This document shows positions 1-64,000 of a stretch of 64,000 nt of DNA, piece by piece. The position numbers and the translations under genes are program-made. Location of the stretch: positions 2,134,645 through 2,198,644 of the forward strand of contig NC_049993.1 of NCBI RefSeq assembly GCF_000003815.2, given 5' to 3'. Within the stretch, counting starts at the first letter, position 1. Every line of letters begins with the position of its first letter. Under the pieces are notes generated by a model that was given only the letters and a program-made list of their open reading frames with translations, ran no database searches and had not been told where the DNA came from. This DNA comes from Branchiostoma floridae (taxonomy: Eukaryota; Chordata; Leptocardii; Amphioxiformes; Branchiostomatidae).

Positions 1-210
1 TAAGAAATCCAAAATAAGTTATGTTCATCCATGACCAAACTAACACATTCCGAAAATGGAATTTTAGACTTTTGCATGGTGCACAACCAACACGGTAAAA
101 ATCTCACTTTTCCAACCACGCAACCACGGACGAAAAGGGAAAAAAAGATAAACAATAGTTATACAGACACCCAATACATTTCATGCAGGCCTGAGGTCTA
201 CGAACTCTTG

Positions 211-651
211 TTTATGTCTGTATCTGTTAAATCGCTGTTGTATCATTGCGAAATTTCACAAGCAGTTAGCTTTATAAGGCATCAGTCAACTGCCATACAA
301 TCATTTTGGGCTAGAAATATCGATTTTTTCCCGCCACCCCACACCCTGGGGGGTCGGAACGCATGTTTGGACTGTGCCACTTGCAGCTTTCGCGGGGGTG
401 CCCTTTTGTTAATCGATTCTAGTTATGTCGATATTTGATAAATAATAGATCAATATCTGTAACACTCAACATTAATAAGTCTTAAAAAAGTAGTTAGTGT
501 TAGACCCATACATCGTAAGTTCCCGTTTTCGCAATGTAACATTAGGTACTGACATTGGACCGTTCTAAAAACGCTCCGGCCCGGCGGGGTTACCTGAGGT
601 CACGCGGTGGTTCGAATTTCATGTTCGACCAAAATTGTCACAGGCCTTAAA
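211..651. repeat. dispersed repeat, copy 1 (pair with 23908-24400)
   Basis: About 440 bp align by eye with 23908-24400 in the same orientation. They share a block around 260-330 (ATAAGGCATCAGTCA, GGGCTAGAAATATCGATTTT), a GC-rich middle and a common end at CACAGGCCTTAAA. No coding signature is seen. The class is unknown. The rest of 1-1214 holds only a TG microsatellite (1059-1100). Confidence 0.7.
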
Positions 652-1058
652 GTGACCGAGGTTTTCAAAGGTGACCTAAGCAATATCAGTCTGGCGCAGG
701 GCTATAGAACTTATCAAATTCAAACTTTAGGCACTTTTCTACGTAATGAAATGAAATAACTTTGTTCTATTCCATACCAACATTCAACGAGAAAACGTTC
801 GATTCCGCGAGAAGGCAGGAAAATGATTGGACAAATGCCTATTTTTCTGGCTTCTAAAATTTAGGGTATTCTTGTATGGCTTGTTTATGTTCAATGCTCG
901 CTGATATGAAAAAAATAATGTTAATGTGGGATGTAACGCAATATCATACAGAATGCCTCATGCAGAATATTTCCATTTTTAACTCTTTAATATTGCTTAG
1001 GTTGCCTTCAAGACATTGTTTAGAAGGCTTGGTTACACTCTTTATAGCATATGCCTGG

Positions 1059-1100
1059 TGTGTGTGTGTGTGTGCGTGCGTGTGTGTGTGTTCGTGTGTA
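1059..1100. repeat. TG microsatellite
   Basis: An imperfect (TG)n run with two CG interruptions, in the stretch before the stalk exon. Confidence 0.9.
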
Positions 1101-1214
1101 TGTAACGAATAATAAGCAATGACTTCAGCAAAGTAGAATTCGGTGACATGTTATCTGATCAAATCTGCATGTTCAGCAATTCATTAATTCATTTATATTT
1201 TCCATTTAATGCAG

Positions 1215-1289
1215 TTCAAGTGATCACTCTGTCTAAGGACTTTCACAAGCATACTGCACAGGCTGAGCTGCAAATTACCGAACTGAAAC
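1215..1289 (+). CDS. stalk (coiled-coil-like) exon of collagen-like gene
   Basis: The exon is 75 nt, bounded by an acceptor ending AATGCAG and a strong donor (GTAAGT). It opens with two bases of a split codon and ends with one base, so both flanking introns are phase 1. The peptide (VQVITLSKDFHKHTAQAELQ followed by ITELK) has hydrophobic residues at roughly heptad spacing, as in the short trimerising stalk before a collagen rod. The phase joins directly to the collagen exon at 1871. Length and phase equal those of the stalk exon at 16628-16702 on the other strand, which suggests the two genes are related. Confidence 0.7.
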
Positions 1290-1870
1290 GTAAGTCTTTT
1301 TTAAAATTGTCATTATATCTGTATACCGATGGTTGCAATGTAACACTTTGCAGATCAGAACAAGATTACGACATTTCTTTTACTGTATCCATGTAATTAT
1401 TTATTGATTATTGCCCCAAAAGTTAAAAGAACAGTTGTTTGTCCTATAAGTCCATTTGCATTTGATGAAATAAACAACTGTCCTTTTTCACTTTCAGGAC
1501 AACCATACTGTAAATCGTATAAAACAGCAGAAGAATGAGCAAATATTTGCCGTAGGTCTAAAACATGATAATCGCAAAACATATACTAATGTCATAGAAT
1601 ATCCACGTCATGTTTATAGAAGGCCAACGTCAAGATCATGGTCCAAGATGACACGAAAGAAAAAAAGAGTAACATATTATTAGGTATTACTTTGCATGTT
1701 TGGTCATTTGCTTAACCATTGACCATTTAGATTTCATAGTAAAGGCAACGTTTTTGGGCAAAAATTGCTCCTCATCCACACGCTTGCAATTCGTCGTGGG
1801 GTTCGCACAGGATGATATTTGTATAACAAACCAGCGTGACCTTACCTAATGTAATCACGCAATCTACCAG

Positions 1871-2580
1871 GGCTTCCTGGGCCTCCCGGACTTCCAGGAA
1901 AGACTGGACTCTCCGGGCCACCTGGACCTCCCGGAGAGAAGGGTCCTATTGGACCAACCGGCAATGTGTCTACCGGACCTCCTGGGCTACCTGGACTTCC
2001 AGGAAAGGATGGACTAAGGGGGCCAATTGGTCCTGGGGGGAAGGATGGCCAGCCTGGGCCTGCCGGGTTACCAGGTCCTCTTGGAGGGAAGGGATCGAGA
2101 GGACCGCCGGGTCCCATAGGGAAGGCAGGGGTAGCTGGATCTGCCGGGCCTCCTGGAGCTCCGGGGGAGAGTGGACCAGTAGGACCTGCTGGCCCTGTGG
2201 GGATGGCGGGAAAAACTGGGCCTGTGGGGCCTTCTGGAGCTCCAGGAAGGAAGGGACCTGTAGGGCGCATTGGTCCCATGGGAAAGGCTGGGTCTGTTGG
2301 GCCTCCTGGGTTACCAGGAAAGAGGGGGGCCAAGGGGGCAGCTGGCCCCCCAGGGCAACCTGGAGAGAAGGGACTAAGAGGGCCAATTGGCCCCATGGGA
2401 AGAACAGGCAAGCCTGGGTCAGTAAAAGAAGGAAAGAGACACACAGGCCCGACTAAGCAAGCTGTGACACAAGGCAGCAAAGGGGCAAAGGGGAGCAAGA
2501 AACCTATTTTCATGATACCACACAATGCTCCGTCATTTCACCTTGGCCCAGATGGGAAGGTGAAAAGGGTTCTTCAATAA
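1871..2580 (+). CDS. collagen-like (Gly-X-Y) terminal exon
   Basis: The last exon opens after CTACCAG in phase 1 and reads to a TAA at 2578-2580. It encodes about ten Gly-X-Y triplets, a two-residue break (GNVST), then about fifty uninterrupted triplets such as GPP, GLP, GKD and GEK. About 50 residues of non-collagenous, Lys-rich C-terminus follow, ending KVKRVLQ. Pro and Lys are frequent in the Y position, typical of a stable triple helix. The exon is far richer in G+C than its surroundings. No globular C1q, lectin or SRCR head follows, so this may be a simple membrane or secreted collagen; the N-terminus lies left of the window. The long open frame on the opposite strand is only a shadow of the repeat. 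Confidence 0.85.
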
Positions 2581-3451
2581 GAACATTTGCAAACAACTAT
2601 TTTGAATACAACAACGACCTGTTATGATCTGGATAATGTTTTTATTATATGTTTAATACATACAGTAGTGATGGAGAGGCCATACCTAGGCCATACAATG
2701 CCCCTTATAAAGTAAAGGGAACCAGTAAAATTACAATGATATGAACTCTAATAGTAACGTTAGACGGACTTCCGGAGCATTCACACAGTTGTATTATGCT
2801 GTAGAGTTCCAGAGTTTCGTTGAAAAGTTGAAATGTTTCTTTAACAAGAGCAATGTGAATGAGACATATTTTCGAGGAGCAGGATGGAAAGTGGAAATGG
2901 GTTCTAGAATAAGAATGTTTGTTAACAACTATGTTGAATGAATGAATGTTGAATGTTGAAATACAAGGTCTTGATACACCTTTTTAAGTGTTTAGTAAGT
3001 GTCTAATACAGACTGTGGTGACGGATAGGCCTTTCCATTAATATATGGTAAATTATAGCAGTAAAAGCACAAAATCACAATGATATGGACTCTTATTAGT
3101 GAAGTTAGACGGATTTTACCCAGTTGTGTGATGTAAACAAAAGAATGGCGAATGAGACAGTTTTCAAACACGAAGCCTTCTTCATCGTAATAGACCATAT
3201 TACCCCAGGCACGTGACCAATGGAGGTATGACGTAAGCAGTGACGTAATTTCGGTTGGTTTTACTAAAGAACACCAGAGACCTGCTTAAAACGCGGAGGG
3301 ACAATCATTTTGTGTGAATTTTTCTTTGTTTCATTATTTCATTTTTTGTAGCAAAGGAATTTTCCCGCGCCTGGAATGTGAATGAAGAACGCGCCTGCAA
3401 CGACTTCGACATACGTTTCCTTATACTTTGATGACTTTGCTGTGCAATGCT

Positions 3452-3452
3452 C

Positions 3453-3531
<79 letters not shown>
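3452..3531. repeat. TA microsatellite
   Basis: About 80 bp of nearly pure (TA)n. Confidence 0.95.
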
Positions 3532-3535
<4 letters not shown>

Positions 3536-4330
3536 ACTGATAAACAATGATTCTATAAGATAGAAGTCTCTAACCTGACAAATATATTCGTAGATGTTTC
3601 CATTCTAATAAGTCATAATCATGCGAGTTTCATTTCTCATATCATGTACTTGGAGTTATGTAAGTGTTGAAGATATCAATTAAAACAGTAAAAGGACTGC
3701 TGCTGCTTTTTAAACTTGATATGACATAATATGAATACAGTTTGGTGGCATTCAATGATGAGTAAGCATGAACAACAATTACTGCACTATTTCTTTAAAT
3801 GTTGATTCTGTAAAATAGGAGTATTGTAATATGTATCTATTGTAACTTTAAACCAAAGATTCCGATCAAAAAACAGTAAACTAAGTTAGCTGGAGACGAA
3901 ATTTTAAATTGTGCACGAGGCCTAACGTTATGATTTTCTTCAATGTAGCATATATATACCCAAGGTTGTCTTAAACAATAAAATGATTGAATGTAACTGT
4001 CTGCTTCTAGTCAAGAACTTTGTTGTCAAAAGTAAATTTACTCCTGAATTTAGGTTTAAACTATATCTAATACCTTCTTTGGGTTTAAACAGGGAAATAA
4101 CTAGAAAAAATACTTTAGATAGATATCTTTGGATAGATAGATATTTATTTCTAAACCAAAAGTAGTAAAAAAAAGACGTAGTCAACTAAAAACTCGGAAT
4201 GCATGTAACCCACACTTTATAATAACGTTTAGTTTGTAGAAAATAATTAAAGTTCCACTCACACCGGGAGGGGCTGCTGATCTTTTCCATAAGACTAGTA
4301 GGTTTCTCAACCTTACGCAGACTGTAAGGG

Positions 4331-4430
<100 letters not shown>

Positions 4431-5117
4431 GTGCGTAATCGCGCCAATGTTGACGTCTTATAACTCCCAAACGGCTTGCGCTAGGTCAAACAAACTTGGT
4501 GACTAACTGTTGGCAACAATGTACAATGATAAACAAAGATAAATAAGGTTATACATAAGATAGATAACCTAATGACGGTGAAATGAGTAGTTAAATTGAG
4601 TAGTTAAATTGCTACCTTGTGTCATCAAAAACTCAATTTTCCCACTATTCCTTATACTTGCATTGTTTATTTTATGTATCTCATTATCATATCCATGCAT
4701 GTATAATACATGGACCTTCCTCAAATTATTTTCCATATTCCAATTCTGAGAAAATAAAAGGTAATTATTTTAAATAACAGTAACACTGTGTGCAGCATAA
4801 GCAAAATTATTGCCTAACATGGTGACCATTCTACACCAATGCTATATTGTGATTTTGGGATTAAAATCTATCATTTTATTTCTTTACTGACTTATGTCAT
4901 AACCCAGCAATCATACTTTGCCCTGTCATATCTTTACATTTAAGTTTTTCCACTTTGGAATGGACGTAGAGCCTTCTGCAGTAGGTCCAGCCTCATCTTA
5001 ATATTCTGTAGAGAAAAGAAGACGATCATAATATAATGTTTTGAATACATCTAATACGTTCCAGTTCGTGGGATTCAACGTGCATACGAAAACTGGGGTG
5101 AAGAGCAAATGTCTATA

Positions 5118-5285
5118 AAGGTGCACTCTCACTGCACTTGCGTCACCATTGCGTCACTGCGGGGTTCGAAAGATTCTCAACAAATTTCAGAGGTAATGAA
5201 CTAATGTTTTTACTTTTTGTGTATTTTGTCTGAGAAAATGACTGAACAGCGACGCAGTGACGCAAGTGCGGTGAGAGTGCACCTT
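5118..5285. mobile_element. MITE family A, short copy (168 bp)
   Basis: It begins AAGGTGCACTCTCACTGCAC and ends with the inverted complement GTGCGGTGAGAGTGCACCTT. Terminal inverted repeats of about 35-40 bp carry GCGTCACTGCGGGGTTCGAAAG at the inner side. It has no coding capacity. The family recurs at 5836, 10288, 12107, 29582 and 41909. Confidence 0.85.
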
Positions 5286-5835
5286 TAGGCACAGACAATG
5301 GTGGCAGTTGTAAAATCGAGGTGGCTCATAATTTGCATAGTTGTCCGCACCCCTCAAAATAGCTTTCTTTTAAATAGAAGTTACCCGTTGCCACGGAAAT
5401 CTGACGATTTTCTCCAATTTTCGGATCTCAAGACCACAGAAATCAGCGCATTTTACGGCATAATCACTGCAACACCTTTGACTGTATCATCAAAGGAAAA
5501 CAAGATCTGAATAGATCAATATTTTGTCCTTTTCAAAAATGTTAGGACATTTTGAAGAAGATAGATTTTAGTTCTTGGGTAGCCTGAAGATAAGGCAATG
5601 TTTCACTCTTTGAAATATGTAGTTTTTGGCCAAATTTGTAACCCTATATGTGCCGATTTGGTAACTCTTTTGGCTTGACAGTTATACCATGTATAAATGA
5701 TTAATATACTTAACAAATGTAATGTTGCACAATTTGTGGTTTTGTTTTCTTGTCACGCCGTTTTCTTAAAAAAATAGTGCACTTTTGCGTTTGGCAAATT
5801 TGTGAATTTGAGCCATGTTCAAAATACTCCACGTA

Positions 5836-6075
5836 AAGGTGCACTCTCACTGCACTTGTGCCACGCTTGCGTCACTGCGGGGTTCGAAAGATACTCAACG
5901 AATTTCAGACATAAAGAACGAATTTTCTTATTTTTTGTGTATTTTTCGACTTACTTTTACATTTTGCGCAAGATCTAAATTATACAAAAATAGGAGAAAA
6001 TTTAAAAAAACAGTGACGCAGTTAACAAATCCTGCAGTGACACAAACTTGACGAAAGTGCGGTGAGAGTGCACCT
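5836..6075. mobile_element. MITE family A copy (240 bp)
   Basis: It has the same inverted-repeat ends as the copy at 5118, with a longer AT-rich centre containing TTTTTTGTGTATTTT. It lies 270 bp from its sister copy. Confidence 0.85.
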
Positions 6076-6250
6076 CAACAAAGCAAACGAGAATTCGAAC
6101 TCAAGTTGTTGTCAAAGGTAAATCTATATATTGCAATCTAATAAATGCTTGTAGAGTTTTATGTCGTGGTATTTAGTAACCTGAAAGTAGGCCACTTGTT
6201 TACTTTTGCGATAATTGTTGATTTAAGCACTATTTTGTTTAGGGCTTACC

Positions 6251-6400
6251 CAGGTGTCTATCAGATACCATCATCAGGGTTAAACTGACTGGATCTGATT
6301 CTTTCTGCTACTTATAGTCGATGTAGGTGGCGCGCTGCAGCAACAAGAATGTCGTCCCAAACGTGGCTCAGCTTGTACCCCCCCCTCTCGTCTCTTGAAT
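6251..6400 (-). mobile_element. Penelope-like element C-terminal fragment 1
   Basis: On the minus strand, a frame at about 6318-6400 reads EGGYKLSHVWDDILVAAAR before a stop. This matches the end of the GIY-YIG endonuclease part of Penelope-like reverse transcriptases, where a DEG-x-Y-x-LSHVWD motif is typical. A degenerate hammerhead-like motif follows at 6251-6277 (CTGATGA plus a stem, but no GAAAC). The rest of the element is missing. The family assignment comes from memory of the motif, not from a search. Confidence 0.6.
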
Positions 6401-6420
6401 CAGATGCACTCATGCTAACC

Positions 6421-6450
6421 CTGATGATGGTGTCTGACAGACATCGAAAC
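6421..6450 (+). ncRNA. hammerhead ribozyme-like core 1
   Basis: CTGATGA (6421-6427) is followed by a six-pair stem with one G-U pair, GGTGTC / GACATC, with loop TGACA, and then GAAAC (6446-6450). This is the conserved CUGANGA - stem II - GAAA core of hammerhead ribozymes. Minimal hammerheads are known in the flanking repeats of Penelope-like elements, and such fragments lie on both sides here. Cleavage activity is inference. Confidence 0.55.
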
Positions 6451-6529
6451 GTTGGAAGTGAGTACAGTTTTGGTTGTAGGATAAAGGAGAATTATTTTTC
6501 CACAACCAGCAGGAACTTACATAGCTTAC

Positions 6530-6559
6530 GTTTCGATGTCTCTCAGATACCTTCGTCAG
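6530..6559 (-). ncRNA. hammerhead ribozyme-like core 2
   Basis: Minus strand: CTGACGA, stem GGTATC / GACATC with one mismatch and loop TGAGA, then GAAAC. It is the inverted partner of the motif at 6823-6852. Confidence 0.45.
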
Positions 6560-6599
6560 AACTTCTAACTGGAGCTATGCTTCTCACCGCTATATGTAG

Positions 6600-6800
6600 C
6601 CGATGAAGGTGAATCGTTTGCGGTGAGAAAACAGTCCCAAGCGTGGCTAAGCTTGTATCTCCCCCTCGTCCCGGTTCATCACTGGGGTTGAATATCTTAT
6701 CCAGATCGCCTCCTTAATCCACAGTGTCCGCCTGTTGTCTTCCGTGTCTATAACCTTTGCCCCCTCCCAGTCAATTACGCAATTGTTCATGGCGATATGA
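6600..6800 (-). mobile_element. Penelope-like element C-terminal fragment 2
   Basis: The minus strand reads VIDWEGAKVIDTEDNRR, then LWIKEAIWIR and MNRDEGG, the well-conserved end of Penelope-like GIY-YIG proteins. After a one-base frame change it continues YKLSHAWDCFL. The frameshift and the lack of any reverse-transcriptase domain show a dead fragment. It sits between inverted arms carrying hammerhead-like cores and overlaps the 3' side of the lectin gene. Confidence 0.7.
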
Positions 6801-6822
6801 TCTGTAACTCCAGTTAGAAGCT

Positions 6823-6852
6823 CTGACGAAGGTGTCTGAGAGACATCGAAAC
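6823..6852 (+). ncRNA. hammerhead ribozyme-like core 3
   Basis: CTGACGA (6823-6829), stem GGTGTC / GACATC with loop TGAGA, then GAAAC (6848-6852). All invariant core positions of CUGANGA...GAAA are present, and the stem is paired apart from one G-U. Confidence 0.55.
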
Positions 6853-6991
6853 GTAAGCAATGTAAGTTCTTGCTGGTTGTGTAAAAAGAATTCTCCTATA
6901 TCCTACATTTTACCAACCTGATGAAACTATTTTCGAACTCTGGGTGTGTTTCAAAGAACCTTAAGATAAAAGGCAATGCCATCTGACCTAC

Positions 6992-7393
6992 CTGTCGTCT
7001 GACAGATAAACTTGGCCTCTTTACTTGAGCACCTCTGATCGTTCCATCCCGTCTTTGCTTGAGAACTGTACTGTGCACAGTCTTCATCTCCGCCATGACT
7101 ATTCGGTTCTCCCTCTCGCCAGTCACTCCAGTTGGTATCCTGGTTGAGAACTTGCCCATCCTCCCACATCCACAGTCCCTCCCTGTTCTCGTCACTCAAA
7201 CCAAACCAGAAATAGTGCCAGGGATCCGCCTCGTTCTTCAAATACACTAAAAAGTCGTTTGTGTTCTTGTCTTTAGGCATGGCTAAAAGTCCGCTCTTGG
7301 CGGCACAAAACTGCCTCGCCTGGTGGTAGGAAACTATCGGGTGGTACGCCTTGAAGCAGGCTCCATTGAACTTAGTAGTGTCATCTGGACAGC
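6992..7393 (-). CDS. C-type lectin domain exon 4 (long form)
   Basis: The exon is 402 nt, phase 1 at both ends (acceptor CCCAACAG, donor GACAG|GTAGGTCA). It is a complete C-type lectin fold with the N-terminal CPDDTTKFNGACFKAY, which adds the extra disulfide of the long form. A WMWEDG stretch, an EPN motif before DEDC, and WND before the third core Cys are present. EPN with WND predicts calcium-dependent binding of mannose-type sugars. It differs clearly from the three upstream copies, so it is an older paralogue. Read past the donor, the frame would stop at 6951, so an alternative 3' end is possible. Confidence 0.85.
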
Positions 7394-8134
7394 CTGTTGG
7401 GAGAACCATGAATTTGTTAATGATTTAAATGATAAATTCAAAATAGAATAAAGTTTTGATGGCATATTTGGGGCCTTTCAGCTTTTAATACATGTTGATA
7501 TACGTTGGACAAGCAGTTAGATTAAAATATTACTCCACTTGGTGTACTTTACTTTACGTGGTGTACTTTGAAAATGGTTCAAATTCACGATTTTTGCCAA
7601 ACACCAAAATATGCTGACTTTTCAGGGAAAACCACTTCACAAAACGTTTCGACTCGAACCTGCACAAACAATTATATTATATGCCATGAATGGATCTAAC
7701 AAGAAATATAGCTAGAATTCTATTTTAGTTGGTCACGAGAAGGTACTTTTCATTTTCGGGAGAGAAAAGGGGAATGGCTGGAAAACATTATTTGCCAGTT
7801 ACAATAATAACTAAGAATTCAATCTAAAGAAGAGCTAATTGAGGAGTTGTGCACCAAGTACAATCTTTGTGCAAAATACGAGCCCAATCTATATTTTGAC
7901 ACCTGCTACAATCGTTTGATCTATACCGACACTTGCTCTTTAGAATTACGAAAAAAAAAACAGAAACCTAACCATTTTCTAATTGATATAACAGCGATAT
8001 TTCTCCTGTTTTTATCTTTCCCCTTTGTACCAAACAGAATAGAATCTTTAAGAATCACGACAATAATGATGCAATGTGCCTATTAAATGGAATATTTAGG
8101 CGCCTCAGAAAATACATATATATCTATATCTTCG

Positions 8135-8178
<44 letters not shown>

Positions 8179-11100
8179 CGCTAAATATTTGCAAACACCT
8201 GGGTAAACTTGGCACATGAAGGGCAGGGCTAGGTGGCAACTAATGTCATTCCATCCGACTGTTGAATGGTACACGGTCTGGACGCAGTGTTCCCCGCTGT
8301 CAGCGTTATTCGGCTCTCCCGGATTCCACGAGTTGTACTCTGCGAGTGCGGTGCCGTCTATCCACTCAAACTGCCCCTCTTTGCGCTGATCGTGCAGGCC
8401 GATCCAGAAGGCCCCAGATGTGCTCAAGGACTTGAACAGTGTGGTTTGCAAGTCGTCGGTGTCTTTGTCTCGGGGCATGGTGAGAGTACCGCCGTCCTGA
8501 CGACAGGTTGCAGTCGCTCCGTTGAAGCTTTTAGGTGTGTCAAACGCCTTGTAGTAGATACTGTGTAACTTTTTATAGCCTTTTAAAGGTAGAGGTCCTG
8601 GAAAAATAAGATGTTGTTGTACTTTTCGATATCACCACTTGTTGATTTTGACATTGTTCGGTATTCACTACACATTGCGTTGCCAACATATGTTATCTAA
8701 CTATTATGTTTAGATTGCATGCAAAGATTTCAACTTGATGCATGCAAAACTTTCAAGAAGAAGTTCTAGAATATTCAAGAATGAATGAAAAGATAAGAAG
8801 GAAAAAATATCAGCAATCACAATAGAGCACATACTTTCTATCACTTATATTTTCTTCTATTTTCCATTTTTCCATAATTAACAGGGTGTATTTCATTAGA
8901 ATCGTGACAATAATCGTGACAGTTCCTAAAAAAGAGTCAGTACTTTCAGGCGAGTTTAATGAATGTAATGGCCGTACTAAATGGGAAATTAAAATTAATC
9001 AATGTATTAAATACCTTGAATAACTTGGCAGACGAAGGACAGAGATTGGTGGCAACTGGCGTCATTCCATCCGAATGGATCAGGAAAATGGGAATGGACG
9101 CAGTCTTCCCCGCTTTTAAGATTATTTGGCTCCCCTGGATTCCACTGGTTGTACCCCCATGGTTTGGTGCCGTCTATCCACTCAAACTGCCCCTCTTTGC
9201 GCTGATCGTGCAGGCCGATCCAGAAGGCCCAGGGCGTGAAGAAAGTGGTAATGAAGAGGTTGGTCTCTGCGTCTCGGGGTAGGCGAGGGTACCGCCGTCC
9301 TGACGACAGGTTGTAGCCGCTCCCCTGAAGCTTTTAGGCGTATAAAACGCCTTGTAGCAGTAGATATCGCCCCACGATTTGTATCCTTCAGGGAAAGTAT
9401 CTAGAGATTTTTGTTTCAATAGCAAAAGTTAGAATGACATTCTTTGATGTTGAGATGGTTCAATATCCTCTACATGTTACAATACTAAAAAGGTATCATC
9501 TTTCTTTTACGTTTTTGCCTTACTGAAATGCACACACAGTGTATTTTCAGCATTAATTTTGAGAATACTCAAGAATATATAAAAAAGACTAGCTGCCACA
9601 TTATTTACACATCTAATCTTACATCTATCATAATTAAATATCGTCAGTTTTGATATTTTTTGTAATTTTAGCATTGTACTATGATCATTGCGAATACCGA
9701 TCATCTTCCATGATGATAGATGCAAAATTTAATGCGCTAATAATGTGATAGCTTGTCTTTTTTTATCTATTCTTGAAAATTCTCAAAATACTTGCTGAAA
9801 AGACACGTGTGTGCATGTGTGTATGAAAAAAAAAGATGATACCTGTTTTGACATTTTAACATGCAGTGGATATTGATTGAACCATGTCAACATGATAATC
9901 ATTGATCCTGAAGAATGGGATGGTGTTTTTTTGTGTGTTTTTTTATCAATTTCCCCTTATATCATTTTTCTCAAAACCAATATATTTCATTTGATCCTCT
10001 AAGGGATAATCAAATTATGATAATCTCAAGTCATAAGCTCAATGCATTTATTTATAGATTATGCAAGGTATTTTGGGTACCTTCATGGTTGATGGAAATA
10101 ATGCCACATATTTTCCTAATGATTTCACTGCAGCTAAGTTGGTTAATGTCTCAGAGGATGAGTCAATAAACACAAAGCTACTGTTCGAATGCGGGAAGGC
10201 CATCCTGGTTGTATCTGCATGCATTTGTCTTTGAACGTATTTCGGAAGGGAGGACAATGTTGGTCCCGTGTAGGAGGAAAATTTAGTAAGGTGCACTCAC
10301 ACTGCACTTGCGTCAAGCTTGCGTCACTGCCGGATTCGTTCACTGCGTCACTGTTTTGTTATTTTCTACGATTTTTTTTATAACTTTTATATTGCGTTAT
10401 GCGTAAAAGTATGACTTTCAAAACGACAAAATACACAAAAAATAAGAAAACTCGTTCTTTATCTCTGAAATTCATTGAGGATCTTTTGAACCCCGCAGTG
10501 ACGCAAGCTTGACGCAAGTGCAGTGATCGCGCACCTGTTGTTTCATAACTCGAATTGGTGCCTACTTTAGTTGAAGTACTACAACGCGAGTTACAAAAAC
10601 AAGTAATAAGAAAACAATGTACCTGGAACAACTTCGCAGATGAAATAGGCCCCGTGATGGCAATCCACATCGTTCCAACTGAGGCCGAATATTGCATTAG
10701 TGTGCGAATACTGAGTGCAGTCTTCACCGATGTCATCGTTATTTGGCTCTCCCGGAATCCACGAGTTGTACTCTCCGAGTGCGGTGCCGTCAACCCACTC
10801 AAACTGTCCCTCTTCGCGCTGATCGTGCAGGCCGAACCAGAAGGCCTCCTCATCGCTCACGGACTGGTACAATGAGGTGAGGAAGTCGTTCGTCTCCTTG
10901 TCTCGGGGCATGGCGAGGGTACCACCGTCCAGACGACAGGTCGCAGCCGCTCCGCTGAAGCTTTCACGTGTGTTGAACGCCTTGTAGTAGATTCCCCGCC
11001 AGGTTTGGTAACCCTTTGGAAAGGGTTCCGAAAGCTTCCAACTTGGAGGTTCTGAGTAAAAATTGAAACGTGTAAGTTTAATTTCAATAAATACTTTTAA

Positions 11101-14100
11101 TGTAAATTCAAATGCCTAATATGAAGCTATTTAAGGATATTACTATTGTAGATATATGCCAATTCTAAAAGTATAACCCCTCCAACAAGTACAGAAATGT
11201 AACAATAAACTGCCACTTTCCATCAGTTGCAGCCTGCATGGATGTCTGTTTTCAGACTTACATGTACACAGGACCTGTTTTTTGTTTTTTTTTTGCAAAC
11301 AAAACAAGTTGTGCTCTAACTATGCAAATAGAACGGGGGCCTACCCGAAAATACTTGAACTTCACACAAAGTCAGTATTCGGAATGGTCCGGGAAGACGG
11401 ACACCCACGAACCGTCCATTCATCCCCGGACATGGGACGGAGATCGAAGGATGGTCCAGGTCAATTTGACGATTATCTCCACACTTCGGGTTCTTGCTGA
11501 CCTGGTCGGAATCCCCGATGTGGATGTTGAAGGGGTTCAATCGCTCCGGACAACAGTCCTGGCGGTTGAAGATGACCACACTGTAGATGTTGAAAACAGA
11601 AAAAAGTCTCCAAATTTTATATCTTGAACTCGGATGAGCATTCTTTAAAAATCTCATTATATTTGACAGGTTATCAGCCTCTTCCGGCTAACTAAACTTG
11701 TATTTTTTTCTGTCATGTATTCGTCCATTAAAAGTTTTATTAGGTTAGTAAGTGACTGAAAACGATGTTCTCTATCCAAACTCAAGTGTTTTTAAAGTAT
11801 TAGACTAATGTCCGTCAATTTATTTTCCTGGGGGCAATTCTAACTGGTTCACTTTGCGCTGCATCATAGGTGTCGCTGTTTACAGATAGGCTCCCAAACG
11901 CAGAGTATGTTTATATAGCGCTTTGATAAAACATTTGTGTACAATTTTTAACCCCCTTTATCCCCTATTCGTCGTTGCCACTTCTCCAAAACTGTTGATG
12001 CAAAGGTGCGCACGTCTACCATACCGCTGTGTCTGTACATTTTGTGAATAGATAGAATACTTAGTTGTCTTCGGAGTTTGCGAAGAAGAGGACTGCAATG
12101 ACGGTCAGGGTGCACTCTCACCTCAGTTGGGACACCGGTGCAGTACTGCGGGGTTCTTAGATGACGCAAAGAATTTTCAGAGGTAAGGAACGAATACTCT
12201 TCCGGTTTTTTTTTTGGGGGGGGGGGGTATTTTGTTGTCTTTTAAGTCATACTTTTACGTATTTTGCAATATCTGAATTATCAAAAATCTCGAAAATAAC
12301 AAAACAGTGCCGCAGTAAACGAACCCAGCAATACCGTACCAATGCCCCAAGTGCAGTAGAGTCCACCTTCAGACTATGAATGTCGTATCCGTACCTGTCA
12401 ATCACGTAAGATACTCCAAGATCCACTTGCCATGTTGGATTGGCCTCTCCGGGTTTATTCTTAGTGTGTGTACACGAACCAATGTGGACGTTGTAGTCAG
12501 TATTGATGATTCCGTCTACGGCAAGCCCGGCAACTCGTTCTTCAAAGATGCTTGTTTGAAACGCTTTCTTCCCCAGGGCTACATTGACGACTTTTGCAAA
12601 CAACAGAATCGTCATTAGCAGTGTCAAGATCACACCAGTCCCATCAACGTTTAACCAGATATTTGTCTTAATACTTCATTATTAAAGGTATGCCATATAA
12701 CATAATATTCTATGAATGTAAGAGAATAGCAGTAATATAGGAAATAAACGTAAAGATAAATTGTTAGAACCGAAATTAGCGATTTTCGTCAAAAATGCCT
12801 GAAAAGAAACAGTTGACATAGCGACGGAAAAATTGAAATTTTTTAAAACTTTCTGAATTTGTTGCTAACTAAAGTCTAGGGAAACAAACTACGTTTGGTG
12901 GCTCTTGCGCTAGTCGTTTTGGCGTTATAAGACGTGAAACGTGGTTATAAATTAAAGCTCCCCTGCAAATAGTTAAGAGTTAAAAAGTTAAACCATTCCC
13001 GCGCCGAGATGGCGAATAGGGCGGTGCCCATCTCTGTTTCGTTAGCCCTGGTCCACACACAGCACAATCACTACAGCAGGGGGCTAGTCCACTGGTAGGT
13101 AGTGGTGTGTGTTCAACTTCTATTCCCTTTCCCGAATGCTGAGTGCTAAGCAGAGAAAGTATCATGTACCATTTTTAAAGTCTTTGGTCTATCGAACTCA
13201 CGACCCTCCGAATGCAAGGCGAACACTCTACCCACTAGGCCATTGCTACTCATTTTCACCTGAGTATAGTGAGGAAAGCCAAGTAAAGTGCCTTTCCCAA
13301 GGGCACAAGATCGGTGACACGCAGTCGGATTCGAACCCGCAACCTCTCGGTCACGAGGCAGAAATTCCGCCGCTGCGCCACACGATCCCATTGACTCTAT
13401 TCTATATAGTTAAGAACAACATGCCAATTATCAACAGAAGCGAATGAGACATCATTGATACATGCATTTTACTTACACCAGACCAGCCTATTAATTTATT
13501 TCCAGAATGGGAATAAAAAAGCTTTTATTTGACCTACCTGTCTTGTGAAAGCACCAGTGTGCATTTTTCGTAAAATCCTCGAAGCAGCATCCTCGCTGAT
13601 GACACTCCTCTGGAGTCATGCCTGGCCAACCGCAGTTCTTCCGTTTGTTGGGTTCCACCAGGCATGCTTAAAATAACAAGCACATGATAAACTAGAGTTC
13701 CACGATCTCATACCTTCGCCAAATAGTGTAAATCTTTTCGAGTGAAGTATTTATAATTTTTCCCATCCAATTAGTCTTTTGAAAGTCCTATCATGACTGC
13801 AGAGGATTTATTAACATTCCTAATTAATCATGTGAATTAGCGTTGATTTTCATGATAGTACTTTATAATGTAAGTCATCACTTAGGCTATCTACATACCA
13901 AAAATCATTACCACCTGTCAACACGTTCTCGAGTTATATCGTCCAAAGTTTGAAAGGAAATTGGCACCTGCAGCTCAAAAAGGCGCAAGGTAGCCAAATC
14001 GTACGGCACTTACTCCTATGCCCAGAGGGCTGTCTACCACTTAGAACTCACGATCACACGAAGTCCAGAAAGAGAGTTGTCGAAAATGGAAGTTTTGTTG

Positions 14101-16415
14101 TAGTATCTTAGGTAGCCGCTAGGGGTGCCACGATCAAATTTGACCTTCGTTTTCGTGACCCCTAACCACCTACCAAATATCATCACCATTCACCCAAGGC
14201 TTCTTGAGTTATGCTGTTAACAGACAGACAGACAGACACATAGACACAGATACAAACACGCTCAAAACATAACCGAAGGTGATGATTAAGAACGCAACAG
14301 ATAACAAAAACGCATAATATTATAAATGTTTACCCAAAATTACAAGATTAAACATGTGGGGCCTCGACGGAAAATCGACAATTATTAAGACACAATGATT
14401 CAAACCGTTTATATCTCGATATCATAAGATTCTAAGTAGTTAATATGAAGACTTAAGATTTGTATTAAGATCCATGCATCGGAAGATAAGCATCATACGA
14501 ACCATGTTTTTTTCACTTTCAATGTATGGTATTTTCAATGTTATGACATCCAAATTAGATGTTGTCATTACGCCCTTTCTTTACTTACATTTTGGAATTT
14601 TTTTCCACCCCACAAACCTAAGAAGTAGTTAGTACCAAAATTATTTCACAAAATTAACACACATGGCACAATTATATTAGTCATGGTCGAATCATACCAA
14701 GACAACAATATTTGAATAGATCACCTTCATTTGATTCACGCTGGTAAGATGTTTTCGGGTTCTCGGGAGGACTTGAAATTGTAAGTGCAAGCGGCAAGGC
14801 TGGTCCAACAGTCCCTCGTACATCAAACGGTCCCATGGTTTCCTTTTCTGCTGTGGCTTCAGACGTAGTTCCGCCTGGATGTTTCAGTTTTTGTGGCCAA
14901 ACTGATCCCATCGTCCCTGGAGGCCCAACCGGTCCCATGAGTTCCTTCAGTTTTGAAGGTTTATCAGTTACCCATTTGCCGATGCTTGGCCAAACAATCC
15001 CATTTGTCCCCTTTGCACCGTAGACCCAGACAACTTTTCGCCTTGAAGACCCATGAGGTTTAGTAGACCCAGGTACCCCGCCGTGACCCACCTTTCCCAT
15101 TGGCCCTTTCATTTTGGGAGATCCAGTACACCCAGGTTCCCCAACGTGGCAATTCATTCTCATTGGTCCCTTTATTTCAGGAGATCCGGTAGCACCAGGT
15201 AACCCGGCCTGATACACAAAACCCAGGTGTGCTCCCTCTTCAGATGACCCAGGAGACACAGCTTGCTCACCCTTTCCAGTAAGTGCCCTTTCTCCGTCAA
15301 ATCCAGTAGACCCAGGTAGCCCACCCTGACCATCCATTCCCGGAAGTTCATTTTCTCCAGGAGACCCAGTAGCCACAGCTAACCCAGTCTGGCCGCCAAA
15401 TCCAATGATTCTCTTTTTGCCTGCAGACGTAAGTTGGGTTGTAGACCTATTGGTTTCCTGACTCCCGGGGATTTCCGGACCCCCGGGATCCTCTGATCCC
15501 AGGTTAACAACTGGGCCAGTTACCCCTATTGGCCCCAAAGGTGTAGAGGTGCCAGGGTACATAGACGTGTCTGAAAGATATCCATGCCACCTAGTTAGGT
15601 TATCAATTCATGTTTAACACACAATTGAAGTCGTACTTCCTAGAAGCTTCTTCGTTTATCCAAGGTCACAATGAGCAAGAATATTCCTGCAGGCCTTATA
15701 GATACAAAGCTACATACGTAAATACGATCGTGAATATCTTCATGAGGTTGGAAGGTCACTAACATATTATTTTCACAGCCGATGTTTTATTTCTACCAAC
15801 GTTTCGATGACCGTCTATCACCGTTCACAGGGTAATCCTGACCAATCTACTTTGCTATAGGTTTAACATCGATCTTACAAATGTTGTTTTTTCCAAACGC
15901 AAAGTAATCACATATGCACAGTGATTGCTTTATGCGGTGTTTACAATGCGGTGACAAATGAGAAGAATGATAATATTTACATAACAAAATTAAATCAACA
16001 TTAATGATGGTGTAACAGTTATCGTATATTGCGGTCCCAAACGCGAGTGCAGTTTAATGTGATTTAGTAACAAATGCAATTAGTAAGGCGACAAGGTCAG
16101 CGGAAATTAAACAAAAAGGTTGCGTAAAAAGATTATCTCTTTTCCGTGGAAAGACAATGTAACACAATTGTGCAATTACAACCAAATTGACCTTACATTT
16201 ACTTGATGCTATAGATATAATAATCAAAACCAAAAGAAATTTTAATTTCATATATATCAGCGTCCGGAAAAGTTACGTACATTTTTAACTCATGTGTTGT
16301 ATACCACAATATATTAGACAACTCCACCAAGAAGTAGAAGTACTGATGAATTTTTGTTCATACATTAATGCATTTCATCGGGCATAGATATATTTATACA
16401 TGCATATCTATATAA

Positions 16416-16447
<32 letters not shown>

Positions 16448-16499
16448 CATATATTTATATATGTATATATAGAGAGAGATTTGGGGCTCTCTCTCTCTC

Positions 16500-16533
<34 letters not shown>

Positions 16534-19500
16534 TATATATGAATCTTCTGAAAACTTGTATACGTATATGTATATTGATTAAAAAAAACTCCGAAAATTC
16601 AATATAGTAGTAAAAAGTATTACTTACCATTCACTTTAGTGACCCGATTATTCATTTCCTCAGTAACGTTTGACACCTCCCCAGACGAACTGGTTACTTT
16701 TCCTTCAAATATGTAAGAAAAGACGTGCAAATAAACTGACTAAGAACATGGTAAATGGGACCTTCTAAGTATTAAATTAATTAGCCTTAGGCCACAGGAA
16801 GTAAATTTTATGGATGACATCATTTGCAGACGGCAAAAATAGTGAGATAGGGCAAAGAAAACCAAGATGGGTAATAAAAAAATAAGATGGCTAAATTTTC
16901 CAAATATACGCACTAAACGTACTAAAAAGAAAGAATTGAAGCGACGAAACATGGTAACACAGCCTACAAGGCATTCATTTCTGTATTCAATACGTATACT
17001 AGTGTAGAAAATGTGACACTAGTGTGGTATCTGGTATCACTTACCAACATGGCATCAACACTCATGGTTTCCATATTGGGGCCACTTTTACAGCTATCTA
17101 ACTAAATTTTTACTTTGACTTCTATAACTACAGTTATGGCTACCTGACTAGTGTCACTTCTACGAGTACAACCATTAGCCTATAACACAACATATTTGCC
17201 CATTTTGGTACTTTCTCGTCATGTTGACCATCTCCGAAGAAAATCAGGCGAAAATTAATGCGCACGCTAAAGTCATCCATAAGATTTGCTTGCTGAGGTA
17301 ACAAGTATAGCTTCGTACAGCAACATGAAAACACTGACCTACAAAATACGCCAACAGGACGACCGCGACCAAGCCGGAAACAAGGCTGATTGCTTTCCAC
17401 AGCTTCCTGCGTATCTTGCAGCACTCCGTCTTGTTTCCATCAGTGGGCTCATTATCGCTTACACCTATGGAACAAGAATGGAAACGTAAAAGGACATTAG
17501 TTATTGGTTATTGGTTGGGCCGACTACTCACTCTTTGCAGCCAGGGGCTGAATTGCGAGGAGCTTACAATAGGCGGGGCTAAATCGCAAGGGTCTGGAGT
17601 GAGCTGCCATTCCGCGCCACTCAATACGACAGTAAAATTGCCCCCAGGAGCGGCCAAGGTACTGTAGGTTTTGAACCATCCACACCGCACCATCGCACGT
17701 GTGGCGGCTTCTTTGACGTGCCTGGGGTATGGCTCTCCACAAACATGGGACCTCCATTTAACGTCCTATCCGAGGGACGGATGCTATTACTACTCACAGC
17801 TCATGTCACAAAATTGTGGAGCTCATCATCGGGAATGCGCCAAATTACGCCAAAGGACCTGACGCTAAAAACTCTACAAAACACACTGCGGGACATTAGC
17901 TTTCCGCTGAGGGAGTTCTTTACTTCACCTCAGGACAGTTTTCGTCGGGAAGCCCGATACAGGGCATCTAGAGGTAAAACCAAGGGACAGGAACCGTCAT
18001 TTGCGCCCCGTTCTCTAAGATTATTGTACCACAATGCTAGTTACTTAATAAAGATTGTTAATTCTATTGTATCTAGGTTTTTATCCGAACGCTGTCGAAT
18101 TTTAAAAGTTGTATTTATGCATCAGTGTTTAACGTCAATTGTATCACTGTCAAGCGATTCTGTGACTGATGGCGCATTTCATGTGTATTTATCTCATATT
18201 GAATTTCACATGCCTAGTCAATCAGAAATAAAGCTGAATCTGAATCAGAATGAATTGGTGTGTGTGTGTGTGTGTGTGTGTGAATGATTTCGAGGTTTTC
18301 CGAAAAACGAAAACTGGAATGGGCGTTTGCTTAGCCTTAGGAATCCGAGGCTGTCCCAAAATACCATAGGAATGGATGTTCAGGATTGTTTGCTTAGAAT
18401 TTTGGAGGTTGTCCAAAAAACAAAAACGGGAATGGGTGTTCAGGAATGTTTGCTTAGGATTTCAAGGTTGTCCGAAAAAACAAAAAAAGGGAATGGCGTT
18501 TGCTTAGCCTTAGGAACTCGAGGTTGTCCGAAACGACCCCGGGAGAGGGTGTTCAGAAAAGCTGTCCCCATGGACTCCAGGAATAGTAGAACCGATTATA
18601 GTCGGGACGTGAAATAAGGTTGTCTTAAAACACCCAGGGAATGTATGCTCTGTACTGTTGGCTTAATTTTTTTTTTATTGCATTCTACAGTAGAATATAC
18701 AATTCACATTAACAAAAACATAAGGACATGGACAAAAACATAAACCACGGATCCAACGGGAAAGTAAAAGACAATGTACGTAGACATTGCTAGTATAGGA
18801 AATATACAGACTGAAGTATGTAGCAAAATAATGTAAAACAGGATGAATAGATGGATGTAAACAATAATAAATAAATAATTCGGACAAGAACGTTAGGAAT
18901 TGTTACAAATAAAAGAATATAAGTGGAGCTATACAGTATGTATGGATGAAAGTTGAATACAAGATGTATTTGTGCGTATACGTAAAATAACCAAACCATA
19001 GTAACCATACGTCAAAAAGAAAAATAAATTAAAGCAACATCAACAATGACGGTACACAAGAAGGCAAGATGATGGCTGTTGGCTTAAAATTTAAAGGTTG
19101 TCCCAAAACACCTCGGGAATGTATGCTCAGGACTGTTTGCTTTGAAATTTAACGGTGTCCCAAAGACCCCAGGAATAGTTGTTCAGGAATGTTTGCTTTG
19201 AAATTTAAGGTTGTCCCCAAAGACCCCAGGAATAGTTGTTCAGGAATGTTTGCTTTGAAATTTAAGGTTGTCCCAAAAGACCCCAGGAATAGTTGTTCAG
19301 AACTGTTTGCTTTGAAATTTAAGGTTGTCCCAAAAGACTCCAGGAATGGGTGTTCAGGAATGTTTGCTTAGGAATTTGAGGTTGTCAAAAAACGGGAATT
19401 GGTGTCGGGAATGTTTGCTTTCAAATTCGACGTTGTCACAAAAGACCCAAGGAATAGATGTTCATGAATGGTTGCTTGGGAATTTGAGGTCGTCCCAAAA

Positions 19501-20934
19501 GACCCCGGGAATGGCTGGACAGAAATGTTTGCTTAGGAATTCAAGCAGGAATTTAAGGTTGTCCCAAAATACCCCGGGAATGGATGTTCAGAAATTAAAA
19601 ATTATTCCAAAACTAAAACGGAATTGGAGTTTTGGATTGCAGCTTAGGAATGTCCCAAAAAAGGGTAATGGGTGTTCAGGAATGTTTGCTTAGGAATTCA
19701 AGGATGTCCCAAAAGACCCCATGAATGGCTGGTCAGGAGTGTTTGCTTAGGAATTTAGGTTGTCTCAAAAGACCCCAGGAATGGGTGTTCAGGAATGTTT
19801 GCTTAGGAATACAAGGTTGTCCCCAAAGACTCTGGGAATGTGTGCTCAGAAATGTTTGATTTGGAATCCGAGGTTATCCCAAACGACCCCGGGAATGTAT
19901 GCTCAGGAATGTTTGCTAAGGAATTCAGGGTTGTCCCAAAAGACTCCGGGAATGGGTGTTCAGGAATGTTTGCTAGGGAATTCAAGGTTGTCCCGCATCC
20001 CAAAAGGCCCCGGGAATGTATGCTCAGGACTGTTGGCTTAGGAATACATGGTCGTCACAAAAGACCCTGGGAATGGGTGCTCAGGGATGTTTGATGAGTA
20101 GGTGTTCAGGAATGTTTACTTAGGAATTCAAGGTTGTCCAAAAAAACTTGAAAGGGTGTTCAGAAATGTTTGCTTAGATATTCGAAGTTGTCCCAAAAGA
20201 CCATAAAAATGGGTTTTCAAGAATATGTGCATGGCAATTCCACGCTGTCCCACTGGACCTTTTTCAAATTAGCAATTGACGTTAAAAATACCCGTCAACA
20301 ACGGGTCGGAAGGCAACCCGAAAAATTGGGAAATGTTCTTTTTTAATTGTTGACGCAAAAATAAGAAAAGGTAAGAAATTGGTGGCTCTGGCGTAAGCAA
20401 TTTGGAAGGTATGCAACTTGGAAGTTGCCACCCACTCCCACCCCCCCCACCCCTTGTCTGTTAAGGACCACATAGTTGAGCACGAGTAAGTAAAGCTAAG
20501 GGCACAACCCGCCGTACGTGCAAGTACGTGATGTCTACGTGCCAAAACATGGGCAATCTTTTGGGATCCGTAAGTGGTAAGTACCGCCTCCGTACGAACT
20601 CGTAGGGAATCCGACGGATTTTGGAGCACGCAGACACGCCGAAGAACTTTACGTGCAGGCAAAACTTTGTGTGCCATCGGGCTGCGGATTCGCCCCATGT
20701 ACGTGCCAGTACGGGCGACGCGCCTGTCCTGTATAGCCTGAACGTTTTCAGAAGTACATGGCGGACGTGGTCTTCAAAAAACGTACATACAAATTGCACG
20801 TACGGCGGGTTGTACCCGTACCCTTAGCTTAAGATGTTTACCTGTTCCAGAGGCGTAAAGAGCGTTGGGTGTGTTTGCAGTAATGTCCGCAAGGTGCGTC
20901 CAGTCAGTCCGGGACTGCTTCATATTCCTGACGT
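6992..20934 (-). CDS. composite type II membrane lectin gene (gene-level; exons listed separately)
   Basis: Ten exons read in one frame on the minus strand: cytoplasmic (20842-20934), transmembrane (17339-17464), stalk (16628-16702), eroded collagen (14725-15570), trefoil (13538-13666), F-type lectin in two exons (12395-12590, 11345-11580) and four C-type lectin domains (10623-11051, 9015-9400, 8199-8597, 6992-7393). All module borders are phase 1 and only the intron inside the F-lectin is phase 2, so the parts join without frame conflict except for the frameshift inside the second C-type lectin domain. A possible start exon lies at 30130-30172. The product would be about 1,100 residues: a cell-surface receptor recognising fucose and mannose-type glycans. 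The 3' end is unresolved because the last lectin exon ends in a donor and no terminal exon is recognised. It could instead be two adjacent genes. Confidence 0.65.
8135..8177. repeat. AT microsatellite in intron
   Basis: A pure (AT)n run 22 bp beyond the donor of C-type lectin exon 3. Confidence 0.95.
8199..8597 (-). CDS. C-type lectin domain exon 3
   Basis: The exon is 399 nt, with acceptor TTTTTCCAG and donor CCAG|GTGTTT, phase 1 at both ends. It reads YYKAFDTPKSFNGATATCRQ, then FWIGLHDQRKEGQFEWIDG, NPGEPNN, a core Cys and WNDISC, ending in FMCQV. It is a short-form domain: Tyr stands where the extra N-terminal Cys (CYK) of long forms would be. EPN and WND predict mannose-type calcium-dependent binding. 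It is strongly similar in DNA to exons 1 and 2, which indicates recent tandem exon duplication. Confidence 0.85.
9015..9400 (-). CDS. C-type lectin domain exon 2, frameshifted
   Basis: The exon is bounded by acceptor TCTCTAG and donor CAAG|GTATTT. It begins DTFPEGYKSWGDIYCYKAF and continues to CRQDGGTLA. Next to plus-strand position 9282 one base is missing relative to exons 1 and 3 (GGGGTAGGCG here against GGGGCATGGCG there), which throws the frame. Restoring register gives the usual FWIGLHDQRKEGQFEWIDG, NPGEPNN and WNDASC. The 386-nt length is one short of the phase-preserving 387. This is either a true disabling mutation, an allele, or a sequencing error. It also has an unpaired extra Cys (CYKAF). 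Confidence 0.8.
10288..10536. mobile_element. MITE family A copy in intron
   Basis: Left end AAGGTGCACTCACACTGCAC; right end contains GACGCAAGTGCAGTGATCGCGCACCT. About 249 bp. Its edge is 87 bp from the donor of C-type lectin exon 1. Confidence 0.85.
10623..11051 (-). CDS. C-type lectin domain exon 1
   Basis: The exon is 429 nt, acceptor TTTTACTCAG, donor CCAG|GTACAT, phase 1 at both ends. It reads YYKAFNTRESFSGAAATCRL, AMPRDKETNDF, FWFGLHDQREEGQFEWVDG, IPGEPNN, EDC and WNDVDC, ending YFICEVV. All four core Cys of the short form are present. EPN plus WND predicts calcium-dependent mannose-type binding. It follows the F-type lectin exon directly. Confidence 0.87.
11345..11580 (-). CDS. F-type lectin domain, second half
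   Basis: The exon is 236 nt, acceptor ATCTACAG (phase 2), donor TCGG|GTAGGC (phase 1). It reads VVIFNRQDCCPERLNPFNIH, GDSDQV, QIDLDHPSISVPCPGMNGRF and VGVRLPG, ending LTLCEVQVFSG. The R-x-D-C-C-x-x-R block is the fucose-binding signature of F-type lectins (usual form RGDCCGERL, with G replaced by Q here). The double Cys and the LCEVQV strand are typical of the fucolectin/tachylectin-4 fold. Confidence 0.88.
12107..12369. mobile_element. MITE family A copy, diverged, inside the F-lectin gene
   Basis: Left end AGGGTGCACTCTCACCTCAG, right end AGTGCAGTAGAGTCCACCTT. It has G-run and T-run expansions near 12210. It ends 26 bp from the splice donor of the first F-lectin exon. Confidence 0.75.
12395..12590 (-). 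CDS. F-type lectin domain, first half
   Basis: The exon is 196 nt, acceptor TTTGCAAAAG (phase 1), donor GACAG|GTACGG (phase 2). It reads VNVALGKKAFQTSIFEERVA, AVDGIINTDY, SCTHTK and WQVDLGVSYVID. NVALGK at the start and the SCTHT histidine, one of the three fucose-contacting residues in the family, mark the beginning of an F-type lectin domain. The split codon AG|T gives a Ser at the join, leading straight into VVIFNR of the next exon. Confidence 0.87.
13155..13391 (-). mobile_element. tRNA-derived SINE
   Basis: On the minus strand, a tRNA-like head (GTGTGGCGCAGCGGCGGAA ... GGTTCGAATCC, the polymerase III box B) is followed by ATCTTGTGCCCTTGGGAAAG and a second tRNA-like segment near 13180. 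The same post-box-B sequence follows the head at 46190, so both belong to one SINE family. It lies in the intron between trefoil and F-lectin exons. Confidence 0.65.
13538..13666 (-). CDS. trefoil (P-type) domain exon
   Basis: The exon is 129 nt with phase 1 at both ends (acceptor TTATTTTAAG, donor GACAG|GTAGGTCA). It reads CLVEPNKRKNCGWPGMTPEE, CHQRGCCFEDF and WCFHK. The six Cys and the R-x-x-CG-x-PG-x-T-x-x-EC-x-x-RGCCF pattern fit the trefoil consensus exactly. Trefoil domains occur in mucosal peptides and some sugar-processing proteins. Here the domain sits between collagen and lectin modules. It is too short for an ordinary open-reading-frame scan. Confidence 0.92.
13711..14280. mobile_element. 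TACCTTCGCC-ended repeat, copy 1
   Basis: It starts TACCTTCGCCAAATA and ends at ACATAACCGAAGGT, with a (CAGA)n tract near the right end. It is the same family as 44270-45831, sharing TCTACATACCAAAAATCAT and the (A/T)TCTTGAGTTAT blocks. No protein is seen. Confidence 0.6.
14281..14697. other. intron sequence, nothing recognised
   Basis: AT-rich, without repeat arms or coding signal by eye. Confidence 0.5.
14725..15570 (-). CDS. eroded collagen-like exon
   Basis: The exon opens after ATCTTTCAG in phase 1 and stays open for about 290 codons. Two good phase-1 donors exist: GAAG|GTGATC (end 14725, taken here) and CTTG|GTATGA (end 14698). The peptide is clearly derived from Gly-X-Y repeats (GPIGVTGP, GLPGATGSP, GPVGPPGTMG), but Gly is lost in many triplets and the register shifts several times, for example around KKRIIGFGGQ and VVWVYGAKG. 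Such a rod could not be a continuous triple helix. Yet it has no stop codon over 846 nt, so selection for an open frame, or recent decay, is possible. Compare the pristine collagen exon at 1871-2580. Confidence 0.75.
15571..16627. other. intron with diverged Penelope-type end and CT/TA/GA microsatellite
   Basis: Around 15785-15835 the minus strand carries a decayed hammerhead-like element (GAAACG retained, CTGATGA altered). A mixed (CT)n(TA)n(GA)n tract with partial palindromy lies at 16411-16532. No exon is seen. Confidence 0.5.
16628..16702 (-). CDS. stalk (coiled-coil-like) exon
   Basis: The exon is 75 nt, acceptor ATTTGAAG, donor GAATG|GTAAGT, phase 1 at both ends. It reads KVTSSSGEVSNVTEEMNNRV then TKVN, with V, V, M, V at roughly heptad positions and one N-V-T glycosylation sequon. 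It has the same length and phase as the plus-strand stalk exon at 1215. It links the transmembrane exon to the collagen exon and would help trimerisation. Confidence 0.7.
16788..17305. mobile_element. MITE family C copy (TAGGCCACAG ends)
   Basis: Left end TAGGCCACAGGAAGTAAATT; right end resembles the inverted complement (GTCATCCATAAGATTTGC). About 520 bp, non-coding, aligned over its whole length with 37647-38185. Inserted in the intron 34 bp from the transmembrane exon. Confidence 0.75.
17339..17464 (-). CDS. transmembrane exon
   Basis: The exon is 126 nt, acceptor TTCCATAG, donor GTAG|GTCAGT, phase 1 at both ends. It reads VSDNEPTDGNKTECCKIRRK, then LWKAISLVSGLVAVVLLAYF. A basic KIRRK patch precedes about 20 hydrophobic residues. 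With no signal peptide and the lectin modules downstream, this is a type II signal anchor with the N-terminus in the cytosol. The CC just before the membrane could be palmitoylated (inference). Confidence 0.75.
17480..18250 (+). mobile_element. possible retroposon 3' segment
   Basis: The stretch ends AATAAAGCTGAATCTGAATC followed by a TG run, resembling a retroposon 3' end with a short microsatellite-like tail. The class is not recognised and no reverse-transcriptase motif was seen. Confidence 0.3.
18256..18281. repeat. TG microsatellite
   Basis: (TG)n, 26 bp. Confidence 0.9.
18285..20270. repeat. 57-bp degenerate tandem array in intron
   Basis: Units of about 53-57 bp with the core GTTGTCCCAAAAGACCCC, GGAATGGGTGTTCAGGAATG and TTTGCTTAGGAATT repeat about 25 times, split by an insertion at 18668-19077. 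Because 57 is divisible by three, several frames stay open and mimic a repeat protein; no splice signals or start support coding. Confidence 0.85.
18668..19077 (-). mobile_element. retroposed insertion with target-site duplication
   Basis: About 410 bp interrupt the tandem array. Both edges carry CTGTTGGCTTAA or a close match, and on the minus strand the insert ends GCAATAAAAAAAAA, a polyadenylation signal and A-tail. This is the signature of a 5'-truncated retroposition. No protein domain is recognised. Confidence 0.6.
20493..20830. mobile_element. MITE family B copy 1 (338 bp)
   Basis: It starts AAGCTAAGGGCACAACCCGC and ends with the inverted GCGGGTTGTACCCGTACCCTTAGCTT; both arms contain CCGCCGTACGTGCAA or its complement. 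No open frame of interest. It stops 10 bp short of the splice donor of the cytoplasmic exon at 20841. Confidence 0.85.
20842..20934 (-). CDS. cytoplasmic-tail exon
   Basis: The exon is 93 nt, acceptor TATCTCACCAG, donor AACAG|GTAAAC, phase 1 at both ends. It reads VRNMKQSRTDWTHLADITAN then TPNALYASGT. It joins in frame to the transmembrane exon (GT|G VSDNEP). The hydrophilic N-A-L-Y peptide is suitable for a cytosolic tail. An internal ATG (MKQSR) could also act as the start. Confidence 0.6.
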
Positions 20935-21211
20935 CTGGTGAGATATAATATCATTTGAAGATAATGAAGTACCCACTACACAACTAAAAAGCAAAATAGC
21001 ACTGAGCATTTGTAATGCAGAACATGTGAACTTTTGTGTACATATGACATCTTCGTAGCTTATTCCACGCAAAATATACAAACATGCCCAAGACGACCAA
21101 CCGGGGGACCGTTAGAAGATTATCGACTCACAACATGCCCGATGAATAGTTTAAATGGTTTCCGTTGTGTTTAATGGCAAATAGCAAGCACAAGCACGTG
21201 CATCCACCGCC

Positions 21212-21502
21212 ATCTTTATTTTGAACATAACATCGTAATGTCAGTCAAAATCCAACACAAACTCACCGAATTCGTTTTTATCATTGAAAATCGATGACAC
21301 CTCAAGGTTTGAAAATTACGCGGTCGTTATGGTCAGGAATTGGTCTCGATTTTTTGCAGTCGTGGTAGCGTTGCCCTGGTGGACGTTGTAAAGAGGTCGC
21401 ATAACGCTTACGTCAATGGGTAAAATTTTCGGGACCGAGAAAAAGCGGTCGTAATGGCCACGTGGTCGCTAGGAAGTCGTGGTCGCTTGGGCAGGTTTAC
21501 CT
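21212..21502. repeat. dispersed repeat pair D, copy 1
   Basis: Aligns with 33662-33972 in the same orientation; both contain TGACACCTCAAGGTT, ACGCGGTCGT, ACCGAGAAAAA and GGTCGCTTGGG. Non-coding, class unknown. Confidence 0.7.
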
Positions 21503-23907
21503 GTAATTAGAATGTGTTTTTTATGTCCATGATGACAAAATCACAGTTCTATCTATTCTGAAATACCTGAAGTAATTACCACCAAATAATTAGAGAATGC
21601 CGCACATGTTATATTAGAAAATCAAAATCAAATTCACGTTATATTAACATTCAAAGACGTCATTATGACATCATTTATGTGACTTTATTGGCTGGAAAGT
21701 GCAAAAAGAATGTGCCCTGAAATCTTAAACTCGTAAAGAAACAGAATTTTTTTGATTGCTTAAACTTCTGTTGCCAATAGCAAAAGCGACGATGTCAAAT
21801 CGTCAAACAAGTGGCCAAACATATATAGGCTGACATCAAAGATTCTCCATCCTTAATTTCTTCACAAGAAATAACCCCCTAAAGATAATTTAAGAAGGTA
21901 AATTTAAAACGTCCATTTAAATGCTTGTTTTTTTTTTTTTCAGAAAAATCAGCATGATTCATTCAGTACCCCTCAATCAACAAATCCTATTAACTAGAGC
22001 ATGAAAACAAAATACTGGATTTTTTAAAAAATTCTTTAAATTAGATAGATACAATTGCATAATTTTTTAAGGAGGGTTGTTAATATCAAATACGATAGCC
22101 CTGGTTTTTATGCGCAACAAGATGTTTTCTTACAAAAAGTCCTCTCTACGATTAAAATCACTTTCTTTACACTGAAAATGCCGGTTGTCTTTAACAAACT
22201 TAAAACCTTTGACAATTTTTATCAGGCATAACGTTGGTCCAAAGTAGAAAAGAGTGTTAAATGCCATTTGACTAACATTTAGTATGCCATGCTATGGGAG
22301 CACTCTGTACAAGAATGGCATTCTACTTCAAGGTCATATCTTATGTCGAAAGTCACCGTTTTTTGGGGTGGGTGGGTGGGTGGAATTTTATTAGAAATAT
22401 TCATGTCATGGGGGCATTTTAATCTTTTCAGCATTAAACGGGAAGTCAATAGTCAGAGCCTATTATGTAAACCAATAAATACGAGAGTCACCGTTGTTGA
22501 CCAAGGTCATTCTCAATAGACGAACCCGCTGACATCATATTAAAGCTAAATACATGTTCTTTTGCAATTGCAAATTATTTAGCTTTTCACTTTGGTCTAG
22601 CATAACGTAGAGGATATGTATGTTAATGATTGGCCAAAGTGTTTGAAGACTTAAAATTTCATATCAAACCCACTTCTATGACAAGATCTAACTTATCAAG
22701 AACGCTGTATCAGTTATACCCCTGTCACATTTGGCGAAAATCGATCGGACGACGATTCTGCGACAATCGCACGAGCCTCGCTTATTATAATCACTTTATT
22801 GCACAACAATTGTACAAGGTACAAAGTGTGGCTTATATGTGACAGTGACGGTTTTCAGGTGAAAAATACGCGCAACCCTCTGTCGATCTTAAATATGGCC
22901 GATCTTCCATCGATACGCCCGAAGATCGTGGATAATGTGACAGGTGAATTTTACTACAGCAAATGGCGCATGTTAGCAAAGCTCCATCCACATGAAAGGA
23001 CCAGGATCTGGCTTTGTACGCAAACAAAAACTTCTTTGATCAGATAGTGTGTTTAGACAGAAATTTCATTACTAGACCAGAAGAGTTTGGAACAGTTCAA
23101 GGGAAGGGTTCCCCAGATATAGCGACAATACACTGCCATGAGTGAAAGAGAGAGAGAGAGAGTGAGAGACCAACTGTATGGGGGTTTTGTTGCCATTTCG
23201 TTGCCGCAACAAGGTTTGTGATTTAAGTAAAAACGTAGTCTTTTGGTGATGTCCTAGATGGTAAGAGTTTGATGAATCTATTTCTTTCGGTATCAATTTG
23301 AGTACACACAGGCAGTTTAAGGCCTGTGACACCTGTAGATTCTCAGTCGAGCAGTTATATGGCCATAACTTTTGATGTAACCATCTGTTTTCAACAATTT
23401 TTGGCCAGTTAACGTAATTCACCCATATTCAAAATGTGATGACAAAAAAATTGTGGATCCTCAATATTTTGGGTTTAAAAAACCATTTTTTTGTTAAAAA
23501 ATAGGGATGCTATTAAAATGGGTCTGTGCCCACTATGAAATGATTGTCTAACTGAGTCATATTTTCTGGAGTAATAGATTATATCTCTGTGATATCTAAT
23601 ATGCCCGGGGATCTTGCCGCTATACCTAGGTAAGGCTTCATTTTGGGGCAAAAACAGTATTTTTTGATAATTTTTATGTATTTTTTGTACAAATATCAAC
23701 ACAGCCACCGAAATCAAAGATATTGCAAGAAAGCCCGCTTGATTACCGAAGGTCTAAGGCTTAATGAACGTAAATCTCATAAAAACTCGTCATACAACCG
23801 GTATCCTGATGTGGGCAGCAGCCGACGAAACACTACTTACCCTACAAGAACTGCGCCAAAGTATGTATCAGTGTACGTAACGTTAACCGATGGTACAATA
23901 ATGAAAG
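21503..23907. other. no gene seen
   Basis: AT-rich sequence with a GGGT run near 22365 and a GA run at 23142-23162. Open frames here are short and lack splice or domain support. Confidence 0.5.
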
Positions 23908-24400
23908 TTTTATGCATGTATCAGTCAAATAGCTGTTGTATCAATGCGAAATTCGCAAGCAGCTAGCCTTATAAGGCATCAGTCAGCTGCCATACAATCA
24001 TTTTGGGCTAGAAATATCGATTTTTAGCATTATTTTGCTGTTTCCTTGAAGTATGAGCGCCCCGCTGGTTTCCCGCCACTCCATACCCCGGGGAATCCGA
24101 ACAAGTGTTCGAATGTTCGGACGGTACCATAAGCGATTCTCGCGGGGGTCCCTTTTTATTAACCGCATCTGTTTATGTCAATATTTGATAAATACTAGGT
24201 CAATATCTTTAACATTCAACATTGATAAGTCTCAAGAAAATTAGTTAGCGTGACCCATACATCGTAAGTTCCTGTTTTCGCAATGTAACATTAGGTACAA
24301 TTGGACCATTCTAAACTGAACGTCACGGTCCGGCGGGGTCACATGCGGTCACGCAGTCGTTCGTATCTCTTGTTCGACCAAAACTGTCACAGGCCTTAAA
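23908..24400. repeat. dispersed repeat, copy 2 (pair with 211-651)
   Basis: Same orientation and order of blocks as 211-651, ending at the same CACAGGCCTTAAA. Confidence 0.7.
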
Positions 24401-24402
24401 CT

Positions 24403-24560
24403 GCCTGTGCACTGACTAATAAGATGTATTTCACATTCCACTGCATTCTTTGAGCAATATTTACATAATCTTTTGTGGACAAATATCTTTTGCACTTTTT
24501 CTTCTCTTGTATATGACAAATCTTTCATCAAACTTATTATGATAAAGATAATTTTAAATG
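24403..24560 (-). pseudogene. possible LINE reverse-transcriptase C-terminal fragment
   Basis: The minus strand reads KRLCKYCSKNAVECEIHLIS followed by QC, matching the C-x2-C ... VE-x-E-x-H ... C zinc-binding tail found after non-LTR reverse transcriptases. Only this tail is present, next to dispersed repeat copy 2. Family memory only; not searched. Confidence 0.4.
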
Positions 24561-25337
24561 GAGTATTCAATGGATTAATTTTAATGTTACCGCCTATGTG
24601 GTGTATTCGTCCCCCCCTACTCCGGATCTGTATATACTCTAAGCGTACCATAGGCTATTATTGAAACTTTTGAGTGTCTTGTAGATTTCTCACCAAAATT
24701 GAACCACTCAAGACGAAGTGAGAAATAAAACAAATTTTCATTACAGAGTACAGTGGCGACTCTCTGTTAGAATGTATAGTTAAAGGGGTCCCAAGAAAAA
24801 AGAATTATGTCAAGATGAGAGAATGTGCAGTTTTGTACATTTCAACTATGCGTAATGACCGTACGACCTGTTGTGAGGAGCAGGTCTGCAGGAAGTCGGA
24901 GTAAAAAATGGAAGAAGGAATACAAGGTAGAGGTCACGACTGGCCCACGCTTGTTTCAAAGGCTTTGAATTCAATCGTTTGGTGCCCCGGGCGGTTTTCG
25001 AACAGAAAAATACACAAACAAAAAATTCCGAAATTATAGACGTACTCTACAACATTCCTTCTAGCTGTTGCATTGCATTTGGACAACCGAAGATCTCCAT
25101 ACGTAGAACGCGCGTTCGAACTAAGTGCCTACATTGTAACAGGCGTGGGGCATGCAAAAAAGGAAAAAGGAAAGAAAGAGGGCCGATGTAATGTTAGTGA
25201 ATGTCAACTTGTGAAGATGGCATTATCCTTAGAAGGTTCTACAGGCCCCGAATAAGTGTCATCAGAAATAAAAAATCAGACACACATATGTTAGTTGTAT
25301 CGGGCTCTGCCTTGCGAATAAAGTGCATGCCCTAGAC

Positions 25338-25684
25338 ACAGTGAACAATACGTGAAATATTCAAGGTCACCGTACAGCGGTAAACAATACTTGAAATATT
25401 CAAGGACACCATACAGCGGTAAACAATACTTGAAATATTCAAGGTCACCATACAGCGGTAAACAATACGTGAAACATTCAAGGTCACCATACAGCAGTAA
25501 ACAATACTTGAAATATTCAAGGTCACCATACAGCGGTAAACAATACTTGAAAAATTTAAGGTCACCATACAGCGGTAAACAATACTTGAAATATTCAAGG
25601 TCACCATACAGCGGTAAACAATACTTGAAATATTCAAGGTCACCATACAGCGGTAAACAATACTTGAAATATTCAAGGTCACCA
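25338..25684. repeat. 39-bp minisatellite
   Basis: About nine copies of CAAGGTCACCATACAGCGGT plus AAACAATACTTGAAATATT. The 39-bp period (13 codons) keeps frames open on both strands (for example KYSRSPYSGKQYL repeats), but no start, splice or signal context supports translation. Confidence 0.9.
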
Positions 25685-25956
25685 ACAATGCCACCATGAG
25701 CTTCGTTACATCTTAACGGATCCCAACAAAGTATCAGCATAGATGTACTTTCCAGAAAGGTTTACATCAGAAAAAATATTTTGATACCAGGCATTCAGGA
25801 AAGAGAACTCGACAGCTCTTTTTATAGTAACTGCATTCGTTGACGGAAATAGCTATGGTTCGAGTTAGTCCCGAACGAATATCATAGAATAGGTTTCGGA
25901 ATCGGCTAGACATTGATTTCTTAGCCGGGATTCGAGCACCATGCGCCAAAGCAATA

Positions 25957-26341
25957 GCCAGGGTACCACCCGGGTAGAAGTTCGCTCCTATGTTCGGTTC
26001 TGCTACCCTTCTGGAGACCTCACATTCAAACCGTTTGGTGCTAACGTCAGTTAATGAGCAAATTAAGGAATGAGCGCTCGTTCGATGATAACAGGCCTCC
26101 CGCAAGCGGACAGAGGGCTTTTCGGGTGTTGGTAGAAAACTTCGCCTATTCGAACGAGCACTTGAACCCATTTCTTAATTCGGTCGGACGATACCAGACG
26201 TTAATGTGGCCAAGGATCCCAGACAGAACAGCAGAGAAGCCACAGTATATAGTGTATGATAAATGTCAGAGCGAGAAGTGACTGTATATAGTGTATAATT
26301 AACGGAGGAGCGAACTACTTTCCAGATGGTACCCAGGCTAT
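25957..26341. mobile_element. MITE family E copy 1
   Basis: Left end AGCCAGGGTACCACCCGGGT...GAAGTTCGCTCC; the right end is the inverted counterpart GGAGCGAACTACTTTCCAGA then TGGTACCCAGGCTA. A related copy in reverse orientation is at 43024-43425. Confidence 0.75.
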
Positions 26342-27140
26342 CAATTCAACTCAAGTTTATTTATGAAAACTTTCTATGCTACATTAGGTTATCATTTTTC
26401 AACTTCAAATTTTAGGAAGTATAATTTAACATGAAAGCTGCTTTGTCTTTCTCGAAAACAATACAAAATGATGTAATCTTGCTCTGTTCTTTTGTATCTG
26501 GGCAATGATGTACACATTGAAAAGTGCTGAACGTGTGGCAAAAGCGTACAAGCGTTTTGTGTCTGCGATAGTGTGACTCCGTATCTGGGTGTAAATCGGC
26601 CCTCGGTGCCGTACGTCGGGTATTCTTATGTCGCACATCTACCCTCAAGGTGCAGTAAAACGGGCCATAAAAATTCCAGACGTACGACACTGGAGGCTAA
26701 CCTCGATGTACGATGTTGTCTCACATCCTGCAAGTTTTCGTCATGAAAATGAGGACTTAACTTAGGCTAGGGTCACAATTGGCCCGGTGCCCGTCAGGGA
26801 TGTAGCCCCGGCCGGGCTCTGAAATCGGGCGGACACCGGCTGTTTACCGGCTGTCGTGGTCACAATCAAACGTTGCCTTCGCGCTGCCCCATGGGGGTCC
26901 CGGAGTGTTCCGGCGGGCACCCCGTCATTTTTCTTTAAAAAATGTCCACCTTTCTAGGTTCGTCTCCGGCAGACACCCGGCAGATGTTCTGACGGTGTCC
27001 TGTAGTCACCCCTGCGGGGTCCGACAGGGTAACATGTGTCCCTTACAGCTCGGTGGGGCAGTTATAGGGTCCCTGCCGCATGCCCTGCGAACAACGGCAG
27101 GGAACCAGGCAGGCTCCTGGTGAGCACTCGTCATATTTAA

Positions 27141-28111
27141 CCCTCAAGCACCCGACCTTTTTTTGCGACTAAAATGACCGAGTGGGGTCCAAACGGACCC
27201 CAAAATGTTTTGTTCATAACATCTCGGTTCCAACTCCTATCGGTGATCATTGTGCATACATTGCTTCGTCAATGCAAGAGGAATATTTTGACATGTTAAG
27301 GTGTTGCTAATTCCACCTCATTATCATAATCTATGCAAAAATCAGAAGGACCATCTTTTGCACTAAACCTATTCTGACCAAAGAGGGGAATTTTGAGGCC
27401 CTCAGCAACCTTTATGTCGCATAACTCATGAACGGTTAGTGCTAAAGCTACGAAACTTGGTTATATATCACAAAATATTGTTAGCAAATTTTTTTGTCAA
27501 TAAAATAAATTTTTCATTTTTTGGGGTTGCCATGGCAACGGAATTATGACAGGCATATTTTTGCCAAAAATTTTCCAATTTCGATTTAAACAAGGTTTTT
27601 TTGGTAAACAATGCTTGTTTTCTTACAACAATAACATTCTATGAAATTCAATGCTATTTTCATGATTCAAAATTAATAATTTATGCTAATTTCATGACGT
27701 CATTAGTCAAAATCCAAGATGGCCGCCCTTATTAGCGTAATGACGTTATAATGTCGTCATATTATATGGTGATGACACATAAGTTTTTATGAGGATTTAG
27801 TTTAACATGTTTATTATGCTCTGAAAGTTTAGTGGTGATACGATAAATAGTTAGGGAGTTAGACTCAAAAGTTTGTTTCAAAAGCTACACTTTTTTGCTG
27901 GGGTCCGTTTGGACCCCAGACGGACTGATCACGGACTTTCTTTATACCTTCCACAGTATTGTACCAATCTTCATAAAAACTTAGGAGAAGGTAGAAAAGA
28001 TATTGGCTGACAAAGTCACGGAAGGAATTTTTCTTCAGATTAAAAATGTTCAAATGGCAATGCAAAATGTACGCCTGGGGTCCAAACGGACCCCACTCGG
28101 GTGTTTGAGGG
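27141..28111. mobile_element. piggyBac-like non-autonomous element with TTAA duplication
   Basis: Flanked on both sides by TTAA (27137-27140, 28112-28115). Ends CCCTCAAGCACCCGA and TCGGGTGTTTGAGGG are inverted repeats. TTAA target duplication with CCCT-type termini is the piggyBac hallmark. Three palindromes of the type GGGGTCCAAACGGACCCC lie at about 27185, 27899 and 28078. No transposase is present. Confidence 0.75.
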
Positions 28112-28150
28112 TTAAAGGGTATAAAAGGGTACAAGCATTGCCTGCATTCA

Positions 28151-28640
28151 CTTAAGGTCTCATTGATGTAATACTCTGCGAGTGGGTACCCTAAAAGAGA
28201 TCCGAGCCAAAAATGAACGGCTGCACGGACGCATGTTTTTAGCGGTGAGAAATTCCCTTTTAGCCAGCGGAACTGATCTCAAAAGTTAGATTGGTGAAAG
28301 CTTGTTTGTAACTGAAGACATTAGCAGGTAAAGTTTTGCAGCCGCGCGCTAGGTCGGAGGTACACAGCCCTGGGTTCTGAGTGGTGCGGTTGTACACTCA
28401 AATCGAAAAAAGTGCCTTTTGTGGGGATTGACTAATCGTAGTTTGTAATTGCTAAAAAAAAGAATCAGTGCCTGTTTGACGTTGGTAATTTTTCCCCACG
28501 ATATAGGGTAAATGTGCTCAACATAGAATGAAAAATCTGCTAAAATTTTACGTAGCGTCATTATGAACGCGCCCATGAAAAACACGAATTATAACACATA
28601 AGTCTATGGAAAGAAGAAACTCATCAATGAGACCTTAAGG
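28151..28640. mobile_element. inverted-repeat element, CTTAAGGTCTCATTGATG ends
   Basis: About 490 bp with 18-bp inverted termini (28151-28168 and 28622-28640). Non-coding. Confidence 0.65.
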
Positions 28641-29581
28641 TAGTAGATCACTGAACTTGGAGTACTGGTGCGGTACGTCAAGGTCCGTTCACTGCGGCAC
28701 GGTTGTTTTCCTCGCACTTGCACTGACGTGCGGCACTGTTACGTTTCTAAACTAAATAAACATGTTATTTGAATTTTTAATGTTGGCGGATGACTTGCCA
28801 AACTGTTGAGGCCTATATTTTCATATTTGTAAAACGAAAAAAAATGTCTTATGGGTCCGAATGACTGCAAGTTTTGCGTTCAGTCGGCCAATTGCAGAGG
28901 AAACGTCCTTCTTCAGCCAAACATCTTTCTTCAGCTTGTTTCTGTAGTCTGGGGTTGTAATATCATAAAAAGCAGAGTAGATTTCTATGAAGGAGACTAT
29001 CTGTTCGCCCTGCTTCTCAGTGATGCAGCCTATTGTGTGGTGTGTTATGTGGTTCGCTGTCCTATCCCCCTCTGTTGCCCTTGTCTGCAGAAGTTTCTGT
29101 TGCTGAATTCTCAGTCCGCCTGCCTAGTTGGCTAAGGGCTGTCCCCTTGTCTTCTCCTTTCCCTTGGTATAGCGCTTTGCGGTAATACGCGTAAGAACTG
29201 CACTGCGATACGTGTAACTACATGGCTTTTGTCCTTTCACGTGATCTGTGACGTCACATATTTGACCCGGTGTTACAAATTACAAAAATTTATTCTGTAA
29301 ACCTGGTCTTTGACGTAACGAATTTATTCCGACAGACTGCCGACAACCGGAGGGGTCCCTCTCGGTGTTGTCACGATTAGGTCGCGGGGTGGTTGTACGA
29401 GCGGGTCCCTGGTTCATTTTAACTCAGACTTAAATTGAACCAGGGTCCCGGCCGGGCCTCAAAATACCCCGGCAGACGCGAGGTGTCCCACAGGGCAACG
29501 CAGGGGTCACGCCCGAAAGTGCCAAAAAACAGCCCGTGAACTGCCCGGCAGGGCCCCTTTTTCCAATTGTGACCTAAGCCT

Positions 29582-29690
29582 TAAGGTGCACTCCCACCGC
29601 ACTTGCGTCAAGCTTGCGTCACTGCGGGGTTCGAAAGATACTCAACGAATTTTATTTTAGTTTTTATGCATTTTGTCGTCTTCTAAAGCT
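29582..29690. mobile_element. MITE family A, left half only
   Basis: It starts AAGGTGCACTCCCACCGCAC and runs to ATTTTGTCGTCTTCTAA, where family B copy 2 begins. No right half is seen beyond the insertion. Confidence 0.7.
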
Positions 29691-30016
29691 AGGGGCACAA
29701 CCCGCCGTACGTGCATATAAGTGCTGTCTACGTGACAAAACGTGGGCAATCTTTTGGGATCCGGAAGTGGTAAGTACCGCCTCCGTACGAACTCGGGAAT
29801 CCGACAGATTGTGGAGCATGCAGACACGCCGTAGAACTTTACGTGCAGGCAGAACTTTGTGTGCCATAGGGCTGCGGATTTGCCCCCCGTACGTGCCAGT
29901 ACGGGCGACGCGCCTGTCCTGTACAACCTGAACGTTTTTAGAAATACTTAGTGGACGTGGTATCCCCAAAAAACGAACGGACAAATTGCACATGCGTCGG
30001 GTTGTAACCTTAGCTT
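29686..30016. mobile_element. MITE family B copy 2
   Basis: About 330 bp, strongly similar to 20493-20830, with ends AAGCTAGGGGCACAACCCGC and GTTGTAACCTTAGCTT. It interrupts a family A copy, so family B moved later. Confidence 0.8.
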
Positions 30017-30129
30017 TATACGTTTGGAATGAATAAAAAAACCACACGGTAAGCAAAAAGTATATGTCACTATTCTCTCACCGTCTTTACGAAATATATT
30101 AGATGGAATATAGTGCAAAATTGCCGTAC

Positions 30130-30172
30130 CTTTTGTGCACGTGTATCGGGACTGTTGCTGTCCACGCGACAT
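30130..30172 (-). CDS. possible start exon of the membrane lectin
   Basis: On the minus strand, ATG in the context GTCACCATGTCG opens MSRGQQQSRYTCTK and meets a donor AAAAG|GTACGG in phase 1, the phase required by the acceptor at 20934. If joined, the cytoplasmic tail would be about 70 residues. The intron would be 9.2 kb and full of transposons. This rests on phase and start context alone. Confidence 0.3.
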
Positions 30173-30222
30173 GGTGACACTTGTCAGGATTCTGGACGGC
30201 AAATAATTTAACGTCTCCTTCA

Positions 30223-30324
30223 CCGTAATCTCCCTGTAGATTGACCGGCGGCATGAAACAAAATCAAAAGCCGGACAACTTTTTGATTCCGTCTTATGCT
30301 ACCGGTCAATCTTCTAGGAGATTA
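30223..30324. repeat. short hairpin
   Basis: Inverted arms GTAATCTCCCTGTAGATTGA (start) and TCAATCTTCTAGGAGATTAC (end) around a 55-bp centre, just upstream of the candidate start exon. Confidence 0.6.
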
Positions 30325-30328
30325 CCTA

Positions 30329-30531
30329 AGGCTTAGGTCACATTTCAAAGCTGGGGCCCGGCCGGGATGTTTTAAGAAACGAAAAAAATACAATGTATAC
30401 CTAGAAATATTCACAAATTATGCCCATGAATCTTATTTTGACATTTTGTGTATTTTGATGCATTTTATATCATTCTATCGCTCCCGAAAGCTGTTCGGCC
30501 GGGCCCAATTAGGAAATGTGACCTAAGCATT
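30329..30531. mobile_element. small inverted-repeat element, GCTTAGGTCACATTT ends
   Basis: About 200 bp; termini AGGCTTAGGTCACATTT and AAATGTGACCTAAGCAT, with inner GGCCCGGCCGGG and CGGCCGGGCCC. Same family as the ends at 26757 and 29583. Confidence 0.75.
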
Positions 30532-32033
30532 AGTTCGGCTAGTTGTTTGTTGTTTCTGTATGTGTCCATATTGTTCAGCAGGTATAATCGCCATTCGGAG
30601 GAATGCCATAAGTTGACAGGTAACGGATAATCTAAGTTTTAGACACAATGAAATCTTTTAACTTTACCAAGGACGTTATATAACGTTATATAACGCCCTT
30701 TCCTTTACTTATTGCAACATCAGAAACAGAACATGAAATACTGTTGCGCCGGTAAAATCGCCCTTCGGATTAATACCGTAACTTGACAGGTAAGGGGTAA
30801 TCTAAGCTTTAGACGCAATCTAATCTTTTACCTTTACCAAGGACGTTATAAGTCGTTATACAACGTCATTTCCTTTTCCTATTGCAACATCAGAAACGGA
30901 ACATGAAATATGTTTAGCCGGTATAATCACCCTTCGGAGAAATACCGCGAGTTGACAGGTGAGGGGTAGCCTAAGCATTAGACAGAATGAAATATTTTAC
31001 CTTACCAAGGACATTATATGTCGTTCTTGCCTTTACTTATTGCAACATCAGAAACAGAACATGAAATATTGTTTAGCCGGTATAATCGCCCTTCGGAGTG
31101 ATACCGCAAGATGACAGGTAAGGGGTAATCTTAGCATTGGACGCAATATAATCTTTTACCTTTACCAAGGACGTTATCTAACGTTATCTAACGCCCTTTC
31201 CTTTACTTATTGCAACATCAGAAAAAGAACATGAAATATTGTTAAGCCGGTATAATCGCCATTCGGAGTGATACCGCAAGTTGACAGGTAAGGGGTAATC
31301 TAAGCTTTAGACGCAATGAAATATTTTACCTTACCAAGGACGTTATATCTCATCCTTTCCTTTACGTATTGCAACATCAGAAACAGAACATGAAATATTG
31401 TTGAGCCTGTATAATCGTCCTTCGGAAAAATACCGCAAGATGACAGGTAAGGGGTAATCTTAGCATTAGACGCAAAGGAATATTTACCTTTACCAAGGAC
31501 GTTATATGTCGTTATATAACGCCCTTTCCTTTACTTATTGCAACATCAGAAACAGAACAGGAAATATTGTTGAGCCGGTAGAATCGCCCTTCGGAGTAAT
31601 ACCACAAGTTGACAGGTAAGGGATAATCTAAGCTTTAGACACAATGAAATCTTTTAACTTTACCAAGGACGTTATCTAACGTTATATAACGCCCTTTCCT
31701 TTACTTATTGCAACATCAGAAACAGAACATGAAATATTGTTGAGCCGGTATAATCGCCCTTCGGATTAATACCGTAACTTGACAGGTAAGGGGTAATCTA
31801 AGCTTTAGACGCAATATAATCTTTTACCTTTACCAAGGACGTTATAAGTCGTTACACAACGTCCTTTCCTTTTGCTATTGCAACATCAGAGACGGAACAT
31901 GAAATATGTTTAGCCGGTATAATCGCCCTTCGGAGAAATACCGCGAGTTGACAGGTAAGGGGTAATCTTAGCATTAGACGAAATGAAATATTTAACCGTT
32001 ATATAAACGTTACCCAAGGACGTAATATATATA

Positions 32034-32598
32034 TCATCCTCACACTCAGGGTTGACAAACACGGCAAAGGCTATGATATCACCGCTGACAACTCAGCCAC
32101 AGTATTCGGTTATTAGGGGCGTGGCTTCTAACCAACTGCCAGCCAATCGGAGAGATGGCTTGTTGTTGTCGCAAGCTCGGAAAGGCGCCATATAAGGCGA
32201 CTCATTAATATTCAAGAGCAAGATAACAGTACCGGCATAACGTTTCACAGTTCTTTCAGCGTCCAGCCGTCTTCATTTTAATAGGTGCCAAATTTAACAG
32301 TTGTCGGTTCTGTGGGTATAGGTAACCACGGCATCAACGTATACCGACCTAGCATATGAAAAAAAAAAACATTACCGTCACGCAAAGATAATCAGATCTT
32401 TGTGCACGCCGCGCTTTACCATGCGTACGCTGTTTGTTCGAAACTTGCAATCCGGTCGCTGATTGGCCTGCGACAAATCAGGTAAGCTCATTAATATTCA
32501 TAAGCAAGACACCCCTAATAACCGAATACTGTGGCTGAGTTTTAAGGGTTGTTATATCATAGGCTTTGCCGTGATTGTCAACCCTGAGTGTGAGGATG
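32034..32598. mobile_element. long-armed foldback element in satellite
   Basis: About 85-bp inverted arms (starting CATCCTCACACTCAGGGTTG; ending CAACCCTGAGTGTGAGGATG) around a 390-bp centre. Non-coding. Confidence 0.8.
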
Positions 32599-32612
32599 TA
32601 TATAACAGCATT

Positions 32613-32992
32613 TAGGCCACACCAATTTTATTTGTTGTTTCTCGGATTTCCAGACCCTATTTTTTCCGATTCCAAAAAAAAAAGAAATTCAAATTGATGG
32701 CCACATCTCGTATTGACAAAATATGAAGCTGCTTGGGCCAGCAAAGCTACGATCTGTAGGTAAATAATCTAAAAGAAACCCTAAATTTGGGAGGCATTTC
32801 AATTCAAGTACATGTAGAAAATCTAAAAACTATTTTTTTTGGTTATTTTTGTTGTGTAACTTAAGTAAGCCCCTCGATCTCTCCTACCCTCGACTTTTTG
32901 CAAATGTTTTTTTTTTTTTTTATTCTATGACCGACCGACCCAATTTTTTCTTAAAAAATCCGAGAAACAACAAATAAAATTGGTGTGGCCTT
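32613..32992. mobile_element. inverted-repeat element, TAGGCCACACCAATTTT ends
   Basis: About 380 bp with roughly 38-bp inverted termini containing ATTTGTTGTTTCTCGGATT. It sits beside the foldback element, inside the satellite. Confidence 0.85.
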
Positions 32993-33075
32993 ACCAAGTA
33001 CGTTATGAAACGTTATATAACGCCCTTGCCTTTACTTATCGCAACATCAGAACCAGAACGTGAACGGCCGTTATT

Positions 33076-33661
33076 CCGGATGAGGGTCCGAAATAGTATG
33101 TTGCACAGTCGGGACAATTTTTCTAAACTTCCAATCGGTTTTGCCACTTCATTAAAAAAAGAAATGTTCAATAAGCTCTTCCAATAGTTTTCGCCCTATG
33201 GAGATTTCTTTACTTAAGTTTTGACGCGGAAAAAATAAAGTGCGGTGTACTTCAGGAATGCCAAAAACCTATATGTATGAGTCGAGAGTACAGGACACAA
33301 AATGTTAATAAAAAAAAACAAAAACAAATTAAAATCCTGTCCTAGCCGCCAGGGGGAGGGGGGGCTTTCGTCACTTCTTTCCAAGCTTAAGTGTTATCAA
33401 ACGCTGAAATTCGTGGACATAGCTTGTTCAGAACACAAGATAGAAAAAAAATTAAGTTCCGCTTCCATACCAAGAGAATCCTCAGACACTCAAGCACAAG
33501 AAGTATGAAACCGGTCCGGCCAGCCGTTCTTGAGTTATCTTGTAGAATATTCGGGTTAGTTGCTATGTTCTAAAACAGTACTCTTTCTTGGCCTTTGTAT
33601 TGGTAGATAGAGTCGCTCAGCTTGAAGGCGAAGTGAATTTCCCCCAAATTGTAGGCCTCGA
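33076..33661. other. no gene seen
   Basis: Mixed sequence with A runs near 33310; no domain or splice context. Confidence 0.5.
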
Positions 33662-33972
33662 GTAGTGTTTATTCTTAACATAACATCGTGATGGCTGTCA
33701 AAATCTGACGCAAACTGGCCATTTTCATTTCAAAATCGCGCTAGTTATCATCGAAAATCGTTGACACCTCAAGGTTGAAAATGACGCGGTCGTAATGGGC
33801 AGGTATTTGGTCCTGTACGGTCCCAGTTTTTGCGATCGCGATCGCGTTGGCCAGGTGGTCGTTGGGAAAAGGTCGCTCAATGCTTATGTTAATGGAAAAA
33901 AATTCGCGACCGAGAAAAATCGGTCGTAATGGTCATGGGGTCACTGAGAAGAGGTGGTCGCTTGGGTAGGAT
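33662..33972. repeat. dispersed repeat pair D, copy 2
   Basis: Partner of 21212-21502, same orientation, about 80 percent alike by eye. Confidence 0.7.
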
Positions 33973-34353
33973 TGAATGTTTAAGTTAACGGATGGCTTGG
34001 CCAAGAAAACAGTGTATAGCAGGAGTCCCGCCCACCGAGGGGTTTTCAGTCTCCCCGGGGTCGTAGCCTGGTATTAGACCACGTTGATTTGATGATATCT
34101 ATACCAAAAACTGAAGCGAGCGTGAGGATAAAAAAAGTTTTTATTTTAAAAATTCATATTGTCAGGAAGATTAAACAACTGACTCAACTACTACAGAGTA
34201 GGGTATACCAAACAATAGATTCATCTTTTTTTTGTTCTTTCACCTCTTCTTCTTCGACTTTGGATTGGCGTTGGCATTCTATGAAATTAGTATACGTTTT
34301 TCGACATTTTGCGGCACGCGTTTTCACATTTTGCAGCTGCTTTGCACGATTTA

Positions 34354-34355
<2 letters not shown>

Positions 34356-34398
<43 letters not shown>
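34356..34398. repeat. TA microsatellite
   Basis: Pure (TA)n, 43 bp. Confidence 0.95.
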
Positions 34399-34399
<1 letters not shown>

Positions 34400-35442
34400 C
34401 TGAAAACGCATTTCTTTTATTGAAAACGGCCGCTGATGTCATCCATATAATAGTACGACCTAGTTGAAATATGATTTGAAATAGTAGTATTTCTTTCATC
34501 TAAATACACTTTTATACATTCACCAGAAACATGCCATTTTACCGTGTTTTTACATTGTACACTTATTGTAAGAATCGTACGTATTCGTTTGAATTAGTTT
34601 GAACTGCGTAATGTTTTACTCTTATTTCTTACAGTAGTGGATTGTAAGATAGAGTGCTGAAAACACGTGTGTATTCCGCAAAGACCTTCTAAATTCTGTA
34701 CAATGCATAGGAAGTTCCATACATGTATTAGTGTATCAGAGTCCACCGTATGGATCAAATTTGCCTCTTAGCAGTTCAAGACATTATTGCAGAAAAAATC
34801 CCATATTGCTGCAGGAATAACATGACTCGCTAGGAGGCATCAATGACACGTGGTGAGTGTCCACATACCCAAATGACTTGTTTAAAGCTTATACTTTAAA
34901 GGTATGCTACGTAGTTATTTGCGCTCAAATTTGAAATATTCTAGAACTTTTCGAGAACTAAGAAATCTCAGATTTACTACCACTTTTTGACACTTTTGTG
35001 TCATTATTTCACGTTTGCAACGTAAAGGATTAGCCTACAAACATTCCGCCCTACACGCGCTGTAACTTGTTGACCTCCCAAGTTAGGCACTGTGAGAATG
35101 GACCGATCCCAAAGCCCCACCCTCTGTTCGATCATGTTCTAAACGCAAACGCGCTCGTACGGGGAAAATATCGACTCATGACATGCCTTGAATAGTGTTC
35201 CGTAACGCGGTAGGCTTGATTCAACTAAATATATAAAGAAATGGCCGGAAAATTGATTTTTTCTTTTCAGTTTGAAGCGCAAATAACTACGTAACATAGC
35301 CACAGACTTGTCTAAAAAACACAAAATTTATAACCCATCTTTATTGCAAGTGCAAGGAGAAAAGAGACACTACTTTTTCCAACCAAATAAGTCAACATCG
35401 AGGACTAAAAATGCTGTAGAAATGAACCCTCTGCTTACACCA
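34399..35442. other. no gene seen
   Basis: AT-rich, no repeat arms or exon recognised. Confidence 0.45.
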
Positions 35443-35707
35443 TTAAACCACCGTATGGGGTCAAAACTGACCCCTGGTGTATAACAATGTGTGCCATTGT
35501 GACATTTCTTTGAGACCCACATCTGATCTACGTATCGTATGACCACCAAATTTGACAGACATTGATGTACTCATAAAACAAAATTATGGTAACAACTTTT
35601 GTGTCATGGTGAGGTCAATACCACAAAATGTATTGATACAAAACGTTATGTGGTCAGTTTTGACCCCATACAGTAATATTTGTCGTGAAAAAGATACGGT
35701 TGTTTAA
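35443..35707. mobile_element. TTAA-flanked inverted-repeat element (265 bp)
   Basis: Left TTAAACCACCGTATGGGGTC and right GATACGGTTGTTTAA are related inverted ends at TTAA sites; inner GGGTCAAAACTGACCCC and GGTCAGTTTTGACCCC are palindromic. It resembles the piggyBac-like element at 27141. Confidence 0.6.
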
Positions 35708-37646
35708 AGGTTAACTATAACTGCGGTACCAAAGCCTCAATACGGAATCATATTGCACCGAATAACACCGATAACATTCACCACTGATAAACATCCAAAT
35801 TACACGGAGTGTATATAATATCACCTTATGTATTCGTTGATTAAGGGTTAATGACCCGCCCCGAGGTGTATATGGTGTTATAACGCCTGGTCCTTTGCTA
35901 TAACCACCGAATAAAACCACAGAGTAAGCGAAGCGAACAAGGTGGTTTTATGGGCGGGTCTTTAAGTTATCATATAGCCCATCCTGGTCCATCCAAACTG
36001 ACCCATACAAAAGAGTCAAATTCCTTGTTATAACACGTTCCATACTATGTCGTACATGTCCATGTGAATTGTAGGTAAGAACTTGATTTCTCAGATCAAA
36101 GACAAACTCTGAGATCTGTGTTAAGTTTATCATTACGGAATGCTTCATTTGTCGAGTGAATTTGATCTGTGTATGTACATGTCTCAACTGTAGTTCTGTC
36201 GCAAGGCTTTACAAAAATAAAACAATAATTCAACAAGTTAAAGAATTGTATAGTGTTTCAGAAGCAAACGAACCACTAATGCAGCTGAGCAGCAATGCCA
36301 AATCGCAATGATACAAATAACAAAGGTATACTCAAGGTTATCTTGTTGGGATCGCTTTCTGTTTTTCTTTGCCGCCACGGGTTCTCCCCTGGTATTCAAC
36401 TTCCGCTGGTTTCTGTGTGCCTCCCCAAGCTTTCCGAAACTCGAACAATGACTCTAAATCTGTCTCTGAGATTTTTGGTTATTAAACTGCAGCAGAATTT
36501 TAGTACGGAGTTGTAGGATGGAGGGCGAAGCGAAGAAAAATATGGCTGCCATTGTGGATTGTTCCACTTACAGTGGTGGCGGGGTGTGAAACATGTAGTT
36601 TCCGGTCGTTGTGTTTATGTTCGACTTGAATTGAAATAGTTTTTATCTTTTCATATATTTTACATTTATTTGTGTTATTAACGGTTATTTGTGTTATGTA
36701 AAGTTTTTCTTTTGAGAAAGAAACGCGCCATCGATGTTGACAGAATGAGCCACCACCCCCTGCGATGTCCCTTGTCCCTCTCTGCCTGTCCTTCTGATTG
36801 GTTCAAACTTTGAAAAGTCATTAATGCACACCGTGCATTAAAGAAATTATTGATGCACGGCTGCAATGATTTTCCATCTGTTACGGCGTCATAACCGTCA
36901 TGAAATGGGGCCTTCTGATTGGTCCACGTCCCCTGGCTATATGATAATATCTTTTAATTCATGCAATACTCTGATATGGAGCGTACCCTTCAAACGAATT
37001 TGAAGGAATCCATAAGGGTTTGACGAAATAAATACGGATTTTATAGAGCTCATAGGATCCATATTAAATGAATAAGAAAAATGCGTTCATTCGAATTCAT
37101 ACGAGTTTTATCAAACATATACAATTATTCTGAGACGAAAATATTGTAAAATTATTCATATAAGTCGTATGTTTTTTAGTAATGGATTATATCGATTCAG
37201 TAAAATTCATATGAATACTAAGGCTCCTCTGAGATGATAAACATGGAGTTAGCATAGGATATAGGCAACCTCATCATAATATCTCGTCCTCGAGGTTGAC
37301 TGGTAACTGGTATAAAAACTTTTAATGTTTGTTTTGCTTAATTCTACTTAACTTATTATAGACTCGCATACAAACTGAAATTGTAGGCTATACAATGCCA
37401 TTCGTACATGTGAACATTCATAAACTTACCCATTTTTTTAATTGTTGCCAACAATACTTTAGGAAAACTCACCAAGTTTGGTCGTTCTAGCACAAGCCGT
37501 TTAGGAGCCATAGGAGGTCAAAGTTGGCGCAGGCACTTTTAGCTCCCCCCCCCCCCCCCCTCAGTCTGGATAGGGTTAACACTACTCTCATCAAATATGA
37601 TAAGGGGTAGTTGTTTGTCAGTATATTGAATTTGCATTAACCGTTG
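35708..37646. other. no gene seen
   Basis: A small hairpin with GACCCGCCC / GGGCGGGTC lies at about 35850-35962. A run of C is at 37543-37560. Open frames are short and unsupported. Confidence 0.45.
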
Positions 37647-38185
37647 CTGAGGCCACAGCAAATAAATTTTATGGATGACATCCTCTGTAGACTGCAAAAA
37701 TAGTGCGATAGGGTGAAAAAAAATCAAGATGGGTGGAAAAAAAAGATGGCTACATTTTCAAAAGTAGGCACCATAAAGTTGTGATGAATGTTGTAAAAAG
37801 AATGAAAGGGACAAGACATGGTATCAGAGCCAACAAGGCATTCATTCCTGTGTTCAAGACATGTACTGGTGGGGTAAAAGTGACACTAGTGTGGTAGAGT
37901 GGAATCACCAACAAAGTTGGTAACCACACTCATGGCTTCCATATTGGTGTCACTTTTACAACTATCCAATAAGGTTTATATCTGCAACTACAGTCCTAGG
38001 TACCTCTCAAGTGTCACTTCTATAAGTACAATTATTAGGCTACAACACAACATATTTGCTAATTTTTGTGCTTTATCGTCATGTTGACCATCCCTGCAGA
38101 AGCAAAAAAAAACTTTTTTTTTAAATCAGGCGAAAATTAATGCGCGTGTTGATGTCATCCATAAAATTTAGCTGCTGTGGCCTAT
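37647..38185. mobile_element. MITE family C copy 2
   Basis: Ends GAGGCCACAGCAAATAAATT and GATGTCATCCATAAAATTTA then GCTGCTGTGGCCTA form inverted repeats of about 33 bp. Collinear with 16788-17305. Confidence 0.8.
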
Positions 38186-38465
38186 TGCATAGCATAATGC
38201 TTTTCATAGGGCGGCGCCTGTCTTCGAACTGTTGTGGTTCTTTTTTGCATTGCTAGGTGTCGCTATTGATAAATGAGGTTGAATCTTGTATCGTTTCAGA
38301 TAATTACTCTTATATATGGCAATAATTTTTAGATGACACTTTTGATCCGTTAACATAACGTTGCTAAATAAAATACTTTCAAACAGAAATATATTGTGAG
38401 TTCCTTACTTTTCAAAGCTGAGCAAACTAACATGAACAGAATACTACCAAATCCTTTTCGTATCT

Positions 38466-38630
38466 TCCTTTCACGTGTTGTTCACGCCTTGTCCTCGTGA
38501 TTGTTCACCCGTGGTAAACACCTGTAGACTACTACTCTATTCCCCTGTGTAAAAACCTTTCACGTGTAGGTCACGCCTTGTCCTCGTGATTGCTCACCCG
38601 TGGTAAACACCTGTGTTACTTGAGAAACTC
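38466..38630. repeat. direct duplication of about 62 bp
   Basis: TTCACGCCTTGTCCTCGTGA and following CACCCGTGGTAAACACCTGT occur at about 38481 and again at about 38571 in a slightly changed form, each after a CACGTG. Confidence 0.8.
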
Positions 38631-38829
38631 GATTTGCTAGTTCGCCCCTGTAACTATTTGCTTGAACGCAAATCATTCTATAACAAATTCTGGAGTCTAA
38701 GATAATCATAAAATGACAACAGCTGACAAAATTTACCTTGTTTTCACAAACTGATGGATATGATTTATTAAAACGCCTTTCAGATATCAATTAACATTCC
38801 GTTTATTCTGAAGGCTGAGATACCGTAGG

Positions 38830-41640
38830 TCTAGGAGTGTCAGTGGTAATTTTCTCCTTTGTTTTACCGTCTACAGTAGTTACAGAGTAAGTTGACAAAT
38901 TATGGACAGCTTCGAGTAAACTAGTGGCTCGTTATCCAACGGCAGGGGCCATACGTATTTTGAAAGGTTTGTTAATACAATAATACAAATAATACAATAT
39001 AAGTTTTCAAACTAACTTTATCTCATGTTATACAAAAGATTACCTAAAACAACCCCCCTGCCGATATTAGTTCGAAAATTCAATTGATCAAAAGAGGTTT
39101 TAGAGCTTTTCTTTTATTAGTGATATGACTGTGGTCAGTGGTCATTTTCTCCTTTGTTTTACATTTTACCTCAAGGAAGACATATGAAGGACCCATTCGT
39201 CAACCGTAATTACAAATTTGGTTGACAATTAAGGACAGCTTCGAATCAACTGGTAGTTCTTCATACAATAGCAGAAACCATACGTATTTTGAAAGGTTTG
39301 TATATACGTATACAATTTCAGTAGCCTCAGAGACCAGCGGTTTAAACAATTTTTTAAACAATATTGTCAATGTTGATCAGCTAACTGATGCATACATGGT
39401 AGCCGAGACATGCGGCGGAAGAACAAGGAAAAGCTTTACTACTTTGGAGTCTCAGTTTCTGATCAATAACTGAAATACGACAAAATCAAACCCAATTGGA
39501 GTTGACGTCAGGTAAAAAAAAAACAATGCTGTTGATGTCCGAAGTCACTTTGCTGGCCATTATGTTAAAGGAGTTCAAAACTTCAAAAGACAGTGTTATT
39601 TTCTGACAGATATCAATTTTAGGAACTAAAAATGCATATTCATACTCCGCCCATCATTCATACCGAAAATACGCATGATGAAGGAAGTACCTAGTACCTA
39701 TACGTATAGGAAATACATGGGTAAGGTCTGCATTGGTTTAGTGACTGCCATATTGTTGAACAAACATACGTTGCGCATTTCACCACAAGTGAATATGAAA
39801 AAAAAAATCGATTAATTGATGCATAATCTATTGAAAAATTACACACTCTTCTGGCATTTGGGACTCCTTTAACAAAACGCAACATGCCTCGGGGACTACC
39901 ACATTTATAATGAAAGCAAAAGAAATGTCCGCAGTGGTAGTGAGTGCATGGACACCGAATGAGGAACGTATGTTGCCAGAAGTTGTGAATAGATAGGTAT
40001 TTCTTCTATCGTGTAGGTATAGGTATATGTAGCTACTCGACGCACTGAGTTACATCGGACTGTCAGGGTTATACCAGGGGGGACATTCCCTTTCGAGGCC
40101 GATACAAGACGGGGATGCGCCAAAATTTCAAACCTACAGATCTAATAGCATGGTCGTATGAATGTGAAATTCAAGAAGGCTGTTTCGTTTTCGGACTGAC
40201 TGACTGACATTTATGTTTGACTTGTTCTCTTAGTTGATTTTCTGTAATTTTGTATCATGGACTCCAGGAGGGAAATATTTTACTTGCAGTTTGTAAAGTC
40301 TAATGGAGATCGCAATAAGCACAATAAACAACACGGAAACTATTTGGAAAGTGAAGGTGCTACTAGTAATTAAATCAAACAGAACATGGTACATTTGGTT
40401 CGATATAGTTGAGTTGGTGGGTTAAAAATACACGTTAAGGTTTAGGAGTATCGTGTTTATTTCATGTGTCCCGTCCTCGGTTAAGACAAGGTTTTGGACC
40501 CTTATAATTTACAAGAGAACAGGTGACCTAAAATAGATTCAGTTTGTCGCTATTTCATTTAATGTAGCTTTTTAGCATGATACCAATCATTGTGCGACTT
40601 GGTGTTATACATGTATATCCTTATGCAAAACCCCATATGTAACGTTACGTAGACAGTTTTTTGTGTCCCATTTTCAATGGATTGAAAGTAACAGATTTTC
40701 TTCATTAAAAAAGCAAAGTTCTTTATATATCTTGCATTCTAAACGTTATAATTTTCAAATTTGAAACGTCTTTTAACTCATGTCACGCAGTCCAACCAGC
40801 CAACATTTCAGAACAGCAAATTCACCTAACTCATTTTCAGCGGATTGAGAGAAATCGTTTTAGTCTATAATACGTTTTAAATAAACTAAGTTTAGTTTCT
40901 CTTAGTCTAAAGTTTAGAAGCAAATTTTGAATGCACATCTGTTTGCACCATAAAAAACATATGTCGAGTTCCATTTGTCTTAGCTGATAATTACGATTAA
41001 TGAGACTTGCATTGGGAGTATGCAATTAAGATTCCGTTTGTTGTAAAGGCAAACCTGTTTTTTTCGTGGCTGGGTTTTTTTTTCTTCATTTATCGTGTGC
41101 AGTTGACTGTTAAAGGTTCACCCCTCCTCCTACTCCTGTTTTTATGTATCATTTTCTGTATTTCTTTTTATTTTGTTGTTGTGCAAATAAACAAACAAAA
41201 GCAAACAAACAAACTGTTTCCTGACAAGTCCTGCTATTAAGTTAAATAACAAACAACTATTCAGCTTCTGGCTCACAGAACGACGGTTTCAAAACAACAA
41301 CACAGAATCATGTTTTTTAAACCAGTCACCAGTTTTATTATCTTTTCATACTAAAACATCCGTTGCTATTCCCTTGCTTTTCCAGAAGCACACCTCTAAC
41401 ATTGTGTTCAAACTAACTTTATCTCATGTTATTCTAAAGATTACCTAAAATAAAACCCTTGCCGATATTAGTAACAAAATTCGATTGGTCAAAAGAGGTA
41501 GAGCTGTTTAAGAGATTTGTGATATGTCTGGTAAAAACCTTAGACTTTTTGTTTTAATGATGGAGGCCATTGATCTGTCGATATCTGTGTTTCGAGGATG
41601 ATAAGGTCTTCTACACAATCGAGAGAAATTTATCTACCAG
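38830..41640. other. diverged duplications, no gene seen
   Basis: A block at about 38840-38970 recurs at 39125-39305 (shared TCTCCTTTGTTTTAC and CATACGTATTTTGAAAGGTT). A block at 39005-39110 recurs at 41405-41510 (AAACTAACTTTATCTCATGT). About 40870-41110 belongs to the repeat family found beside the H2A variant (AATTAAGATTCCGTTTGTTG). Confidence 0.6.
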
Positions 41641-41662
41641 TGTTTTAAGGATTTTTTTTACA

Positions 41663-41885
41663 ATGGGAGGCGCCAGACAGGACCGGGTATCTAGCAAGTT
41701 TTGTTCGGGGAGCCAAGGCAGTCAGCCCGCCGATCTTACATTAGCACTCCTGGGAGTTAAATCCCGAAGGAGTTATCGTGGTGGACCTTATCGGGCTTAA
41801 ACTCCCCGGGGCGCGAATAGGAGATCGGCGGGCCTGACTGTCTTGGGCCACCGAAGAAACTGTTTGAGCTACCCGATCCCGGCTG
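41663..41885. mobile_element. foldback element with about 70-bp arms
   Basis: Left arm contains AAGGCAGTCAGCCCGCCGAT, right arm ATCGGCGGGCCTGACTGTCT; pairing continues outward with mismatches. GC-rich compared with its flanks. The family A MITE starts about 25 bp beyond. Confidence 0.7.
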
Positions 41886-41908
41886 GCCCCCAAGGGATTT
41901 TTCTGCTA

Positions 41909-42149
41909 CAGGTGCATTCTTACTGTACTTACGTCAAGCTTGCGTCACTGCGGGGTTTGAAAGATACTCAACGAATGTCAGAGATGAAGAACAAATTTAC
42001 TTTGTGTGTATTTTGTCTTCTAACTCATACTATTTGAAGTGTTACGCAATGTATAAGTTCTAAATGTTCGATAAAATAAGAAATCAGTGGTGCAGTGAAC
42101 GGACCCCGCATTAACGCAAGTTTGACGCAAGTGCAGTGAGAGGGCACAT
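41909..42149. mobile_element. MITE family A copy
   Basis: Ends CAGGTGCATTCTTACTGTAC and GACGCAAGTGCAGTGAGAGG then GCAC; about 241 bp. Collinear with the copy at 5836. Confidence 0.8.
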
Positions 42150-42750
42150 TAACTATGATAAGGGTATATCAGGGTGTATTTCCAACTGCAGGGGTTGTCA
42201 TTACTTGGTAGAGGAATATCTTTACTGCCAAAAATGCTTTTTCTTGTTTATCTTATTTTGCTTCTTCACAGAAAATTAATCTTCTAGGAAGAAAGTTATT
42301 CTGTCCCCAAGAAATCTTCGAAAAATGTGCTTCTCCATGGGGCAAGCAATTTTTTCTTGTTAAGTTTTGAGACAATTTGAGATTTTGTTTTCTTGTATTT
42401 CCAAAAATGATTTTAATTGTTTATCTTGTTTTTGCTTCCTAACAGAGAATCTTACTTTCAGGAAGAAAAAAAAAATCTAGTATTTCTGGTTATCAAAAAA
42501 ACGTTTTTCTTGCTTTTTAAATAAAAAAAGAAGATTTTGCTTAAATCTCTAGAAATATTTGCATAGTTCCTCGATTTGCTTGAATTTTATTCTACATTTT
42601 CTTCTTGCATGAATATTTTTCTTCATTTAAGAATTGTCCATGGAGTAAGCAAAAAAAGAAGAAAAATATTTTTGCGGTGTTTGAAGGCTATGGAAACGCT
42701 GACAGTACATTCCTTTGGTGGTATATTAAACAAAAAACTGCATCATCCAT

Positions 42751-42896
42751 TTATTTACCAACTCGCGTGATCCCTTTCCACTTCTTGCCTTCTTTCCAGC
42801 ACATGTTTTTAGGTGTTTTACCCTTCTTTTTGCAGGAGTCCATGCACGACTTATGCATGTCTTTACGTTTTTCCATCATGTTCAGTACCTGCAAGT
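42751..42896 (-). CDS. peptide precursor exon 3 (basic Cys-containing C-terminus)
   Basis: Acceptor TTGTCCAAACAG in phase 1, open to TAA at 42751-42753. It reads DLQVLNMMEKR, KDMHKSCMDSCKKKGKTPK, then NMCWKEGKKWKGITRVGK. A second AG 8 bp downstream (TTGCAG) would break the frame, so the upstream acceptor was chosen. Nearly half of the residues after EKR are Lys or Arg. Confidence 0.75.
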
Positions 42897-43964
42897 CTGT
42901 TTGGACAAGAGAATAGATATCAGGAATAGAAGAAATAATAATGCCAACCTAAAATGAAACATCAAAAATGGACGGCAATCCACGGGCATGAAAATCGGAC
43001 AAAATGACTATATTCTGAACATTAGCCTAGGTACCATTCGGAAAGTAGTTCGCTCCGGCGTTCATTAAATACTATAGACAGTCGACGCTTCTAGCTCTGA
43101 CGTTCATTATACACTATATACAGTCGCTTCTGTTTCTTAAGGGATCCCAGACCACGTTTACGTCTGGAATCGTCCAAATTTTGGACATAGGCGCTGCAGA
43201 TTGGTCCCTACATTTGAGCGAATTATGGAATGGGTTCAAACGATCGTTCGAACAGGCGTTTTAACATCGGATAAGCCCTCTTTGGGAGGCCCTGTTGGCA
43301 TCGACCGAGTGCTCTAGAACCTATATTTCTTGATTCGATCATTAATTGGTGTCACCACCAAAATATTTGAATGTGCAGGTCTCCAGACGGATGGCGACTG
43401 CCTTCCGGACGGTACCCAAGCTAGATGAACATAAACCCAGTTATAAATTTATGATTTTTTTACGGTCGAAACTTCACGGCTCAAACGTACCTTCTGCCTC
43501 AGCCTCCAGGTCTTCATCTTCGTCATCCTGGTCTCGCTTCTCCATTTCAAACTCCAGTTCTTGTTTTAGGACAAAAGAAGAAACACATATGTTATAAACA
43601 ATGATATCAATTTTAGATGAACAAACTAGAGCAAGAAAACATAAGTCTACAACATGCACGTCACTTACGAGAAAGCGTCAAGGCACAAACACAAAACACA
43701 TTACACCACAGATTAAATTTACAGCGGGCACGGTGGTTAATGGTGTAAATCTAAGCTACGACTCTACAGGTTCTCAGTTCGTTTGAAGAATAGTATAACC
43801 AAAGAAATCAATTAAATCGTTATGCAAAACAAATTTAGAGACGTACCTTCCAGTTCGGTCTCCAAGTCTTCTACTTCCTCCACCAGGCCTTCCATTTCCT
43901 CTTCAGTGATGGCCACGGCGAGTACAATGCAGCCCATGAAAAGGATGAACATTGGCAGCTTCAT
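42751..43964 (-). CDS. small secreted acidic/basic peptide precursor (gene-level)
   Basis: Three exons give a 110-residue protein. Residues 1-19 form a clear signal peptide (MKLPMFILFMGCIVLAVA). About residues 20-62 are strongly acidic. From about residue 63 the chain becomes strongly basic, with three Cys (C-x3-C-x10-C by eye), a Lys-Arg site after NMME, and a Gly-Lys C-terminus that could be trimmed and amidated. A charge-balanced pro-region followed by a basic Cys-containing peptide is how many antimicrobial and some hormone precursors are built; this function is inference and I recognise no family. A TATA-like ATATAT lies about 70 bp upstream, and AATAAA signals overlap the stop and recur at 42586. 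Confidence 0.75.
43024..43425. mobile_element. MITE family E copy 2, in intron 2
   Basis: Ends TAGCCTAGGTACCATTCGGA (then AAGTAGTTCGCTCC) and GGACGGTACCCAAGCTA. It is the reverse orientation of the copy at 25957-26341. Confidence 0.75.
43491..43559 (-). CDS. peptide precursor exon 2 (acidic)
   Basis: The exon is 69 nt, acceptor after a TTTCTTCTTTTGTCC pyrimidine tract (AACAAG), donor GAAG|GTACGT, phase 1 at both ends. It reads ELEFEMEKRDQDDEDEDLEA then EAE, almost all acidic. Confidence 0.75.
43847..43964 (-). CDS. peptide precursor exon 1 (signal peptide)
   Basis: ATG at 43964-43962 (MKLPM) is taken as the start because a hydrophobic signal core follows at once. An in-frame upstream ATG at 44102 would add 46 residues, bury the signal, and run through the TATA-like box. 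Donor GAAG|GTACGT, phase 1. After AVA the chain turns acidic (EEEMEGLVEEVEDLETELE). Confidence 0.75.
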
Positions 43965-44032
43965 CTTTGCACTGTCTGGTGATCTTTGAGGAAAAATTGT
44001 GAAAAAATTTAAAGTTACAGAAGATGCAACAG

Positions 44033-44040
44033 TATATATG
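44033..44040 (-). promoter_or_regulatory. TATA-like box of the peptide precursor gene
   Basis: CATATATA on the minus strand, about 70 bp upstream of the ATG, giving room for a short 5' leader. Confidence 0.45.
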
Positions 44041-44269
44041 CCTGTACAAAATACGCTCATGAAGGCATCATCCAATGCAGGGACATCCAACAGCCAAACC
44101 ACCTGTCTGGATGAACGCTGCCCTTTTAACCGTCACACTTAGTTCCTGTGGAGCCCCCTCCCCACCCAAAAAAAAGATGTTAGCCAATTAGAGGATAGGC
44201 TTTCCAAAAGCCGGGTCTCGCATATATAAGGGTAAGCTCATTAATATTTACTAGAGTTCCACGACCCCA

Positions 44270-45831
44270 TACCTTCGCCAAATAAGCCTACCTTTCTTTA
44301 CAACTGCTGTATTAATTGTGTTTGTCATTGATTATGCAAATAAGGTTCTCATTTGCATAAATTACATCAGCTGATCATCTCCTCCACCAGACAGCAGACG
44401 TACACAATATATGTTAAGAAAGAAGGCTTTTATCGCATTTTCTGCTAATTTATACAAATGAGGATCTCATTTGCATAATTGATGTTCAACGATGTTCACC
44501 TGTACATAACTTCCAAATGTTACAAGTAAAAATTTCCTGTCATTTACCACAATGAAAAAATAGCATTTTCTCATTAATTATGCAAATTAGGTCTTTATTT
44601 TGCATAATATACATCAATCAATATTCCTGTCCTTCTCAGTTACAAATGTTACATGTTGCAATGGTCCCATAATGGAACTGAGCGCATTTACCAGATTTCC
44701 TAATTAATTATGCAAATTAGACACAAATTTGCATAATTGTTATGTCATTATATGTAGCATAACTTCAGACATCTACATACCAAAAATCATAACAATCCGT
44801 TAATCCTTTCTTGAGTTATTCCCTTTTAAAGTCTGACATTAAACCTGTCCTGCAGTTCTAAAATAAGCCGCTAGGGGGCCCAAATTTACATCACTTACTC
44901 TCGGCATCAAGAGCTGCCTACCACTCAATAACCATAGCCGCAGCATGTTCAGAACTTGAGATATCAAACCAGGAAGTTCCGCTGCAGTCCCGTTACAGCC
45001 TGCTAGGGGGCCCAAAATCTAATCGTTTCCAGGTCTCATCTAGACCTACCCACATACCGAATATCAATACAATCCATCCAGGCATTCTCGTACACAATCT
45101 ATGTTAAGAAAGAATGCTTTAATCGCATTTTCTGATAATTTATGCAAATGAGGATCTCATTTGCATAATCAATGTTCAACGATGTACATAACTTCCAAAT
45201 GCTACAAGTAAAAAGTTACTGTCATTTACCACAATGAAATTATAGAATTTTCTCATTAATTATGCAAAATAGGTCTTTATTTATCAATATTCTTCTCCTT
45301 GTCAGTTACAAATGTCACATGTTGCAATGGTCCCATAATGGAACTGAGCGTGTTCATAAAATTTCCTAATTAATGATGCAAATTAGATACGAATTTGCAT
45401 AATTTATACGTCATTATATGAAGCATCACTTAAGCTATCTACATACCAAAAATCATGACAATCCGTCAACTCCTTCTTGAGTTATTCCCTTTCAAAGACA
45501 GGCATTAAACCTGCCCTGCAGTTCCAAAACAAGCCGCTAGGGGGCCCAGACTTACTCTCGACATCAAGAGCTATCCACCACATAAAAATCATTGCCGCAG
45601 CATGTCCCAAACTCGAAATATCAAACCAGGAAGTTCCGCTGCAGTACCGTAACAGGCCGCTAGGAGGCCCAGAATCTAATCGTTTTTAGGTCTCAACAAG
45701 ACCTACCAACATACCGAATATGAATACAATCCATCCAGACGTTCTTGAGTTATGGTGGTCTTCTACAGACATAGAAACAAACATACACACATACACACTC
45801 TACCCACAATATAACCTTCTTGGCGAAGGTA
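44270..45831. mobile_element. TACCTTCGCCAA-ended repeat with internal duplication, octamer-rich
   Basis: Ends ATACCTTCGCCAAATA and TTGGCGAAGGTAAT are inverted. Inside, about 690 bp are duplicated in tandem (about 44393-45080 and 45085-45770). About ten copies of ATGCAAAT or its complement lie between 44333 and 45400. Related to 13711-14280. No coding capacity. Confidence 0.65.
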
Positions 45832-46183
45832 ATAAGCAGGGTGGTCAGGAACTAAGGGTGATGGTTGAAAGAAGAGCAGGCCTAGGGCACATCCAGACAG
45901 GCAGTTTGTCCCTGCGTAGAAGGATGCATGTAGGTGGCTTCCTAATACTAAAATTTTACACAGTGAAAATCTGCCGTTTCAGGTACTGTTTGGATGTTGC
46001 TTTTATCGTTTTACGTAGATACTTGAGATGGAGATGTCTTTTTAGCCGCTGGCAGTTTTTTCTCTGAAGCTAACAAACTCGTTTTTTTTTTCTCTTTGCA
46101 TCATTATGCTGATCTCTATGGATTTCGCTTAGGAACCCGTCGGACAAGGCTGCCAGTGAATGGAGAATACGCCCCTTTAATTA

Positions 46184-46320
46184 GTGAGACCAAATGGCGT
46201 AATTGGCAGCGCATTCGGCTTAGGCCCGAGAGGTTATGGGTTCGAATCCACCGATCTTGTGCCCTTGCCCTTTCCTTACTTGCACTCAGGTGTAAATAAG
46301 TACATAGCATCGGCTAGTGG
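46184..46320 (+). mobile_element. tRNA-derived SINE
   Basis: A tRNA-like head (box A TGGCGTAATTGG, anticodon-like loop CTTAGGC, box B GGTTCGAATCC) is followed by ATCTTGTGCCCTT and CACTCAGGTGTAAATAAGTA, shared with the SINE at 13155. The head could fold like a Leu(UAG) anticodon arm, but the acceptor stem does not pair, so it is not scored as a tRNA gene. Confidence 0.65.
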
Positions 46321-47163
46321 CAGTGGCAGGCCTTTGTGGCAGTGGCAGCCCTTATGGGCATGTTCGGGCATGACGCACCCGTCATGACACACGAGTCAGG
46401 GGTAGGAGGAACCCTTACATCATTGGTCGCAAGTCCTCCTAGGAGACGAATACTCTGAACAACGAAGCCCAAAAAATTGAAAAAAATGAAAAGGCGTCTT
46501 CTGACACCTGTTTCGCCATCCCCTCGATTGTCTATGTACATGGAGAATATCAATAAAATAATAAGACAAAATCAAGAAAATAAAATCTATTCACTTGAAC
46601 ACTGATTAATACTACTGATATTCCCAACGTAAATAATTTGTCGTCCTAAAAACCGCGCGATACAGTTTGATTCCAAAGAAAATAAAAGAGGAGTTGGTAG
46701 AATGTTGGCACCAAAGTTGCAACTATACATGTTTGAAAACGCTCGATTCAAATAGACATTTGCAAATAACATTACACTGGTTTACGCTATTTTTCACAGT
46801 TCAATTGTGGCTAAGGATGTCGTTAGAAGTTGGTGGATAAATTGGATAAATCGACTTGAATTTACCTAAAAAGGGAGTAAATATCACTAATTCGACGGGA
46901 TCTTAACACACCCCAAACCCTTGGCCGACTACACTAGCCCCCGACCCCTTTAGTACGGACCAGCTCACAGCAGCAATTCGCTCAACAAAGTAAAGATCCT
47001 CGATTCAGAGCCGGAATTCTGTACCAGAGGAGTGAAGGAGGCTGTGTACATCCGCGCCCACCGTTCATCGCTGAACAGATGCGGCGGCGCAGGTTGCTGG
47101 CATTTGGGACCCCCCATCGTTGCGTTCCGGGGGCGGCAGTGCATGGGCCGGTCCGTTCCCGTA

Positions 47164-47479
47164 AAGCTAAGGGCACAACCCGCCGTGCATGCTAAAACGT
47201 GGGCAATCTTTTGGAATCCGTAAGTGGTATGTACCGCCTCCGTACGAACTCGTATAGGGAATCGACGGATTTTGGAGCACGCTGACACGCCGTAGAACAT
47301 GCAGGCCAAACTTTGCGTGCCATCGGGCCTCGGATTGGCCCCCCGTACGTACCAGTACGGGCGACGTGCCTGCACTGTACAGCCTGAACGTTTTCAGAAA
47401 TACATAGTGGACGTGACCTCAAAAAAAAAAAAAAAAACGTACGGACAAATATCATGTACTGTGGGTTGTGGATAGCTTC
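47164..47479. mobile_element. MITE family B copy 3
   Basis: Left AAGCTAAGGGCACAACCCGC; right end decayed (GTGGGTTGTGGATAGCTT). Interior collinear with 20493-20830, with an A run at 47419. Confidence 0.75.
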
Positions 47480-47861
47480 ACACAGTGAAATAGCGTGCAG
47501 CTTTCAGGACAGAAATTGCTACATTCCGTAAAGAAAATCTACAATCATACAAATTGAACGGGTACCGATTAACACATGGTTGACTTATTTAGTGTACCAC
47601 CTCAAGAATAAAGTAAACAAGGACAGAAGAATAAATACCATTTTCAACCTCTAAGTACAGACCAGGTACTCTCCTAACGAATCGAACACGAAGGCGGCAA
47701 AAATGTTACGACGGCGATATATTTTGACAAAATTTCCAGAAACCCCACACGGCATGAACGTTATATCTAAACAAAATGACGAAAGAAATGATTTCAGTTG
47801 CAAACATAACACTACTTGTCGTTGAGATACTAAGGTATTGCTGCTTACCGAGTATTTCTTC

Positions 47862-47911
47862 AAGACGGGCACGGTGGGACTCTCTTCTGGAGCTCTTCTT
47901 TTTCGTCTTCT
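47862..47911 (-). CDS. possible isolated coding exon
   Basis: On the minus strand, a pyrimidine-rich tract, an AG (ACCTGAG, 47912) and a strong donor CTCG|GTAAGC (47861) bound about 50 nt. One frame gives KKTKKKSSRRESHRAR, another RRRKRRAPEESPTVP. No partner exon was found, so this may be chance. Confidence 0.2.
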
Positions 47912-48134
47912 TCTCAGGTCCGGACGCAAGAGTGTGGAAATGTGGATTGATGGTTTTTATTTAAATGTTTGTGCACCGCAATTATGCTGATGAGGGGGCA
48001 TTTGTGACGGTATTCCAATTGATCAAAATACTGGTCTGCCCATGTTATACAATGTTTCCATTATTTGCGTGCGTAAGACCTCATCTTTTCCCTTTTAAGT
48101 ATATGTATAGTTGCGTTTTTATTTTATTTTTATA

Positions 48135-48336
48135 GATATTGAATGAGCTTGTTTGACTTTCTCTCAGTCTAAAGTTTAAAACCAAACTAAATGCCCAGAA
48201 GCCCCAGATGTTCACACAATAGACAACACCTGAAGAGCTCTTTTTGTCTTGATAATTACGATTGATGAGGCTTGCATTGTGAGTCTACAATTAAGATTCC
48301 GTTTGTTGTAAAGGCAGCCCTTTTTCTGGCTGTTTA
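48135..48336. repeat. dispersed block with AATTAAGATTCCGTTTGTTG
   Basis: Shares CTCTCAGTCTAAAGTTTA-like, GATAATTACGATT and AATTAAGATTCCGTTTGTTG motifs with about 40870-41110 and 52060-52330. It may be flank duplicated together with genes. Non-coding. Confidence 0.55.
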
Positions 48337-50645
48337 AGAAAGACCTCCGGTTAGACTGGAAGGGTCGGTGTCATTTTCATTTTTTTTAAAAATGCTTGTT
48401 AATAACGGGACATTTTTGACGAAATTCCGATAGATCAACGTAGTCGTCTGCTCATGTTATACAATGCCTCCATTGTTTGTGTGCCAAAACCTCGTCCTTC
48501 CTGTTTTAAGTACAAAATGTATAGGTGTTTCACCAATCCCCCTGCCCCGTTTGATGGCGTGACAGGTGTCAATCATGCTATCACCAAGCACCATTGGCTG
48601 ATGCAAGGCGGCTGTATGCCGTAGGCATCAGGAATGGAACTGTTGGTAATGATATTGTTACCAAACCGAAGCAGACTTTTGTCGCATATCAACAAACTCT
48701 ACAAAATTTTCCATAAATAGTTTCATCAGTTTGGTAGATCAATCGAACAATTCTTTTTTTCGTTTCACATCCTTTTTTTTAATTGTTCCGCACCGATAAT
48801 GTTAGTATGATCCATTTTGTACTGATGAAGGTGACAGATAGTCACCGAAACGTCTACAGGAGAATTAAAAGAAGGTTGTGAAACAAAGAAGACTTGTTCG
48901 ATCGGTCTACGAAGTTTTTCACAAAACATAACTATCTTTGCACACACGATAGTTAGAATTCAGTCGTATAAACATGGTGTTAGCTTGGTATGAAAGGCAC
49001 ATGCAAGGAACAGATGGTACAAATCTTCTCAACCTGGCCTCTACTGCCGTAGGCACAGATTCTGAGTTGACAATAGAAAGCTCTGGCGCCGCCATTATTC
49101 ATGCCAATCAGTAATTACAGGTGACATTTTTGTTTACACCTTGTGGAATTCCTTTAAGTCTATCAACACTTGCTTTGCACACACAACGTGCAGAATTTAG
49201 TTGGAATTTCAGTGTTACAATATATGGAAAAACATCACCACCCAAAATATCTTCGTGCATTAGGTAAAAATGTTTGATGTTGCCCTGTAGTAAAAAAAAA
49301 CTGCTAAAAGGCCTAGACAACTATATAAATATTCATGATTGTTACACATTTCGGATCAGCAGTTTTTCGTACCCCTTTTCCAATCGATTGAGTAAATTTT
49401 TTTGTTAGTTTTTGTTTTTCATGAAAAGCAAAGTTCTTCATATTATTGACATTTTTTAACATACTTTAGCCCATGTTAAAGTTATGGCTGTATAAAAGCC
49501 GTGTAATCAAATGGAGGTACTTGGCGACACCGACAAGTATGATAATTGATGGGAACTTTGGGAGAATATCCAATTAAGATTCCATTTGTTGTTTAAGAAA
49601 GACCTGCGGTGAGACTGGAAGGGTCGGTGTCATTTTCATTTTTTTGGTGGGGGGTGCAGAGACCTGATCTACACCCGAGTTGTAAAATTGAATAAAAAAC
49701 AATATTTGTTAATAACGGGACATTTTTGACGAAATTCCGATAGATCAACGTAGTCGTCTGCTCATGTTATACAATGCCTCCATTGTTTGTGTGCCCAAAC
49801 CTCGTCCTTCCTGTTTTAAGTATAGGTGTTTCACCAATCCCCCTAACCCGTTTGAATGCGTGACAGGTGTCAATCATGCTATCACCAAGCACCATTGGCT
49901 GGCACAAGGCGGCTGTATGACGTAGGCATCAGGGATGGAATTATGGGTAATGATATGGTTACCAAACCGATGTTGTTGTTTTTAAGAATTACGTGACTTT
50001 TGCTTCATGTCAACAACGTTTACAAAGTTGTTTTTTTTACTTAACATAACTTGCTTCGAACATGTATACGATAGTTAGAATTCAGCCGTATATACTGTAA
50101 TACTTGATTTTATAACGATAACTTAATTTTAGCGTTTTTAGCGCCCACTACTCGAGCGCTAAATTTTCATTGTAGCGACTTTTTCATTACGCGAATTCAG
50201 CCCCGGCACCCCCTCCCTCTAACGCCGAGGCACTGATTTCTAGTTTGGTTATATCAAGGGCGTTCTATCAGATAGAATGCCCTTGGTTATATACGTTCAC
50301 AATCTAACTCTTACCCTTTACAAAAACGTGCACATTTTACACTAGTAATTCACACAGGGACAGGAAGTTCGTCGTTCTTCAAGAAATAAAAAATATATTC
50401 AAATGGAAAGTTTGTGGGATTTTTACACACACAACGTGAAGAATTCAGATGGAAGTTTAATTCTCATGTAACAATAGTACGGGAAGACATCACCACCAAA
50501 AATATATCTGTGCATTGGGTAAAATGTTTGGTACTGCCCTGTAGGAGACAATGCGAAAAGGCCTGGACAACAATATAAATATATCATATAAAGATTTTAC
50601 ATACAGTATTAGGGATCAGCAGTTTTCCGTAACCGTTTTCCAGAC
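48337..50645. repeat. tandem segmental duplication, period about 1.25 kb
   Basis: 48337-49390 and 49592-50645 are collinear. Shared blocks include GATAGATCAACGTAGTCGTC, CACCAAGCACCATTGGCTG, GATAGTTAGAATTCAG and GGATCAGCAGTTTT. The second unit abuts the 3' side of the H2A variant. A hammerhead-like element (about 48740-48910) sits in the first unit only. Confidence 0.8.
48822..48851 (+). ncRNA. hammerhead ribozyme-like core 4
   Basis: CTGATGA (48822-48828), A, then a perfect six-pair stem GGTGAC / GTCACC with loop AGATA, then GAAAC (48847-48851). This is the cleanest hammerhead core in the window. Inverted flanks at about 48740-48775 and 48872-48910 resemble a Penelope-type terminal hairpin. 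Confidence 0.6.
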
Positions 50646-50729
50646 TTGATCTAACTGACATATTTTTTTTTCGATGCAGTGTATAACAATGTGGATGTAA
50701 TATGTAGTTCGATGAGAATACGTTACAGG

Positions 50730-50735
50730 TCTTTC
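50730..50735 (-). promoter_or_regulatory. histone downstream element (purine-rich)
   Basis: GAAAGA on the minus strand, 14 bp beyond the stem-loop, is the sequence expected to pair with U7 snRNA. Confidence 0.6.
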
Positions 50736-50749
50736 GAAAGGATGTGGGT

Positions 50750-50765
50750 GGCCCTGAAAATGGCC
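50750..50765 (-). terminator. histone-type 3' stem-loop
   Basis: The minus strand reads GGCCATTTTCAGGGCC followed by ACCCA. The consensus is a six-pair stem with a TTTC loop; here five of six pairs form (one A-G mismatch) and the loop is TTTC. It lies 24 nt after the stop codon, the normal distance, and indicates a non-polyadenylated, replication-type histone mRNA. Confidence 0.75.
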
Positions 50766-50789
50766 GGGGTTTCGGTCTCCGTCGGGAAT

Positions 50790-51230
50790 CTACTGGGCCT
50801 CGTCGGTCTTCTCAGGCAGAAGCTCGGAATCGATGTCGGAGTCGGAGTCGGAGTCCTCGTCGGTGTTCTCAGGCAGAAGCTCGGAATCGATGTTGGAGTC
50901 GGAATCGGAGTCGGAGTCCTGTTCAATAATGTTGCCGGACATCAGCTTGTTCAACTCCTCGTCGTTGCGGACGGCCAGTTGAAGGTGACGGGTTGTGATC
51001 CTTTTCTCATTGTCGTCGCGTGCAGCGTTAACAGCCTGCTCGAGGATCTTGACGGTCACGCACTCAAGCGCGGCCGCCATGAACACCGGAGCGCCGGAAC
51101 CAACGCGCTGGGCGTAGTGTCCGTGTCTTAATAAGCGATGGATGCGACCAACCGGGAACTGGAGATCCGCTTGGGATGAAATGGTCTGTGCCTCGGCGCT
51201 TGCCTCTGCTCCTTTAACACCTTCAGACAT
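50790..51230 (-). CDS. divergent histone H2A variant with acidic tail
   Basis: Intronless, 146 residues. The H2A fold is clear from [20 protein letters not shown] (about 24-43) to [10 protein letters not shown] (about 87-97). The N-terminal tail ([20 protein letters not shown]) lacks the usual Arg/Lys. After [11 protein letters not shown] the docking domain is replaced by two tandem copies of an acidic unit ending IDSELLPE(N/K)TDE. In the acidic patch, E56, E64 and D90-E91-E92 equivalents are kept, but E61 is Lys ([11 protein letters not shown]). A loose docking domain and altered patch would make an unstable nucleosome (inference). The 3' stem-loop and downstream element indicate cell-cycle or germline expression. 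It is not any standard H2A, H2A.X or H2A.Z I recognise. Confidence 0.9.
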
Positions 51231-51270
51231 CTTGCAGTAGTCGATTGATTAGCGTTTAACGAACGACAAA

Positions 51271-51768
51271 GTGGATGGAAGAATGAATAGACAAAATCTC
51301 TTGCCCCACCAATTTATACCTCGCCGCTGGATAGACAACTTGCGTACGACAAAGTGGATGGAAGAATGAATAGACAAAATGCCCTGCCCCACCAATTTAT
51401 ACCTCGCCGCTGGATAGACAACTTGCGTACGACAAAGTGGATGGAAGAATGAATAGACAAAATGCCCTGCCCCACCAATTTATACCTCGCCGCTGGATGG
51501 ACAACTTGCGTACGACAAAGTGGATGGAAGAATGAATAGACAAAATGTCCTGCCCCACCAATTTATACCTCGCCGCTGGATAGACAACTTGCGTACGACA
51601 AAGTGGATGGAAGAATGAATAGACAAAATGTCCTGCCCCACCAATTTATACCTCGCCGCTGGATAGACAACTTGCGTACGACAAAGTGGATGGAAGAATG
51701 AATAGACAAAATGTCCTGCCCACCAATTTACACCTCGCCACTGGATAGACAACTTCCAACCGCGGACC
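51271..51768 (-). promoter_or_regulatory. six tandem 83-bp promoter-like repeats
   Basis: GTGGATGGAAGAATGAATAG starts units at 51271, 51354, 51437, 51520, 51603 and 51686, an exact 83-bp period. On the minus strand each unit carries GGTATAAATTGGTGGGG, a TATAAA box with an adjacent inverted CCAAT (ATTGG). The nearest TATAAA (51313-51318) is about 85 bp upstream of the H2A variant ATG. The farthest unit has TGTAAA instead. Confidence 0.8.
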
Positions 51769-52500
51769 GATGGAGTGGGGAGAGAATCTCTGTAACGTCC
51801 ACACCTTCGAAAAGACAATCCAGAAAAATTTGCATTCCCTCCCAGTGGCTCTCACATAAAAAAGCCTAGACGGCACGGGATTTTGAAATGCCACTGTCCG
51901 AACCAATGGAGAGAGGAGAGAATCTCTGCAATTAACGTCCGCACCTTCGACTAGGCAATCCAATGACAGTTTATAAGAGACCACAGTGTATAGTGCTACA
52001 TCGAACTTAAAACCATCGCGAAAAGTTCTTTTCCCGCTACCGCGATATAAGATCCCGACGAACTTAAATGCATTTACAGTAAGTTCCGTTCCTCTCAGTC
52101 TAAAATTGCGTTGGAAGTATGCAATTAAGATTCCGTTTGTTGTAAAGGCAGACCTGTTTTTTGCTGGAGGGTCGGTACAATTTTCTTCATTTATCGTTTG
52201 CGATGGACAGTACAATTATGTTGATGAGGTGACATTTGTCATTTGTAACGGCATTCCAACTGATCAGAGTAGTTGTCTGTTTTTGCCATACACTGTCTCC
52301 ATTGTTTGTGTGCGCAAAGCAACATCCTTGCCCTCTAAAGGGTCATTGCCCGAGAAAACCAGGCAGAGGACTTAAGATGGGGGTCAATCAAATCGACTCA
52401 AAATTTTTATGTGTGATAGATATGTGGAACTATGAACAGCCACATAGTATAAAAACTCACTAGCTATTTTGCGTTCTGGCGTTCTGGAACTCCCTTAAGA
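51769..52500. repeat. upstream duplicated blocks and dispersed flank repeat
   Basis: About 51772-51830 and 51902-51970 are direct copies (AGAGAATCTCTG, CACCTTCGA). About 52060-52330 belongs to the AATTAAGATTCCGTTTGTTG family seen at 40870 and 48135. Confidence 0.6.
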
Positions 52501-54268
52501 GGCCCTCGAAAATCCAACAATTTATGGCTGAAATATACTGAAATTCCGATGGCTATCCTGATAAGTATGATAAAGGTACGAACATAAGTTTTGCATTTCC
52601 AGATAGCACGGGTACTAAAGTTTCAGGCAAAAAATTGAAACCGATCTCCATTAAAGTTAAGAGGGTGTGATAGGGGGTTACCTGAACCAATGAAAGAAAC
52701 ATTTATATCACTGTAAATTTTAGTCTTCATAGTCAGTAGGTCTGGTGTATGGTTTTAATGCTGCTATAGAGAGGAACATCCACTTATTCTAAAACAATCG
52801 TCGTCTAATTGGGCCAAACATAACTCGAGCCGTGAGAGGGGGGTCTTTATGGGGATTTTTTCGGATTTGTAAGTAAGGAAACTGTACGCAAGCAACACGT
52901 GTAAGTACGGTAACGTGGAAATCGCACAGAGATCGTACGTACAACTCACTTACTACTTGCGCAACGAACGATAGCACGTAACCGCTCACGGACAGGCGTG
53001 GCGTGCAGACCACATACAAGACATGGTAGATTTTCCTGCTGACAACGGCAGATGTACGATAAAAAGATTTACGAAATGGAACAGTACTATAAAACGGTAC
53101 TAAATCTTATGAGCAATTACTTTTTAGTGTATCTTATTACCTAGTCTAACGTTCATTGTGGGCAATGTCTTAAAATCGTATTCTCAGAACGCTATAAACA
53201 ACACAATGACTCCGAAATGGATTATATTTTTTTCCTTTATTACAAATTTGTTTCATGCATACAGTTTAATGTAATTCCTTTATAATTTCAAAATATATTT
53301 ATAATATCTTAAGCTTTACTGGGATTTTCTCATTATGTACAAAGTAGAGTACTACAATCAACATCATCATCATTCATCCTCTATAGTACATAGACTATCA
53401 TAAACATATATAATCTTCAAATTATACCTCATTGTTTTAAATAGTTGTACACGGTCATTGACATATGTTGCATATAATATTATTATATACAATGCTATTA
53501 GCAATAGATATTACATCTTATAGTTTTAATAGCTAAGAAAATTTTGTCTGTGTTAAGAATGTTTTTCCTTGTCATTTCACATACCTAAACATGTTTAATC
53601 TATATTTCTTATCTTTTTGTTAAATATTGTTCATATTTACCACACTTTATGAGAAAACATCAGTACAATGCGATGATTTTTTGCAGTCTGTGCAAAAAAA
53701 GTCACTGCTAAGCTGTGCGACAATGGTCTACAATTATTTATAACATTGACTATACGATTGTTTCGTAATCGGAGCTCCGTAAAGTTTTCAGAATCATACA
53801 GTAACAATTTCTCTGATTTGTGCTGTACTTAACCTATTAAAATGATGAATAGACATGTAGCGAGCCTCTGGGCAGCTAAAATCAAGAGAGGTTTGTACAT
53901 AAGAACAATAGAGATACAGGAAAGAAAGTTGCAATAGAACTGAGTCAATGCAACTGAAATGACAAAGATAATGTCGTTTTCAAATACCGTTTAGCCTTGG
54001 TGATTCTATACGGTTATAAAGAAGATAGCTAGTATTTACCATGATGGTCAATATTGAACATCGGAGGCCATATAAAGACTTATCCATATCGAAACAGTTC
54101 CTTTAAAATTTCATTAGGTTTAAACCATATTCAGGGCACAAGCTGAGAAGAAATTAGTTCCACAATTTTGTGCATTTGAATTTTCGAAAACTTTCTTTAG
54201 ATAACTTCTAATGAGTGGTACACAAAGGCGAGACTAACGCATCCATCTAGCAGCTTTTTTCGTAATGC
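52501..54268. other. no gene seen; 3' flank of EGF-SEA gene
   Basis: AT-rich. On the minus strand a polyadenylation signal AATAAA occurs at 53236-53241, about 1 kb beyond the stop codon at 54269, so much of 53240-54268 may be 3' untranslated region. Confidence 0.45.
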
Positions 54269-54793
54269 CTAGAATTGGTTGTATCGGACGTTACTTTCCT
54301 TCCTGTACCGTTTGTTTAGTGAGAGCACGAGTTGTAATGGAGGCCTGGCTGGGACGACAGTCTCCACAGATGCGGTGGAATCGGTCCTAGTCAGGGTCGA
54401 GTCGGTAGTGTCGGTGTCGGTGTCAGTAACGGTAGAAGCATCCGTGTCGTAACTGCTTGTGTCTGTTGTTGTGTCTTCAGGAATGAACTGCATTCGAAGA
54501 GTCTGCGACTCGGCGGAAAGGTCGCTTGGACGTCTACTGATGGACTGCAGTTCCCTGTTGTATCCGCCGGATGTCGCCAGGAGGCGTTGTGGAGCGGCGA
54601 AGAGTCCGTCACTGTCGGTCATGAGGACACTGCTGTCGGTGTCTACGTCATCCACATCCGGGTTACATCGCCTCGTCATGACGTCATCACTTCTGACCCA
54701 TCCGTCCCCTCCAGATATGGTATCAGACGGGCCTCTTTCAATAGGCAACACAGCATTGGTGTTGATCGCTGGACGTGCAGTTCGGAACTGTAT
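54269..54793 (-). CDS. terminal cytoplasmic exon
   Basis: Acceptor TTTTCCCCAG, phase 0, 175 codons with stop. It starts IQFRTARPAINTNAVLPIER and has SDTISGGDG and RRCNPDVDDVDTDSS, which parallel SPDTIFGHDG and RRRSSPDVDD in the exon before. The C-terminal half is a Thr/Asp/Ser low-complexity tract (TDTDTDTTDST), then RPPLQLVLSLNKRYRKE. Many possible phosphosites; no known domain. Confidence 0.85.
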   Translation of the reverse strand: MQFRTARPAINTNAVLPIERGPSDTISGGDGWVRSDDVMTRRCNPDVDDVDTDSSVLMTDSDGLFAAPQRLLATSGGYNRELQSISRRPSDLSAESQTLRMQFIPEDTTTDTSSYDTDASTVTDTDTDTTDSTLTRTDSTASVETVVPARPPLQLVLSLNKRYRKESNVRYNQF

Positions 54794-57700
54794 CTGGGGA
54801 AAATGGAAAGGGACCGGTTAAAATGCGAACTCAAAAACAACTTACTGGAATCGAAAGACATTGTTAAACACCAATCATTTCACCTTTTATTTTACTCAAT
54901 GACATCTCCTTATAAATCATGTATTTTGAATACGACGTAGGGCCTTTGCACCAAGCAACAAACATACAAAAAAGATGAAGGCAATACATGTGTATTACAC
55001 TTTTGTGTTTATATGTACTGTATGTAGTTGTAATAGACCTTACGATAGTCTCTGTACTGTTGTTCTGTCAAAAAAATATTGTCCATGTGTATGCCTGTTG
55101 GTTATGCCATGATTTGAAAACAATATGATTTAGTTTACAGTAACACTTGTTCACATTTAACCGGGGGTAACCTATATCGGAAGTAAAAAGATCTGGGTAT
55201 TTAGGGAAGGGATGTCTAGTCGATGTACGATAGATTCAAAATCCGAATTGTCGAAAATATTCATTTTTGAAACTATGTTCCGTTGACTTGATACCCTCAA
55301 TACCCTGTTTTTTGAGCAACAGTTATAAGTTACCCCATGGACAGATGTGAACTAGCGTTAGATAGTTTACCTAGGGACATATTTCTAAAAGGTTAACATA
55401 TTTTAATTGTTTTAGCCTGTTTATCGTTATACCCATAAGCTTCTCTCGGTAACTGCGAAACTAAATCATTAGACATGATAGGGAATTCCAGCACCGACTT
55501 ATGAAATGGTTCAAAAAGCAAAGCCCAGATCAAATCACTTACTTTCGCGTTGGCCGAACCGTAGCTTACAGTGTCGTCAACATCCGGGCTACTCCTCCTC
55601 CTCGCTAAGGCTGAATCCATCTGTCCATCATGCCCAAATATGGTATCAGGTGAGCCATCTTGGAAAAGCCGTAGAGCGTATGGGTCGATGATTGGCCGTG
55701 GAAGTCGGTACTGTGTCGGGTAAAATATATCCGTTAACAGTTTCATCAAGCAGTAAGTTACTATAAATAATAAGTATTCTTCATACACAAGATAGTGTTA
55801 ATTCGACCAATGTTTCGGTGACCGTCTGTCACATTCCTCAGGGCAATTCTGACTGGATCACATTGTATCGCAACAATACGCATCACTGCTTAGAGATGCA
55901 GTCACAAATGTAAGTTATTATATATACAAAGATTGGTTGACATTTGTAGTTTAGAATTGCAATTGTGAAAAATGAGTCCATCAATAACTGTATGGGTGTT
56001 GTCATAAATCGATTTTTCTGCATGTCTACAACTTTGGAGAAGAGCCAAACCAAATATCAAATTCACCAGACATCCCATTACACCATTTCAAACTGCCAAA
56101 TTTGCAGATGCGCAACTCGCAAAACATGCAAGCACACGAAAAATGAATGGGATGCACTAATTACTCAAATAACCCTCCCCAAAGATCATTGAGGTATACT
56201 TACGCGAACGTCAGTATCGAAGATCTTTTGGTAAGTCTCCAAGTCCTTCACCGTGCCGAAGAAAGACGATGGTCTCCTAGAGCTGTTCTCTGAAAGGGGT
56301 GTCCTCTGTATTCCCGGCAAGAACCGGGTCACCCGGGTATCATATAGGTGTTCTCGGTGAACATCAGTTTTTGACCATGGACTTGACACCCAGCGATGAC
56401 TGGACTTGAAAAACGATGGTCTGAATGAAAACAAATGATATTACGTTTTAGATGAGCTGTGACCATGTTTTTCGTCATTGATATTAAAAGAACACATAAT
56501 TGCATATTGAGAAGTGTCTGAACCAAAATCCATGTCAAAATGACGTACAGGCTAACTCAATCTATGAAATCATAAATATTTAACAGGAAATTTTCTTAAC
56601 GTTAAGACGCAACCTTATAGAGAAAGTTTAATTTTTTTTTTACATCAGAGCCAATCAATCTTCCCTCAACCTAGACGGGGGCCGATACCGATTGCCAAGC
56701 ACCTTTGACCGTTTGATGATGTCACACTTCCGTTCCGGATGTGTGACTTAAATTTGGGTCATTTCAACTTGATAAGGAACAGAGGATTGATCGAGATATT
56801 GTTGGTAAGCACTTTATTGTTGTTGTTTATGTTGCTTTATTTTGTGCACGGATATCAAAAACGTCTTAAAATTGTAAGATAATCATTTTTATATTGTTCA
56901 TACTTACTTGTATCGTCTAGCCTTAGATTGAAGGGTTCGCCTTTTCATAATGAGAATGAGGGCGATCATGATGAGAAATATCACAGCAAACGTAGCAGTG
57001 GCGCCGGTTACAACTAAAATCAAGGTAATAAAACAATAAAGTTATTTGTACTCCATCACTAATCGAAAATAGATACATGGTGGAAATATGACGTCATGCC
57101 ATGTACAAGCATATTGACACAATAAAGTTTAAAAATGATATGATCGGTTGTGTTTTCGGTTGCTCAAAACAACATGGGATTTTTAAAGACATGGGATTTT
57201 TATATGATGAAATTATGAAAAGTTTCTAATATTTATGAAGATACAACACAGATATAGTGGACTCAACAAAACTGAATACTCCGTTGTTCCAGAAAGTTAC
57301 ATGAAAACAGGAGTCAGCAATTCACATTTTTCATCAACAAAGTCAACATGTTTTAACTTTGAGCACGATTATTTGACGATGGAAGTAAATGATTTATTAA
57401 CATTACGGCCAGTCAACCGTCATTGACACCGAGGACAGAAGTCGATATCGACCTTCACCCACTCATGAAATCCGAATGCCGTTCTGAAATTCGCAGTGGA
57501 TCGATCTTATGCATTGCAACTAATTTGTATCTATTCAGCAAAACTTGAATGGAAACGTATGCAGCCATAAGGTCGAAAATTCTGTGTCGCCAACTTATTT
57601 GTGTTGGAAGACTTTTGAAGTCTTTTATAGAGGCATAGATATTTTTATCATTTTTATGAAATTCAGTTTTCTTACCTCCAGGCAGGTATGTCTCACATCT

Positions 57701-60700
57701 CTGTCCTGTGTACTGAAATGGACAGCTGAAACATACAAACAACGATGTAAACATTAGGATTATTTAAAATGAAAGGTAAAAAAATCATTTAAATTCTCAC
57801 AAAATGCTTATATAAAAGTCAGCGTGTCAAATTTCGGCCATGTTCACTCTTTTATATGGATAGCATCTGCGCGTGCATTAATTTTTATCCGTTTTAAAAT
57901 AAAATATAGATCATATAAAGCAGCTGTGTAATGAGCAAACTAGTTACCTGCATTTCTTGGCACCATTTTCTATAGAACATGATCCTCCGTTTAAGCAGTA
58001 TCCCCTGTAGCAGTACGCTGAAATATGGAAGGTAACTTAGTTTTTTCATTGATTTTGAATCTCGATAAACGAATGATTTATAAAGAACTTTGTTGTTAAC
58101 AGGAGAAAAAAGAAATACAGTGCAATGTAAGCTGTAGAAAAATGTATCTTATTTCTAACTGCCCTTATTATAAGAATGAAAGAGACAAGCGGTATAAAAA
58201 AGTTAAAATATAATTTCCAAGCTTTCAAAAGCTAGCTGACCTCCAAAAAAACACATTTCTACCAAAATTACACAAGTGAATTTTTGCATGATTCAATTAA
58301 AGAAGAAACAACGTGAAAAAAATATGAAAAAACAAGAACATTTTCGGTGCTGTTTTCTAATTTTTATCTTCGCAATTAGAACGAGGACATGGGTAAAAAA
58401 AAAACATTTTTATAAATTACCTCTGGTTGAGACGAAGGACACGTTCATGCCGAGTAGATCAACAGACGTGTTTCCGGCCCCCTGTATGAAGGCCTGTGTG
58501 ATATCAGCCTTGGTCAGATGTACGGAGGGGACAGTGGTCAGCATGGTGTTGGCCACAACACTGCCGTTTCTCAGGTCCGACACGGACGCGGCCATGAACG
58601 CTGACCGGATGGTCCGGTTGACGTGCGTCTCAAACAAACGGGTCAACTGTAACAAAGACGAAAGGTTGAAGGAGGTTGGGAAAATAGGGGAATGCACATT
58701 GTGAAGACTTTGTTTATTTACTGATATAGGTTTTACCGTCGAAGAGATTCATTAGTCACGTATGTTTACAGTTAATAGAATTTTTCATCAATTAGTGACT
58801 GTTATCAAAGGTAAGCAAACTCCGACACTGACACGGCCAGTTTTTATGAAAAACTCTATTAACTATAGGTTTTACGTTTTGTATCTTGAACAGACACGTT
58901 AACATAGGTTACACATACACCAATCCTGGCGCTTTTATACCTACTACATTTTGCATTGTTAAAATCTATCACTACTTCGTTTATGAATATAAATATGTAA
59001 AGGTATTTGGCAATGATATATATTGACAAATGCTTTCACCCGAGAGGCAAAAAAGCCTTCCTTTGATAAAGTTTAGATTGAAAGAACCTAAAGGCTTGCT
59101 GTAACCACAAGCTTTGCTTAACCCGATGCCAGTGTCATTTGAAGCTTTAAGTTTATTTATTTTCAGAACAATTGACCAATCAGAGGGCTTTAAACCCAGG
59201 TCATAAAAATTCGAAATACCACTCGCTTTTGGGTTTTAGATCTCGTTCTCATGGTACTATGAACCTTCAGAACTATGAACAATGATGAGAGCGAGCCACC
59301 GAAATGGCGCCGCGATTCAAAGATGAATAAAACGTAAAAAAAACGATCACAAACAGCAACTTTACGGTTGGTGTACAAAGTGGGGGAGACATTGTGCAAC
59401 TTACTGTGAATTCTATCAGCTCCTTCATATTTTGGTACTCTGTCGTCTTGCAGTCGGCTAGCTTGGCATTGTAGACAAGGTCGTGAAGCTGTAAGGTATT
59501 GGAGAACGCGGCGGAGTCTGGAACAGAACAGAATAGTTTGTGTTATTATAAACAATCAAGAAGTCACTTGATCGCCATGATCAAAGCCCAGAACAAATAC
59601 TAAATGTCAGTGCATTAAGACATCACTTACGTATACAGAGCATATAGTAAACACAATAAAGCACGACCAAGTAAAGCACAGCAGTGCAAAGCATAACATA
59701 ACATCTATATCATACAGTACATCGCAGCAGTGTACAGTACAACGAAACACATAGTGCATCACTACAGTGTGCAACATAACAAGAGATAATGTTACGTAGT
59801 ACATCTCTACACTTTACAATATAACAGAGCATAATGTTACATAGTACATCACTACAATGTACAACATAACAGAACAGAACGTTACACAAAACGTTACTGC
59901 AGCGTACAGCACAACATAACATTATATAGTGTGTATATAACGTATGTGTAAAGCACATAGTATACCACGTACTTCTCGGTGCGAAAGAAAACTAAACAGC
60001 TTCGCTTTACAAGGTTAAGTGAAGGCAAATAACAACAAATAGCACAACATGATACTAAACACAACACTGCTTTTTAATAGAAGACACTAACCTGTTTTGC
60101 ACGTGGTCTTGCCGTCTCCCTTCCAGCCACGTTTGCACTGACAGTACTCATGTGTGCCGTTATACACCAGCTCCCCGTGTTCGTGACATCCATGGTTACA
60201 AGCAGGTTCTGTTGAAAAGAGCGAGGAATGACATTAAATTCTATCACTGACACCAGCATGACATCCACCTGTAGCCACCTGGTTATAGGATGTTTTGCCT
60301 CCAAAAAATGGAGGTGTATTTTTGGGTGTGTCTGTCTGTGTGTATGTCTGTGTGTCTAGATCTGTGTTTCAAGATATTTGTGGTCACCATAACTTTAAAA
60401 CCTCTGAATGGATTGTAATGATATTTGATATGCAGGTACCTTGGTACTGCAGCAGAACTTAAAGTTTTTTATCTTTTGACCTGGACATGCTGTAGTCTTG
60501 TTTCCTATTATTCGTTCTTTTTGTTTCATGCAACACTGATAAAATATGGGTCTGTGATACAGTTAATAGCATTTCAATTGTGAAATTAATAGTGACCTCA
60601 AAAGATTATAACCTCAATCAACTCAAATGTAATTGTATTGGGTCATATTTTCTTCGCCAGTTTGTTTTGAAGTAAAGAAATCTTACCTGTGTTTACGCAG

Positions 60701-63473
60701 GTGTGTCCGTCTTTGTCCAGGTTGTATCCGTTATTACATGAACAGGTGTAGGACCCAATACTGTTTGTACAGTCGTGATCACATGGGAACTCCAAGCACT
60801 CGTCTTGATCTGAAAGACAAAAGAATCCATTGTAAATATTATGGCACTAGTTTACATGGAAACAAGCTCTTTCACCGTTCAACTCTGAACTGAATTTCCT
60901 GTCTCTTCAGCAAGTCTGCCTTTTGTTCATGGAAGTGAGACAAACTTGACAATCACTTTCTGCCATTGCCTTTTCTGACACTGGATTCAACTAGCTACAG
61001 ATGCGCAAAACGCAAATGTCTGGAAACCACGGAAAGCAAAGTCCTTTTGCAGTTGCATAAAGGCCATTGTATTAAAATAAACACCATTGTACTAAAAGAA
61101 AAAAAGGGAATCCAAAGACACAATGTATAACAACAAAACTGATATACTGAAGCGTTCTATGCTCTGGGATGATTTACTAATGATAAGATACTCGAAAAAA
61201 ACGTAAATGATAATCATTTTTCTTTCTAAAATTTTATATCTCAAAAGTACATGTATATATAACATGTCCTGTTGAGTTACTGAGATTCAATATCAACGTA
61301 GTTTGTTTTCAACAATTCATATCTTTGTGGATCAACTTTTGAAAATGCAGCTTACCTTCGCACGAAACACTGTCATTGGCCAAGACGTATCCTTTGCCAC
61401 ATACACAAACGTACGATCCGAGCACATTCTGACAGCCGACTTTACAACCACCTTGTCCGTTTTCACCATTTCGTACACATTCGTTGATATCTGAAAACAA
61501 AATTCGTAATCGTTGAAGTGGTTCATCAGTCACAGTGTCTGTTTTAGAGGTAGAGTACGTACGAGTGGTCAGTATGGAGTAATTATGAAGTAATTATGAC
61601 CAGTGATCATGACAAAAGGTAGCTTTTTCATTTGTCTTATAGTATGTAAAATCAGTATTAGGTAAATGATAGCAAGATATTACGGATTTCCTTTACTATC
61701 AATTTTCTTCCAACAGTGACTTTCTTACAGGTAGAATACGTACCTCTAAATTTTCGACGTCCGACAGCACATCTTGGTCACGCAGAATGGCCTGGCCTTG
61801 TCTCGTGTTCTCTCGTGAGATCGAGACTATGCCATTCTCTGTGACTAAGATGTGCTGTCAGACATCGAAAATTTGGAGGTACGTATTCTACCTTTAAAAC
61901 AGTCACTGTTGGAAGAAAATTGATACTAAACAAAATCCATAAGATCTTGCTATCAATTACTTACGAGTGATGTAACATACTATTAGACAAATGAAAAAGC
62001 CACCTTTTGTCATGATCACATGATCACTGGTCATAATTACTCCATATTGACCACTTTTTGAAAGGCTTAATCACTAAATTGATATAACTTCAGTTAAATC
62101 TTAACAGCTTGTTCTCTGGCTGTGTTAATAATGTACCTATGTAAAAACAACCCGTTTGCTTGTGTTTGCTTCTCTCACTCGGTGGTGCATTAGATGTTTA
62201 TTAAAATTTGCATTGCTCTATGGCACCGTATTCAGAAAGAAATGTCATTAACATGGCATGGCACTGGCATGTAACGTCGTAAACTTTGTACCACAAAATC
62301 CTACAATTAAACTCATTAATATCATAAAAATTCTACGTCAGTATCATTTACTTCAGTTCTATTGATTATTGAGTAGATTTTCAAATGTTTTCAACAGACC
62401 TCCGCAGAGCGAGCCATCCCCCTCGTAACCAGGGTTACATGTACAGCGGTAGCCTCCATCTTCGTCCTGGCAGACGGCATTGGTACTGCAGTCATTGGTA
62501 ACGTTGGAGGCACACTCGTCAATATCTAAAACAACAGAAGAGTAGCATTTCATTATAAAACCTCCAAGTATAGAATGTAGAAGCATGCATATAGATAGCT
62601 GTACAAAATAGATACGTGTTCCTTTTTTATTGTCTGTACTCGTGTCTGTAATTAGCCTACGGGCATGGATTTGCAAATAAATCATTATATTCTAGACCGC
62701 TGTGGCACATATAATGTCTACGCTTGCTCAAATAGACCCCATGTGTAGATAATGATCGTTCACAGGACTTTTTTTTTAAATTTCAAGCCATGTTGATTCT
62801 ATCATTTGGATGACGTCGACACGTGCGTCAATTTTAATCCTTTTGCGAACAAATATCATTATGTAAATCGTACTAAGCAGCCGAAAATTGCCAAAGTCAA
62901 AGAAGATGATACAACCATCAATGTTTGGAAACTCTAGGTCGTTAACATTTAATTAAGCATAAGTGTCTCTGCTGTCAGATGTGGTCCCGAACATAAAGGA
63001 TTTACATATATATAATGCGGTGTTTACAATGCGGTATCCAACGCACAGGAGCGTTGTATATACATAAAGAAAGCTGACATACGGTCAATGAAACCTCTGA
63101 AAATATAACATTTAATATAGTTGCTTAACTGTGTACAAATAGTTTTGTTATCCAGTGACTTGTCAGCCTGATGATATTATTCACGGCAATGCTATTAAAG
63201 ACAATATCTTACTTATACACGTCTTTCCGTCTGCGGCCAGGTAGTATCCCATTAGACATCTGCAGTAGAACGACCCCTCCGTGTCTACACACATTTGGCT
63301 GCAGTTACCGTTGTTGACGTCACACTCGTGAATGTTGTAACACTGCCGTCTGCCGTGTGCTGTCGACAAGCTATACCCCACTTTGCAGATGCAGTCGTAA
63401 CTTCCGGGAGTGTTGCGACATTCTTTGGCGTTCGCGTCACATTTGTGAGTCCCTTCGGCACATTCATCAATAT
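54269..63473 (-). CDS. EGF-SEA-EGF membrane protein (gene-level, 5' partial)
   Basis: Thirteen exons read in frame on the minus strand: two calcium-binding EGFs in one exon, four single-EGF exons, a SEA domain in two exons, an EGF in two exons, a transmembrane exon and three cytoplasmic exons, ending at a TAG at 54269. EGF exons are phase 1 to phase 1, and every join preserves frame. The order EGF - SEA - EGF - transmembrane resembles membrane mucins such as MUC3/12/17, but calcium-binding EGF repeats replace the mucin tract seen so far. The N-terminal part lies right of the window. It is probably a cell-surface adhesion or shedding receptor. Confidence 0.85.
55543..55710 (-). CDS. cytoplasmic exon 2
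   Basis: The exon is 168 nt, phase 0 at both ends (acceptor CCGACACAG, donor CGAAA|GTAAGT). It reads YRLPRPIIDPYALRLFQDGS, PDTIFGHDGQ and RRRSSPDVDD. It is homologous to the first third of the terminal exon, so a duplicated tail module. Confidence 0.85.
55812..55841 (-). ncRNA. hammerhead ribozyme-like core 5
   Basis: Minus strand: CTGAGGA, a five-pair stem GTGAC / GTCAC with loop AGACG, then GAAAC. CUGANGA and GAAA are intact. It lies in an intron of the EGF-SEA gene, on the same strand as the gene. Confidence 0.5.
56204..56420 (-). CDS. cytoplasmic exon 1
   Basis: The exon is 217 nt, acceptor CATTCAG (phase 2), donor GTTCGC|GTAAGT (phase 0). It reads SFFKSSHRWVSSPWSKTDVH, HLYDTRVTRFLPG and FFGTVKDLETYQKIFDTDVR. 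Basic and aromatic residues near the membrane side; possible Tyr phosphosites. Confidence 0.85.
56908..57013 (-). CDS. transmembrane exon of EGF-SEA protein
   Basis: The exon is 106 nt, acceptor ATTTTAG (phase 1), donor ACAA|GTAAGT (phase 2). It reads VTGATATFAVIFLIMIALIL then IMKRRTLQSKARR: one membrane helix followed by a basic stop-transfer stretch, a type I orientation. Confidence 0.9.
57676..57725 (-). CDS. membrane-proximal EGF, second half
   Basis: The exon is 50 nt (phase 2 in, phase 1 out). It reads CPFQYTGQRCETYLPG, the C-x-(F/Y)-x-G-x-x-C end of an EGF domain. Too short for an open-reading-frame scan. Confidence 0.85.
57948..58017 (-). CDS. membrane-proximal EGF, first half
   Basis: The exon is 70 nt, acceptor ATTTCAG (phase 1), donor TGCAG|GTAACT (phase 2). 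It reads YCYRGYCLNGGSCSIENGAK then KC. Together with the next exon this gives the six Cys of an EGF module. Confidence 0.85.
58421..58646 (-). CDS. SEA domain, main exon
   Basis: The exon is 226 nt, acceptor TTGTTACAG (phase 0), donor AGAG|GTAATT (phase 1). It reads LTRLFETHVNRTIRSAFMAA, then SVSDLRNGSVVANTML and ITQAFIQGAGN. NGSVV is the autoproteolysis site of SEA domains (cleavage between G and S), so the receptor is probably a non-covalent heterodimer. An N-R-T glycosylation sequon is present. Confidence 0.85.
59405..59517 (-). CDS. SEA domain, N-terminal exon
   Basis: The exon is 113 nt, acceptor TGTTCCAG (phase 1), donor TCACA|GTAAGT (phase 0). It reads SAAFSNTLQLHDLVYNAKLA, DCKTTEYQNMKELIEFT: linker and first strand/helix of the SEA fold. 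Confidence 0.75.
59690..59945. repeat. degenerate tandem repeat, about 50-bp period
   Basis: Units related to TACATAGTACATCACTACAA then TGTACAACATAACAGAACA recur about five times in an intron. Confidence 0.75.
60092..60208 (-). CDS. EGF-like exon (membrane-proximal to the calcium-binding set)
   Basis: The exon is 117 nt, phase 1 at both ends. It reads PACNHGCHEHGELVYNGTHE, YCQCKRGWKGDGKTTCKT. Six Cys EGF lacking the D-x-D-E-C start, so not calcium-binding. Confidence 0.85.
60687..60809 (-). CDS. calcium-binding EGF-like exon
   Basis: The exon is 123 nt, phase 1 at both ends. It reads DQDECLEFPCDHDCTNSIGS then YTCSCNNGYNLDKDGHTC. D-x-D-E-C and an N-x4-Y/F hydroxylation-type motif mark a calcium-binding EGF. 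Confidence 0.9.
61356..61490 (-). CDS. calcium-binding EGF-like exon
   Basis: The exon is 135 nt, phase 1 at both ends. It reads DINECVRNGENGQGGCKVGC then QNVLGSYVCVCGKGYVL and DSVSC. Confidence 0.9.
61564..62062. repeat. 500-bp near-perfect palindrome in an intron
   Basis: Arms of about 230 bp (61564-61797 and 61825-62062) are inverted copies with a centre of under 40 bp. Shared segments include ATCAATTTTCTTCCAACAGT and TGACAGCACATCTT (inverted on the other side). It behaves as a foldback element. No hammerhead core is present, although CATCGAAAATTTGG resembles one. Confidence 0.85.
62400..62525 (-). CDS. calcium-binding EGF-like exon
   Basis: The exon is 126 nt, phase 1 at both ends. It reads DIDECASNVTNDCSTNAVCQ then GYRCTCNPGYEGDGSLC. 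An N-V-T sequon is present. Confidence 0.9.
63213..63473 (-). CDS. exon with two EGF-like domains
   Basis: The exon is 261 nt, acceptor TCTCATAG and donor ATAA|GTAAGA, phase 1 at both ends. First: DIDECAEGTHKCDANAKECR, GSYDCICKVGYSL. Second: NIHECDVNNGNCSQMC, GSFYCRCLMGYYL. The first has the calcium-binding D-x-D-E-C start. This is the first exon I can place; the gene continues right of the window. Confidence 0.9.
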
Positions 63474-64000
63474 CTATGAGAAAAAGTAACAGAATTTATT
63501 CATCAATATCTATAAGAGAAAAAAAAAACAGCATTTTCTTGGAACAAGTGACTGAACTGCTTGGTATATGGCCCATAAACAAGAGGTCCTTGGTTCAAAA
63601 CTTGCGGTGCTACAGACATTGCGCCCATGAAAAGGGTCCTTCATTTACATGCAACATTTTACTACTTTAGGCCTTGAAACAGCTGCCCTTTTAAAAGGGT
63701 ATTTCTAACCGCTGTAGACACAAGTTATTAGACCCTCCGTATTTTGGGTCTCCGCACTCTTTTACTCGTTTAGTTATCACTCGGACTAATACATGAAGAA
63801 GACCTTGGGTGTATGGTAGAAAGTTTTGCTTACTTGGTACACTGGACTCCCAGACATAAGAATAGACACCCTCGTTCCTACTCAGAAAGAGTCCACCCCA
63901 CTTACTTTCTTGCTTTAGGCTTCTCCAGGTATTTGGAATAGGTACATATTTTAGTCGCATTTTCAACAATTCTAATGGTGTATGATTAATTTCTCAAACT

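Follow-up and report, generated by a model that had tools for sequence, protein, structure and literature searches.

A candidate type II lancelet receptor gene with collagen-derived stalk, trefoil, F-type lectin and C-type lectin exons

Organization of the Locus

Twelve exons that bear named domains can be read on the minus strand of the window, that is, the whole 64-kb stretch of lancelet DNA analysed here, from position 30172 down to position 6992. Their borders were set by hand on the minus strand of 6501-18500 and of two upstream stretches and were then checked with a script; AG/GT splice borders are found on the exon set and all outer borders are in phase 1. A sequence-only reading of the same DNA had counted ten exons, while eleven are counted within 6992-20934, or ten if the F-type lectin (F-lectin) is taken once. 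The phase-1 borders that it described as shared are present at all outer borders, but the inner intron of the F-lectin is in phase 2. With the second of the four C-type lectin domains (CTLD2) skipped, eleven exons join into an open frame of 991 residues. There is no terminal stop codon in the set, because the last exon, encoding CTLD4, ends at a splice donor.

The relatives of each segment were taken from two protein searches, and the domain-order counts given below refer to the 218 distinct proteins listed from both, among which lancelet predictions may be wrongly split or fused. By printed names, Branchiostoma accounts for 106 of the 120 proteins listed in the first search (of 367 matches) and for 110 of the 120 listed in the second (of 282 matches), which makes a lancelet the likely source.

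Tail, Membrane Anchor and Stalk

The cytoplasmic tail that had been proposed is encoded by two exons. The first (30130-30172) contains the start codon and tail residues 1-14 (MSRGQQQSRYTCTK) and has a phase-1 donor, and the second (20842-20934, phase 1-1) encodes the remainder of the tail, including the NPxY-like motif NALY. They match the tails of lancelet type II lectins, with 12 proteins recovered, among them P0157, P0168, P0036 and P0089. The transmembrane (signal-anchor) exon (17339-17464, phase 1-1) matches the transmembrane segments of P0157, P0167, P0089 and P0036. P0157 (LOC144903350, Branchiostoma floridae x B. belcheri, 546 aa) has, in the same order as the window gene, a tail, a transmembrane segment, a degenerate collagen, a trefoil and a C-terminal CTLD; it differs in that the trefoil leads straight to the CTLD without an F-lectin and in that this CTLD is single. 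The tail and transmembrane segment align with those of P0157 at 47% over 85 residues (tail alone, 52% over 44; transmembrane segment alone, 50% over 32).

The short stalk exon (16628-16702, phase 1-1) gave no match when searched alone against proteins, while the transmembrane and stalk exons combined align to P0167 at 45% over 49 residues. The lancelet type II collagen-CTLD receptors P0089, P0036 and P0167 have a similar tail, transmembrane segment and style of stalk, with the collagen followed by a CTLD, and protein alignments show the tail and transmembrane exons to be common to these receptors and the window gene. Unlike the window gene, they have a collagen that passes the Pfam cut-off, and neither a trefoil nor an F-lectin. 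NPxY occurs in 12 of 23 tail copies of relatives, all chosen by a pattern that already required NxxY. NALY varies the NPxY-like motif seen in these relatives and would suit uptake or adaptor binding.

The next exon (14725-15570) is an 846-nt, stop-free and degenerate collagen-like stalk exon. The predicted collagen is present as an exon, but not as a regular triple helix: in the best register Gly occupies 36 of 94 triplets, and the Pfam score of 15.4 bits lies below the cut-off of 27.2, short of regular Gly-X-Y collagen. The collagen of P0157 is likewise under the cut-off (20.6 bits, Gly at 39 of 86 triplets). The exon is 46% identical to P0157 over 132 residues, and the collagen-trefoil region aligns with it at 37% over 327 residues (E 1e-37). 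In simulated neutral decay from perfect Gly-X-Y, about 7.8 stops had accumulated by the time that Gly had fallen to 36/94, and 1 of 3000 runs (0.03%) was stop-free; starting from ancestors with Gly at 80/94 and at 43/94, the stop-free runs amounted to 0.13% and 13%, respectively. A perfect-collagen ancestor under neutral decay would rarely leave the exon stop-free. If, however, the ancestral stalk was already as degenerate as that of P0157, the absence of stops is not telling, as the 13% of runs indicates. Two histories are conceivable: maintenance of the frame during loss of the helix, or a stalk that a shared ancestor possessed in degenerate form; the likeness to P0157 fits the latter as well. 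The stalk would be collagen-derived and probably not triple-helical.

Trefoil and F-Type Lectin

The trefoil (P-type) exon (13538-13666, phase 1-1) is clear, with a Pfam score of 52.1 bits against a cut-off of 21, and is 61% identical to the trefoil of P0157 over 41 residues. A protein search with the trefoil region only returned zero matches; this null result is uninformative, since P0157 was missed too, although the database contains its trefoil.

The F-lectin is distributed over two exons, 12395-12590 (acceptor phase 1, donor phase 2) and 11345-11580 (acceptor phase 2, donor phase 1), the second containing NRQDCCPER. The two exons each carry half of an F5/8-type domain, with scores of 31.4 and 26.7 bits against a cut-off of 27.8, and splicing across the phase-2 intron raises the Pfam score to 67.7 bits. 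Searches of the PDB, which merely assign the window domains to their families, show resemblance to the F-lectins FBP32 (3cqo) and 1k12. The fucose-site motif H...RxDCCxxR is kept, as had been noticed, and, in the 218 listed relatives, 116 of the 212 F-lectin domains longer than 110 aa show the same strict form. The best F-lectin match among the matches listed has 75.5% identity. To judge from the families, the trefoil may be a mucosal module, as it had been called, and the sugar specificity of the lectins can be predicted in the same way.

C-Type Lectin Domains

Four CTLD exons follow: CTLD1 (10623-11051, phase 1-1), CTLD2 (9015-9400), CTLD3 (8199-8597, phase 1-1) and CTLD4 (6992-7393). The three intact Lectin_C exons score 77.0, 76.3 and 77.9 bits in Pfam, while CTLD2, as sequenced, contains a one-base frameshift and is split across two frames that score 14.3 bits (below the cut-off of 22.6) and 60.0 bits. 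EPN and WND are the calcium-site motifs of mannose-type C-type lectins. The four EPN/WND domains of the sequence-only reading are found as far as the motifs are concerned, in full frame in CTLD1, CTLD3 and CTLD4 and in one of the two pieces in CTLD2; EPN occurs in 178 of the 337 CTLDs of the listed relatives. The joining in frame of all exons, in contrast, does not hold. The CTLD2 exon is 386 nt long, no frame is open throughout and its inclusion brings stop codons, so that the one-base frameshift prevents an in-frame join of the four CTLDs. In an alignment of CTLD2 to CTLD1 and CTLD3 there is one single-base gap, and all remaining gaps are multiples of three. The break could be a sequencing error, a single allele or a pseudo-exon. 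A mini-intron restoring the frame was dismissed by eye, as its length would be about 26 bases.

Both pieces of CTLD2 find their best match in the second domain of P0121 (74% and 76%), a 365-aa ‘C-type mannose receptor 2-like’ protein of B. floridae x B. japonicum with a tandem array of three CTLDs. P0121 differs from the window gene in starting within its first CTLD, stopping after the third and having no CTLD4-like domain; because it is cut at its start, it is uninformative on upstream domains. CTLD1-3 match this three-CTLD array, with CTLD2 frame-broken and the end of the window gene outside view. In a tree of 62 CTLDs, from which the broken CTLD2 was omitted and for which the bootstrap had not settled, CTLD1 and CTLD3 cluster with the three CTLDs of P0121 (support 99/96), with weak single-domain pairings within the group (96/32 and 82/19). 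The CTLD of P0157 falls outside the CTLD1/CTLD3 group of this tree, on a branch that is long and unsure. The dN/dS ratio between CTLD1 and CTLD3 is about 0.43 over 131 codons, a figure that reflects past selection only.

CTLD4 has a different affinity. In the same tree it clusters with the CTLD of P0002, P0003 and P0044 that comes immediately behind the signal peptide (support 100/99), and its identity with the first domain of this type in P0003 and P0044 is about 66-67%. This Pentaxin-CTLD family resembles the window gene in a first CTLD akin to CTLD4 and differs from it in having a signal peptide immediately before that CTLD, followed by pentaxin and MAM domains. Because CTLD4 groups with a signal-peptide-adjacent CTLD of another lancelet family, a gene boundary before CTLD4 seems likely, and the exon is probably part of a unit that is neighbouring or stranded. 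CTLD4 may have been captured by this gene or may come from another one, as its first exon or as a stranded exon, and we lean towards another gene. No pentaxin or MAM match, or any other match to the Pentaxin-CTLD family, is found within the 64-kb window; such a gene could extend past it.

Domain Orders in Relatives

The order collagen-trefoil-F-lectin-CTLD is found in 0 of the 218 listed relatives, and a search of titles and abstract beginnings in the open-licence literature gave no such protein among the matches listed. Its parts are met with at different frequencies in the same 218 proteins. An F-lectin directly followed by a CTLD occurs in 48, a trefoil followed by a CTLD in two, a trefoil followed by an F-lectin in two (P0029 and P0039, with about 60 residues between the two domains and otherwise built differently), collagen followed by a trefoil in one and collagen followed by an F-lectin in one. 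The F-lectin-CTLD order is shared by P0010 (B. lanceolatum, 624 aa), which differs from the window gene in the absence of trefoil and collagen and in extra discoidin and F-lectin domains downstream. The alignment with P0010 spans the junction between F-lectin and CTLD1 (63% over 285 residues, E 4e-117). Passages of PMC5712786 describe F-lectins joined to other domains, CTLDs included, with lancelet examples.

The domain order of the window is a new one within a known gene style. Among vertebrate proteins, CL-P1 (COLEC12) is not known to carry a trefoil or an F-lectin. It is introduced in PMC5357964 as a membrane protein of type II that combines a collagen-like domain with one for carbohydrate recognition, and in these respects it is like the window protein.

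Hidden Gene Starts and Ends

A scan of both strands of the 64 kb for signal peptides gave, with strict settings, 13 matches that fall into 9 separate places. Between the stalk and collagen exons lies a strongly hydrophobic, signal-peptide-like stretch (MKLKFLLVLIIISIAS, 16251-16203, minus strand) with a phase-1 donor. It is a possible, weak candidate for an alternative, secreted start, and not a special one, because of the number of matches given by the strict scan. Between trefoil and F-lectin the scan found one weak candidate, with relaxed settings; it found no signal-peptide exon between F-lectin and CTLD1 and none between CTLD3 and CTLD4, even with relaxed settings in the latter case. Polyadenylation hexamers were dropped as markers of gene ends, being too abundant.

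One Gene or Several

On the basis of the sequence, the preferred reading is a single gene for a type II lancelet receptor, extending from the tail at 30.17 kb to CTLD3 at 8.2 kb and built by phase-1 exon shuffling, to which we give a probability of about 0.6. Its exons would be spliced into one mRNA. The joins differ in strength. A single gene from tail to trefoil is well supported, because P0157 matches the tail and transmembrane segment as well as the collagen-trefoil region within one predicted protein. The join between F-lectin and CTLD1 is likewise supported, because P0010 aligns across the junction. The weakest join is that from trefoil to F-lectin, for which the backing comes only from the differently built P0029 and P0039. 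Of the one protein proposed in the sequence-only reading, the stretches covered by P0157 and P0010 are therefore supported, while the four-CTLD end is not, in view of the break in CTLD2, the ancestry of CTLD4 and the stop of P0121 after three CTLDs.

The same joins could be broken up into at least two head-to-tail genes: a P0157-like one with tail, collagen and trefoil, a P0010/P0121-like one with F-lectin and CTLDs, and CTLD4 in a third, the fusion being an artefact of the reading. The closest relatives among the matches listed are indeed separate predicted proteins, the ancestor of CTLD4 would be a first CTLD behind a signal peptide, and passages of PMC4967905 describe a lancelet Lectin_C gene whose apparent fusion was disproved by ESTs. 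However, neither F-lectin nor CTLD1 has a convincing upstream start or signal-peptide exon, every border is phase-compatible and P0157 already possesses a join of trefoil to CTLD. Moreover, the P0010 and P0121 models begin inside or just before their domains, so that the separateness of these relatives may reflect models that are cut short. We consider such a division unlikely, but it deserves to be taken seriously. A comparably low probability is given to a single receptor that has trefoil and fucose lectin between the stalk and the CTLD array and that also captured CTLD4 from the beginning of a pentaxin-CTLD gene, through repeated exon capture. If this were true, the CTLD4-capturing receptor would be a surface protein reading fucose and mannose together.

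It could also be imagined that the receptor gene is decaying, with the one-base frameshift in CTLD2 and the loss of Gly in the collagen as signs of a pseudogene in progress. This is distinctly improbable: the remaining eleven exons are open and have plausible borders, a degenerate collagen is also found in P0157, and the single-base gap may stem from a sequencing error or be confined to one allele. The dN/dS of CTLD1 and CTLD3 speaks against decay as well, as far as past selection is concerned.

Predicted Architecture and Significance

In the single-gene reading, phase-1 exon shuffling would have built a type II surface lectin with an NPxY-like tail, predicted to lie inside the cell, a signal anchor and a long collagen-derived stalk. 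The trefoil would sit between this stalk and the lectins, namely, one fucose lectin and a pair of CTLDs whose sites are intact. The F-lectin would bind fucose and the EPN/WND CTLDs mannose-type sugars, on microbes or on mucus. With several sites, the receptor may engage fucose- and mannose-bearing surfaces simultaneously, and this could drive uptake.

The rate at which lancelets acquire new domain combinations is exceptional according to some and disputed by others, and the locus offers a case that can be checked. Huang et al. 2014 (PMC4284660) report that, among metazoans, exon shuffling is fastest in lancelets and is biased towards 1-1 phases, whereas Banyai and Patthy 2016 (PMC4967905) attribute many lancelet domain combinations to gene-model errors and give the example of a lancelet lectin, published as one fused protein, that turned out to come from two genes. 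The locus suits this dispute, with a named relative for each segment and few doubtful joins. Should the join prove real, a single surface receptor would unite a fucose lectin with mannose-type lectins in an animal that lacks antibodies.

Neighbouring Features

Several other features lie within the window. A tRNA-like repeat, recognized by eye from its GGTTCGAATCC box, is found at about 13000-13400 on the minus strand, within the intron that separates trefoil from F-lectin. A regular Gly-X-Y collagen exon (1855-2580, plus strand, Pfam 94.8 bits) points to a neighbouring collagen gene in the opposite orientation; a search with 120 relatives gave no match to a transmembrane segment or CTLD in its vicinity. 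A signal-peptide-like first exon (MKLPMFILFMGCIVLAVAITEEEMEG..., 43964-43847, minus strand) has a good donor and no Pfam match, and exons for calcium-binding EGF domains (60697-63465, minus strand) come from another gene. Copies of a repeat at 20492-20719, 29673-29909 and 47186-47350 (plus strand) are also found within the predicted B. belcheri protein P0047 (Bbelb_201130); the repeat is likely a mobile element that was taken for coding sequence. Tandem arrays with units of 170 bp and 39 bp lie just upstream of exon 1 (30568-32001) and in the first intron (25344-25684), respectively. A histone-fold open reading frame (50790-51248, minus strand, Pfam Histone 47 bits) has a long, acidic, Ser/Asp-rich C-terminal tail and is adjoined by an 83-bp tandem array with six copies (51263-51755).
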